From: Selaginella tamariscina
Taxonomy: Eukaryota; Streptophyta; Lycopodiopsida; Selaginellales; Selaginellaceae
Assembly (NCBI GenBank): GCA_003024785.1
Contig: PUQB01000026.1
Location: 793,531 to 857,530, forward strand
Direction: 5' to 3'
DNA: 64,000 bases
The translations under genes and the position numbers were made by a program. The notes under the pieces are model-generated. The model ran no database searches and was not told the DNA's origin. It was given only the letters and a program-made list of their open reading frames with translations. Position 1 is the first letter of the stretch. Every line of letters starts with the position of its first letter. Below, in pieces: positions 1-64,000 of this stretch.

Positions 1-312
1 GTTAAAACGGGTGTTTGTGATCTGGTTAAACTCGTGGAAACTCACGTTATAGCGTCTCTCAATCGATGCTTAGCATGTATATCTGCAGAACATCCGAGGA
101 GGTGTGGAGATACCGATACCGATACTGATGTGGAGAAGCAGCAGACAGGGATTGGCACTGAGTTAGTCGGATTGGCTCGGAGGATCGACCACGGATTTAA
201 CGAGCTGTTGGTGGTGGTAGAGGAAGCAGCTGTAGGTGCCATTGGCTTCTGCTGCTCGACGATTCTTAAACGGACTCTGGAGATGGAAGAACTTGCCACG
301 AGCTGTAGTTAG
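1..312 (+). CDS. 3' end of an unrecognised protein-coding gene (partial)
   Basis: Frame 1 is open from the window edge to a TAG at 310-312, about 103 codons. Base composition is near 50% GC against roughly 25-30% in the following spacer, which supports real coding sequence. The peptide has a Cys-containing stretch (CLACISAEHPRRC), an Asp/Thr run from a short ACCGAT-type repeat near 110-130, and a hydrophobic segment with GAIGFCC near the C-terminus. I do not recognise the family. The 5' part lies outside the window, so the start cannot be given. The opposite strand is also open over 42-299, but the + frame is preferred because it runs through the window edge and ends in a plausible 3' UTR. 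Confidence 0.5.
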   Translation, partial: VKTGVCDLVKLVETHVIASLNRCLACISAEHPRRCGDTDTDTDVEKQQTGIGTELVGLARRIDHGFNELLVVVEEAAVGAIGFCCSTILKRTLEMEELATSCS

Positions 313-3300
313 ATTGGGGGGACTCAAAACAGTCACCCTTTGTAAAACTTTACTACGTACAAACTACATACATTTTAACACTTGTACACGTCCCTCCGAG
401 AGGAAAGAGCAAACACACACGCATACGTGTGTGGGGACGTGTGGGGGAGGGAATGGATTTATGTGGATCACAAGACAGAAATGATTGAAGAGAATAAAAT
501 CTGAGACGCATATCAGTAATAATTTAACATTAGAAATATGACATAAGGGAAATTTGATAAATCATGCAGGATGGTCTATGTATAAGTCAATTAGTATTAG
601 AATACCTTATGGAATCATGTTGCGTGATACGGAGATTCGTAGTATGTACAATAATGGTTCTAAATTAATGAAGTATCTCAATTATATAAGCTTTTATTGA
701 TGTACACACGTTTTGTTACATCAATAGCTTTTGGTATCAAGAGAGAGTTGCCCGAACTCTTAAAGCATCTTATTAATGGTATGTCATATTTCTTTTTATT
801 TGACTATTAATTATATTATTCTATGTAATTATTTAGTATTATGGTTGGTTGATTAAGTTTAGGAAGGACACTTATTAAGTGGTATAACAAATTAACATTA
901 GATATTTAACGAGATAGCTCACATTTTTTGACTATTTAAAAAAAAATATTTGATAAGGTTGGGAGTTAAAATAATGTCTTTTAATAATTATATTTAATTT
1001 TAAGTTTGACAATATAGCTCATAGGCATATCTTAACACATTAGAGTTAATTAATTTAAATTCATTTATGTTCTATTCATTAACATTTAAATTCATTAATG
1101 TTTATTCATTAACATTAGAAAAAGTTTTCACGTTTTACATTGGTGCTACTATTCATTTGGGTTACTTATTCTTTCTGTTTATTTAATTATTCTGATATAA
1201 ATAAATGTTAGCTACTTATATTAAGGATGGCTTTACATTTGAGACCCATCTCATCATTAATTTTATATACACAACTTATACATAAATAAATTTTAATAAT
1301 TAAGAAGATATTTTAAAAATTACATTTTATATATCTTTTATTTATGAATTTACAATTATTGTGTTTAAATTATACTTTTTTTTATTAAGTTTTATCCTTT
1401 TGTTAAGTTATAAGATTGAGTGGTAAAGCGATAATTGAATGTGTGTGTATATATATATATAATTTTAATTAATTATTTTGTATTTACTTCTTTTTTATGT
1501 ATTATTAAATGGAGAAAAATGGTAAAATCTCTTAATACATATGGAACTAAGATATTAACTATTAAAAATGGTGAAATCAAATTATAAATAGTATGTAAAG
1601 AATTTTTAATGTAATATTAATATATAAATCATGTGGATTTCACTATTTAATTTGCTATGTTTGTGATGTATATTGTCATTAAAAAATTATTAAGTAAGCC
1701 ATAATACACATTAATAATGAGTATTTAATTATAATAATTCTTAGAGATATATATTTTCTAGTCTCTAAGACATTCAAATACAAGAGCTTGCAAGTTAAAA
1801 CACTTAATAAAGTATTATTAAACAATCCCCAGTTAGTGCATTATAAATTTAAAACTGAAATATTCGTTGTGTTACATGATTTATCAAGTTTTGTGTTTTA
1901 ATAAAAAAATGATCATAAGATTAACACAATATAATTTATGTAATTATATATGAAAATTCAAATCTTATATAATGGTGCGATTCTACATTAGATCTTCAAG
2001 GGGACAAGCATTTATAATTGATAATTAAGTAGTTCAACTAAGTTAAATATTTTTAATATAAAGTATTAAATATTAAATTGAAAGGTCATTTAATATATCT
2101 TCAAGATTAACATCTAATGCACTCATAAATAAAATAAATGATTAAGTGAAATTTAACTATTGAAATATATGCAAAATTATTAATAACTTATTTAATTGAT
2201 TAAATACATATTAACACTTTTGTATTCACTTGATAAATATATGTGAATGAATTAATTTTAAAGAGAAACAATTCAATTTAATAAATAGTTAATGAATTAT
2301 TTTAAATATTACATTTTATTAAGGTGATGTTAAACTTTCTGAATTATATAAGAATAAAAAAACTCTCAAATTACATATAGTTTTGTTGAATTTAACAAAA
2401 AAATAATACTATAACTAAGTAGTGTTGGCTGAATTAAATACATGTTTTTTGAGTTTTAATTACATCTTATGGAGGTGTAAAAGATGATTAACTATGTAAA
2501 TTAATTATTAAAAATATATTAAATATTTAATTAATTAAAGAGTTTTTTATTAAGAACTACCTCACATTATAATTCTTGTTCACCAATATAATATTTTGGG
2601 ATTTTGCCTTTTGATTTGGGACTCCTTTCCATCTTTATCTCGACTTACAAAACCATAAAACCAATTAACTTTTGTAGCTTAAAATTAATTCACATTATTT
2701 CCTCTTATATTTTATAAATTTTTCTCTAGAATTTGCCATTTAATTTTTCATGATTTTCATAAATTCTTTTTTTTTTCCCCTCACATAGGTTATATTTCAT
2801 TCATGGATTATCATTTATAACATAACTTAATTGTCATAGAACAAGGGTTATGAAATGAAAATTTAATAACTTATTAAAGAATATAACTTAGTGGAGGAGG
2901 ATTGTGTGTGTATATATATATATAATATAATAACATATTTTATAATATTCTTTTACTTAAATAAGTGAATTAATATGTTTTATAATAAATAACACATGCA
3001 CACACATCCAAAGATAGTCGTACATGAAACCTTTTATTAAACATTATATAAAAAGTTAATTTATGAAATAATTTTAAAACTAAAAGTGAAAATATTAGAC
3101 TTATCAAAATGAAATTAAAGAACCTCATTATCTTATTGAGACCTCTAATTTACAATCTTGTTAATATTAATATTAAATAGCCTCTCTCTTATACACACTC
3201 CCACCCACACAACAGTTCTATAATATTTATTTAGTATATATATTATTACCAACTTAAAAATCAACAGCGTGTTCACATGTATATATCTCAATTATTTGTG

Positions 3301-3529
3301 TGTACATGTACATCTGAATTGCCATTTATATTGACAAAAACAACCTTAATTTAACTTGCGTTAGAAGATATAAGAAAAAATAAGCTTATATTAAAATGTA
3401 TTATACATGTATGTATATATGATACATGTATATGTGAAAAATGTAATGTGCATTATTTATATACTTTACATGTATAATTTATATATTTGCATTGAAAAAA
3501 ACCCCTGCTATACATATACATGCATGCAT
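313..3529. other. AT-rich intergenic spacer
   Basis: No open frame longer than chance and no recognisable domain. The first ~170 bases are probably the 3' UTR of the partial gene. The rest is strongly AT-rich with short (TG)n(TA)n tracts, for example near 1440 and 2905, and many ATTAA/TTAAT words. I see no gene. Confidence 0.6.
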
Positions 3530-4833
3530 GGTGTGTACCAGCATCAATAAATTGAAAGTAAATATAATTTTTACTAAACATATACCTATTTAGTTAATAT
3601 TATTATAATAACTAATTTAATAGTAGTCCTAGTATAAATTAGAACTAATATGTAATAAATTTGTAGTAATAATTTTAATATTTAATATAAAATCCATGTA
3701 AACGTTTAAAAATTAATATACAATATGAGTGCGATATATACAGTAAAACTTGTGGTATATATGTATATATAAGGTATATATATATGTTTATCATATAGGA
3801 TATTCGAATGGTGCAAATATGATAATAAATAAATCGTGTATTTTTCAGCTTAATAATAGTTAACTTTGTATTAAATGGTCGATACAGGATGTCCGTTTAT
3901 TAAAGCTTCGAAGGCTTTATCAGCGTCGAAGGGCTTAAGCGGACGCTTAATCTTTAGTAATTCTGGGAATATCCACTCGTCAGGCTTCAGATATCTGCTC
4001 CTCTTCTTGCATTTCGAATGAAGCTCTATGATGTGCATACACACATCAGGAGGAATACCGTATATGGGTACAACTGCAAAATAAAACCATTTTATATATG
4101 TGTGTGAGTGTGTACACACACATATACATATGAATGTGACTTTCACACACACACACACACGTACCCCATGGCTTTGGAATCTTAGTGAAGTCAGGATACT
4201 CTTCATGATGGAAAAATAACATGTTCTCAAAGGGGCCTCCATCTGGCACCTCGATGTAACGAATAACCATCTCAATAAAGGGATCCACATAGCCCTTCTC
4301 ACTGGCCTCCTTGTATGCAACCTCCCTGAACGACAACAACATTAGAGCGAGAGAGAGTGAGAGAGAGAGAGAGAGTGAGAGAGAGAGAAGAGAGTGAGAG
4401 AGAGAGAGATACATGTCTTCTCCGGTCCGCAACTCTCGGAACATTGGGCACAACAGAATCATACATAAGGTTGCGTGCAACAACCTCAAAAAAGGCGCGT
4501 TCAAGATTGAGCCTTCTGGCCTCCTCAAGCTCTTTCTTACTGAAAAAAAACATGGTCACACACACACACAGACACACACACGAGCATGAAACTTACAAGC
4601 CTTCGATTGTGGACACCTTCTCAAGCAAGGCCGCTACTAAATGACTGAAAGAAAAAAAAACATCGGTTATTATTATTATTATTACGATTATTGAGAGTAC
4701 CTTTTCCAGCGCGGTGGCCTAGGACCGAGCTCAATGTAGGAGCTCAACTTGTACAAGAGCTCCACTAAAAGAGGTGTTTCTTCTTCTTCTCCCTCCATAT
4801 TCCCTGTGCAGTTCGTCATTTATTAACTTCTCC

Positions 4834-4876
<43 letters not shown>

Positions 4877-6504
4877 GACGAATTGCTAATTACACCAACA
4901 CACACACACAAACACACCTTCGCTCCCAGATCAATCCGCAAAGAAAACCCTACCCTGATTTAGGGATTTAAGGGCTCTTCGACAATTTAAGGGTCTTTCC
5001 AGGGAAAGCGATCGTAGCCGTCCGTTAAAGGGTAGCGTTTGAATAGTTCAATTTAGGTTAACGATTTTATAATGTCTAAAAATAAATATTCCTAGAGAAT
5101 CCACATATTCTTTACTTATTTTAATTGTAATTTTAAATAAAACATTTTTTTTAATAATAATCTATTATATATATAAAGTTGGGATAGACTAGGGCTAAAT
5201 AAAACTAAAAATTCATTGTGAAAAGATTTATCATTAATAAAATTTCATTGTCATTTAAAATTTAACTTTGTAAATTTTAATAACTTTTGATTTATGTTTA
5301 AAAGATGAAAATTCCACTAAAATTTATAACCAGTAAACTAATCATTTGAAAGTGTACAGGAGAATGCATAAATATTAATTTTAAAACATAACAATAAAAA
5401 CCATATAAATATATAAATTTATAAATAGAAATACACAATCTCTTTTTAATTTTAAAATGATGTGTAAGAGATGTAAAACTTTTAGTAATAATATTAAGTG
5501 TTGAATGCGTTAAAATAGAACTTGAACTTTAATATAATTATTAATACAGTAAATATACAAAAAACCAAAAAATTCAGCAAGCAACAACACAGTAAATATA
5601 CAAAAAGACAAAAACTCAAATATCTTTTGTATTCAAGGTTAAGGTTTATATATACAAAAGAAAAAGTATATTTTAATTATATTTGGATTATCCTATAAAG
5701 GATTTAATTAGACCATAAATATCTATAGTAACTTCTAAGATATACTATGGTTAACCTTCCTAATTACTTTACAATATGTATTTATATTATGTTTCACTAT
5801 TCATGTTATGTTTATAATTATATTTAATAAATAGCAACATTTGACATACTAATATTAATTAGATTTTAAAGCATAATATATGCATCTTTACAATATATAC
5901 ATATATAATTTAAACTATGTGTAAAACGTGGAGCTTTTAACACATCTGTCTTTTTTATAACTAGAATTTCGTAAATTAAACATAAATGTTATAAGATTTT
6001 TTAAATTTTTTATATGATCTAAGCCATCTAATAAATATATTCATAAGACATATTACATCATCACTTCTTCTTTTTTAAACTATTATACACTGTGGATTCG
6101 CGTTGGATAACAAAGTATAATATTTGTTCTTTTTTATTAATTAATAAAATTGTTAAAAAGTCTTAAATTTAGACTAGCTTTATTAAATATAATTACAGCC
6201 ATGTGTGGGATTTCTTTGTCACTTTAGAAATTATTGTTTCACACTAAAAGTGTTTTAGAACATTATGAGAATATAATACAATATGATAAGAATATATTAT
6301 ATGATTCTGGCTCAGATTCATCTTAATAAGAATCTACAGGATTATAATATATTTATTAAGTAATCAAATTTTAATTTAAACTTAGTTTTTCATTTAGAAT
6401 CTTTTAAGTATATTAAATAATTTAAAGTATTCAATTAAGATTAATAAATTAGCATAAGAAATATAAATATCTACATTTATTAACAAGTGAATATTTATGT
6501 AAAA
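3530..6504. repeat. Left arm of a ~2.9-kb inverted duplication
   Basis: This segment reappears as its reverse complement at about 25970-28830. Matches can be followed from the inner edge (6486-6504 against 25970-25988), through AT-rich spacer and the promoter (the block around 5000-5050 carrying CGATCGTAGCCGTCC against 27240-27300), through all five exons of the hypothetical gene, and out to its 3' flank (3541-3700 against 28620-28830). Identity is high in the exons and lower, with many indels, in the spacer. Outside the gene the arm (4799-6504) shows no coding sequence. Confidence 0.85.
3871..4798 (-). CDS. Hypothetical protein, five exons, copy A of an inverted pair
   Basis: Exons on the minus strand, each with GT-AG borders, are 4701-4798 (ATG at 4796-4798), 4597-4644, 4413-4539, 4165-4325 and 3871-4073 (TAA at 3871-3873). 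The joined product would be about 212 residues, acidic at the N-terminus, with motifs such as GPRPPRWK, VARNLMYDS, FFHHEEYPDF and VPIYGIPPD. I do not recognise the family. Exon 3 lacks two bases found in copy B (near 4455), which breaks the frame. Elsewhere copy A reads cleanly where copy B does not. Introns hold (GT)n, (CT)n and (CA)n tracts, one starting right at the exon 4 donor. The agreement of exon borders and reading phase with copy B supports a genuine gene. Whether it is alive, or broken only by a sequence error, is open. Confidence 0.6.
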
Positions 6505-6516
6505 ACCAAGTTAATT

Positions 6517-6605
6517 ATATTTATTAATTAATAAATTATTATTAAATAATTAAGCCACCAATGGTGGGCATGTGTACTAATCTTTATACATTCTTTTACA
6601 TATAG
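6517..6605 (+). repeat. ~90-bp repeat, direct copy at 25880-25962
   Basis: A stretch with TTATTAATTAATAAATTATT and AATTAAGCCAC at its left side and CATGTGTACTAATCTTTATA at its right occurs here and at 25880-25962 in the same orientation, although the sequence on both outer sides is inverted between the two places. A weaker relative is at about 42050-42100. It marks the outer edge of the long inverted-repeat element. Confidence 0.75.
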
Positions 6606-6910
6606 AGTTTATCCCTAAACTCTTAATAAGCTAGTTCACATAATGAGTTTATTTTTAAATTGAATCTTTAATTCAATCGTTATCCTTAACTTAATAAATT
6701 ATTTAATAACCCTTAACATAATTGTTATTCTTAACTTGATAGGTTTATTTTTAATTTTGACATTTAATCTAGTTATTATCCTTAACTTAATGAGTTTATT
6801 CTTTGTGTTAACTATTGAATAGTTATTATCTTAAACATGATAAATTTATTCCTAAGCTACTTTTGAGGTTTACCAATGACCAATACCATTGTTATCCTTA
6901 ATATGGTGAG
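6606..6910. repeat. Outer part of the left long inverted repeat
   Basis: AT-rich sequence with repeated phrases of the type CTTAACTTAATGAGTTTATT. It is the reverse complement of about 25597-25885; for example the block at 6841-6910 containing CTACTTTTGAGGTTTACC matches 25597-25670. The repeat is interrupted at 6911 by a retrotransposon and resumes at 11749. The last five bases (6906-6910, GTGAG) are the left target-site duplication of that insertion. Confidence 0.75.
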
Positions 6911-7058
6911 ATGTAAGATCCACATGTACGGCTGCATGTACACATACTATGGATTGATAGCCGTCGGATTGGATTCAATCTGGACCACTCGCTCTTGTAT
7001 ATAAGTTAGGGTTTCTGAACTAATGGATATACACATTTCTATATTCCGAGCTCTCACA
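6911..7058 (+). repeat. 5' LTR of the first gypsy element
   Basis: Begins ATGTAAGATCCACATGTACG and ends GAGCTCTCACA. It contains a CTTGTATATAAG block that resembles a TATA box. It matches the 3' LTR at 11586-11748 apart from a missing ~15-bp segment and scattered substitutions. A TGG at 7060 could begin a primer-binding site, but I could not assign a tRNA. Confidence 0.9.
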
Positions 7059-7191
7059 TTGGTGGAGGTGAGGGGCACCTCTAATTGTCCCTACGGAGTG
7101 CTCGGATTTGTGTCTTTTTTCTTGTCTTCTTAGGTCTAGCTTTTCCATTGTCTAGATCTATTCCTTTCTTGTGGATTTTGTCTCTTTCTTC

Positions 7192-8124
7192 ATGAATCCA
7201 CAACAGGCAAATCCCTTGTCTGTGGAGCAGTTACTCATGCAGTTGTTGGATGCCATGCGTGTGCAACTGAACAATCATTCTCAGTTGATGGCAGCATTCA
7301 CAGGCCAGGGTACTCCTCCTACTCATGTTGCAAACCCCCGTGTCCGACCGGATTTCTTTCGCGGAAATCCTGGAGATGATGTGTACCATTGGTTTGACCA
7401 CTTCACTGTGGTTCCACATATCATTCGTGGGACGGTGCTCAGTGTTTGCGCGAGTTTCCTACTTGTCTTCAAGGGACGGCGTTGCAGTGGTACAATGGTC
7501 TGGACGTTGCAACTCGTGGATTGGAATATTCTTCCAGAGATCTTCAAACGTGCATTTGGGCATGCGGACGACTGTGATGATGCTTTTCAGCAGTTGCATC
7601 GTATTCGTCAGGAGCCATCTGAGTCGGTGATGCAGTTTGGTGTTCGCTTTCGAAGCCTTTTGCTGCGTGCAGAACCTAACATGTCGGAACGCATCAAGTT
7701 AGGTATGTTGTGGCCAGCACTTCGTCAAGACCTTGTGGGGCTTGTGCATGCACTAGCTCCAGTGACTCTTGACGATGCTTTGAGGCTGGCACAACGATAT
7801 GAGTCGTCACCTCTCCCACTTGTGCCTTCACGTGCTCTTGTTCCACTCCATGTTGGGGATGGACCTGCTCCGATGGAGGTTGAGGCTGTTGCCGCTCGTG
7901 TACCAGCACAAGGTGGGGCCCGTGGACGAGGACGTGGACGTGCAGTTCGTTGTTGGGCATGTGATGAGGTTGGACACACGTATCGGCGCTGTCAACGGTT
8001 TCCCGATTGGCGTCCCCCATTTCCAGGATGGAGGCCATGGCGTCAACAACGTCCGGTTGGTGCTGCTGCAGTGGAAGGTTGTGATGCGGTGGATCTTCCG
8101 GGAAACGACGAATCGCACGAGTAG
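7192..8124 (+). CDS. gag: Gag polyprotein of the first gypsy element
   Basis: About 311 codons from ATG 7192 to TAG 8122-8124. The C-terminal part holds a zinc knuckle of the form C-x2-C-x4-H-x4-C at about 7950-7995, preceded by an Arg/Gly-rich stretch (GARGRGRGRA), as is usual for nucleocapsid. The central part has the retroviral-type gag core pattern ending in DDALRLAQRYE. Between about 7420 and 7540 the better gag match lies in another frame, so two compensating one-base differences are likely inside the open frame. Confidence 0.85.
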   Translation: MNPQQANPLSVEQLLMQLLDAMRVQLNNHSQLMAAFTGQGTPPTHVANPRVRPDFFRGNPGDDVYHWFDHFTVVPHIIRGTVLSVCASFLLVFKGRRCSGTMVWTLQLVDWNILPEIFKRAFGHADDCDDAFQQLHRIRQEPSESVMQFGVRFRSLLLRAEPNMSERIKLGMLWPALRQDLVGLVHALAPVTLDDALRLAQRYESSPLPLVPSRALVPLHVGDGPAPMEVEAVAARVPAQGGARGRGRGRAVRCWACDEVGHTYRRCQRFPDWRPPFPGWRPWRQQRPVGAAAVEGCDAVDLPGNDESHE

Positions 8125-8150
8125 AGGAGGGTCCTCGTGCGAATAAATTA

Positions 8151-11100
8151 GTGACCCCTCCATCTTTCTTTCGGGAGTATCATCAAGGGGTTCACTCGGC
8201 ACCAAATCATCCGGTTTTCACTTTTCAAGCTCGTTTAATCACACGCCATCCTGTTTTCCTTTCAGTGTTGGTGGATACAGGTTCAAGTTTGTCCTCTGTT
8301 TCTCAATCTGTTGCTACACGTTGCAGCCTTCATTTGCGTCGTGCGGTAGAACCAGTCTTCATTCTGTACGGCAACGGACATACTCATGCTTGTTCGCGGG
8401 ATGAAGTGGACATTGTTGTTCGTGTGGATGATTGTGAGCTCGAGCTTCAATCTTTGCGGGTGGTGCCGAGTCAAGCTTTTCACCTTATTCTTGGTATGGA
8501 TTGGTTAACTCGCAATCATGCCAAGTGTGACTTTGAAAAGTCTCCCCCTTGTTTGACTCTCCCTCGTCTTTCTTCCATTCCTCTTACTTCTATTCCACTT
8601 CGTCCATCTGCTTCCACCTCTGCTTCCATCACTTTTGTCTCACCCTTATTTCCAACCATTTTCCCTTCATGCTCTTCCTTTTCTTCTTTGGATCCATCAG
8701 ATGATCGTCGTGCTGTAGTTGTTGATCAACTCAAGAAGGAGTATGCTGATCTTTTCAACTTCGACTTGTCATCTGGGGCCAAGATTGCGACACGCCACCC
8801 TATTCCAACTGGAGAAGCTAGGCCAATCAAGGTACCTGTTCGGCGTCGATCACCAAAGGAGCTCAAGATCTTACGAGCGAATGTCAAAGAGATGTTGGAG
8901 AAGGGTGTTATCCGGAAGTCTCGAAGTCCTTGGGCGTGCGAACCTCACCTTGTGACGAAGCCTGATGGGAGCGTTCGATTCTGCATTGATTATCGCCCGT
9001 TAAATGAGGTAACCGTCTCAGATGTGTACCCACTTCCTCATACTGCAGACCTTTTGGATCGACTGGGGCGGAGCCGTTGGTTCACCAAGTTAGATCTCGC
9101 ATCTGGATATTGGCAAGTTCCGATGGCTGACATGGACATTCCCAAGACTGCTTTTCGACACCATTTGGCCTGTACGAGTTCCTGGTGATGCCTTTCGGTT
9201 TGAGCAATGCTCCAGCAACTTTCCAGCGTATGATGGATGAGGTTCTTTGCGACATGCCGGAGGTGACTGCTGATTTCATCGATGATGTTTTGATCCATTC
9301 AGATGGAACGTGGGAGGAGCATGTCGGTGATGTACGTAAGGTTTTGGATCGACTTGGTTTGAAGTTGAAGCCATCTAAGTGTGTGTTTGGATCAAAGGAC
9401 ACCACTTATCTGGGTTATCGCATTTCACGTGAAGGTTTGCAAGTCGATCCTGACAAACTAGTTGCAGTTTTGAAGTTCCCTACGCCGAAGTGTGTGAATG
9501 ATGTGCAACGCTTTCTTGGCAAGGTACAATATCTGGGTCGTTTTCTGGATCATCTTTCAGATCGTACTGCACCGTTGCGCGCGTTGTTGAAATCGTCAAT
9601 GACTTCTTTTGTCTAAGGATTGCAAGCAGGCATTTGCAGATCTCAAAGAGTTGTTGACGACTCCTCCAGTTTTGGCGTACCCGGATTACACTCGTCCTTT
9701 CATCTTGCGTGTAGATGCTTCTGACATCGGCCTCGGGGGTGTATTGATGCAGGAGAGTACAAGTGTTCCTGGCCAACGACATCCCATTGCTACATCAGCC
9801 GTACATTGCAGCCAGCAGAGGTGAATTACTCCAAACTGAAAAGGAGTGTCTAGCAGCAGTTTGGGGTTTTGAGAAGCTCCATGCCTACTTGCATGGTTCG
9901 CGGACGTTGTTGGAAGGTGATCATGCAGCAGTCACTTCGTTGTTGAAGCGAAGAATTTGATTGGGCGTACTGCTCGGTGGGCCTTGAAACTTCAAATTTA
10001 CGACTTTGAAGTTGTTCATCGTCCAGGAGTTCCATGGCTGATGCTGATGCTCTTTCTCGGGCTCCTCTTCCACCTTCTCTCTCTTCTGTTGCCCCAGAGG
10101 AACCAGTTGTTCCAGCTTCAGTGGACTTTTTGGATGAAGATTCCGTACCATCAGCAGTTGCTGTGCTTGACGTTCAGTGTCCGCAGAATGCAGAGTTAGA
10201 TTTGCCGTCTTTGGATGAGGTTCGGGAAGCTCAAAAGGTTGAGCCGTGGATTCGAAGGCTTCGTGATGGGTTTGAGAATCCTGCATCACTTGCTGATGAC
10301 TTGCCTTTCAGGCATTTACATTCACAGTATCGCCTTCAGGATGACCTTCTTTATTTTGTGGGGACTGATCCAGATGATCCTTTGCGGTTGGTGGTGCCTT
10401 CAATCTTCATTCCACGCTTCCTCCATGCTTACCATGACTCTCCTATTCTTGGCGGGCACATGGGACATCGTCGGGTGATGGAGAAGCTGCGCAGATCTTT
10501 CTATTGGCCGGAGTTGCGAGGAGATGTGATTCGGTATGTGCGTAGTTGTGTGTGGTGCCAAGCTCGCAATACTCCCCCATGTGCTTCGGAAGGACGGTTG
10601 GAGTCAATTGCAGTTTCTCGTCCGTTTGAATTGGTGGCATTTGATTTGATGGGACCTTTTCCGCGGTCAACTGCTGGTAACGAGTACGTTATTATTGCTT
10701 CTGATTACCTAACTCGTTGGGTAGAAGTTGGTGCTCTTGCTAGTGCGACTGCTTCTGCTGTTGGTCAGTTTCTCCTGAATCGGGTCGTGTTTCAGCATTC
10801 TTGTCCGGAGCGAATTCTCTCGGATAATGGTCCCGCATTTATGGCTGAGGCATTTCATGTTTTGACATCTCGATTAGGGATACGCCACACTTTCACAAGT
10901 GCTTATCATCCTCAGACAGATGGTTTAGTGGAACGGCTCGTTAGAACCTTCAAGGGGATGATCGCAAGTATGTGAACTTTCAACATTCAGATTGGGATGG
11001 TTATCTGCCGTCTCTCCGATATGCTTATGTCACTGGAGTTCAAAGTTCCATTGGTACTTCCCATATAAGCTTTTGTATGGTCATGACCCGTGTTGCCAAC

Positions 11101-11554
11101 GGAGTTGGGTTTGCCTCTCGGTTACCGCGAGCTGCTGATGCTAGGTCGTGGGATCGGTATCTGACGCATTCTTCCATTGGTTCGTGCGGAGTCAGCAGAA
11201 CACTTGGGCCGCGTACAAGTAGGACAACAACAACGCTACACAACCTCGCATCATCGTCCTCCTGCGGAGTACAAGGTTGATGAACTGGTGTTGGTTCGTT
11301 TTCCCAAGCTTACGGTACGTGGTTTAGCTAAGAGTCTCCTTCCTCAGTGGAAAGGACCGTATCGAGTGCTACGGCAAGTAGGGCCACAGGTTTATGAGGT
11401 TCGGCACGACATTCAACCCGATCCTCCGGAGATTGTACATGTACAACGGTTGAAGCATTTTGTGCAACGGGAACAAGTTGTGCCGCCTACAGATCCACCA
11501 GTGCCTCCTCCTGATGTTCCTCCAGATCCGGGCCCGTCTACAAGAGAACCCTAA
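8151..11554 (+). pseudogene. pol: Pol region of the first gypsy element, interrupted
   Basis: Read in several frames. Protease: VDTGSS near 8275 and LGMDWL near 8490. Reverse transcriptase: the LDLASGYWQ motif near 9095, then a frame change near 9180, then MPFGLSNAPATFQ (9188) and the catalytic FIDDV (9277). RNase H: about 9660-9960 (VDASDIGLGG), broken by further shifts. Integrase: His-Cys zinc finger (GHMGHRR ... CVWC) about 10455-10560, catalytic-core motifs FDLMGPF and DNGPAF, and YHPQTDGLVER near 10910. An in-frame TGA follows at about 10973. The C-terminal domain (PQWKGPYRVL, 11345) continues in another frame to 11554. I see no chromodomain. At least five frame breaks mean it is not functional as assembled. 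Confidence 0.9.
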
Positions 11555-11585
11555 CCAACTTACACCCTTCCGAGAGGAGGGGATG

Positions 11586-11748
11586 ATGTAAGATCCACGT
11601 GTACGGCTGCATGTGCACATACTATTATTAGCGTAGTGGATTTTGATAGCCGTCGGATTGGATTCAATCTGGACCACTCGCTCTTGTATATAAGTTAGGG
11701 TTTCTGAACTAATGGATATACACATTTCTATATTCCAAGCTCTTCACA
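11586..11748 (+). repeat. 3' LTR of the first gypsy element
   Basis: Starts ATGTAAGATCCACGTGTACG just after a purine-rich tract (GAGAGGAGGGGATG, 11571-11585) that is a good polypurine-tract candidate, and ends TCTTCACA. It is longer than the 5' LTR by a segment near TTATTAGCGTAGTGG. Confidence 0.9.
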
Positions 11749-12150
11749 GTGAGTTTATTCTTAATTATCCATTTAACTATTTAATGACCCTTAACTAAGA
11801 GAGTTTATTCCTAAGTTTAACCATTAACCTCCTACTAAAGTGGTCATTAATGGGTGTTGAATAGGATTTAGGATGGTGTTAAATAAGAATTTACGATGGC
11901 CATTGATGAGACAATTTAGGATAGTTATTGATGAGACAATTTAGGATAACCATTAATCAAACAATTTAGGATAGCCATTAATGAGGCAATTTAGGTGGAT
12001 AGAATTTAGGATGGCCGTTGATGGAGCGTTCATGATAAACTTTTATATAAGACTAGTATACATGCTATTAAAATTTTAACACGAAGGACCAACATTTGCT
12101 AAGTGACCATTCAGCGTCAACACTTTATACGAGCAATTAAGTTTTTCAAG
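11749..12150. repeat. Inner part of the left long inverted repeat
   Basis: Continuation of the 6606-6910 repeat. It carries four or five copies of a ~30-bp unit centred on CAATTTAGGATAGCCATT (11890-12000). The whole stretch is the reverse complement of about 25260-25600, including TTTATATAAGACTAGTA near 12041 and the block around CATTTGCTAAGTGA near 12090. Confidence 0.8.
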
Positions 12151-14226
12151 ACAACCTTGAGAGTCTAACTCAAATGCCTAAATAAGTACATTAAGTTTTT
12201 ATTAACTCTCCAACCCTAGAGGATGATAAAGCTAAGGTACCTCTTGAGGAATTATTTTCATCCAGAAGTACAACCCCTTTAAGCCAAAAAGGGGTACCCT
12301 CATGACTAACCCTTAAGGGTTTGAGTGTACCTTAAACCTAGGGTTAGTACTTAGTGAGGACATGAGTGTGCGTTGTAAGTGGACACAGTTGTTTTGTTAA
12401 GTAAACTCCATAACGCTAGGTTTTGAATAACATGTATCATATAGCATAGTGTCACATCTTCATGTGACATTGTTTTCCAAGATGTGCTCAGACTCAAGAG
12501 TTACACTTGATGCCATGAATGTGGCTCACAAATGCCAACTTTATAACCCCTTTCCCTATAAACCCTCAAACATGGTAAAGTTAACTTGTCGATTAAGATC
12601 TTAAGCCCATATTTGGATAAGGACACAGAAGTGCACTGCTTAACTGGGAGTGTAGATATTAGCTTGATATGAAGGAGGAGGTTGGAGACAAATATTAACA
12701 GGATGTGTACTTCAACAAGACCTCCCATGCACAAATTCCCTAATGTTAAAGGTAAGCTAGATGTACTTGGAAGTTAAGGCGGCATAACATAAGGTTGTGC
12801 CTTAATGACTGTTAAACAAGAAAACTCATCTTTTCCTAATCAATTGATACCTTCTTACAACCGATAGAAAAAGTTAGACGTTTTCCTTTTTTTCTTACCC
12901 TTAACGTTTTAAATCACTTTCTTATGGTGTCACAATAACTAGTATCTAAAGTCAATTGCTAGACACATCATTTTTTCTTCTTTCCTTCTTGATAAGGATT
13001 CCTTCCTATGCAACCTTCCTTCTAAGCTACTTACAAACCTTCCTACCCTTATTCTCTCCACAGTAGGATGTCTTATGCTTTGAACTTTCTACCTTTAGCA
13101 TTGTCCCCTCATTATTCATTGTTGTGTCCTCACGACAACGCATCCTGAGCATCATCATGATATTCAACATCCTCATGGTCCTTATACTTTTAAAAATCTG
13201 CTTTCTCCTTATCTAGCTCTTGCTATACCATCGTGACTTAGAGATGAAGAGCCTATGTCTCCTTTCTGAGTTGCTCATTTTCCTCTTGGGGACGTTGAAA
13301 CTCGTCGACTACCATTGTAAGAACAGTTGTAGTTTGTTGACTATCATCCTGCGCTTGTAGAACATCAAGGTCATTGGCTCTTGCAATGTCTAAGTGGGCT
13401 TGACATCCATGACTAGACTGGTGTTTGTGGCTTCGGCAAGCACTACACCCCTTTGCTAATTATGCCATGAATCACTGCCATCTTTGGTGCCATAACATTC
13501 TCCATAGCTTGCAACTTTGTCCTTAATTGTATACCTTGCGTGCACCAAACGATTGAAGAGGTTCGCAGCTAGTTGTGTCACATCTTGCATTTCTTGCCAT
13601 TTGCTCCACAACCTCTTGCTGAAGTTGTGCAAGGATTTGCACAAACCACATCTGAATATTTGTGGCTTGCACATCCTTCCATTGTGAATGCTCTATGATG
13701 CTTGAAGACCATATTTGCTTCCCTATTGCCATCTGAATGCTATTGTTGCTGCTCTCCCTCCTCAAACCAGAAATCACATACTTGCATGTTCTGCAATCCA
13801 TTGTCATGATATGCACCTCTACCATACATACTTGCATGTGCTCACGATGATTACTAAAAAGGTGGCAGATTGAATTGGCATCGTGCAAACTTGGATACTC
13901 TCGCCATGGGTTCATTCGTGCTCAAACTTTCTGGAGCTAGATTGTGAGTTATACCCTTAGTTGTTGGTATAATCGTTGGAGATGGAATATCCTAAAATGA
14001 ATCCGATTTTGGAACATTTCATTTCGCATCCAATTGCTCAATCACCTATTCAACCACTCTTTCCTTACCTTGGCCTATGCCTTCTCCGATGGGGTATACA
14101 TCTCCTCCAATGGGACCATCACTAAAATTATATCATCGGTAACAGCTTGCTTAATTGTAATAGCTCTATAATGAATTCCTACTCCATTTCCATCTCATGT
14201 TGCTCCTCATCCACATCCGTCTTAGC
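12151..14226. mobile_element. Interior remnant of an older repeat element
   Basis: 12155-12945 is a diverged direct copy of 24141-25260, and 12965-13110 resembles 22180-22320. On the minus strand 13456-13915 is open in two overlapping frames with Gln-rich peptide (AQLQQEVVEQMARNA). This could be a decayed gag-like or transposon protein, but no domain is clear. The strand and fragmentation suggest an old element, not a host gene. Confidence 0.5.
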
Positions 14227-14832
14227 TGTCATGACCCGATACAGGATACAGGATTCCGGATACAGGATATGGGTTGCAGGACTTTCCTACAGGATTCCGA
14301 ATATAGGATATGGGTTGCAGGACTTTCCTACAGGATATTCCTACCAAGATTCTGGACACAAGATACGGTTCAGGATATTCCTACAGGATATGCCACATGA
14401 TATGCCTAGAGGATAAGGGACATGTGGACTCATCTTAGCCTTTGCATACATGCAGTCACTTTGCATGCATGCAACCACTTTTAGCACTCATGCCTAGATT
14501 AGCTCTTGGAGTTGTGAGCATAAAAGCTCCGACCTAATTGTTGTACAATCAATTACTATCAACACCAGTCTTATTACGATCAATCTCGTTCTTGTCTTGT
14601 TTCCTGTCTTACTCCTGGATCCTGTCTTGTTCCCGGATTCTGTCCTGTTTCTGTCTTTCTTGGATCCTGTCTTGCGCCTTCCTGTCTTGCTCCCGGATTC
14701 TATCTTGATCCTGTCTTGCTCTTGGATCCGTCATGTTCCTATTCCTGTCCTGCTCTCTGTCCTGCTCCTAAGTCAAGCCTTCATGTTCTTGAAATCCTGT
14801 TCTCTTCCTGGTTCCTGGATCGTGGCTTGACA
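14227..14832 (+). repeat. 5' LTR of the chromovirus
   Basis: The first ~180 bp is built from copies of an ACAGGAT-centred phrase (GATACAGGATATGGGTTGCAGG and variants). The last ~250 bp is built from its complement word TCCTGT (CCTGTCTTGCTCC variants). The middle contains two CATGCATGCA-type blocks. Confidence 0.9.
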
Positions 14833-14926
14833 GTTTGATAGTAACTGCTTCATAACTCTCCGTTTTCCAGCTACTTTTTTTCCTTGATTCCTTTCCTTCG
14901 TTTCCTCCTTTTTTCTTTCATAGATT

Positions 14927-15900
14927 ATGGCTAATTTTGAGCACTTTCAATGCGAGCACCAAATGTTGCTTCATGAGCTGGCCACTTTGCACCAAGTGGT
15001 CACCGATCTGCAAGGTTCCACCAATGCAGCATGTGCAGCTGCGGATGCATTCTCCAAGGCTGCTGCGCAGGCTCTCTCTCAGGCATCGGTGGTTCCCTCT
15101 TCATCGAATTTTTCTTCGGAGCCGAAGGTTAGCATGCCAGAGAAGTTCAGTGGTAATCGTGCCGATTTCTAAGGTTTCCTGAATCAGATCTGACTCTTGA
15201 TCCGCATGCAACCCGCCGCTACTCGACTGATGCTCAAAAGGTGGGTCTTTGGCATCCTTACTAAGTGGATCTCCACGGGCCTGGGTTGCTCCCTTGCTGG
15301 AGCGTGACGACCCATTGATGGAAGACTTTGAAGGTTTCGTGGCTACTTTTGAAGCCTGTTTTGGAGATCCTGATAAGTACCGTTCTGCATGCACAAAGTT
15401 ACGGAAGCTCACTCAAGGATCCGACCAGCTTCCGTCTATGCATCCGAATTTCAGCAACTTTGCATGAACATTCCATGGGACGAGACTGCATTGATCGAAC
15501 ACTTCTGTTTTGGGTTGAGGGATGACGTGAAGGACCTTCTCCTTACGTTACCGGATGCCCAAACATTAGCGGAGATCATGCAATAAGCTGTTCGTTGAGA
15601 CAACCATTTGTTCGAGCATCGTCAGGAAAGATCCCGTCAACAGTTCTTGCAAACCAATCCTGCAGCTGTGGTACATGTTCCTGCACCACCTTCTGGAGTA
15701 GTTCCTATGGAGGTTGAGAAATCCAAGCGTGGCTCTCTTTCCGCTGCTGAGAAGCAACGTCGCCGCAGCGAGAACCTGTGCTTGTATTGTGGTGGAGCAG
15801 GACACAAGGTGGCAGATTGTCCTATTAAAGCCAGGAACTTCAAGACGCGTGAAGTTGAAGCTGAAGTTCAGTCGGAAAACTCCAATGTCCACTTCATCTA
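14927..15900 (+). pseudogene. gag: Gag of the chromovirus, frame-broken
   Basis: An ATG at 14927 opens an Ala/Ser-rich N-terminus that leads to VSMPEKFSGNRADF, a common gypsy gag start of the core. A TAA ends that frame at about 15170. Core pieces continue in other frames (FEACFGDPDKY near 15350, FCFGLRDDVKDLL near 15505), and the zinc knuckle CLYCGGAGHKVADC lies at about 15780-15822. Stops and shifts near 15175, 15460 and 15585 break the frame. Confidence 0.8.
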
Positions 15901-15912
15901 GGAGCCGCGAAG

Positions 15913-18900
15913 TTGGATGTAGGTGCAGGCTCCATTGGTGCTGCTCATACCATCCCATCATTTAAGTTTCTTGTACACATTCATCTTAATAATCGAGAGC
16001 TCAAGGAGTTTGCCTTGTTAGACACTGGTGCAAATGCATGCTTCATGGATGACACTTTTGCAACTCAACATGGCATTTTGGTGGTGAAGTTGAAGTGTGC
16101 AGTTCCTGTAGAGGTGGCCGATGGGCGTTTAATTGCTTCTGGCGCGGTTACCCATGCTACCAAACCTCTCTCCTGCAGTTATGGCACATTCAACTGTTCA
16201 ATTTCCTTCAACTTGATCAAGACTCGGTCGACTCCCATCATTTTGGGCATGCCATGGTTTGTTGTTGCAAATCCGCAAGTCGATTGGAAGTTTAGGACGC
16301 TCACGTTTTCCTCTTCGATAGCTAGGATCAATCCTATACCTTCCTGTGTGCAGGATACATCCTTAGTATCTGAGGCAGTACAAGCTACAGGATTGACCGT
16401 GCATGTTCCTGTACCAGTGTTGAAGACTCCTCCTCGATAGGATTCACCTCATGTCAGTTCCTCAGCACATCCGCAGGCTCTCTCCACTCCTGTAAGTTTG
16501 TGGTTTCCTGTACAGGGTTCTTCTAATCCTATATCAGTTCCTCCTCAACAGGATCCACCTCCTGTTGATTCGTCAGCACATTCGCAGGTTTTTCCCACTC
16601 CTGCACAACCATTCAAACCCCATGGACTACAGGACATTTTGAGTACACGTAATGCCTTTTGGCCTTATCAATGCCCCAGCATGTTCCAACACATGGTGAA
16701 CGACATCTTTCGCAACTTCTTGGACCAGTTTGTGGTGATTACCTCAACGACATTTTGATTTTCTCCAGACCAGGCGGCACATGACAAGCATGTACGACTA
16801 GTTCTAGAGCGGCTTCGCGAGCATGGCCTATACGCGAAGTTGGAGAAGTGTTTTTTCGATAGGGATTCGGTGGAGTTCTTGGGCTACATCGTCTCTCTGT
16901 TGGTGTTTCCATGGACATGCACAAGGTGAAGACCATCGTGGAGTGGGAGAGGCCCAAGTCGTACAAAGATGTACAATGTTTTCTTAGCTTTGCAAACTTC
17001 TACAGGTAGTTCATATAGGACTTCTCCAAGCGTGTACTTCCACTCACGGAACTCACCAAGCGCACAGGGCTTTTCTCTTGGTCCGACAAGGCGGAACACG
17101 CGTTCACAACACTCAAGGACGCCTTCACGACAGCTCCAATTTTAGCACATCCTGACTCTTCTCATCCTTTCTTCATTAAAGCAGATGCCTCGAATTTTGC
17201 AATAGGATCCGTCCTATCACAAGTTGAAGAAGACAAGTTGCTTCATCTTGTAACTTTCACTCTCGTAAGTTCCTGTCAGCCGAGATTAATTACGAGATTC
17301 ATGACAAGGAACTCAAGCCATTATGGATTCATTCGAGGAGTGGCAGCATTTCCTAGAAGGTGCTGCACATCCTGTACAAGTTCTTACGGATCACAAGAAC
17401 TTGGAGTACTTTCAAACGGCTCGATTCTCAGTCAGTGACAGGCTAGGGGGCGGAGTTCCTATCACGTTTTGACTTCGTCATCGTTTACATGCCCGGTTTT
17501 CGGATGGCAAGGCGAACGCATTGTCTAGGCGCTCTTACCTTGCACCAAGCCCGGGCGATCCTGCATTTGACTGTCAAAGGCAAGTGTTGTTGGGTCCTGA
17601 TCGATTCCGGCTTGCGGCATTGCAAGTTCATCAGGCTCCAGCAAATTCAACACTCCTACAGGACGTCCGTTCGCAGTTGGCTACAGACGACTTGGCAAAG
17701 AATGTGTTCTCACACATTCATCCTGACGTTGCAAGTTCCTCTTCCTCCAATTCCCGTTCAGACTACAAGCTGTTCACCATACAGGATGGACTCCTATACC
17801 GGGAAGGTCTCCTGTACGTTCCTGTTGGTATTTCCAGGACTCGTGTGGTACAGGATTGTCATGATACCCCGGCTACAGGACATTTTGGTGTGGCCAAGAC
17901 AGTGGAGTTGGTGACTCGCAACTATTGGTGGCCTGGGTTGCGAGGTTTTGTGGAGAGGTTTGTACGGAGTTGTGACACTTGTAACAGGTCGAAGATGCAC
18001 CCTCTTGTCTTCTCCGTCCTCTTCCTGTTCCTTCTGCTCCTTGGAGATCCATTTCTATGGATTTCCTCACAGATCTTCCTCCTTCTTATGGATTCGATGC
18101 AATTCTTGTGGTGGTTGATCGTTTCACTAAGCAGGCTCATTTCCTACCCTACAACAAGACAGCTACAGGTCAGATAACTGCTGAGTTGGTGATCCGTGAG
18201 GTGTTCCGACATCATGGTCTTCTTGAGAGCATTGTTTCCGATCGAGGTCCACAATTGATGTCCAAGTTTTGGCAAGAGCTTCTTCGAGTCTACAAGTTAA
18301 AGCGGATCTTTCTTCAGGATATCATCCGCAAACCGATGGTAGTCCGAACACACAATTCAGACATTGGAACAGTATCTTCATTGCTTCATCAGTTACCAGC
18401 AGGACAACTGGTGGACCTTCTTCCAATGGCGGAGTTTGCCTACAACAACTTCATTCACGCATCTACAGGACAGACACCTTTTTTTGCTCTTACAGGCCAT
18501 CATCCACGTTTTGACTTTGCTCCTCCCGCTTCTCCTTCTTCCGCTCCTGCAGTACAGGATCGTCTCCAGCATCTTCGCCAGGTACAGGAGGATCTCCAGG
18601 TTCATCTTCAGCAGGCACAGGAACGATACAAGCATCATGCTGATGCTCACCGTCAGCCAGCACCTGCATACCAGATTGTGATCTCGTGTGGCTTCTTCGT
18701 CGACACATTCGCACAATAGGCCTTCTTCTAAGTTGGATTTTCAACGATTGGGCCTTACAGGATCATGGCGGAGGTAAATCCTGTAGCTTTCCGACTCGAG
18801 TTACCATCCACGGTGAACTTCATCCTGTGTTTCACACCTCCTTGTTGGAGCCGTATCATCCTTCTTCTCTTCCTGGTCGTGTTTCTTTCTCCCCCTCCTG

Positions 18901-19122
18901 TGGTCATTGACACTGAACTTGAGTACAAAGTTGCAGCTATCCTTGATTCTCGTCTTCATCACCGCCAACTCCAATACTTGGTGGATTGGAAAGGGTATTT
19001 GCCTACTGATCGCACTTGGGAACCTGCATCCAACTTACTCCATGCTTCTCTCCAAGGTTGCTGCCTTCCATCGGCATTATCCTGCTAAACCAGGTCCCAA
19101 GACTCGTGGAACTCATTTTTAG
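15913..19122 (+). pseudogene. pol: Pol of the chromovirus, with RT deletion and frame breaks
   Basis: Protease: LLDTGANACF at about 16015 and ILGMPW at about 16240. The region 16440-16620 is low-complexity Pro/Gln coding, followed at once by the middle of the RT palm (PSMFQHMVNDIF, 16676), so the RT fingers and the first catalytic Asp appear to be missing. The tail of the RT active-site region is near 16745 in a shifted frame. RNase H: about 17090-17240 (ADASNFAIGSVLSQ). Integrase: His-Cys finger with GHFGVAKT and CDTCNRSK (17880-17995) and core motifs VVDRFTKQAHF and SDRGPQLMS (18110-18260). Chromodomain: YLVDWKGYLPTDRTWEP at 18970-19025. Confidence 0.88.
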
Positions 19123-19133
19123 GGAGGAGGTGT

Positions 19134-19751
19134 TGTCACGACCCGATACAAAATACAGGATTCCGGATACAGGATATGGGTTGCAGGACTTCCTACAGGA
19201 TTCCGAATACAGGATATGGGTTGTAGGACTTTCCTACAGGATATTCCTACCAGGATTCCGGACACAGGATACGGTTGCAGGATATTCCTACAGGATATGC
19301 CATAGGATATGCCTAGAGGATAAGGGACATGTGGACTCATCTTAGCCTCTGCATGCATGCAGTCACTTTGCATGCATGCAACCGCTTTTAGCACTCATGC
19401 CTAAATTAGCTCTTGGAGTTGTGAGCATAAAAGCTCCGACCTAATTGTTGTACAATCAATTACTATCAACACCAGTCTTATTACGATCAATCTCGTTCTT
19501 GTCTTGTTTCCTGTCTTACTCCTGGATCCTGTCCTGCTCCTGTCCTGTTCCTGGATCCTGTCCTGTTTCTGTCTTGTTCTAGATCCTGTCCTGCGCCTTC
19601 CTGTCTTGCTCCCGGATCCTATCTTGATCCTGTCTTGCTCTTGGATCCGTCCTGTTCCTATTCATGTCCTGCTCTCGGTCCTGCTCCTAAGTCAAGCCTT
19701 CCTGTTCTTGGAATCATGTTCTCTTCTTGGTTCCTGGATCGTGGCTTGACA
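19134..19751 (+). repeat. 3' LTR of the chromovirus
   Basis: Preceded by AGGGAGGAGGTGT, a good polypurine tract. It shares the ACAGGAT and TCCTGT word structure with the 5' LTR and differs from it at many scattered positions. Confidence 0.9.
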
Positions 19752-22700
19752 ATCTTAGCCACACAAATTTCCTGCTTTGCCTAATCTTTTTTCTCATGTT
19801 CCACTTCCTTTGGCTCATCCTCCTTACCTGGTCCTCCGCAAGTTCCTTCTCCAATGTAGTAACTTTTGTGTGGTCGTCCTTGTCCTCCCCAAGATTGACA
19901 CCATTGGCTTGTTACCAAAGAGAACAACAAGGTCAGCAATGAAAGGAGCAAAGCTAAAGTCCTCTGGGACCCATGACACCTTTGAAGAACGTGGGTCTCT
20001 CAACCCTTGGCTTCTTCTTCTTGGGAGTCTTTTTTGTCTGCTTCTCCACCTTAGTACCTGATTCCTTTGACTTAGGCTTGGGCTCCTTACGTTTAGTTTT
20101 AGCCTTCCATTTAACTTGCCATTTCAGGAGTTGCTCCCTTTCCTTTTGTACTTGCTTCATTCGAGCCAATGTCTCAAGCTCAACTAGCTCTCTATGTTGC
20201 CACACATAATCGACAATCACCTATACTCAAGTGAATTCCATCAAAGACGATTCCTCACCCCGTTTCTCCAATCCTTGCAACATGCATAGATGCTCTCTCA
20301 ACCTCTTAAGCAAATACAACACAAAGCCAACTAGTCTCTTCTTCTTCAACCCTTCATATAAGGACATCATTGGAATCGATGTCGTCATTTGAGAAGTGTA
20401 AAACTCAAAGGCATTAATGATGAAGTTCACTTCTAATTGAGTCTTCTCTATCAAATTGAAAAGCTTAAGCCCAAGCTTACCTTCTTTTAGGAATCAAGCT
20501 CTCTATAATGAGGAGCTTCTCCTCGTCCATGTAAACAACAAAACCAAACTCAAGTTTGTCAACCTTCTCTATAAGTATGACCAGTGCAAAAACACTGCTC
20601 ATCATGGGGCTCTTCATCTCTCAAAAGTTCAACATATGAAATCTAATTCCTTTAAGACTCTCTCCATTTCCGGGGAGAAATCTCATTCGGTATGGACCAA
20701 TTACACATATCCTAATCTCTCACCTTCTGGTGGATTCACTAACTCTTTGCAATTCCTGGTAAGCAACAATCCTTTCTTTGTAGCCATATCTCTCTCACTG
20801 CACATTGTAGAAAACCTTATATCTACTTCATCATTTTTAGCACATAGCAATAAAGAGAATATACTTCTCAAACCCATAAAAATATTATTGTTGCAACGTT
20901 TTCAACCATTCCTTTAATCTCCCCTCTTTCTAATGTTGTAACTCCACAACTTTTTTTTCCTTCACTGACTTAACCCAAAAAGGGCCTATCTAGTTCATAT
21001 TAAGCTTCTTATTTATCTCCTTGATTTTTCTTCTATACCAGAGGTCTCTTTCCTGAATCTCCTTTCCTTGTCTCTTCCTATTGAACAATGCCTTTCTCCT
21101 CTTTTGAATTTCTGGTCATAAGGCATAAATTCTTACTTTTTTAGCTATATTAAACAACTTGCTAATGATTCATTCTCTCCCATATTATATTAAAATGTAA
21201 TTCTCAAGGATGGCACAATATACTCACTCAATGTTACGGCCTTTAGTCGATATGTAAGTTAAAAAAGTGTCATAGCTATAGCAATTTTATAAGCTGTCCT
21301 ATAAGGCTAGAGAATTTCTGGTAGCTTTTCATCTCAATCCTTTCTATTTTCATAGACACCTTTCTTAAAATATTTTGAAGAACTTTGTTTATAGATTTAA
21401 CATGAGGTAATATGATGCAGACTTTTTATGTGTTATCACGAACTTCTTCATAATGATATAAATTGTTGCATTAATAAAATGCTTACTCACAATTTTCTTA
21501 AGAATTCCATAACATGCTATTATAATATTATATATAACTTGCAATGTATTATTTGCTTCCACCTATTTTGTCATATAATTCATTAGTACCAACAGATATT
21601 GGTTCCTTTTAAATTCATAGGATTTTAATAGGTCATATAAAATTCATTCTCCACTTCTAAAAAAGTTCTAATGGGAGAATTGGGTTTGTAATTTGCATCT
21701 ATTTCTTTGAGGGCCATGTTATGCAATGCTCACCTACATCTTGCCATATAGTAGGTACTTGTTGAACAAAAAAAAACTCACATTTTCCTGTTCAACTGAA
21801 ACCTTTTCACAATTGACATGAAAAACTAAACATTTTCCTTTCTACTTATTTCTTTTTCTTACTTGCGGAAACATTATTCATGTAGAGAAAATGAAATCTT
21901 ACTTATTGTTCATGAATGTATATCTCATACCTTAGACCCATCTTTAAGATCAAAGATAAAGATGGCATAAGCTATTGAATGAGAAAGAATCATATATATA
22001 TATATATGACTTGAGAGAGTTATATAGTAAAGAAGAACTCAACACTCAAAATTATATAAGCACACTTGCTTTAAGAATATGAACAAGTACAATGAAGCAA
22101 GTGGGAAGACTCTCATATGGAAAACTCTCATATATGGCCTTTCTCATACCTACCTACTCCATTTTCTATTCTTACCACATTATTCTTTCCTTTTTCTTTT
22201 CTTCTCCTCTCGATAAGGATTTCCTTCCTATGCAACCTTTCTTTCAAAACTACCTATCTATCCTTATTCTCTCCATAGTAAAATGTCCTATACTTATAAT
22301 ATTTTACCTTTAACACCACCATAACCTTGAAGGATTTTCTTTATTGTTATATCCTTTGTAAATGACCTTTTACCAAGCCTAATGAGCCTCTTTAAGGACA
22401 CCCGAGACCTCTAGAGGATCTACACACCTCCTTAGCACTCCATCCATCCCAATTTATATAACTTTCCTCCTACCAGAGAAACTTTGTGTTTTGAAACTCA
22501 TGACGAAAATTTATTTGCATCTGTTGTTTATATATAAAAGGTACTGTTCATGTGGATAAAACTTTATTATATGATCTAGCCACTTTGGTGGACATCTACT
22601 TGGAATAAATTTGCATTAGGAAAATCATTCATATTATGGTATGATTCTTCCTATCATAATACGACTTAAGTGCTTATGTTGCTTCTAGGTTTATGAATAA

Positions 22701-22989
22701 TTTCAAAAATTATATTCCTTTAAAAGCAAAAACTATCTAGTTAATCTTCCTATAACTACTGGTTTATTTAATAAATATAATAGTGCCTTATGGTTTACAA
22801 AAATTCTTACTTTGTTAGCCAAAAGGTAATGTCTAAACTTATAAATGGCATATACCATCCCTGATGCTTCCTTTCTGTAGTAGTATAATTTTATTTTTGA
22901 ATATTCAAAATTATAAAATAAATTTCTAGAAATTTACATGAGTATTTCAAAAAAGTAAAATAAAAATAAAAATAGCGTATGTTATCTTT
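19752..22989. mobile_element. Older repeat-element interior, right of the chromovirus
   Basis: 19960-20620 is the reverse complement of about 23450-24105. The minus strand has two adjacent open stretches: 20227-20454, and 19954-20220 with a Lys-rich coiled stretch ending in a KKTPKKKK-type basic run. They look like parts of one decayed protein of an old element. The rest (20620-22990) is AT-rich without a supported gene. 22180-22320 resembles 12965-13110. Confidence 0.45.
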
Positions 22990-23450
22990 TTTTCTTCTTT
23001 TCCATATATATATATGTATATATATATTAATGGACTATACATGTGTATATGTGTTCTTTAAGTACGTTTTATACATTTCAAATTAAATGATAATAATATT
23101 TTGGAAAGAAAAATTAAACAAATTATATGAACAAATTATATACATATAAATTTAAATATGTACATACTAAATACATGTGTACTTTTCCATTTTGTTGTTG
23201 GATGTATTAATGCATTTTTCATGTTATTTATATGCATAGTCAGTCATTGGTTGCCCTTTATATCTCGTAATATACAACATGTAATATGTATTATATTATA
23301 ATATGTATAACTTCTAAATATACATAAAGTGCTACACATATATATTAATTAATGCTAATGAGTATATTTTAAATGGTCACCCATGAAGATATGAATTTGG
23401 AATAATTTAAAAAGTTGAAATAAATATAATTTATTCTCCGAGTTCATGTA
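22990..23450. repeat. Left arm of a second inverted pair (with 29196-29515)
   Basis: Matches the reverse complement of 29196-29515, for example ATGCATAGTCAGTCATTGGT near 23233 and AGATATGAATTTGGAATAAT near 23387. The similarity stops sharply after CTCCGAGTTCA at about 23450, where the other inverted copy (of 19960-20620) begins. Confidence 0.75.
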
Positions 23451-24140
23451 GAGTCCCATGATGAGCAATGTCTTGAGGTTGACAACTTGACATGCTCCTC
23501 ATTACGAGGAGCTTGATTTAGAAGATTTTTCTTCTTTCCTAGTCCAAAGTGAGGTGAAGGCTGATAAGACTCACTTAACAGCCTATTTGAAAGAAGGTAA
23601 GCAATATTGGGCTTAAACTTTCAGATTTGATGGAGGAAATCAATTAGTAATGAACTTCATTATCAATGCCTTTGAATTTCGCACTTCTCAATATCATGGC
23701 ATATCAAATCCAATATGTCCTTATATGAAGGGTTGAAGGAGAAGAGATCGGTTAGCTTCGCATCGTATTTGCTTAAGAGGTTGAGAAGAGCATTTATGCG
23801 TGTTGTAGGGATTGGATAAACGAGGTGAGCAATCGTCTATTGATGGCATTCACTTGAGTATAGGTGATTGTCGATTATGTGTGGCAACACAGAGAGCTAA
23901 TTACATGGAGACATTGGCTTGGATGAAGTAAGTACAAAAAGGGGGTAGCTTCTTTTGAAGGAGCTAGAGGCTAAACATAAGGAGCCCGAGCCTTAAGTTA
24001 AAGGAACCATGTAGTGATCCTTCGATTGAAGTGGAGAAGCAAATAGAAAAGACTCTCAAAAAAGAAGAAGCCGAGGGTTGAGAGACCCACGTTAGCAAAG
24101 AGGACAATGAGGTCAGAATTGAAACAAGCAAAGCTAAAGC
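23451..24140. repeat. Inverted copy of 19960-20620
   Basis: Carries the same decayed protein region as 19954-20454 but on the plus strand (for example GGGTTGAGAGACCCACGTTAGC near 24080 against the complement at 19985). No intact frame remains. Confidence 0.75.
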
Positions 24141-25260
24141 CCTTGAGAGTCTAACTTAAATGTCCAAATAAGGAAATTAAGTTCTCTAGAATGACTATTT
24201 CCCCAACCCTAGAGGATGATAGAGTTAAAGCATCATCACTTATCCCTTGAAAGATTACCTTCATCCATGAGTACAACCCCTTTAAGGCGACAAGGGGTCC
24301 CCCAAACCACGACTAACCCTTAAGGATTTGAGTGGTTAAGTCATACCCTAGACTTAGGGTTGGTACTTAATGAGGACATGAGTATGCATTGTAGGCAGAC
24401 ATAAGTGTTATGCTAAGTAAACTTCATAAGGCTAAGTTTGGATAATATGTATCTTGTAGCCTGCTTCTCAAGATGTGGGCTATCTCACCATAGCTCCTCA
24501 GACTTAAGAGTTACACTTAGTGCTACGAATGTGCCTCATAAATGCCAACTTTAGAACCCTTTTTCCTATAAACCCTCAAACATGGTAAAGTTAACTTGTC
24601 AGCTAAGATCCTAAGCCCATAGTTGGACAAGGACATAAAAGTGCACTGTTTAACTACGAGTGTAGGTCTTAACTTGACATAAAGGAGGAGGCTAGAGACA
24701 AGAACTAACAAGACGTGTACTCCAACAAGATCTTCCATGTGCAAATTTGCCAATGTTAAGGATAAGTCACCCCGAAGGTGGGACATACCCTTGTCGTCTG
24801 AAAGTTAAAGCAACATAACATAAGGTTATGTCTTAACAACTGTTGAATAAAAAAATTTATTTTTTCCTATTTAATCGATACCTTCTTATAACCGGCATCA
24901 TGAATTAACTTTTTTGGCTTAAACCATGGACTTTACTATTCATAAATAATAAACCCTAATCTTATATATATATATATATAATATATATTATATATATATA
25001 TATATAATTATATAATGAATAAATTCAAAAGATATTAATAAAATTAAAGAATATAAAATTAAATTTATATATTTAATCTAATTTGAAATCATTAAAAATC
25101 TATATAAATTTTTAAAATTTATTAATCTAAATGACCATGGTTATTTGGTAGTTTAAATTATGATTTAAATTAAAATTGTTAATCCTTGACCAACATAAAA
25201 AGTTAAACGTTTTCCTTTTTACCTACCTTTAATGTTTTGAATCACTTCCTTAGGGTTATT
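24141..25260. repeat. Direct copy of 12155-12945 with a ~300-bp insertion
   Basis: Shared phrases include CTTGAGAGTCTAACT, AACCCTAGAGGATGATA and GATACCTTCTTA. Between 24897 and about 25198 the copy is interrupted by an AT-rich block not found at the other site. It holds a long (TA)n palindrome at 24963-25010 and begins near AACTTTTTTGGCTTAAACCATG. Confidence 0.75.
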
Positions 25261-25885
25261 TTGAAAAACTTAGTGTTGAAGCGTTGTCACTGAATGATCA
25301 CTTAGCAAATGTTAGTCCTTCGAGTTAAATTCTAACTACTAGTCTTATATAAAAGTTTATCATCAATGTTTTATCCATGGCTATCTTAAATTTATTCAAT
25401 AGTTATTTTAAATTGCCTCATTAATGACTATCCTAAATTGTCTCATTAGCGGCCATCTTAAATTCCTATCTAACATCATCCTAAATCCTATTCAGCACTC
25501 ATTAATGATAAATTTAGTAGTAAGTTAATGATTAAACTTAGGGATAAACTCACTCAACTAAATAGGTAAACCCAATTTAAGTATAATTAAGAATAAACTC
25601 ACCATATTAAGGGTAATAACCATGATAGGCATGGGTAAACCTAAAAAGTAGCTTAAGGATAAATTCATCAAGTTAAAGATAATAACTTAGTTAAAAGTTA
25701 TTAAATAATTAATACAAAGATAAATTCATTAAGTTAAAGATAATAATTGGGTTAAATATTAAAATTAGGAATAAACCCAAGGATAACAATTATGTTAAGG
25801 GTCATTAAGTAAGAATAAATTTAGAAGCTTAAGGATAAATTATCAAGTTAAAGAGTTTATGAATAAACTCACCAAACAAATTTAT
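25261..25885. repeat. Right long inverted repeat of the nested element
   Basis: Reverse complement of 6606-6910 plus 11749-12150, once the first retrotransposon is taken out. A further diverged member of this family lies at 41450-42110. Confidence 0.8.
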
Positions 25886-25962
25886 TAATTAATAAATTAT
25901 TATTAAATAATTAAGCCACTAATGATGACATGTGTACTAATCTTTATATTCTTTTACATATA
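25880..25962 (+). repeat. Right copy of the ~90-bp direct repeat
   Basis: Same orientation as 6517-6605, with the same TTTATTAATTAATAAATTAT start and CATGTGTACTAATCTTTATA body, and a few substitutions. Confidence 0.75.
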
Positions 25963-25964
25963 TA

Positions 25965-28830
25965 CATATTTTGACATAAATATTCACTAATTAATAAATG
26001 TAGATATTTATATTATATTTCTTGTACTAATTATTAATCTTAATTAGTTTAAACTTGTTAATATACTTAAAAGATTATAATATATTTATTAAGGAATCTC
26101 AAATTTTAATTTAAACTTAAGGTTTAATCTTAGTTTCATTTAGAATCCATGAATATCTTGTTGAAGATGAATCTGAGCCATTATTCAAAATCATATAGTA
26201 TATTCTTTATTTTACTATATTCTCACGGTGTTCTAAAACACTTCTAGTGTGAAACAATAAGTTGTTAAAGTTACAAAGAAATCCCGTGCATGGCTGTAAT
26301 TATATTTAATAAAGCTATATGTCTTATGAATATATTTTAATTAGATGGCTTAGATCATATAAAAATTTTAAAAATCTTAATAATATTTTATGGATGTGTT
26401 AAAAGCTCCACGTTTTACACGTAGTTTAGATTAATATGTAATATTAAAGATGCATATTTATATATTATGCTTTAAAATCAAATTAATATTAGTATGTCAG
26501 ATGATTGCTATTTATTAAATATAATATAAACATAGGGTATTTAAAAACACATATGAATAGTGAAACATAACCTAATTCTAATTTAATATAAACACAATAC
26601 ATTTAAATATATTAAGAATCTACACATTAAATTGCAAGACCTTCTAATTTAGAAATTTTTAATTTAAATCTAAATTATTTAATTATGACTACTAAACCCT
26701 CTTAATTTAAACATAGTATATTGCTAAGATATTTTAAAATTTTGTGTTATGATTATTATTGTTTAAAAAGAGTTTAAAATTAAAACAAAGTTAATAATTA
26801 TATTAAAGTTGAAGTTCTATTTAACGCATTCAACACTTAATATTATTATTAAAAGTTTTACATCTCTTACACATCAAATAAATATATAGTAAGTAGTTTA
26901 AAATTAAAAAGAGATTGTGTATTTCGATTTATATGTTTTAAAACTAATATCATATTAATTAATATTTATGCATGCACATTACACATCCTGTACACTTTCA
27001 AATAGTATATTAGCATATTACAAATTAATTAGTTTACTGATTTTTAAAGTTATAAATTTTTAGTGGATTTAAACATAAATCAAAAGTTATTAAAATTTAC
27101 AAAGTTAAATTTTAAATTTTAAATTAAATTAATAAAATTTTATTAATGATAAATCTTAAAATTACAATTAAAATAAGTAAAGAATATGTGGATTCTCTAG
27201 GAATATTTATTTTTAGACATTATAAAATCGTTAACCTAAATTGAACGATTCAAACGCTACCCTTTAACGGACGGCTACGATCGCTTTCCCTGGAAAGAGA
27301 CTTAAATTGTTGAAGAGCCCTTAATCCTAAATCAGGGTAGGGTTTCTTTGCGGATTGATCTGGGAGCGAAGGTGTGTTTTGTGTGTGTGTGTGTGTGTGT
27401 GTGTGTAATTAGCAATTCGTCTTTTAATATATATATTGAGAGAGAGGGGGAATATATAGGAGAAGTTAATAAATGACGAACTGCACAGGGATATGGAGGG
27501 AGAAGAAAAGAAACACCTCTTTTAGTGGAGCTCTTGTACAAGTTGAGCTCCTACATTGAGCTCGGTCCTAGGCCACCGCGCTGAAAAGGTTACTCTCTCA
27601 ATAATCGTAATAATAATAATAATAACCGATGTTTTTTTCTTTCAGTCATTTAGTAGCGGCCTTGCTTGAGAAGGTGTCCACAATCGAAGGCTTGTAAGTT
27701 TCATGCTCGTTGTGTGTCTGTGTGCGTGTGTGTGTGACCATGTTTTTTTTTCAGTAAGAAAGAGCTTGAGGAGGCCAGAAGGCTCAATCTTGAACGCGCC
27801 TTTTTTGAGGTTGTTGCACGCAACCTTATGTATGATTCTGTTGTAGGCCCAATGTTCCGAGAGTTGCGGACTGGAGAAGACATGTATCTCTCTCTCTCTC
27901 ATCTCTCTCTCTCTCTCACTCTCTCTCTCTCTCTCACTCACTCACTCTCTCTCTCTCTCTCACTCTCTCTCGCTTTAATGTTGTTGTCGTTCAGGGAGGC
28001 TGCATACAAGGAGGCCAGTGAGAAGGGCTATGTGATCCCTTTATTGAGATGGTTATTCGTTACATCGAGGTGCCAGATGGAGGCCCCTTTGAGAACATGT
28101 TATTTTTCCATCATGAAGAGTATCCTGACTTCACTAAGATTCCAAAGCCAGGGGTACGTGTGTGTGTGTGAAAGTAACGTCTTGCAAGACGGGCACATTC
28201 ATATGTATGTGTGTGTACACACTCACACACATATATAAAATGGTTTTATTTTGCAGTTGTACCCATATACGGTATTCCTCCTGATGTGTGTATGCACATC
28301 ATAGAGCTTCATTCGAAATGCAAGAAGAGGAGCAGATATCTGAAGCCTGACGAGTGGATATTCCCAGAATTACTAAAGATTGAGCGTCCGCTTAAGCCCT
28401 TCGACGCTGATAAAGCCTTCGAAGCTTTAATAAACGACATCCTGTATCGACCATTTAATACAAAGTTAACTATTATTAAGCTGAAAAATACACGATTTAT
28501 TTATTATCATATTTGCACCATTCGAATATCTATGCGTATACTATATATACCTTATATATATACCACATAGAGAGATAAAGTTTTACTGTATATCTCGCAC
28601 TCATATTGTATATTAATTTTTTAAACAATCATTGCGTTACATGGATTTTATATTAATTACTCCAACAAACATACGTATATACTCTATTTTAAATTAAATA
28701 ATAAATATTATTACTACAAATTTATTATATATAAGTTTTAATTTATACTACGACTACTATTAAATTAATTATTATATTAATACTAACTATATATGGATAT
28801 TGTTTAGTAAAAATTATTATTGATGCTGAC
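25965..28830. repeat. Right arm of the ~2.9-kb inverted duplication
   Basis: Reverse complement of 3530-6504, with the hypothetical gene now on the plus strand. The outer similarity fades near 28820-28835 (TTATTGATGCTG against 3541). The non-genic part, 25965-27300, is AT-rich with no coding sequence. Confidence 0.85.
27493..28458 (+). pseudogene. Hypothetical protein, copy B of the inverted pair
   Basis: Same five-exon plan as copy A, with ATG at 27493-27495 and the equivalent stop at 28456-28458. Exon 3 is intact here (the two bases lost from copy A are present near 27845). Relative to copy A it lacks single bases in exon 1 (in the GAAGAAGAAG run, and the TGG before the donor, giving TGA), exon 4 (GTGGATCC reads GTGATCC near 28033), the exon 4 donor region and exon 5 (CGGACATC reads CGACATC near 28436). 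Several of these are losses from GG runs, so sequence error is a real alternative to true decay. The function is unknown. Confidence 0.6.
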
Positions 28831-29617
28831 ATCATACAACTCTTATGAAGCGTGCGTGAACCTGTATTGTTTCAATAAAAAAAATAATAACTAGAATTCT
28901 TTTTTGTTTTACTAAGTCCTTGTCATGTTGATTAATAATTACAAATGTATTCTATTTGTTATGATATTAAACTTATAACAAATGTATTATAATATTTAAT
29001 ATGAAAATGAGTGTGTGTGTGTGTGTGTAGATATACACATATACATGTGTGTATGTATGCACAGTGTATATTTTGAAAGTTTATACTTGGAGAATATGTG
29101 TTCTCATTAATTTTCTATAATACTCATCATTATTTTAAATATATATATAGTCATCGTGGTTACATTGAATAAATAATTCATAAATCTTATGCATATCACC
29201 TGAACTCGGAGACTAAATTATATTTATTTCAACAGTTTTTAAATTATTCCAAATTCATATCTTCACGGGCGCACCGTTTAAAATTTACATTATATATAAT
29301 ATAATACAGATTACACGTTGTATATTTACGGGATATAAAGGGAAACCAATGACTGACTATGCACATATGTACATATTTAAATTTAATATGTATATGTTTG
29401 TTTAATTTATTCTTTTCGTAATATAATTATCATTTAATTTGTAATGTATAAAACGTACTTAAAGAACACATATACACACGTATAGTCCATTAAAATATAG
29501 AAAAATAAACATAAAAAACTTCACAATTACTTCTATATGAATTTAACTGGAAATTAGAAAATGAGAAGCCACTATAAAATTTTGTTTATCTATTTAATTA
29601 AACATTTAAAACCCAGT
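28831..29617. other. AT-rich spacer with the right arm of an inverted pair
   Basis: 29196-29515 is the inverted partner of 22990-23450. A (GT)n tract lies at 29010-29030. No coding sequence is seen. Confidence 0.6.
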
Positions 29618-30217
29618 TTACCTATTGCCTTGACGAGACGCTGCCCGTGATCCTTGTGCTGATCTTGATGGAGGCTCCTTGGCTTAAGTTCAATAGACTA
29701 AAACATATAGAAAATAAATAAATAATAAATTATATATATAATATTATAATACCTGTTGAATTAAAGGAGAGTTTCTGAATATCTTGTTGTACATTTCTTC
29801 TCTGTTAAGCATTTCCATCCTGATTTGTTTTGACTCTCCTATATATGTGGTAATAAACAACACTTATTAAAAGGTAAATAAATAATTAACCTTATAAACA
29901 TTAAGCTTTAGACAATATAATTATTTACCTTTATTCTATTCGTTATATAACCATGAATTATTAACATATCAATCTATAATATAGCAGCATTAATTTATGT
30001 ATATATTCATAATAAAATAATACAATGGATTTATTAATATATAAAGTATAATTTACCTTGAAGTTTATGGTAGGCTACATCCTTGGAATCACACAACTCC
30101 TGCAAAGCTACACGCAGTTGGTCTAACTCAGCAATCCGTTGCAGGTCCTCTGCTCTAGATTCTCGCTTCTCAAAACGCTCCTGCACACATACACGCGTGT
30201 GTGTCTGTGTGTTTGTG

Positions 30218-30259
<42 letters not shown>

Positions 30260-30914
30260 GTATTCATTAATATATACAGATGTATAGGCAATAATATAGC
30301 GCACAATTATATACGCATTAGAGCGTATTATGTATATACGTTAGAGTATACACACATGCATAGAATAAGTCAGAAATACCTTGAATTCTTCTAACTCTGA
30401 GCGCAAGTTTGTAATTTCAGCTTGTTTCTGCCTCATTACCAACTACACAAAAATAAGAAAATATAATATATGTACGTACATACATTGTATATATAGTAAG
30501 ATGGAGTGCCGGTACACACACACACACGAGAGTTATAATGCATATACATAAACACACGCACACGCACACACATATACATACCTTGCTGCGATTAAGCTCT
30601 TGTTGAAGATTTTGATATTGTTGCTTATGAAATGTGTTGCATGCATCTAACTCAGTTCGGTACTTCTTTTCTAAGTGTTTAGCAAGAACGTCTTTATCCT
30701 TGCATTTAGACCGCTGAAAATTAAACCTATAAAAACAACCACTAATAAATAATTAAATAGTGTTTAATATACATATATATTTAAAACTATGTTATAATTT
30801 AAAATAACATACGCTTTCTCGTGGTTCAGTCTTAAATCCTTCAAACAACCTTCAGTCTTTGACTCAATGTCGTTGTTTGCTTCATAAAGCTCCCTCAACT
30901 TCGTTTCCTGTGAC

Positions 30915-30949
<35 letters not shown>

Positions 30950-32305
30950 GTCTTATATAATTATAATATATAAAGTATGTTACCTTTGTAGCAATCACAT
31001 TCTCCAACTCAGAGACTCGCTGCATCAGTTGAGATGCATTCGCTTTATGCTGGTATATACACGAATGTAAATATATAAGCATGGATGCATATTATGGATA
31101 CATAAGCTGCTTCAATACTCTAATATGACTGTGTTATATATATGCTTGTGTGTGTGTGTGTCTGTTCAAATGCATACATACAATTTGAACACACACACAC
31201 ACCTTTTCAATCTCCTCTGTGTATATGTCCTTGAGCCTTCTTATTTCATAGTTATGTAATTCTGTAAGCTTGTCTAGACGCTTCTTGTGATCCGCATGTA
31301 ACGTGAAGGACTCTATAACAGCTTTATCTGTAGATTTCGACACAGCTATTGACATTCCCTCGCATGTGTTTCTTTTAATTGGGCTATTTCAACTTCAGCT
31401 TTCTTCATTTGGGTCTGAAAAGAGCATATATGTGTATATATGTGGATATGCGCATGAACATAATGTACATAATATAAACTATTCCAGAATATACTGTTAT
31501 ATTGATTCTTAGTTGTAACAAAAACGTCATAAGCACACACACACACGCACTCACACACACACCTCGAGGGCGTGTTGATGGGCCAAAACCAAAGCAGATT
31601 GTTGTTGTGAAAATAAAATACGTGCTTCCTCAAGCTGTGTCTTTGTGTTCCCTTGTGCATCATTGAGTAGATTCTCGAGTTTTTCAATCTCCTTTTCATA
31701 GTTTTCCTTGATATCCTTGATCTCAAAAGCCTGGAAAGACATCATATGCATTGTGTGTATGTGTGTGCATGTGCGTGTCTGTACATTTATCTATGTATGC
31801 ATGTCTGTCAGATAAGCATCGCAGACATACATATGTATGTCTCTCTCTCTCTCTCTATCTATATATATAGACACATACACACACATATATACATGCATAC
31901 ATACACATATACACATGTATATACATATAACATTCTTCTCCTTTTAAATAGTGGGTACCTTCTGTACATTGAAAGTTCTTTGTAACGTCTCGCACTCGAC
32001 CTGCAACTTTGCTTTAGAACGCCTTCAGTGCATGTGTGCGTGTGTGCGTTTGTCTGCGTGACTTACTTACGTAGCATATGCGTTTATGTCTATGTATTGT
32101 ACGTATGTCAAACAGATGTGTATAACGTTTGTCAATTCACCTGGTGGTTATACAGAGCGCCCTCTATGGAAGTGGCATGCATTTCATTCAGCTTTTGTAC
32201 AGCTATCTCAGCGTGCTCTTTTTCCTCATTTACCTTCTGCATCCATTCTTTCTCTTTCCTGGGTACATATGTATATGTGTACGTACAGATATATGTGCAT
32301 GGATA

Positions 32306-32363
<58 letters not shown>

Positions 32364-32596
32364 ATATATATATATATGTATGTATGTATATGTATATATA
32401 GATATCCGTGGAGAAAATTCCACGTACTCTTGAAGCTTAAGTGAATAGCTCTCTAATGCAGTGGCCTCTATTTGCTTCTGAGCAAGCTCAGCTTCTATAA
32501 GCTTTTGTTCAAGGGCTTCTAGTTCAGCCTCTTTCTCTTTCACTTTGCGTACCATCTGAAATTTGAGTTAAAACTTATTAACACAAACATAACTAG

Positions 32597-32629
<33 letters not shown>

Positions 32630-35600
32630 AGAGAGAGAGAGAGAGAGAGTGCTTACATCTTCCTTTAGCATTTCCATGGAATGCTTTAATTCCAAGGATT
32701 TACTTTCTGACTCTTGAAGTCTTGTCTCAAACTCCAGGCAGACCTATAACAGTAAGTTAACAAGTTATTTGTGTATGTGTGCGTGTGTGTGACTTGGATG
32801 CACCATACATGTATATACACCTCAAAATGCTTAGTTACTTCATAATACACGTGTGTGTGCGCTCACAGGCGCCTGCACACGCTCACGCACAAACACATGT
32901 ACCAGTTTGAATGCTTCCTCCTGGTCAGTGACTTGTGACTTTAAAGTTTTAAAATCATCTTCACCATGAGTTTTCAATAACCCAATCTCTGCTTCGAGGT
33001 GATCAACCTTTATATATATATAATAACTATTAGAACGAATGAAACACACACACACTCTTACATGCTTACCCTTTTCTGGTAAATATTCAAATGTGACATA
33101 TGCTTCACTTGCTGCTCCTTTAACTTGGTTTGCAAAAGCTTCACTTCTTTTTTATGTTTCTCCCGTGCTTCTTGTTTCTATAAAGTACGACCGAATACAT
33201 GTATGTACGTATATGTATATTTATATCACTTTAGTTGCATGATGGTAGACATGTATATATGGTGTGTGTGTGTGTGTGAAATATGTGTAGTACAAATACA
33301 ATAAGCGATACACAGATATACGCATATACACATATACATACCATCCGAACAAAGTCTTCTTCCAAACCTTTGTATTTCATTTCGTGTTCAGAGGCTTCCA
33401 TATGCAGCTTCATCTCTAAGTTTTGTATTAATTTCTCCTCCTATAAGAATGTACAAATATATCAGATTATAATACTTGATTGTTATAGTTGTGTGTATAT
33501 ACACCGTAAATACACATATACAAGTGTGTATATATAATATGTACATAAACACAAATGTGTACGTACATACACACAGATGCGTACATATGCACCTGAGAGA
33601 TGGCTGAACGTAGTTGAGAGACTTCTCCTGACAATGCTCTCTTTTTTGAATCAAGATCTTGGACTTGTTCGTCCTTAATGGCTAGGTTATATTGCTCTTT
33701 TGCAAGCTGATACATTAATTTTAAGTTTATATACATTACAAAGTAATATGTAGAGAGAGAGAGAGAGAGAGAGATTTGAAATGCTTACGAAATACCTCTG
33801 CTAGTGCAACATCCAACTCTCTTCTTGTCCCAGTTAAGGACGTCTGAAGCTGTTCAATCTGTATGCAAATGTGTGTGTGTGTGTGTGCGCGTGTGCATGT
33901 GTGTATACGCACACTAATGGAAAAGACGATTGCTTATATGATGTTTATAATTGCGATACAATATGCTATGATTTGTATCCGATATACTGTGTTCATGAAC
34001 TAACCTTCATGTTGTCATTGTTGATCGTTTCTTCCTTCTTTTTGTTACTTGTGTTCATCTTTGCAAGCTCCCATTTTAATTTACGCATTGTGTCCTCCTG
34101 GAGTAGATTGTATTAAAATTGTGTGTGTGTGTGTGTGTTCCTAGTACTCACCAGTTCAGCCAGCGACATTGCAGATGCATTTTTCTCCACACTTCAACAG
34201 AAGTATCCATAAGAAAAACAGGGCATGACTCTCTCTCTCTCTCTCTCACACACACACGCACGCACAGCTTACTCTGCATTCTCGGACAACCGAGATATGT
34301 CCGCAACTGCTACTAACAACCTTTGCTCCTGCAAAAGGAACATTTCAAAGTATAAGTAGATGTATTTTCCATGTTACAAACATGCGTCAGTTCGCGCGCG
34401 CGCACACACACGTAAATCAATACGATATGAACACAGTTATGTAATTATCCATTTTATTAAAACTTGTACAATATGTAAATATTGATTATATCATACAAAC
34501 ATAATGAGTATAATTTATAATACCAATTAGAACAATACCAGTTGCTCGTTGTCTTCTTTTAAAAGCTCTATGTCCTCTTCCAAGCTAGACTTCATCTGCA
34601 ATCCTTTTACATTACAAGAACAACAATGAAGCGTTAACACCTGAACATGTATATGTCTGTGCGTACATGTGTATACGGGTATATGTTTTATGTATTTATG
34701 TAGGTGCGAATATATATGGGTGTGTGTATATATATGTATCACCTGTTGTAGATCTGAACGAGCGCTCTCTATAAGTGAGTTAGCTTCTCGAAGATTGCCT
34801 TTCAACATGGCTGTCTCTTTTGCTAGCGACTCTCTTTCCTTGTAAACAACTGTCAATCTATTTTGTATAGACAGTTTCTGTAAAACAACACAAAAAAAGA
34901 GGGTAATCATTTTTTTATAATAATAATTATATCTACTTAAGAAAAAAAAAAAAAAAATCAAAGCATACTTCAGTAGTGAGATCGTATTGCAAAGAATCAT
35001 AACGTTGTTGTGACTGTGCAAGCTTGTCTTCACTTTCTGCCTGCATTATAATAATAAACCGAGCTCATTTGTGTGTGTGTGTGTGTGAGAGACAGAGAGA
35101 GCTTGTTAATATTTATTCATTAGCTTAAAGTTCGACATACTGTAATTATTAGTATCACCTTTAACCGAGACATTTCTTCTTTGTAATAGTCTCGAACTTG
35201 CTGCAAGAAAATGATTGCTGTATTAAACACACGCACGCATTGCATGAATGCTTAAACAAATGAACAATGTTTATCATGAAAACTTGTTCGATAACTACTA
35301 GTTTTATGTACAATATATAAGAATATATAAAATATAAGTTTTTATTCACCTCTATAATATCTTCGTGTAAAACCTCTTGCTTTTTCAGTTCTTGTTCGTG
35401 TTGATTAATCCGGGCACGAAACTCATTAAGTTCATTTTCATGGTCTTCCATGAGTCTTTCTACCTCCTTTTTTCTTTCAGTTCGTTCACTTTCAACCTGT
35501 ATCAACATGCCATCAGTTTGTGTGTGTTTGTGTGTGAGAGAGAGACCTGGACTTCGTGTAGTTTCTTTGTTTCTTCCAGATCCTGCCCAATGCACTTTTA

Positions 35601-36366
35601 ACTCGGTAGAAAACTAGTAATATATATAGTTTGTCAAGAATATATAATACAGTCTATACACCACTTTTATTATTATCAAGAATATGATAGCACAAACACA
35701 ATTATTTCAGAACCTTACCTGAGATGTTTGAGCAAATTTTGTTAAGACTGTCTTTAGTTCTGCAGTTTCCTTATCAAGCGTCTCTTTTTCATAGCCATAT
35801 CTCTGTTCCAAATTAGAATGCCATTAAGTACTGTGTGTGTATATCCATGTTTAACACCTGCGTGCAAGCTCCAATTTTTGAGTATAATTTGCCTCGAGCG
35901 CTTCTTGGCGCTCCTTAGCTGTCTACACACATAAAGTGTATAGGATATGAGCATGTATACTATATATCTATACCGTTATGCGTTTGTGTCTGTGCGCATG
36001 TGTGATATATATGCACTTGTACATACCACTTTATAGGCACTCAGTTCCTTCTCAGCCTCCAGCCTCACAGCCTGTAATGCCCACAGCCATTTTGTATATA
36101 TCATACAATATATATATATACATATGCATCTCTGCACACACACACCTCTGCAGCAGCTTTGATATTGTCCTCTTCAATACGAACTTCCAATGCTTCCCTG
36201 AATATCTGAACCCGTCCAACAGTCTCTCTAAGTATTTGCTCGATTTCAGTGTCATATTGGCTTGCCAAACCCTGTGTCAAAATAAGTAAATATATAAAGT
36301 TTCAAATTTAAGTTATTATAATACAGTTAAACTATCCTTATACATATAAGTATATGTGCGTGTATG

Positions 36367-36408
<42 letters not shown>

Positions 36409-36601
36409 AGTTTTAAATTAAATTATTATTAATATATTATGATCTCATATATTGTTTCTTTTTATGTACCTGGTAATATAGATCTGCATCAGATTCGTTG
36501 GAGCTAGCGAAATGCTGCAGTAATCCTGTAAGCTGGCCAAGCTTGTTTATCACTTTGCCTTCTAATTCATCCCAGGATTGCATGACGCTGCTGGTGGCCA
36601 T
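29618..36601 (-). CDS. FAM184-like long coiled-coil protein
   Basis: More than twenty small exons with GT-AG borders, starting at ATG 36599-36601: 36470-36601, 36146-36271, 36027-36071, 35858-35922, 35719-35802, a short exon near 35550-35615, 35350-35496 and so on down to a last exon at about 29618-29677 with TAA at 29618-29620. Nearly all of the protein is Glu/Lys/Gln-rich heptad coiled coil. The N-terminal [12 protein letters not shown] and the C-terminal [17 protein letters not shown] followed by [13 protein letters not shown] match my knowledge of the FAM184 family, which is generally found in organisms with cilia. A Ser/Arg/Gln-rich tail ends the protein. The biochemical role is not established. 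One-base frame breaks occur in the exons at 35858-35922 and 35550-35615, probably sequence errors. Almost every intron carries (GT)n, (CT)n(CA)n or (AT)n. Teloboxes and CACGTG lie upstream at 36880-36930. Confidence 0.75.
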
Positions 36602-37089
36602 CCTATATTCTAAAAAACATAAAAATTATGTATAACTCAACATTACTATAATATTAAACTATTATAGTATTACATATATTAAATTTATAATTAATATCTT
36701 CTCTTCCTTCATGAAGACTATGTGCAGAAAAAATTCAGTTTAAATTTCATTATATTTTAAACTCATAAATGGAGATTAAATGAAAATATTTTTTCCTAGA
36801 AATTAATTCTAAACTTGCCTGAGCGCCAGGATTGAAATCCGCTGGAAACCCTATTAGAATGTAGCTTTCCCGCCAAGAGAAAACTAAGAACCCTAAAATT
36901 TCTAAACTAAGAACCCTAAAATTGCCACGTGTTGTTAATATAGTGTTTACATCTTACAACGTAATAAGTCATAGATATAACATATATATTATATATATAT
37001 ATATATGACTATGTATATGTGTGTGTTGTGTGTACGTGTGAAGAGAGGAGAGAGATATACATACGTATATGTCTCTCTCTCTCTCTCTC

Positions 37090-37169
<80 letters not shown>

Positions 37170-38298
37170 CTCATTTCATGGAATATTATTTATTGAGTAT
37201 ATTATACATATAAGATATTTAAAACAAGTCTAAAAGGAGCTGTTGTAATATATGTTTGTGTATGTGATATAGATAGATAGATAGATATACACTAAATAAT
37301 AATTTATGTATATTGATATTAAAATATCTTAGTATATTTTATGTTTAAATTTTTATCTCCATAATATTTTGTTCAAAGTAAGGGCTTCAAACAATATATT
37401 CTAGGATATATCATAACTAAATTATTTAGATTTTATTTCAACTTTAAAACTAAAATAATTTGAATTATTTTATATTAAATTTTTAACAATTTAATCTGTA
37501 GATTCTTAAATATATATTTTAATGTATATGTTAATATATGTTAACATAAAGTGTATATGTGTGTGTGAGTTAATAGAACTAGTTATACTCCATTATTTAA
37601 AATTTTAATATGAATATACATGTGTATTTTAATATCTTATGTGTATAAATTATATTTAATAAATTATAATCATATGAAATGGGAATATACTAATAATATT
37701 TTGTTTTTAAAGTATGATATATAACACACACACATATACACAAATATATAATCTAAACTACATGTGAACCTGGAGCTTTCAATAAATTTATTTATTTATT
37801 TTATTATTGAAATGTTTTAAACTATATATAAGATATTGTAATGCTTTGTTAAACTATATTCTTAAGATATTCATCGCTTTTTTTTCAAAAAATAGAAACT
37901 ATTATTACCATGATCTTTTTAGTAATAAATTAATAAAATTATTTAAAAAAAGAATTCGGGGCAATTGAAGATGATTAGTGATTTACAGAATATTCATTGT
38001 GTTTTTTATAATATATATTTAAATATGCTGGTTGAAAGCTATATCATCCAATCCAGAAGGTATACTACATTTTGAGATTCCACTTAATAATAATAATTAT
38101 TTATGTTTAAGGTAATTAATAATGTATATTTTTAATAATTAAACGATTTAATTTTTTTTTTAATTTTAAAATTTTTCTTTAAAATAATAAATATTAAATA
38201 TTTTGCATATGTTGGTATGACATGAAATAAATAAGAGATAATAGAACAAGACTTCCATTGACATATACACAGTATATACATATTATAACATATACCTT
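36602..38298. other. Spacer with the FAM184-like promoter and simple repeats
   Basis: 36880-36930 contains AACCCTAAAATT twice and a CACGTG box, likely promoter elements of the FAM184-like gene. 37075-37166 is a (CT)n(AT)n(AG)n palindrome. The remainder is AT-rich with no coding sequence. Confidence 0.55.
37075..37166. repeat. (CT)n-(AT)n-(AG)n palindrome
   Basis: A tract of CT dinucleotides, with one CCT interruption, runs into about 24 bases of AT and then about 36 bases of AG, making a self-complementary block of roughly 90 bp. Confidence 0.9.
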
Positions 38299-39365
38299 CT
38301 ACTTACTCTTCTTCCTGTTGGTTTTTGTTAACACAGACTTACTAGAGGCACAGTGCTCCTGAAAAGGGCAAAAAGGCTATTAGTATTGTTACCTTTTTTG
38401 ACTTGCCCTTCTTGCGTTCATCCTCAATTGCCCTTTTTGCTGCCTCTCTAAACGCTACTTTCGCTGCTTCATGAAATGCTTGTAGTATTAAAGCAAGCTC
38501 ATATTCATCATATAGCCTTCGATTGGGTTTTACTTCTCTGTAGATAAATAAATTATTATTATCATATTAATATAATCTGTTATACTTTCATATTATTATT
38601 ATATATATTTATTTATACACATAAAACACAAAATTTCAACTGAAATTTGACATAGAATTTTTAAAAATTATTTAAAATAAAAAATCAATAAAAAATTTTC
38701 TCATTTTTCTAATTCAAAATAGTGGACTCCAAAAACGCTCCAATATAATATAGTATGGCATTTATTAATATTTTCTTATCCATAATATCTAATTATTATA
38801 ATTTACAGTATGAAGTTTTTAAATTGAAGTCTCAGGAGTATATATATCTTTGTGTGTGTATTTATACACACACATACGTACATATAGATAGATAGATATA
38901 CATATACTATACATTACACACATGTGTGTGTGTATGTGCGTAAGTAACCTGGTATTTCTTCATCTTTAAATCTAGATGGACGTTGTGGATGGATTCTCGT
39001 CCTGTCCATTGATGAAGACTGTGGATGATGAGTCAGCATAGCCCACGCTGCAGCTTTAGCATATAGATTCTCCTCTCTTTCTTCTGCATACACATATGTA
39101 TACATATATACAAGTGTGTGTGTGTCTATATATATATATATATATAGAGAGAGGAGAGAGGAGAGAGAGAGAGAGTGCCTGTGAATGAATTTCTGAAAGA
39201 AAAACGTCTTATATATTCATCTGCTGCCGATGTCTTTGCAAGAGAGGAAGTATATTTTCCATAAAAAAAATGTTTAATTTAATAAAAGATAACAAAAAAT
39301 AATTACCTTTTAACCTTCGTAAATGTCGTCGAGCTTAAGCTAATGTCCAAAGTTTACTTATGAAG
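38299..39365 (-). CDS. Small unrecognised multi-exon gene
   Basis: At least four exon-like blocks on the minus strand: about 39307-39360 (start not located), about 39175-39250 (ADEYIRRFSFRNSF), about 38950-39085 (ENLYAKAAAWAMLTHHPQ ... RFKDEEIPG), about 38395-38538 (RRLYDEYELALILQAF then Lys-rich to GKSKK) and a last exon 38299-38358 ending in NRKKSK and TAG at 38299-38301. The product is Ala/Glu/Lys-rich and basic at the C-terminus. I do not recognise it. Part of the locus (38480-39360) is repeated, without these exons being preserved, at 45050-45640, so the gene overlaps a segmental duplication. Confidence 0.5.
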
Positions 39366-40075
39366 TATCGTCCACTAAATAATATTATCATAATATATTT
39401 GTAATAATTAATTTTTTAAAATAAAATTTTTCATATATATCCCTAAAATTTAATATATTTACATATATACTCATGAATTAAACTTTATGCATTTCAAAAG
39501 TTAAATATACTTTTTGTTAAATCAATAAAAAAAACTAATTAATTTGTAATTAATATATTTAGTGCCAAAATGCAACCAATTAAACATATATATTGGAATT
39601 AATATAATAATAATTATTATTATTTAAAACTGCAATTTCTTAATGTTTGTTGATATGATATTTTTTAACATTTGACACTTCGTAACTTCATTCTATTTCA
39701 TTTGAAATATATTAAATATATATTTGTAATTAAGCATTCTTATTTTAAAAGTCAAAATAATATACATGTAAATTTAAAATTTTCAGAAAGATATATATGT
39801 ATATAAAAAAAAATTTCCCTTAAAATGTAAAGTAAACTATCGTTTTATATTACATTGTTCTCTCTCTCATCTCACATTGGTGTTATGTATGTATGTATGT
39901 TATATCGCGCGCACACACACACACACAAGCACCTACAAGACTTGATATTCAAGAATCTTACAATGTAATTATTTCAAAACTATGAGAAATAATAAAATAA
40001 TAAAAATAAGATTAATTATTATTAAAACAATTTAAACATACATATAAAAAGCCCAAGCTTATACATCATCCAGTT
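38480..40075. repeat. Segmental duplicate 1 (with 45050-46467)
   Basis: Direct, diverged copy. Clear matches are CAATATAATATAGTATGGCA (38739) with 45330, TAACCTTCGTAAATGTCG (39311) with 45574, and the block at 39939-40075, with ATCTTACAATGTAATTATTT and AAGCCCAAGCTTATACATCA, with 46340-46467. The match ends at the stop codon of the secreted-protein gene. Confidence 0.8.
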
Positions 40076-40429
40076 TTATAAATATATATTTGGCTGTTTG
40101 CATTTAATGTAGGAGGTCGTGCGTGCAATCACTTATACACACATGTATGTGTGTGTGTGTGTCTGATTAGGATATTGCAGTATAAGAGATATATGAGTTG
40201 TTCTTGCTTACTGTTTAATCCAGCAAGAACTGAGTCTTACAATTAAAGAGTTTAACATTTTTAATTTTAACAAAAAATTAATTTTCAATATTGTATTAAA
40301 ATGTAAGGAAAAGAAGTTAGTAATATACAAACAAGAATGGAATTGTCATATAAGGTTTAAATATTGTGTTCACGAAAGTGTGGTAATGTATTTCTCTGCT
40401 GATATTGTGATAATATCAGTAATTTAAAA

Positions 40430-41440
40430 AACAGCTACAAAATTATCAATTTATGTTACTAATAATAAACATATTACTTTGAAATAAATTCTTTAATAAT
40501 ATAAGATATTTTATATTAAACATTTTAAATATAAGATAAGAAATTTTAAATCTATATTACAAAATAATACTTTACGTATCTATTATATATACAAATGAAT
40601 ATTTTCATATTATCTCACTATATAATATTTTTAAAGTATAGACCATTATCAAATTCCTAGAATCTATTTGATGTTTACTATGAATTATTTAGTATGGGTA
40701 AAATTGCCATCAACTTATTATAAATAAGTTATAAGCTATATATTTAGTAATACATAAAAAAATTCAAGTTGTGAGAACCTTTGAACACCATATTATAATG
40801 TATTAAATGGTAAATTGTGTTATAAAGCTTATATATTATTCATGTTATAACTACTTAAATCAGCTACAAAGAATAATTTCAATATATTCTAACTGGTGTT
40901 ATATATGCAGTTTCAAAGTTAAAAAGGTGTACCTCCTATATTACATCATTTAATTTTAAATATCATATTAAATACTTTACATTGTATTAAAAGCACATTG
41001 ATTTAAAAATAAATTATAAATTTAAATATTTTGTTTTAATTTTAAAATCAGCAATGCTATTTTATTCATATTAAAAATTTATAAACTTAAAATTAATACT
41101 ATATAAAAAATTTGTTACATTTAACCTAATTTCTTTTTGCTTTTTATTTTATTGTTTCTTTTTCTTTTTAATCTCTCTTTAACAATATTATATTTATAAC
41201 ATGTAAATTCAAAGATTATCTTAAATCCATAAGAAGTAGCTCATACACATATATACATGTGCGTGCCAGGCCATGCGTATGTACGTGTGTGTTGTAAAAT
41301 TATTGATATTGTATAAGGTGGATAAAAGTGTATATTTAATGTGAATATTACCATAGCATTTAATAATTGATACGTGTTTAATTTCTTTTAATTTACTATT
41401 GTACGTTATAATATATCTTATATTAAGTTTATTACACCTT
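40430..41440. repeat. Segmental duplicate 2 (with about 56060-57240)
   Basis: Direct, diverged copy. Examples are TTATGTTACTAATAATAAA (40452) with 56081 and GAATATTACCATAGCATTT (41343) with 57153. Just before it, 40165-40280 matches 55620-55750 in the inverted sense. No coding sequence is seen. Confidence 0.75.
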
Positions 41441-41449
41441 ATCAACGGC

Positions 41450-42120
41450 TATAGTACTTAAAATTTCCAACAATAAATAACTATCTTATTAATAATCATC
41501 TTAAATTGCTTTATTAACTATCTTAAATTTTATTTAATAGCATCCTAAATTTTATTTAATAATCATTATAAATCTTATTTAATGATTATTTTAAATCTTA
41601 AATATTTGTCACTAAGAGTCATCTTAAATCTTATTAAACTACCACTTAAATCTTAAACTCCATTTCGATAATTACCTTAAGAGTTTTATAACTTAGAGAG
41701 AAAGAAGAATGGAAAGAGAATTAAGTTATTACATTCATAAAAATTTAATAAAGTTAAAAGAAAATTATTGTAAACACATAATAACTTGACACGATGGGAA
41801 AAATAAATAGATTTTATATGCTATTACATATACACAAGAACTTGAAATTAAAAAAAAAGTTAAATCATCACACATAGAAACAGTTACACATGAGAGAGAT
41901 TTAATAAATTATTACATAAAGTAATTTAAGTTACCAAATTAAAAATAATAATGAAGAATAAATTTATTAAGTTAAGGATAATATATGAGTTAAGAATTCA
42001 ATTTAAAAATAAATTTATTAAATTAAAAATTATAACTGAGTTAATAATCCATTAAATAATTAAATAATTAAACTCACCAACAATGGTATGTGTTAATATG
42101 TTAAATAAATTTATTATGTG
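41450..42120. repeat. Third member of the long inverted-repeat family
   Basis: Contains repeated ATCTTAAATT phrases (41480-41640) and then AATAAATTTATTAAGTTAAGG phrases ending with AACTCACCAACAATGGTATG, in the same order as 25380-25930. It is more degraded than the other copies. Confidence 0.6.
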
Positions 42121-42179
42121 AGTTGATACGTGTACCATGAACACTCAATTAACATGTATTTTAAATTAACGAGACTTCA

Positions 42180-42530
42180 AACTTCTGAAGTAAAATTTCA
42201 TGTCTATGAAATGAAAATCATGTCTTATAAAATGAGCTTTCAAGCTCACAAAATGAGGTTTCGAGTATATTAAATAAAGTTCCAAGCACACTAAGTGATA
42301 CAAAGTGAGATTCTATAGTTGCGAAGTGAGCCTCCAAACTTACAAAGTAAGTCTCCAAGCCTACAAAGTGAACAAAAAAACCCATAAAATAAGATTCCAT
42401 GCCCACAATGTGAAACTCATGCACATAAAGTGAGATTCCAAAGCCCATAGAGTGAAGGTCATGCCCCATGAAATGAGACCTCAAATCCATAAAGTAATTC
42501 TCCAAAGCCACATAGTGAGACCCAATTAAA
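42180..42530. repeat. Minisatellite with a ~21-bp unit
   Basis: About sixteen imperfect copies of a unit like CACAAAGTGAGACTCCAAGCC. The minus strand is open from 42218 to 42511 because the unit length is a multiple of three, giving a repetitive peptide rich in SHF and LE. I treat this as chance. Single related words (CACAAAGTGAAACAACTCC, CTCACTTTGC) recur at 44738-44850. Confidence 0.85.
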
Positions 42531-45049
42531 TTTATTATAATTTGTAAGTTATAACATTTGACTTTTTTTTTATATTATGCTAGTTCAAATATGCATGGTT
42601 CATAACTATTTGCAACCTATTGTAAACAATTATCAAGTCTTTCTCATCCCCTTGCATTATATGTGCAATATGCTTATTTAGTTATTCTTAAACATTGGGC
42701 TAATGTATACTCCAATATGAGATTCATGATGATTTTATATTTCTTATTACATGCATACTATACATTTTATATGCTAAATTTCGAACAATTTAAAAATTTA
42801 TAATAACTTTAAGTATAATAAGATCAATTATGTTCATTTTAATCTTTCTTAAAGTAAAGTAAAGTTGCTTGCATGTTGTATATATGCAGCTTTTGTTTTA
42901 ACAATTACTTTTGTTATGAAAAAAAAATTTATCTCATAGCAGAATGTTTGTCATAATTCTAACTTGGTAGATTAACTACTTAGGTAAAGATTGTGGAATA
43001 TATGAGAAAAAAACCCAAGTAGACATGGGTCATTATGATCATATGCCTTTATAAACATAAATTGGCCCTTTGTCTTATTGATTTAAAAGTAGAGGGAAAA
43101 GTTGTGACAATTAATTGTGTATGCTAAATAAATAATAAATAATGTTGATAAAGAATATGCAATTACGCAAACTCTCTCCCTAGTGGATAAAAATATTTTA
43201 GGAGATGTCTAAAAATTGATATTTAAGACACTTACTATTTGTTCTTATCTTATATAAATTTCAATATTTGACCCAGTTCTCAATTTAATATACAATTCTA
43301 GAATGAAAACAAAATAAAGATAATGCATATGAATTTACTAATAAAACATCAATGGGTCGTAATATGTAATGCAGTGGAGCATTTATTATGTAACTAGTTT
43401 ATGAAGTAAATGCTCCATTGACAACAATACACATGACACCTATTATCAATGTGTATTATCATCATTGCTCGTCAGGGTTGAACCAGGAGAAATTGACAAA
43501 CTAAGGTTAACACAAATAGATTTTCCTGAATGCACTCTCAGTTTGCGAATGCATTCTCGAATGTTCTTAAAATCTCATGAATGTGTTCTTTAATAATATA
43601 TATATATATATTATATATATAAATATTTTAGCGTATTTAAATATTAAAATGCTGGGATTTTAAAATATTCAAATCACATATTTAAATAAAATAAAATAAA
43701 AACTAAACAAACTCCTCATGTTTAATGTCTTGCATGTGCTTTCATGCTCCTTAGAAATCTCTTAAATAATATTTACAACACCACTTGCGCACTTGTGTTT
43801 GGTAAGTTCCAAGAACAATCACATAATTTCACTTAAGCTTTTGCATTTTAATTAATTTATATGCTTGCACAAAGTTTCTGAAGAATGCATGAACAAATAT
43901 GGTTTTTTATTTTAATTGGGAAAAAAAATTAATAAACTGGGCAAACATGTTTTGTGAATGCGTTAATGAACATCTGTAAAAACATGTGAATACATTCTTT
44001 GATAATACTGATGAATGTTATAGTTTCTTTTCTTAATCCATTTCCTTCTTCAAATCTCCATGGCCTATGTATCTAAAATTCTTGAAGCCTTACATAATAA
44101 TAGTATAACTCAACTTGAGTCTTACTATATGCAACATGCTTGTGGCCATAACAGAATCTTAATTTGGTGCAAAAGTACTATGTGACAACAAACGTGAAAG
44201 CATTTATGCAACATCAACACTCTTGAATGTGAAGACACCAATTCAATCGTGAGCATGTCAAGTATATATAGAGTTGCACAGTTGGTTTCTAATTGCTCTA
44301 TAATGTCTTTCATCATATCATATTGTAAGTTATAATAACCCTATAATTGAATATATCTTTTGCAAATGGAAACCCCAAAAACCATACAATTTTGTTAATA
44401 AAAATAAAATGAATCATAACGTTATCTTAGTGTAAATATGTAAAAAGTATTCTTATTTCTTAAATTTTTATGTACCATAAATAATTAATTTATAAACATA
44501 ATTGTAATATTTTATCACACAGCATCTTTTCAGTTTTATAGAAATCAAATTGAAACTAGTCCTTGCAAAGAATAAATATAAAATTTATTAATCACATTTT
44601 TAGAGCACAATCAATTTCATAAATGATAGGTATAAAAATCAAATGAAATTAATTACATTGTGTAAAGAAAACATAAAGAGATTTATATAGAGAATTTTTG
44701 ACACGTAGTTGCCCTTCCTATTGCATAAACTAATTGACTCACAAAGTGAAACAACTCCTCACTTTGCTCATAAATTAAAAAGGGTCTTCACTCTATTATT
44801 TAAAGTGAAACAAAATCTCACTTTGCAAATGAGGTTCATAAAATAACATTGTTTTTCAGTCGTGATGTATGCATGTATATACGTATGCATAAGTATTTTG
44901 TATGCAATGATGACCATGAATTTATATATCATGCCATGTATGAGTACTATGCATGCATGGAGAACATAATATTATAATTAAACGATGGTTCAACACTTCC
45001 TTGCAAAGAAATTCATTATACATGAAATCTATAGTGACAGTTTTTTATT
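42531..45049. other. AT-rich intergenic spacer
   Basis: No supported gene. A (TA)n palindrome lies at 43588-43622. 44738-44850 has dispersed words of the 21-bp minisatellite. Confidence 0.55.
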
Positions 45050-46467
45050 CCAAGGTTTTACTTATCTATAGATAAATAAATATTATTATTGTATTAATAT
45101 ATATGTTTGTACAAGCATATTAATATTATATATGTTATATATTATGTATATCTATTTATACACATAAAACAGAAATGTTATTTGAAAATTTTACAAAAAA
45201 GTTTTAAATTTACAAATATACATCCCCACTTTAAAAGTTATTTAAAATAAAAAATCACTAAAGATTTCTCACATAGTTTCTAGTTCAGAGTATTAGACTC
45301 CAAACATGACCCATTAAATATATATGTTACAATATAATATAGTATAGCATTTATTTATTTTCTTATTCATAATATTTACTTAATTATCTTTCACTTTAAA
45401 GTTGCCTTCAATTAAATATATGTATATTTAATTATTAAAATTTTATAACTGAAATATTACTAGGTTTTAAATTGAAGTTTCATGGAGTAATATTTACCAT
45501 AAATAAAACTATAAGGAAAAAGAAATGTAGCTCATTTAATTTAATAAAAGATAACAAAAAATAATCATTTTTTAACCTTCGTAAAGGTCGTATTGTCTTA
45601 TACTATATCTATGCACAAAGTATCATATTAGTCGATTAACCTAGGTACCCTTTAAATCTTTTTATATTTTACATATGTACATTTAAAACTTTACGCATTT
45701 GAAAATAAAAAGTTAAATAATGTTTTTAAAAAAATCAATAGAAATTTTTAATTAATTTGTATTTTATTATATTTAGCTCCAAACATATATATTGCAATAT
45801 AATATAATTATTTTAATTGCTGTTTATCTTTAACATTTAAAATAAATTTTATATTATTTCAGTTTAAATATGTCTTTAAGGGTAAACTAAAATTTAAATT
45901 TAAAAAAATATATATATCTAAATATACAAATTCTGGAATATATATGTAAATATAATAAATTTCAAGATTATAAAAGTCTTATAAGAAATTCAATGGGCAA
46001 CATTGTTTTTATAATATACAGGATTACATTACATTATTTTGGGTGTCATATATGAACATTATAACTATGTGAAAATGGGAATATAAAAAATTTTTTTAAT
46101 TAATATTTATGTATTAATTATTAATATTTTAAACATACATTTTAAAGAATTTTTTTAAAACATATATTATTTTAAAAATATTTCTTTAAAATACTAATTA
46201 AATAATTATAACTATTAATTATTAAGAAAAAAGACTATTGACATTTATATTTAGTTACAACGTTCATATGTGGTAAATTATCATTATTTTTATAATATAC
46301 AGTATTATATCTATTTCACTTGATTAAGTGATGTAACTTGATATTCAAGGATCTTACAATGTAATTATTTAAAACTATGAGAAATAATGTAAATAATAAA
46401 AATAAGATTAATTATTATTAAACGATTTAAACATATATATAAAAGCCCAAGCTTATACATCATCCAG
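45050..46467. repeat. Second copy of segmental duplicate 1
   Basis: Direct copy of 38480-40075. Its right end forms the 3' flank of the secreted-protein gene. No other coding sequence is seen. Confidence 0.75.
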
Positions 46468-46863
46468 CACACGGGGGTAAGAGGCTGCTAACACAAGGCA
46501 GTAACTGGTTAGCCAACAAGTTAAGGCCCTGCACATCAACGGGAGAAGCATTTCCCAATAAGAAATTAATGAAGAAATTAAGCAGCTCTCCTGTGAGTGT
46601 TTGAATGGGAACTCCAGTAATTAGCGAGTTAATTATGGGGATTAAGAAATTTGTTGTAGTTTCATCAGTGCCACCGGCAGCCAATAGGATCTGCTGCACT
46701 CTCTCTAATACTTTTGTACATGCTGAAAAATAATTAAATAAATTAAATATACGTGAAAAAAATTAAATAAATTATATATTTGAATTTACCTTGAGCATTG
46801 CAGGGAAGGATGTAAGGGAAGATGAAACACAGTAAGCAAAAGGAGATGAAGAAGACGAGCCAT
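46460..46863 (-). CDS. Small predicted secreted protein, two exons
   Basis: Exon 2 (about 46460-46724) is open and encodes a hydrophobic ~85-residue domain that starts at ACTKVLERVQQ, ends at LLPPCAG with a TAG, and has three Cys (one early, two near the end). Exon 1 (about 46791-46863) encodes a strongly hydrophobic leader with ATG at 46861-46863. The acceptor TTTTTCAG is at about 46725-46732 and the donor AAG|GTAAAT at about 46790. The leader frame from that ATG and the exon 2 frame differ by one base, so there is a small indel or an upstream start. I do not recognise the family. The transposon end lies about 12 bp upstream of the ATG. Confidence 0.5.
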
Positions 46864-46874
46864 TGATATATATA

Positions 46875-46940
46875 TAGAGTGTCGCCATTTTGGAGGCTTG
46901 GGGCCCAGGAGGCCTGGGCTCGAATATTCAAGAATATTCT
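46875..46940 (+). repeat. Left terminal inverted repeat of the MULE
   Basis: GAGTGTCGCCATTTTGGAGG followed by a GGCCCAGGAGGCC block. It pairs imperfectly with the reverse complement of 55130-55196 (GGGTCTCGGCGAAAAGGAGG). It begins directly after a (TA)n run. Confidence 0.6.
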
Positions 46941-46959
46941 AGAATATTTTGGAATATTC
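46922..46959. promoter_or_regulatory. Heat-shock-element-like GAA/TTC array, left end
   Basis: Eight consecutive trinucleotides alternate GAA and TTC with exactly two bases between each (46922, 46927, 46932, 46937, 46942, 46947, 46952, 46957). Only the sixth, TTT, departs from the pattern. This is the heat-shock-factor consensus nGAAnnTTCn repeated four times. Confidence 0.6.
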
Positions 46960-46973
46960 TTTCTGGTCGGCAG

Positions 46974-46991
46974 TATTGGCCTCAGTCGGCA
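46974..46991. repeat. GTCGGCA words, left subterminal
   Basis: GGTCGGCAG at about 46974 and CAGTCGGCA at 46983-46991. They share the core of the arms in the internal 137-bp array. Confidence 0.75.
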
Positions 46992-47072
46992 AAAAAGAAT
47001 TCTATTAAAACTGTTGTATTTCTTTTTAATTTTTTTTTATATTAGCTTAATTTATTACTCAATATACATTAG

Positions 47073-50000
47073 CTAAAGTTTCTTCTTCATCTTAAGTAAA
47101 GCTGCAGTTCTCGAACCACCAGTTACGCTTGGACGTGGAGGTGTTTGAGTAGGTAACTCTTCTGGTCTAATGTTCTCTGCAAGCTTGTTTGTTGCCAACC
47201 TAGAGAGTTCGAAACTCTTCTCGGTTCCTATAATATTCCTTCCGAGCTCGACGGCAGCTAACAATGATGACCCGGTTCCGGAACCAATATCCCAGACTAG
47301 GTCGCCAGGTCTACTGAGACGCTCGATCAAAAGCTGCATGAGTCGAACACTCTTCGGTTGAATCATAATCCTGCACAATCTTCCATTAGGATAAACATAG
47401 CAAAGCACTTCCTTACCAAGCCTCCTGATAACGGTCGGCAGTGTCGACGAGGATCGTGTTCGTCAACGCCAGAGGGTTTGGCCTCTTCGACTTCTTCTCA
47501 GAGCTTTGCAGCACCAAGAGAACTAACAAGTTATCCTGCCACATAGACCAAGTTAAACTTGAACTTGAATAGCTAGCTTACCTTAATTTTGTCACGGTAT
47601 CCCCAGCCTCGTGCACGGTAGACGCTGTAAGTCCCTGCAACCTCCAAGTTGATTACTGCAGCCGCCTGAATCACCGCCGAAACAGAAGGAGAACTCGCGA
47701 AGACGACCATGAAACCACTCGCTGCCAAGTGCATTCCACTGAACTGCAAGGCCTCCTCAAACTTCACCGGATCTAGCTGCACAATGTCCTTGTTGATGCT
47801 AGCACCTCCATATACAAGCTCATTGGGCAAGTCGAGGATGATGAGGTTGAAGCCGTATTCACCTACCACTTCCTGGAACAACGTTTGTGACTCAACCGTA
47901 TGTAGTCTGTCAACCTGTTCTCGGAGCTTGGTGTACACCTCTGTCTGGGAAGCACCTGGCTCGAAGAAAGACCTGCTCATCTCCTCCATGTCGCACACAG
48001 CTAGGTCGTAGGATCCACGGGATGCAGCCAGGGTCGGGATGAAGGTCATCAGGTCGTCCTTGATGTCCAAACTAGCTACAAGTGGCTGTACCTCATTGAT
48101 TGTAAAGTCGAATGCCGGCGGAGGTGCTGTAGAAGAGCTTGGTCCCGCTCCCGATCCCTTTGCAGGTGTAGTTGTCTTCCGCACCGTCTTCTTCATCTTG
48201 CTCTTCTTGATAGCCTCTACTTCTTCTGGCCCCCAAAATCGCTGGTAGATCATTGGCGTGCATGTCGAATAGTGTGCTCTCCCAAGCTGGTGGCTGTTGC
48301 GACGGACAGTCGAGCCAGAATGGAACATGCTCCCGTTCGAACGGTGTTAGAGCTCCTCTGCTCTTCGACCACATGTGAGGCTCGCTTGTATGATCTGTCC
48401 ACAGCTTCATCGTATGGGACGGTGTCATTTGCTTCGCCAGTATGAACCTGCAACACAAAGTCAGACAGTAGCAATGCTGGATTGAAAGCTTACCTCCATA
48501 TCATCCGACGCGCAGATTCCTCACGCTCCAGAAACTCATTCGGCTCCATCGAATAAGTGAACCGTATGCAGTCATGGAAGGGCTGAAAGACCAGGCACTT
48601 GCTCCGAATTCTCATCTCGTCAAACCAGCTCATGAAGTCGACATCCGTTCCAACTTCTTCACCATCCTCTCGCAACCCCTTAAGGATCTGAATGGCTTCC
48701 TCGCGCACAGCCTTCCAATATAAGTCCAAGGTGAACCACTTGATCCACTCTTTGTCCTGCATGCCCGGTAGCCCAAGTGTCTGTTGTTCTGCCTTGGATT
48801 CGAGACGGGTGAGCTTGTTGAGGTATCGGAGTCGCAGCATGTTTGGAATCTTCGCCCTTGACATCGCATACAGCTTCTCAATGCCCATCCAGCGACACTG
48901 CTTATGAGAGATGTTTGTCACCTTCTGGAACCACTCCTCCCCCAAGTCTGGGTCTATGATGGAGAGGAACTTGTGCATACGCTTGTCATGCTTCTTGTAT
49001 ACTAGCTGCTTCAGGTTCACCTCAACCTGTGGATTGCCCTTAGCACTGGTGACTGCTCTGTCGAGATCATCGTCGATCTCGTTCTGCACATAGAACAAGT
49101 TAAAAATTTCTTTCCTATAAATTAAATCGGAGGTTACCTTGAAAAGTATCTTTGCGCAGATCAGGTTCGGAAGAGGATGCCAAGCCGTCTTTCCTGATGA
49201 ACTCTCCTTCCACTTCCGCACCTCAAGACGATCAACCTCCGTGAGTGACTCGAGGATTTTCTGAGTTCCTTCTGTACTAGTGCAGACCGCCTTTACAGCG
49301 AGGAGAATATGTGGTAGCGTTGTTTCCACAGATGTTGCTGAAGATCTGTTCAACGAAACTGTAAGTCTAAACTCTTAACAAAAAGAAAAGAAAATACTCA
49401 CATGTTAATCGATTGGAACATCGAAACCATTGAAGAATGTCGAGGTTCTCCGTGGAGATGAAACTCGATCGAACGCGAATAGCCCATCGCTGGTTGTCCT
49501 CTGCATCCTCTCGGTACAGCTTCTGCAAAGCCTGTAGCCTATGGTTCCCGTCCCAGCAGCTAAACTTCCTGTTTGAGAGCCTTGAAGCCCACTGTTTGTA
49601 CTCCGGCTGAGTAAGAGCTTGCTCGAAAGACCGGTGCTGCTCGTACTGAATCGTGTCCTTCGACAGCTCCGATAGCTCCTCAGCAGTGAGTCGATCTCCG
49701 ATGGACAGAATGAACAGGCCGTGTTGCGTAGATAACCAGCCTTCTTCAACGATGACACCAGCCTGTCCAAGTCCCCTGGGTTCACTCGTCGAACCACCTC
49801 GTTGGAATGTATTCTGCAGATGGGCACATCAGGAGGATCACCAAGTCCCTTGATAGTAATTTTGTCGAGCAGGTTTGCTGAGCTCTCCAAATGCAGGCTC
49901 GCCGGTATGCTGTATAACTCCTTCGGCTCCTTATCGCTCTTCGCCTTCTTGCCTTTTGAATCAGCTTTCCCGCGGCCTCTCTTTTTGCTGACTGCCTCCT

Positions 50001-50304
50001 CCAAGTCGTCCTCGCTAGCTTCAGCTGCCTCTGTCATCTGCACTTGCTCGTTCAGGACTGCAACCTCAGCGGATGAAGGAGGCAACTGCGACGAGCTCTC
50101 CGGGAAATCTGTGATTGTTGGTGGAGGCTGTTCTTGCTCAACTGCTACTACTCCAGACTGAGTCACTGGAGGATCCTCCTTTGTACATTAGATGGTTCTC
50201 CTCTCTTGCCTCGCTTCTGCTTCGATATCCTCTTCTCTTCCCGTGGCTCTTCATCAGGCGCAGTCTCTAGTAGACGTTTTGAAGCTCTCACCATTTTGGG
50301 AACT
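47073..50304 (-). CDS. ParB-like domain fused to an N4/N6-type DNA methyltransferase
   Basis: Six exons: 49402-50304 (ATG 50292-50294), 49138-49358, 48494-49083, 47582-48447, 47417-47535 and 47073-47370 (TAG 47073-47075), about 1000 codons. The N-terminus is Lys/Glu-rich with a KKRGRGK nuclear-localisation-like run. A ParB/sulfiredoxin-type domain follows, with the opening pattern GDLDRLVSSLKKAG and the signature CWDGNHRLQALQ (49536-49565). A long helical middle comes next. The C-terminal part has the motif order of beta-class methyltransferases (Pfam N6_N4_Mtase): a motif IV equivalent IILDLPNEL (about 47816-47842), then KSVRLMQLLIERL and motif I DIGSGTGSS with LGRNIIGTE (47230-47310). The catalytic DPPY-type tetrad is DLPN here, so activity is uncertain. 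One-base frame breaks occur near 50185, 49750, 49460 and 48265. ParB-methylase fusions are known in phages and bacteria, so the ancestry may be prokaryotic (inference). Confidence 0.75.
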
Positions 50305-50370
50305 CTGGAAAGTAAACACACAAGTCAATTGATGAGGAGTCAAAATAAAAAAACAAACAAAGATGACTAA

Positions 50371-51340
50371 CCTTGTGGCTGCCGACTCAAGCTAGATGCT
50401 GCCGACCCTCTCAGTCGGCAGAGAGATGTAGAAGAAAAAACCTGCCGACTGAGATAGTTTGTGCCGACTCTGTCAGACGGCACAGAAGAGATAATGGTGC
50501 CGACTGAGATAGGATGGTGCCGTCCCTCTCAGACGGCACAAATGGGAAGACCCATTAACTGTTTTAAAAGAAATACTTGAGACGCAAAGAAAAAAAAAAC
50601 TAATTCAAAATACCTTGTGGCTGCCGACTGAAGAAGGATGGTGCCGTCACTCTCAGTCGGCACAAATGGGAAGACACTATAACTCTGAAAAAAAACATTG
50701 TTATACGGATACTTGAGCCGCAGAGCAAAATATAAACAAATTCAAAATACCTTGTGGCTGCCGACTGAAGAAGGATGGTGCCGTCACTCTCAGTCGGCAC
50801 AAATGAGAAGACACATTAACTCTGAAAAAAAACAATGTGATACGAATACATGATCCAGAAAGCAAAAAATAAATATATCGAACATACCTTGTGGCTGCCG
50901 ACTGAACTAGGATGGTGCCGTCACTCTCAGTCGGCACAAATGGGAAGACCCATTAACTCTGAAAAAAAAACCTTGTGATACGAATACTTGAGCCAGAAAG
51001 CAAAAAAAAACAAATCGAAAATACCTTGTTTTTGCCGACTGAACCAGGATGGTGCCGTCACTCTCAGTCGGCACAAATGGAAAGACCCATTAACTCTGAA
51101 AAAAAACATTGTGACACGTATACTTGAGCCGCAAGGAAAAAAATAAATAAATCGACGATACCTTGTGTTTGCCGACTGAACCAGGATGGTGCCGTTGCTC
51201 TCAGTCAAATAAGAAGACCCTATATCTCTGGAAAAAGAAATACTTTGAGCAGCAAATCATAAAATACAGAAATTACACATACCTTGTGGCCGCGGCTGAG
51301 CAGGATGGTGCCGAGAATCTAAATCGGCACAGAAATCTCC
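50371..51340 (-). repeat. 137-bp tandem array of exon-like modules with hairpins
   Basis: Units start (CCTTGTG on the plus strand) at 50613, 50750, 50887, 51024 and 51161, exactly 137 bp apart, with diverged edge units at 50371 and 51282. On the minus strand units 1-4 have a pyrimidine tract plus CAG acceptor, a 71-nt core (50614-50684, 50751-50821, 50888-50958, 51025-51095), and an ACAAG|GTAT donor. Each core contains TGCCGACTGA and TCAGTCGGCA, a perfect 10-bp inverted repeat about 20 nt apart. The coding exon of the ParB-methyltransferase gene begins with the same CAG|AGTT junction (50304). The array therefore looks like amplified leader exons of that gene. Confidence 0.8.
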
Positions 51341-51825
51341 ATTGTATACTTGGGCGCTGCACGAATCGAGTCGAAATGGATGGCGCCGCAGTGGAAACCG
51401 TAACTCTGAGATCTGAGATTAAGAAACCCTCTGGATCTACCGCAGTGGAAACAGATCTGAGATTGAAAGAACCCTAGCCGCAATGGAAACAGTAAACCCT
51501 ATCTACCAAAAAACCCTAGCCGCAATGAAAACAGTGAACCCTACGGAATAAATGTGACATTAATATTTAGGGTTTATTTTAAAATATGTGAATAATTGGT
51601 AAATGTGAAGATATTTCAAATCATAAAAGGTAGAAATTAAATTAAATCGGTGATACTAGAGAGGACATCATTAAGAACACTGTGAACTGGGCAGCATAGA
51701 ATTAATTATATACAAACGTGTATTCACGTTTATTGTTAACGATTGTAATTTTTTTTTGGTAAAGAAAGTGTGTTTAATCTTTTGCTTTGCTTTCCTAAAC
51801 CACCGAGCTTTCTCCTTGCGTTGTC
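51341..51825. promoter_or_regulatory. Divergent promoter region of the transposon
   Basis: The segment between the leader array and the transposase ATG. 51425-51545 repeats the phrase AACCCTAGCCGCAATG with variants, giving four or more telobox-like AACCCTA words. 51560-51800 is AT-rich and contains the transposase 5' UTR. No coding sequence is seen. Confidence 0.5.
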
Positions 51826-54800
51826 ATGGCCAGAGTTACCTATGAAGGCATTGACAAAGATTTCCCAGTCGATGAAGATGGAAATGCTTTTGTGTTTGAA
51901 CATGATCTTCACATTGCTTTCAACATTCCTTGTTGGTTCAGTATACATGTGGTTCAATTGATGTCAGTTTCTGCGAGTTCTGGAGAAGATGTGGAGTTGT
52001 TACCAGAAGGCAATGCATCAAACCAGTTTGTCTTTTACACATTGTGCCCGGCAAAGGGCCCGTTGTTCAGGTTGCGGACAGAGGAGCGTGAGGAATCCAT
52101 GCTGGTGTGTCTTCTAAGAGCAGACAAATGTAGGATAGGGAAGGATCTCATTGGTTCGTCTGAAGTTAAACGAGTCTCTGAACTACCGCAGATATACAAT
52201 GGAAATGTCATTTTCGAACTTCCCCCTAAGACAGAAAGCACAGAGAAGTACTCGGGGATGAATCGCAAGGATGGCTGCTACCATTGGACACACCCGAGCA
52301 CAACACACTGGCATGTTCCGGCGCGAGTCAGTCGAAGTTCATGTGTCGGACATCTCCAATGCATCAATCCTACTGCCCCTACTTGGCTTTTGAGAAGAAA
52401 GCAAATGAATGTCACTTCAAGGGTGCTGTGGAGAAGGCAAAGACAACTGAGACAGGCAAAGTAATAGGCATAAAATGTAAGCATTGTGGAGAGGAGCCAT
52501 TGCTGGTGCACACTTGTCCGGCTTATGTGTACTACATTCTGCCAGACGACATTTCTTTTACAAGGTTGTTCATTCACAGAGGTGTTCATCAGCATCCAGT
52601 CAGCCCCTCAGTGTCAGCTTCAAACGTTCAGCGAGCCAGATCTAGTGTCAGCAACGTGGTAAAGAGCAGTCCGCGAACCAATCAACGAGTGATTGAGTTT
52701 CAAGCCGCGCGTGAGCTCATCTTTGAAGAACTTTTCAAGGAAGAAGGAGAAGTCTCGTACACTGGTTTACTCTCAAAACTTGAACCTCTAACAAACCATC
52801 GAAGGTATTTTTTTTAGATCTCTACACACTGACGTGACCTTTTCTTTAGGACTCGGGACTGGATTACACAATCAAGACAGAAGGAGACACACTTTAGAGA
52901 GGGTTACGAGGGTCTTCTGGAGCTGAAGACAAAGCTGCCAATACCTTTCATTCACGTCATACATGTTCCAGGGATGGAACTGCATGGTGCTGAGGAGCAG
53001 CCTCTGATCTTCAAAATGACAGTTGAGGGACCGGGTTCAGGAGTTGAGTACATCAGAAGGTGTCAAAGTGGAGGAGACCTTCATGATCAATGGGTTGTTC
53101 TGGACCACACGCACCGCATACCAGACTGGGCGACAATTGGAATACACCTTTATGACCCATTGTAAGTTGTAAAACTCTTCATAACACTTTCTAATCTTCG
53201 TTATCTAACGCTCTCTTGCAGTGTCAGATCCATGGTGACTATAGCTTACGCAGATATGTGCCGCGAAGATAATGTTGCAGTGCTGAAGTTCTTGAACACA
53301 ATGCTAGAGGTTTGTAAGAAGCAGGGTTTGGAGAATGTCAACTTTGCTGGTTTCATGTCGGATGAGGCTGGAGCGATATGGATAGCCTTGCGCCAAGTAT
53401 TCAACAACGGAGCAAAGATGAAAGGGAGGGAAAGAAGCTGTCTGTTTCACTTTATGCAATCCGTGCGTCAGGTGACAAAGAAATGGATCGCAGAAGAACA
53501 TCGCGAAGAACACATGAAGCTTGCTCGTGCCTGGCCTGCAGCACTGAATGAACAATCTAAGAAAGAACAACTGGCAATTCTCGAGTCTTTTGGGAAGGAC
53601 GAGCGTCAAACATTCGAGCTTTGAAGACATGGCTGTCTTGGTGGATCAGGCATGAGGACCACATCTCCATGGCGGAACTGGGAGACATGACAGAAGAAGG
53701 ACTCGCGAGCGTTCCAACTACAAACAATGCTGAAGTGATTCACGCTAGAGCAAGAAGAGCAAGATTGGCCAAAAGAGTACCACTGCTGGAGGCGACAATG
53801 TTAGACCTCACCGATGCAGTTATGCAGAGTGCGAAGGTGAAAGCGGCAATAGAAGGGAGGTATACAGGGTCAGGGCCTTCGAAGGAAACTCTGTTGAAAC
53901 GAGTGCAACGCAAACTCTCTGAGGGGAAAAGTGTATCTCCATCAACAATTATTAATCTGGTGGAAGGCGAGGAACACTTGACCAGCCCGGAGTTCACGAG
54001 TACCACTAACGTTCGAGTGCAAACTGTTAGGAGAACAGTCACAGGAACAGAACAGTCTGATGCTCGACGTTCACACAGACATGATGTAGAGTACACAGAG
54101 CGGGTGGTCCAAAACAACAGGAGAAAGAGGTTAAGGTTCGAAGAGGTTTCGGAGAGAGAGATTGCTCAAACAGAGTGGGCCATCAGACGAATCGGAGCAT
54201 CCAGTAAGGTTAAGTGTTTGGGGATGAATCAGGAAGGAACTGCTCTGTGTGGAAAACCAATCGGTTATCCAAGCAGAGTGCCAGCACCAGGATTCTATGG
54301 AAAACGAATGTACATTGATGCCTTGGGGAATGAGGAGTATGTACAACAGATGATGTGGTTCTGCCCAAAAGATTCAGGGTGTTTCACGCGGCCAAACGGC
54401 AAAATTCTTCGGTCACGTATTCCAACACCACCAACGGTTTGGCCTGTGCTCAAGGAAACGAAGCTGACAAGTGAGGAGGTCAGAGAACTACAGGATGCAG
54501 GCTTTGTTCTGGAAGGTTTACAGGGGATGGCAGGAAGAGTAGATGAGGGTCAGAAGGACAAAACACCATCGCCACCACGTGGAGCTGGATCTACAACAAT
54601 TCCACCTTTCGAAGGACGTATGGTTCGGACTCCAACAAAAATGTCTAAGGAACAAGAGAAGAATTTCCGCAAGGCCAAGACGTTTTTAGGTTGTGTGCGA
54701 AATGTTGAAGTGACAGCTAGAGGACGGAAGGAGGCTTTCGTTGTGTCGGCAGGAAATGACTCTGCAAAGGTGACTATTAATACTTATCCTTCATGCAGTT

Positions 54801-54988
54801 GTTCTACATTTCAGAAGAGCAAAAGTTGGAGCCCATGTGTACACATGTACTTCGTCTATAGCCGTGTGCTTGGCTTGAACCCGGAAGTCACATATTTTCT
54901 ACAAAGGCGATCGCTCAGTGACATGGAGGTCCACCGTTTGCTGGTGAATTGCAACAGAGTTCATGACCCACCGGTGCTACAAGGATAA
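51826..54988 (+). CDS. MULE-type DDE transposase with SWIM zinc finger
   Basis: Three exons: 51826-52804, 52850-53161 and 53222-54988 (TAA 54986-54988), about 1019 codons, with ATG at 51826. The N-terminal ~200 residues are unrecognised. A zinc-binding domain follows (CKHCGEEPLLVHTC ... IHRGVHQHPV, 52470-52600), resembling the WRKY/FLYWCH-like fingers of MULEs. Catalytic residues are seen as D in VVLDHTHR (53103-53105), D in FMSDEAGA (53361-53363), the LFHFMQ motif (53440s) and E in TNNAEVIHA (53732-53734). A four-Cys cluster lies at 54210-54380. The SWIM finger C-x-C-x11-C-x-H is at 54794-54844. Frames change by one base near 52320 and 53610. All catalytic positions survive, and the last 455 codons are uninterrupted. 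Confidence 0.85.
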
Positions 54989-55021
54989 ATGGTTTAGGGT
55001 TTAGGATAATGTCTTATTAAG

Positions 55022-55064
55022 CCAGTGGATATATTAAGCCAGTCGGCGTATATTAAACCAGTCG
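55022..55064. repeat. GTCGGCR words, right subterminal
   Basis: CCAGTCGGCG and CCAGTCGGCA, about 23 bp apart, in the same orientation on the plus strand as the left-end words. Confidence 0.7.
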
Positions 55065-55084
55065 GCATATTAAAAAAACTTATA

Positions 55085-55165
55085 TATTCTAGAATATTCT
55101 TGAGAATATGCTAGAATATGCTAGAATAACCCTAGAATATCCGCGAATATACTAGAATAATATGA
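55085..55165. promoter_or_regulatory. GAA/TTC-rich block, right end
   Basis: TTCTAGAATATTC (55087-55099) is a perfect three-unit heat-shock-element pattern. It is followed by several copies of CTAGAATAT at irregular spacing. It is weaker than the left array. Confidence 0.45.
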
Positions 55166-55196
55166 AGCCTCCTGAGCCGGAGCCTCCTTTTCGCCG
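55130..55196 (-). repeat. Right terminal inverted repeat of the MULE
   Basis: On the plus strand GAAGCCTCCTGAGCCGGAGC then CTCCTTTTCGCCGAGACC before an (AT)n run. It is the imperfect partner of the left end. Confidence 0.6.
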
Positions 55197-57201
55197 AGAC
55201 CCATATATATATATAACTTAGATATGTATGAAGTCGTTATTTATACTGAAATATGCAGTCTTAATCACGTATTATAATCTTATTACGTTACACACACGCA
55301 CACACACATGTATGTCAGGTCAGATTAATAAAGATATGATTCGATTCGTTTAGTTTGGTAAGCTAAGTAAAACAAGTAGAAACTACTGCAGAAAATGATG
55401 CCAATATTTTGAATATTATACATCAAGAATATATATAATTTATTTTATTTACTTTATATAGTTTACAATAATAAACATATTATATTAATAACAGATTAAT
55501 TTAAGCTTACATTAGATGCAGACTATACTCAAGGTATATATGCGTACGCATTGAAAAAATACAGGTATGTATGTGAAGTTACCTTTTAATACAAATTGAA
55601 AACATTAATTTTTTAATTAATTTTTTATATTAAAATCGAAAATGTCAAACTCTTTAATTGTCACGTTACTAAGACTTGACTGTCTTAAACAGTAAGCAAG
55701 GACAACTCATATATCTCTTGTACTGCAATTTCCTAATATCAAACACACGCACACACACGTGTGTGTGTTTGTGGGTGTGTGTATAAATAATAGGAACAGC
55801 TCCCTTTGTATTAGCAGTAATTAATTAAATTTAATTAATTAATAAATATTAAAAAACTAAAGGAAAGAACGTATTTAAAAAAAAATTATATATACTAAAT
55901 CATATTTACAAATGAAATGATTTATATCCTTTAAATTTAAAAATAATTAACTTAATTAACTGTGTCTCTGGATTGTGAAAACTAACCTAAATAATATATA
56001 TTATAATTCCTTTTCTCAAATCTTTATTTATGGCCTTTCTCTAGTAATTAAAAAAATAATTAAAGGTAAAATAATTGATTTATGTTACTAATAATAAAAT
56101 TATACACCCCTGTTTAACCTAAATTCAATTAAATTCTTTAATTATATAATAGTATATTCTATATATTTATACTTTAAATAATAATATAAGAAATCTTAAA
56201 TTTATAGACATATATATAATATATAAACATAACTATTCAATCAAATGAAAATTTAATATGGGTCTATCGAAAGTTTTATTATTTAGTATGAGTGAAATTA
56301 TAATTAAGTTATATGGTATTATAATGATAAATTGTTATAAAGCTTATACCAATATAGGTTGATGTTTATTTAAATCTCCTACAAAAAAATATTATCAATA
56401 TGTTCTAATTTTATAGTTATATATAGTGCATAATTTAATTTTACATATTATTTTAAATACATGATATATATTACATTATATTAATTAATTTAGAAAATAT
56501 AAATTTAAATATTTTATTTTAATTTTAAAAACAGCCCGAATACATATATTTCGCTGTTGATTTAAAATATTAAAATTTATAAACTTGTGTTCTAAATTCA
56601 AAATTAATAATATATAATAAATTCTATTTTCTGTTACTTTTAACCTAATTTTTCTTTAACAATATTATATTATAAACCACAAGTCATATTTAAACTGCAG
56701 AATATAATTTTAAATACACACACACAACGTGGACAGTCCTTTGAGTGATAGGCATCACACACACACACACACACATATAAATTTATAAACCTTATAAAAA
56801 GATTATCTTAAATCTACGTGAAGTATTTCGATAGTTAAATGGAATTGTACCATAATATTATTTATCCAAAAAACAAATAAATGATTAGCATATACCATAT
56901 ACAATGGAAAATAAAATTTTATTGTTATTTATCAAATGATTTGTTGGACATTGTTGTTTCATGCACACATCAAACTTTCAAACACATAGAACAGAATATG
57001 CACACGCATAATCCATTATAATACATTTATCTGAGGACATGTATATATCTCTGTTTTTGCTCACACACACACATATACACTGCTAATGCCCTATGGGGTA
57101 TGTGGAGAATGGGCAAAGCTAATTGATATTTTATAAGATCATATGTAGAGAATATTACCATAGCATTTCGTAATTAATAGTGTTTGATTTCTTCCAGTTT
57201 A
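55197..57201. other. AT-rich spacer with segmental duplicate copies
   Basis: 55620-55750 matches 40165-40280 inverted, and 56060-57240 matches 40430-41440 directly. (CA)n and (GT)n tracts lie at 55293-55310, 55742-55785 and 56755-56775. No gene is supported. Confidence 0.6.
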
Positions 57202-57443
57202 CTACTGTGTATATATCACGTTATCATATATAATACAGATGTATTCATAGTTACCTTTTTCATATCCGTAATGACTTGAAAGTATCTTGCGTCTGGCTCC
57301 TGGATTATATGATCCTTGTTTGATATATAGCCACGCTCCATTTTTGGTACGTAACGATAATCCCCCCTATTACAAAGTATTCCACGTCAGATACATACCA
57401 TGTATACGTCTATATACATTACACATACACATATACACAACGA

Positions 57444-57488
<45 letters not shown>

Positions 57489-57889
57489 CACGACCACATA
57501 CTACATACGAAACACATAAAGATACCCCATAATCACACAGGGTAGCATGAGGAGAAGCCACAAAGCTACCATACAGGGAAATTAAGTGAATGGTAAATGT
57601 ATTTAAAGAATACGCACGACACACTACAGATACAGATCATATACATATGCATGTTTGTGTGTGCTGTATGTAATACTAACACAGAGAAACGTGCATGTAT
57701 ACACACACATATATCTACTATATATGTAAGATATAATACAGACTGCATATATACATATGCATGTGTGTGCAGAGAAGCGTGTATATAAACACACACACAC
57801 ACCTATATATAGGCATACGTATGTGTTAATAAGACACGAACATACACTTACACAAACCACATATGGATGTGTGTTGTCACAGAGAGAGA

Positions 57890-57936
<47 letters not shown>

Positions 57937-58782
57937 AGCTTACCCCACTTTGATGTGTTGCGGTCTCATCTGCATCAGATCTAAATACCGTTTCCTTATG
58001 TTGGCAAGGGGTCTATATTCAACAATGAGATCAGATTTCTTGTAAGCCTCACGTGAAAAACAAAGTGCTGATTCGCACAGGTAGATACGTAGATATTCCA
58101 GGATGGCAGCTCAATAGGCGTGTGTGAAAACGTCCTTCGGAACGTCTAGCACCTTTGCAAACCTGTTTAGAGATTAAACCTTCTTAAACATCATCAAAAC
58201 ACAGACATAACACACACAAACGGAGGTGCCTGTGTATAGCATACTACATGTATATTACATAGAGCTCTTTCCAGACGGAGAGAGAGAGAGGATTACTAAA
58301 ATACGTGTCTATATGTATACACACGCACACAAACCTGAGTATATCGTAGATTGGTGCTCGTTTCTCCACAGTAAAGCTTAATAACTCGTGAAAAATGGCT
58401 AACACTCTCTTCTGTCCTTCAGGTGTGTGAAACTTTGGTAAAGAGTGTTCATAAGGTGAAGCAAATGGCAAACTTTGGAACACATCTAGCTCTTGTAGTC
58501 TCACCCTGTTTGGTTTATAGCCTTCCGGAAATGAAATAACAAACGCATACCTATTTGAAAACGGCGCCTTTGCGTGTGTGCGTGGGACAATGTATTATAT
58601 GTGTATGTATGCGTACCTGTCTTGGTCTCTGGGAGTTTTACCTGCTGCAACAGATTTTTCACGTTCCGTAATAGATAACTTGTCATCCACGATACGAGCT
58701 CCACGTAAGTCTCTGCTCGTGTCTCTACTAAACGGAAATCATTCGGATGCCTTCGTAAAAATCTGCATAAAAACAATATACA

Positions 58783-58821
<39 letters not shown>

Positions 58822-59663
58822 CGTATTTAACTATATGATATAGTGTGTACACATACATACATACATATATATATAATATAATATATAATATATATATATA
58901 TAAATATAAATGTATATACCTGTGTTGAAATCACTAGGAAGAATGTACAATTCCTGCAAATACTTAAGTCTTCGGCGTGGAAATCTTCGATCTTTGGCCA
59001 TCATCAAGATTTCTTCACAATACGCACAGAAGCAGACTCATCACGTCTGTAGCGTGCGTTAATCTCATCCTCCATAAGTTGCTTAGCTTCTTCTGTCAAA
59101 TATACATGGTCCTCTATCCTCCTGTATTAAGTTACTACATCTATATAGACAGAGAGAGAGATGTCCACATGTAGGTAGCTGCTTATGCGATCTTTTATCC
59201 TCATGCACACATATACACAAATATACATACATATGTACACACGTATACACGTGTGTGTGTTTGTATATACAGCTATATAGATGAATTAACATAATACAGG
59301 AGATAGAATTATTTAATTAATTAAAGAAACTAAGCAGTTTATGTATTTGTGTATGTATGTATACATGCATATACTACAACGTATGACACACGCAAGCATA
59401 TAGACCCATGTTATACCTGTTGTTTACAGTGACTGTGAAGAAACCTGGGTAGTTCCATGCAGTTCTTCTAACGCCGAGCTTTTCATTTTGGTCAAGGCCA
59501 GATGCGAGGAAAATCTTTCGAAGGTTGACAAATCCTCGCTTCTCGTGGGTTACGCAGTACTCCATTGCCCATCTTATGTATGTTATTTTCCTATCGTCTT
59601 TGCGCATTCTCTCAAAGTCCTCATCACGTATCCATACCTGCATATATGTCCGTGGTATATATC

Positions 59664-59703
<40 letters not shown>

Positions 59704-60377
59704 ATACGGACAGGTTTGAATATTCATATGCATGTATACGTACATGTATGGACACATATAGAGACACACAACTAAAGTGAAATAAGAACATAGAACAATT
59801 TCAAGCTTGTTATGTATACATAACTATATATGGTTTCAAATAATGCGAACAAAATACTCATTGTAGAAAGGGACTCATATGACTGTGTTTCATGTATATG
59901 TATTATACGTACATACTGATTTTAGACTAGTACATATATCATATCATTAATAAAGTAGCTGCACCAACAGAACCATGTACTTGGTTTACACAGACATATA
60001 TTGTAGGTTGTGTGTATGTACTCGAACATAATGGCCATCGCAATGTATTATATGTGTACATTTGGGTTCGTTTTTAATCTCAATATGTGCTTTAATCACA
60101 TAAAATGGACATATAGAAGCGAAATATATAATGTACTTGTTTTAAGAACATATGAAAGCTTGTATCACACACACGTAAACACAAGCGTGCGTGTGCTGAC
60201 CTGTATGCGACGAAGACGCAGAGAAGTGTGGAGAGATCGATCAATTCGCTCAGGCTTGGGCTTGGGCGCTTCATCGATCCATCTACGCTCGTTGACATGG
60301 AAGTATCCAGTGGCCAGCTGCAGCGCCCTCCTCTCCACTGCATTCTGCAGCCAGTTCAAGGGAGTGTCCAGAATCAT
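57202..60377 (-). CDS. PORR-domain organellar RNA-binding/splicing protein
   Basis: ATG at 60375-60377. Exons 60201-60377, 59417-59637, 58920-59121, then about 58610-58765, 58345-58560, 58000-58175 extending to 57944, and a tentative last exon 57202-57366. Motifs follow the plant organelle RNA recognition (PORR, formerly DUF860) family: the core with GFVNLRKIFLASGLDQNEK and PGFFTVTVNN, ILMMAKDRRFPRRRLKYL, FLRRHPNDFRLVETRAETYVEL, SPYEHS ... TPEGQKRVLAIFHELLSFTVEKRAPIYD split across exons, and SREAYKKSDLI. Members such as WTF1 act in group II intron splicing in plastids or mitochondria. Frame breaks occur near 59005 (one A short in a run) and 58700 (one G short in a run). A TGA near 58118 may be real or the result of two small indels. 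Confidence 0.8.
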
Positions 60378-60504
60378 TCCCCAACAACCCTAAACCCCTG
60401 TTTTAGGGCTCTTAACCCTTAATTGCCCTTTTAATTAACATAGTCCCCTGATTGCCCTTATTGTATTCGTCGCCTTATGCCCTTAATATGCGTTCCTAGG
60501 GTTT
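60378..60504. promoter_or_regulatory. Compact bidirectional promoter
   Basis: Only 127 bp separates the divergent start codons of the PORR gene and the SEC-C gene. It contains AACCCTAAACCCC (60384-60396), GTTTTAGGG and CCTAGGGTTT, which are telobox-type motifs common in plant promoters of translation and organelle genes. Confidence 0.6.
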
Positions 60505-62591
60505 ATGGCTATGGCGGCTCGTGTGCTTGCGGCGAGGCGCTGCTCGAAGCGGTTGTACGCATTCCCCCAAATCCGAGATATGGCTATGGCGGGCAGGAAT
60601 GACAATGCGGCGGCGGATGAATCTGCAACGAGCTCCTGGTTCCAGAGGATCAAAGGGCTATTCATCCGGGATAAGCCGCAAGAAGAATCCGTGCAGAAAT
60701 CGGGGCTTTCTGCTGAATCCGCCCGCCGCCCAAGCCGCCGGAGGCTTTGCTTCTAAGATCGTGAATACTGTGAAATCCGCCGTTGCTCCACTGTTTACAC
60801 CATGGAATGTAAGTATTTCGTATATGTTTTTTATTTTGATGCCTTTATTATACATGTATATATGCATAATGGTATAAATGGTATAACTTTGTATATGTTC
60901 TTAAAATAGAAGTAACTTGTGATATTTGGGTTTATATGTTGTATGAGCGGCGCTCATGTGTTTGATGACATATCTTATTTTCTGTAGGCACTATGCATAT
61001 ATAAGCTTTTTCACATGTTGTCACCGTAGGTTTTATCTTCCTGATCTAATGTATCATATATAATATACATATGTCTGTGTAGGTATTCTTATAAATGTTC
61101 TATTGTGTATAGTACATATACACGTATAGTATAGTGTATAGTGGAATACGTTGTTACAGGCTATGATGACCAGAAATTTGATAATGATCGTGGCAATGAT
61201 CACGACAAAGAACATCTAAGGGGCTGAGCCTTTCACAGTTATGTGTCTATTTGTTTCATAACGGTTTTCGTATGGGATACAGTAGTTTGAGTACACATGC
61301 AAAGAACATTGAGGCTGCCAATATTAACATGATTTAACTCTGTATATTTTATGTCAAATGCTAGTATTTTGAGTTTATATGTGATAGTTGCATACACATG
61401 TCCAAGGAGGGCTATGATGACCAGAAATTTGATAATGATCGTGGTAGTGATCACGACGAAGAACATCTAAGGGGCTGAGCCTTCCACAGTTGTGTGTGCT
61501 TATCTTTCTGTTCAGTTTTTTGTGATGGATTAATTGTTCGGTATATATATGCATGTAGTAGAGTATGTATATAATATATACATATACATTATCAACGAAT
61601 TATATACACTATATATACCTGTTTAGCGTTATACATAATAGTGTTGTTATGATCGCGACAATGACATTTAAGGGGCTGAACCTTTTACAACTATGTGGTT
61701 TTAAGTGTTTTCATGTATTTGAGTATGGGTATCTTGTATATATACATCTATGTATGTATTGTGTGTGTGTGTGTGTATATATTATACATACGAGAGCGTA
61801 TACTATACACTAGATCTGTACCAATTATATTATGATGTTTTGCTTAATGTAATTAGCTTAATATGCAGTATTTGCTGATGAACTTAAAAAGGCAAGAGAA
61901 GCTGGGACTAAGGTGAAGGGTGCATCTGAAGAGAGAGTGTCTATCATACTTGAAAGGCAGGAGAGGATGCTACGTGCTATGGCTGTCTACAAAACAGATG
62001 TAAGCTATAAGTTATGGTTATATAGGCACAATATTTGTTAATATGTGTGTGTGTATGTGTGTCTGTGTGTGTATAGATATTTATGAACATTAGATATAGG
62101 ATTTGAGGTTTAATTTTCAGGTAAGCAGATAATAAAGGGTGTGTTGCCAGCAAATCGGAGCAGGACAGATGGCACAAGTGGCGGCAAACTGTGGTACAAA
62201 GGTTGAGGAGGTGGAGGATATTCTATCGAAGTACTTTGGACAAAGGAAGCATATAACAAGGTGGAGAAATTAAAGAAAGAAGGAAAGCCCCTTCCCAAGA
62301 GCTTTGATGAAGTAGGTTATTATATATATACACACGCACGCACGCACGCACATATATATTATTAATTATTTGATTATATTGAAAGGTTGAAGCGCTTATG
62401 GGAGGGCGTTGAAGTCGCCGAAGAGCGTGCCTATAGTTAGTCGGAATCAACTGTGCTCTTGTGGATCAGGAAAGAAAATACAAAAGGTGCCTCTCTGTCT
62501 CTCTCATACACACGCGCGCACACACACAGTGTTTTAGTTCTCATGGAGCCAATGTATATGCAGGTGTTGTGGTCAGGGTGCAAGCATTTGA
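60505..62591 (+). CDS. Probable organellar protein with SEC-C-type C-terminal motif
   Basis: ATG at 60505, with an Ala/Arg-rich N-terminus (MAMAARVLAARRCSKRLYAF) typical of mitochondrial or plastid presequences. Exons: 60505-60810 (a frame break near 60720 in a GCCGCCC run; ends TVKSAVAPLFTPWN), 61869-62000 (helical, FADELKKAREAG ... RQERMLRAMAVYKTD), about 62130-62311 (GAGQMAQVAANCGTKVEEVE, resembling the helix pattern of SRP54 M domains), about 62384-62486 (NQLCSCGSGKKIQK) and 62564-62591 (CCG then stop). CSCGSGKK...CCG is the SEC-C zinc motif. Exon joining is not fully in phase, and there is one surplus G near 62405. The M-domain resemblance is my inference. Confidence 0.55.
61159..61690 (+). 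repeat. Intronic ~80-bp repeat, two good copies and one remnant
   Basis: GCTATGATGACCAGAAATTT through AGGGGCTGAGCC occurs at 61159-61240 and 61411-61490 with a few substitutions. A shorter remnant (ATGATCGCGACAATGAC ... AGGGGCTGAACC) lies at 61648-61690. Each is followed by the same (TTTT)CATGTATTTGAGT-like spacer. Confidence 0.8.
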
Positions 62592-63377
62592 GTGTGGTGA
62601 TATTCCTAGATCAAAACTTGTGTTTCTCTTTATGCCAGGTAATAACTTTAAATACACTATCTCTAAGAAATTTAAACTTTAATTCTTCATTTAAAAATTA
62701 ATTAAGTTAAATTAATCCAGGATTAAAATGTCGAGTATCTTATTATATACATGTTTATATTATACGATATTTTAGTACTAAAATATATACGTGTGTATAT
62801 TCTGTGATACATAATGTATATATGCAAAAAAAGTTTAAGTGGGTTCCATGTAGCATATTTTAAGAGTTTATTTTAGAAATTTTAGTTATACAAATATTAA
62901 ATATTTACATTGACATAAATTTTATTTTAGCTTTATAAGGAGGCTTGGATACTAATGAACTTTTGATATATTTTACTGAATAGTTTAGATTTTATTTAAT
63001 TATCAAAAAAATTAAGATATTTAATAATATCTTATGTAATATAGTGTGTGTAAATAATTTTTATTATATATATATTATATTTTCCTAATAAGCTATTTTA
63101 GTAATGTCTTATGAATTTTAATAATGAAATATATATAAAATAATCTCATGTGATATTCTTTTTTAAATAGAGTTTATACATTTATCATACTAAACCTTTC
63201 ATTTTAACACAGTATATCACACACACGGTAAAAATACACATACATATTTATAACAAAGTTTAAATGTGAATAGCTCTAGCATCAAATTTAATTATGTACC
63301 TTCAAAATGTATATATATCCTTTTTTGAAATATTTAAAAATATAATTAATTAAATATTATATAAAAAAGTGTTATAT
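62592..63377. other. AT-rich spacer
   Basis: 3' flank of the SEC-C gene followed by AT-rich DNA. I see no gene or recognisable repeat. Confidence 0.6.
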
Positions 63378-64000
63378 TGAAAGAGCCGATATATATTAAA
63401 ATGTCAGATCCATTGAGCTACAAAAACCCTGTTTATATACAGGAGACCTCCTGCCATGTGGCACACATGTGACATGTGGTGTTAACACATGGCGGCCAGA
63501 TCACCACCCATGTGTCACTATGCATGTGTGTATATACACATGTGTATATACATTACGTTACATAATATATAGTATCTTACATTATCCCCCCCTCTGCGGT
63601 TGTGTAGATGGTGATAGATCTGATGGTCTTGGATCCGTGTGAGTTGGGCACCGAATGTAGTCAATGAGTCTCAAACAACAAACCGTTTCATTCGAATTAC
63701 GTAAACTATCTCAACCTCATGAGATCCACCAACTGTACCTGATACACTTGAGGACCAACCTTTCGGAGAACTCGGTAGGGACCAAGCCACTTATGTAATA
63801 AACAGTTGCAAGCCCAGTGCAGTTAGCTTGGGAAAACATAACAGTACTAAGTCACCGTCAGCATAGTCTGGTGGAGTTTTGATGTCGTGCATTGTAAGAA
63901 GATTGTTACTGTATTTGAGCTTGACCAAGATGTTCAACAGACTCTGCACGCAGAAGAGGTAAGATAGTATCCAAATGTTGAGCCCACATTTTCGCATCCT
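63378..64000 (-). mobile_element. 3' end of a third gypsy element (partial)
   Basis: On the minus strand, the LTR at 63378-63581 starts TGTAAGATACT and ends CTCTTTCA, with a TATATAAACAGGG box near 63430. It is preceded by a purine-rich tract (63582-63596). Upstream, 63700-63997 encodes an integrase C-terminal domain (YADGDLVLLCFPKL, then WLGPYRVLRKVGPQVYQV in a shifted frame). This is closely similar in pattern to the end of the first gypsy element, so the two belong to one family. The rest is outside the window. Confidence 0.8.

What the first reader, a model, noticed from the sequence alone, without database searches (positions are those of the whole stretch)
46875..55196. MULE transposon that also carries a ParB-methyltransferase fusion
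Seen: one element with imperfect inverted ends holds a DDE/SWIM transposase and, divergently, a ~1000-codon protein with a ParB-like signature (CWDGNHRL) and a beta-class methyltransferase motif order. Known: ParB-methylase fusions occur in phages and bacteria, while plant MULEs usually encode a transposase, sometimes with captured host genes. Inferred: the transposon took up a prokaryote-type DNA-binding and modification module that may mark, protect or help move its own DNA. I do not know of a described plant MULE lineage with this pair.
Basis: partly seen in the sequence, partly recalled or inferred. Interest (0 to 1): 0.93.

Follow-up and report, generated by a model that had tools for sequence, protein, structure and literature searches.

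The report
Plant jumping gene with methylase-like partner
A recently active plant transposon carries, next to its transposase, a second conserved gene that looks like a bacterial DNA-binding and DNA-methylating protein, plus arrays of one nine-letter DNA word, which makes it a good system for asking how jumping genes mark or protect their own DNA.

Summary
Window 46877-55202 is one transposon (8,326 bp), multi-copy in its 300.7-Mb plant assembly; three full-length copies align at 98-99% between the same ends, two with clear 9-bp target duplications. Twelve of 12 further transposase copies, chosen because the methyltransferase search had not listed them, carry the ParB-methyltransferase gene. 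A sister family (transposase 65.5%, ParB-MTase 56.1% aa identity) has the same divergent pair, and both genes show purifying selection. New here: the 9-mer CAGTCGGCA lies in inverted-repeat arrays between the genes in both families, with the 9-mer or its core near the ends, although the arrays are built differently; genome-wide 8,315 occurrences against 262 for the reversed control. Caveats: no PF10551 (MULE) profile hit; ParB only sub-threshold; motif IV is DLPN, not (D/N/S)PP(Y/F/W), so methylation is unproven. The window's frameshifts are absent from a sister copy and look like assembly indels. ParB-methylase genes on algal transposons are published, so this is a new variant: a Mutator-type land-plant lineage resembling Arabidopsis VANDAL/VANC in anatomy.

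The parts
46877..55202 (.). complete Mutator-type element, family A (8,326 bp)
   Evidence: alignment limits of three full copies L047-L049 and their flanks
46868..46876 (.). left target-site duplication ATATATATA (within an AT repeat, so not decisive here)
   Evidence: sequence; 9-bp duplications clear in L047 and L048
55203..55211 (.). right target-site duplication ATATATATA (within an AT repeat)
   Evidence: sequence;
46877..46962 (+). left terminal inverted repeat with period-10 GAATATTC repeats (also fit the heat-shock-element consensus)
   Evidence: of 40 left-end copies scored (511 candidates), 32 are 100% identical over 164 bp, the window among them
55084..55202 (-). right terminal inverted repeat with GAATATNC repeats
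46966..46991 (+). left subterminal GTCGGCA / CAGTCGGCA, 19 bp apart
55040..55067 (+). right subterminal CAGTCGGC / CAGTCGGCA, 19 bp apart
47076..50294 (-). ParB-like/beta-class methyltransferase gene with introns; frameshifted in the window copy, open in copy L048
49403..49840 (-). ParB-like region; CWDGNHRL at 49535-49558
   Evidence: motif by recall; PF18763 ddrB-ParB sub-threshold, E 0.031 on a shortened fragment and 0.095 on a 60-aa piece; CWDGNHRL kept in family B
47822..47833 (-). putative motif IV, DLPN (canonical would be DPPY-like)
   Evidence: sequence; DLPN in 33 of 34 loci with a readable site, both families
47253..47291 (-). motif I (SAM binding) DIGSGTG
   Evidence: PF01555 C-half; MboIIA alignment; conserved in family B
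50337..51331 (.). tandem array (137-bp units) of CAGTCGGCA inverted repeats between the divergent genes; on the minus strand several units have acceptor-like and donor-like sites flanking a 71-nt exon-like block in the presumed leader of the ParB-MTase gene
51826..54988 (+). transposase gene (three exons); D 53103-53105, D 53361-53363, E 53732-53734 by conservation with family B
54794..54850 (+). SWIM-like CxC...CxH
   Evidence: PF04434 E 0.0083, below cut-off; E 0.02 in family B

Best explanation
This is a recently active Mutator-type DNA transposon family with two divergently transcribed genes. One makes a DDE/SWIM transposase. The other makes a roughly 1,000-aa accessory protein with a ParB-like DNA-binding/NTPase region and a beta-class methyltransferase fold. 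Shown: one unit, multi-copy, 9-bp duplications, both genes kept together and under purifying selection across two families, and a 9-mer (CAGTCGGCA) in inverted-repeat arrays between the genes in both families, with the 9-mer or its core GTCGGCA near both ends. Inferred: the ParB-MTase protein recognises these arrays on its own family, as VANC proteins do in VANDAL elements, and sets their chromatin or base-modification state (self-marking or anti-silencing), keeping the divergent promoters usable and the ends accessible; the transposase uses the terminal GAATATTC-bearing inverted repeats. Whether the effect needs methyl transfer is open, because the catalytic motif is non-canonical.
For: Unity. 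Sister family with same layout. Selection: ParB-MTase identity by codon position 0.652/0.733/0.378, pN 0.294, pS 0.833 (saturated), 930 codons; transposase 0.738/0.811/0.401, pN 0.223, pS 0.791, 997 codons. Motif: 14 of 14 CAGTCGGCA and 21 of 21 GTCGGC in the 64-kb window lie in the element, 19 of the 21 outside coding exons (positions); shuffle mean 0.027 for the 9-mer in the element; genome-wide 8,315 against 262 reversed; paired inverted form 2,312 places against 0; of these only 50 places are listed, and all 50 carry the spacer of family A (21) or B (29) by my reading. Array architecture differs between families while the 9-mer is kept. VANC precedent: 9-mer targets, non-coding, tandem-repeat growth (PMC5735166, abstract and two results sections read).
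Against: No experiment shows which protein binds CAGTCGGCA, and the share of the 8,315 genomic 9-mers that lies in elements was not counted. Motif IV is DLPN rather than DPPY. ParB is not significant in any profile search of the intact region. VANC21 motifs lie in the same orientation, here they are mostly inverted pairs. CpG observed/expected is not unusual: 0.73 in the element, 0.81 and 0.66 in two Gypsy elements of the window, 0.58 in family B, so there is no sequence trace of protection from 5mC.
Confidence: 0.5

Rival explanations
1. CAGTCGGCA is a transposase site (subterminal and promoter-proximal), and the ParB-MTase is a transposition helper or a methylation switch that times transposition, rather than an anti-silencing factor.
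For: The motif sits next to both ends as well as in the promoter region, as transposase sites of other elements do (recall).
Against: The extreme ends carry a different repeat, GAATATTC, in both families, the more natural transposase site; the densest CAGTCGGCA array lies in the presumed leader of the ParB-MTase gene.
Confidence: 0.25
2. The ParB-MTase is a conserved pseudo-enzyme: it keeps the SAM motif and fold but not methyl transfer, and acts as a sequence-specific binder or scaffold.
For: Motif IV DLPN is the same in both families while residues after it differ; profile matches cover only the C-terminal part, not motif IV.
Against: Motif I DIGSGTG is strongly conserved, and the tetrapeptide keeps its D and second P.
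Confidence: 0.3
3. The gene is a captured passenger (Pack-MULE type) with no role for the element.
For: Plant MULEs are known to capture genes (recall; Pack-MULEs are also mentioned in PMC12477816).
Against: Kept in 12 of 12 copies tested, in a sister family, and under purifying selection of the same order as the transposase.
Confidence: 0.04
4. The two genes belong to separately inserted elements lying side by side.
For: None found.
Against: Same spacing and same ends in copies on several contigs.
Confidence: 0.01

Closest known systems
Sola1-1_Ec32 of Ectocarpus (PMC12477816; section 5 and passages read)
   Same: Transposon with a 1,104-aa ParB-like + N4/N6-MTase protein encoded on the strand opposite the transposase; binding and modifying its own DNA was proposed there.
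   Different: Sola-1 superfamily, 21.5 kb, brown alga; here Mutator-type by 9-bp duplication and SWIM-like motif, 8.3 kb, land plant. Their sequence was not compared. Motif arrays are not mentioned in the section read.
Similar proteins on green and red algal transposons (Iyer 2011; Petroll 2025; known to me only as cited in PMC12477816)
   Same: Same domain pair on transposons, according to PMC12477816.
   Different: Neither work was read; which transposon superfamily carries them is not stated in the passages I saw.
VANDAL21/VANC21 of Arabidopsis (PMC5735166; abstract and sections 8 and 9 read)
   Same: Transposon with a second gene whose protein binds a TE-specific 9-mer in non-coding tandem repeats that expand and contract.
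   Different: VANC has DUF1985/DUF287 (figure legend), not MTase/ParB; its motif is YAGTATTAY in direct orientation; VANDALs are MULEs without terminal inverted repeats (recall).
Selaginella moellendorffii SELMODRAFT_402005 (P0001)
   Same: Homologue of the ParB-MTase protein: E 1.9e-69, 26% identity over 58% of the query by BLASTP, 39% over the aligned residues of A1.
   Different: Its gene model lacks the CWDGNHRL and motif IV regions; genomic context unknown.

Membership tests
Mutator (MULE) superfamily | 8-11 bp (typically 9) target-site duplication | tested here: met
   9 bp in L047, L048, L050, L051; L049 8-9; window uninformative
Mutator (MULE) superfamily | MULE-type DDE domain by profile (PF10551 or IS256 models) | tested here: inconclusive
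   No PF10551 hit; contig C571 not among 77 genome PF10551 matches; one IS256 NF033543 hit E 5.5e-6 on the read-through piece vanished with intact-copy sequence; hhalign against an alignment of four other MULE rows of this genome, one of them a chimera, not significant
Mutator (MULE) superfamily | SWIM zinc finger after the catalytic domain | tested here: inconclusive
   CxC...CxH present in both families; PF04434 sub-threshold
ParB-MTase transposon accessory proteins | ParB-like domain plus N6/N4 MTase in one protein on a DNA transposon | tested here: inconclusive
   MTase over cut-off, linkage to transposon met, ParB sub-threshold only
Beta-class N6/N4 DNA methyltransferase | motif IV before motif I | tested here: met
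   order DLPN then DIGSGTG in both families; motif IV itself is assigned by eye
Beta-class N6/N4 DNA methyltransferase | canonical (D/N/S)PP(Y/F/W) in motif IV | tested here: not met
   tetrapeptide DLPN in 33 of 34 readable loci
VANDAL/VANC | VANC-type protein (DUF1985/DUF287) | tested here: not met
   No such Pfam hit in the second protein: works like, not member
VANDAL/VANC | second protein binds the repeated motif and removes methylation | not testable with these tools
   needs binding assay and methylomes

The most novel reading that the evidence does not exclude
A land-plant Mutator lineage carries a prokaryote-type ParB-MTase that acts as its own sequence-specific epigenetic factor: it loads on inverted CAGTCGGCA arrays of family copies, spreads like ParB, and writes a non-5mC mark (or excludes host methylation), so that protein and arrays co-evolve as a self/non-self tag. 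The roughly 32-fold excess of this 9-mer in the genome would then be the footprint of a transposon-encoded epigenome.
Probability: 0.3. Interest if true: 0.9.

Novelty: new variant of a known kind. Interest (0 to 1): 0.74.

Why it matters
It puts a ParB-methylase-like transposon gene, so far known to me from algae, into a land plant and a Mutator-type element, shows by selection that the gene matters to the transposon, and supplies a concrete candidate target sequence. Whether eukaryotic transposons use 6mA/4mC-type enzymes to mark themselves can now be tested with one protein and one 9-mer. The near-identical copies suggest that the family moved recently.

Tried and rejected
Rejected: two separate insertions; passenger gene; decay as the reason for the frameshifts: in a four-copy alignment the window has 1 private substitution but 8 private indel columns (L048: 1 and 13; L049: 0 and 11; L047: 29 and 77), the pattern of assembly indels for the first three (inference). 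Rejected: my first reading of 47416 as a frameshift (an intron). Dropped: IS256 profile hit, not reproduced. Led nowhere: homologue search for the transposase and for alignment A1 (which did not return P0001 either); viral and prokaryote scans; phage search with the ParB region (none; the MTase part met 219 records, the 15 listed being annotated as methylases or without annotation); two single-sequence structure models, mean pLDDT 33.4 and 39.5, not interpreted; PDB profile searches for ParB and transposase (none). CpG depletion showed nothing special. Limits: the genome search scores only the best candidates (45 of 3,237; 64 of 2,999; 40 of 511), so copy numbers are lower bounds; that 22 of 40 left ends have a listed partner gene at the expected spacing reflects that limit.
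Full report
What is there. Window 46877-55202 is a single DNA transposon. Three full-length copies fetched from the same assembly (L047 on C942, L048 on C466, L049 on C1145) align to the window at 98-99% and stop at the same ends within a few bases. Their flanks carry 9-bp direct duplications in L047 and L048, 8-9 bp in L049; the window copy sits in an AT repeat. The ends begin GAGTGTCGCC and finish CGAGACCC and form an imperfect inverted repeat that includes a period-10 GAATATTC array. The assembly G000 has 300,702,823 bases in 1,391 contigs. A PORR domain next door (E 4.6e-24) makes it a plant; the size and contig number match what I recall for Selaginella tamariscina, and the one protein homologue found is from S. 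moellendorffii, but the species is not given by any search.

The two genes. On the plus strand lies a three-exon transposase (51826-54988). On the minus strand lies a multi-exon gene (47076-50294) whose product has a CWDGNHRL motif and, further on, an N6_N4_Mtase match over the curated cut-off (E 4.6e-9; 3.7e-9 from the intact copy). The best solved match of the C-terminal part is MboIIA (E 7.1e-5; 1.7e-4 with the profile). The window copy has frameshifts in both genes. Copy L048 reads through them in single exons. In a four-copy alignment the window has 1 private substitution and 8 private indel columns, so the frameshifts are probably assembly indels; L048 and L049 show the same excess (1 and 13, 0 and 11), while L047 has 29 and 77.

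One unit, kept together. The ParB-MTase search gave 103 matched pieces (45 of 3,237 candidates scored); the transposase search gave 101 (64 of 2,999). Among 41 and 49 rows taken from these lists, nine divergent gene pairs lie at 2.26-2.70 kb (the window: 2.56 kb). Ten of 10 left-end loci fetched, the best-matching ones, run on into it at 99.1-99.9%. Of 40 left ends scored (511 candidates), 32 are 100% identical over 164 bp, the window among them: a recent burst.

A sister family. Loci L050 and L051 hold a second family (B), with transposase 65.5% and ParB-MTase 56.1% identical to family A in protein. It has the same divergent order, 9-bp duplications, CAGTCGGCA or its core GTCGGCA near both ends, and GAATATTC repeats in both ends (read by eye). 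Codon-position identities of 0.652/0.733/0.378 for ParB-MTase (930 codons) and 0.738/0.811/0.401 for transposase (997 codons), with pN 0.294 and 0.223 against saturated pS 0.833 and 0.791, show purifying selection on both genes. The accessory gene therefore matters to the element.

The 9-mer. In the 64-kb window CAGTCGGCA occurs 14 times and GTCGGC 21 times, all inside the element; two of the 21 fall in coding exons. Shuffling gives a mean of 0.027 for the 9-mer in the element. It lies near both ends and in a tandem array (50337-51331) between the genes. On the minus strand four 137-bp units carry a pyrimidine-tract acceptor and a donor around a 71-nt block, and the outer units carry partial versions, so the array seems to be a series of duplicated leader exons of the ParB-MTase gene (inferred, no transcripts seen). 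In family B the array is instead made of palindromes such as CCCAGTCGGCATGCCGACTGGG in about 40-bp units. Genome-wide the 9-mer occurs 8,315 times against 262 for the reversed sequence; the paired inverted form gives 2,312 places against 0, and the 50 places listed all carry a family A (21) or B (29) spacer. How many of the 8,315 lie in elements was not counted. The number of exact 9-mers differs among near-identical copies: 14 in L047, 17 in L048, 17 in L049, 14 in the window.

What weakens the simple reading. No profile search found ParB in the intact region; only a shortened fragment and a 60-aa piece gave sub-threshold ddrB-ParB matches (E 0.031 and 0.095). Motif IV is DLPN in 33 of 34 loci with a readable site, the other being L047; most of these are near-identical copies and two copies are counted twice (L029/L048, L034/L049), so this is two families, and loci without the surrounding pattern were not counted. 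Active enzymes of this class have (D/N/S)PP(Y/F/W) (recall). MULE membership rests on the 9-bp duplications, the DDE-like and SWIM-like positions and the ends, not on a profile: PF10551 never matched, and an IS256 match disappeared with intact sequence.

How it most likely works. The extreme ends carry one repeat (GAATATTC), the subterminal and promoter regions another (CAGTCGGCA). The economical inference is that the transposase reads the first and the ParB-MTase the second. That is like the layout of Arabidopsis VANDAL21, whose VANC21 protein binds a 9-mer in non-coding tandem repeats, and VANC induces loss of DNA methylation (PMC5735166, abstract and two results sections read). I therefore favour a self-marking or anti-silencing role, by methyl transfer or by binding alone.

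Prior work. [quoted passage not shown] Eight paper searches bear on such genes. Only PMC12477816 among their listings was seen to describe one; I saw listings, some of them cut, and opened no other paper from these eight searches. Subscription papers and Repbase are outside that library. No search was made for the 9-mer in print. The finding is a new variant of a known kind, with a conserved target-like motif as its main new content.

Noticed in passing
46877-47073 and 54989-55205: The end regions hold 4 overlapping three-unit heat-shock-element consensus sites (412 nt; 0 of 2,000 shuffles reach 3), and family B ends have the same GAATATTC repeats. The family may be heat-inducible, or this is the transposase site.
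   Followed up: partly
46463-46863 (-): The element sits 13 bp upstream of the ATG of a predicted small secreted-type protein (by eye) with no Pfam match at E 0.1.
   Followed up: partly
50337-51331 (-): The tandem units look like repeated 71-nt leader exons with splice-like borders; the four folded form stable hairpins in RNA (-19.9 to -24.9 kcal/mol), and by eye some units hold a short upstream ORF.
   Followed up: partly
7156-11551 and 14924-19085: Two Gypsy-type elements whose gag-pol reading frames are split by frame changes (gag, protease and RT matches for the first): compatible with indel errors in the assembly.
   Followed up: no
L001-L008: An unrelated MULE family with 16 matches of identical score to PF10551 in the same genome, without CAGTCGGCA or GTCGGC in the eight 3.3-kb loci examined.
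   Followed up: no
3874-4555 (-) and 27738-28567 (+): A stretch of the window is duplicated in inverted orientation (near-identical predicted exons).
   Followed up: no
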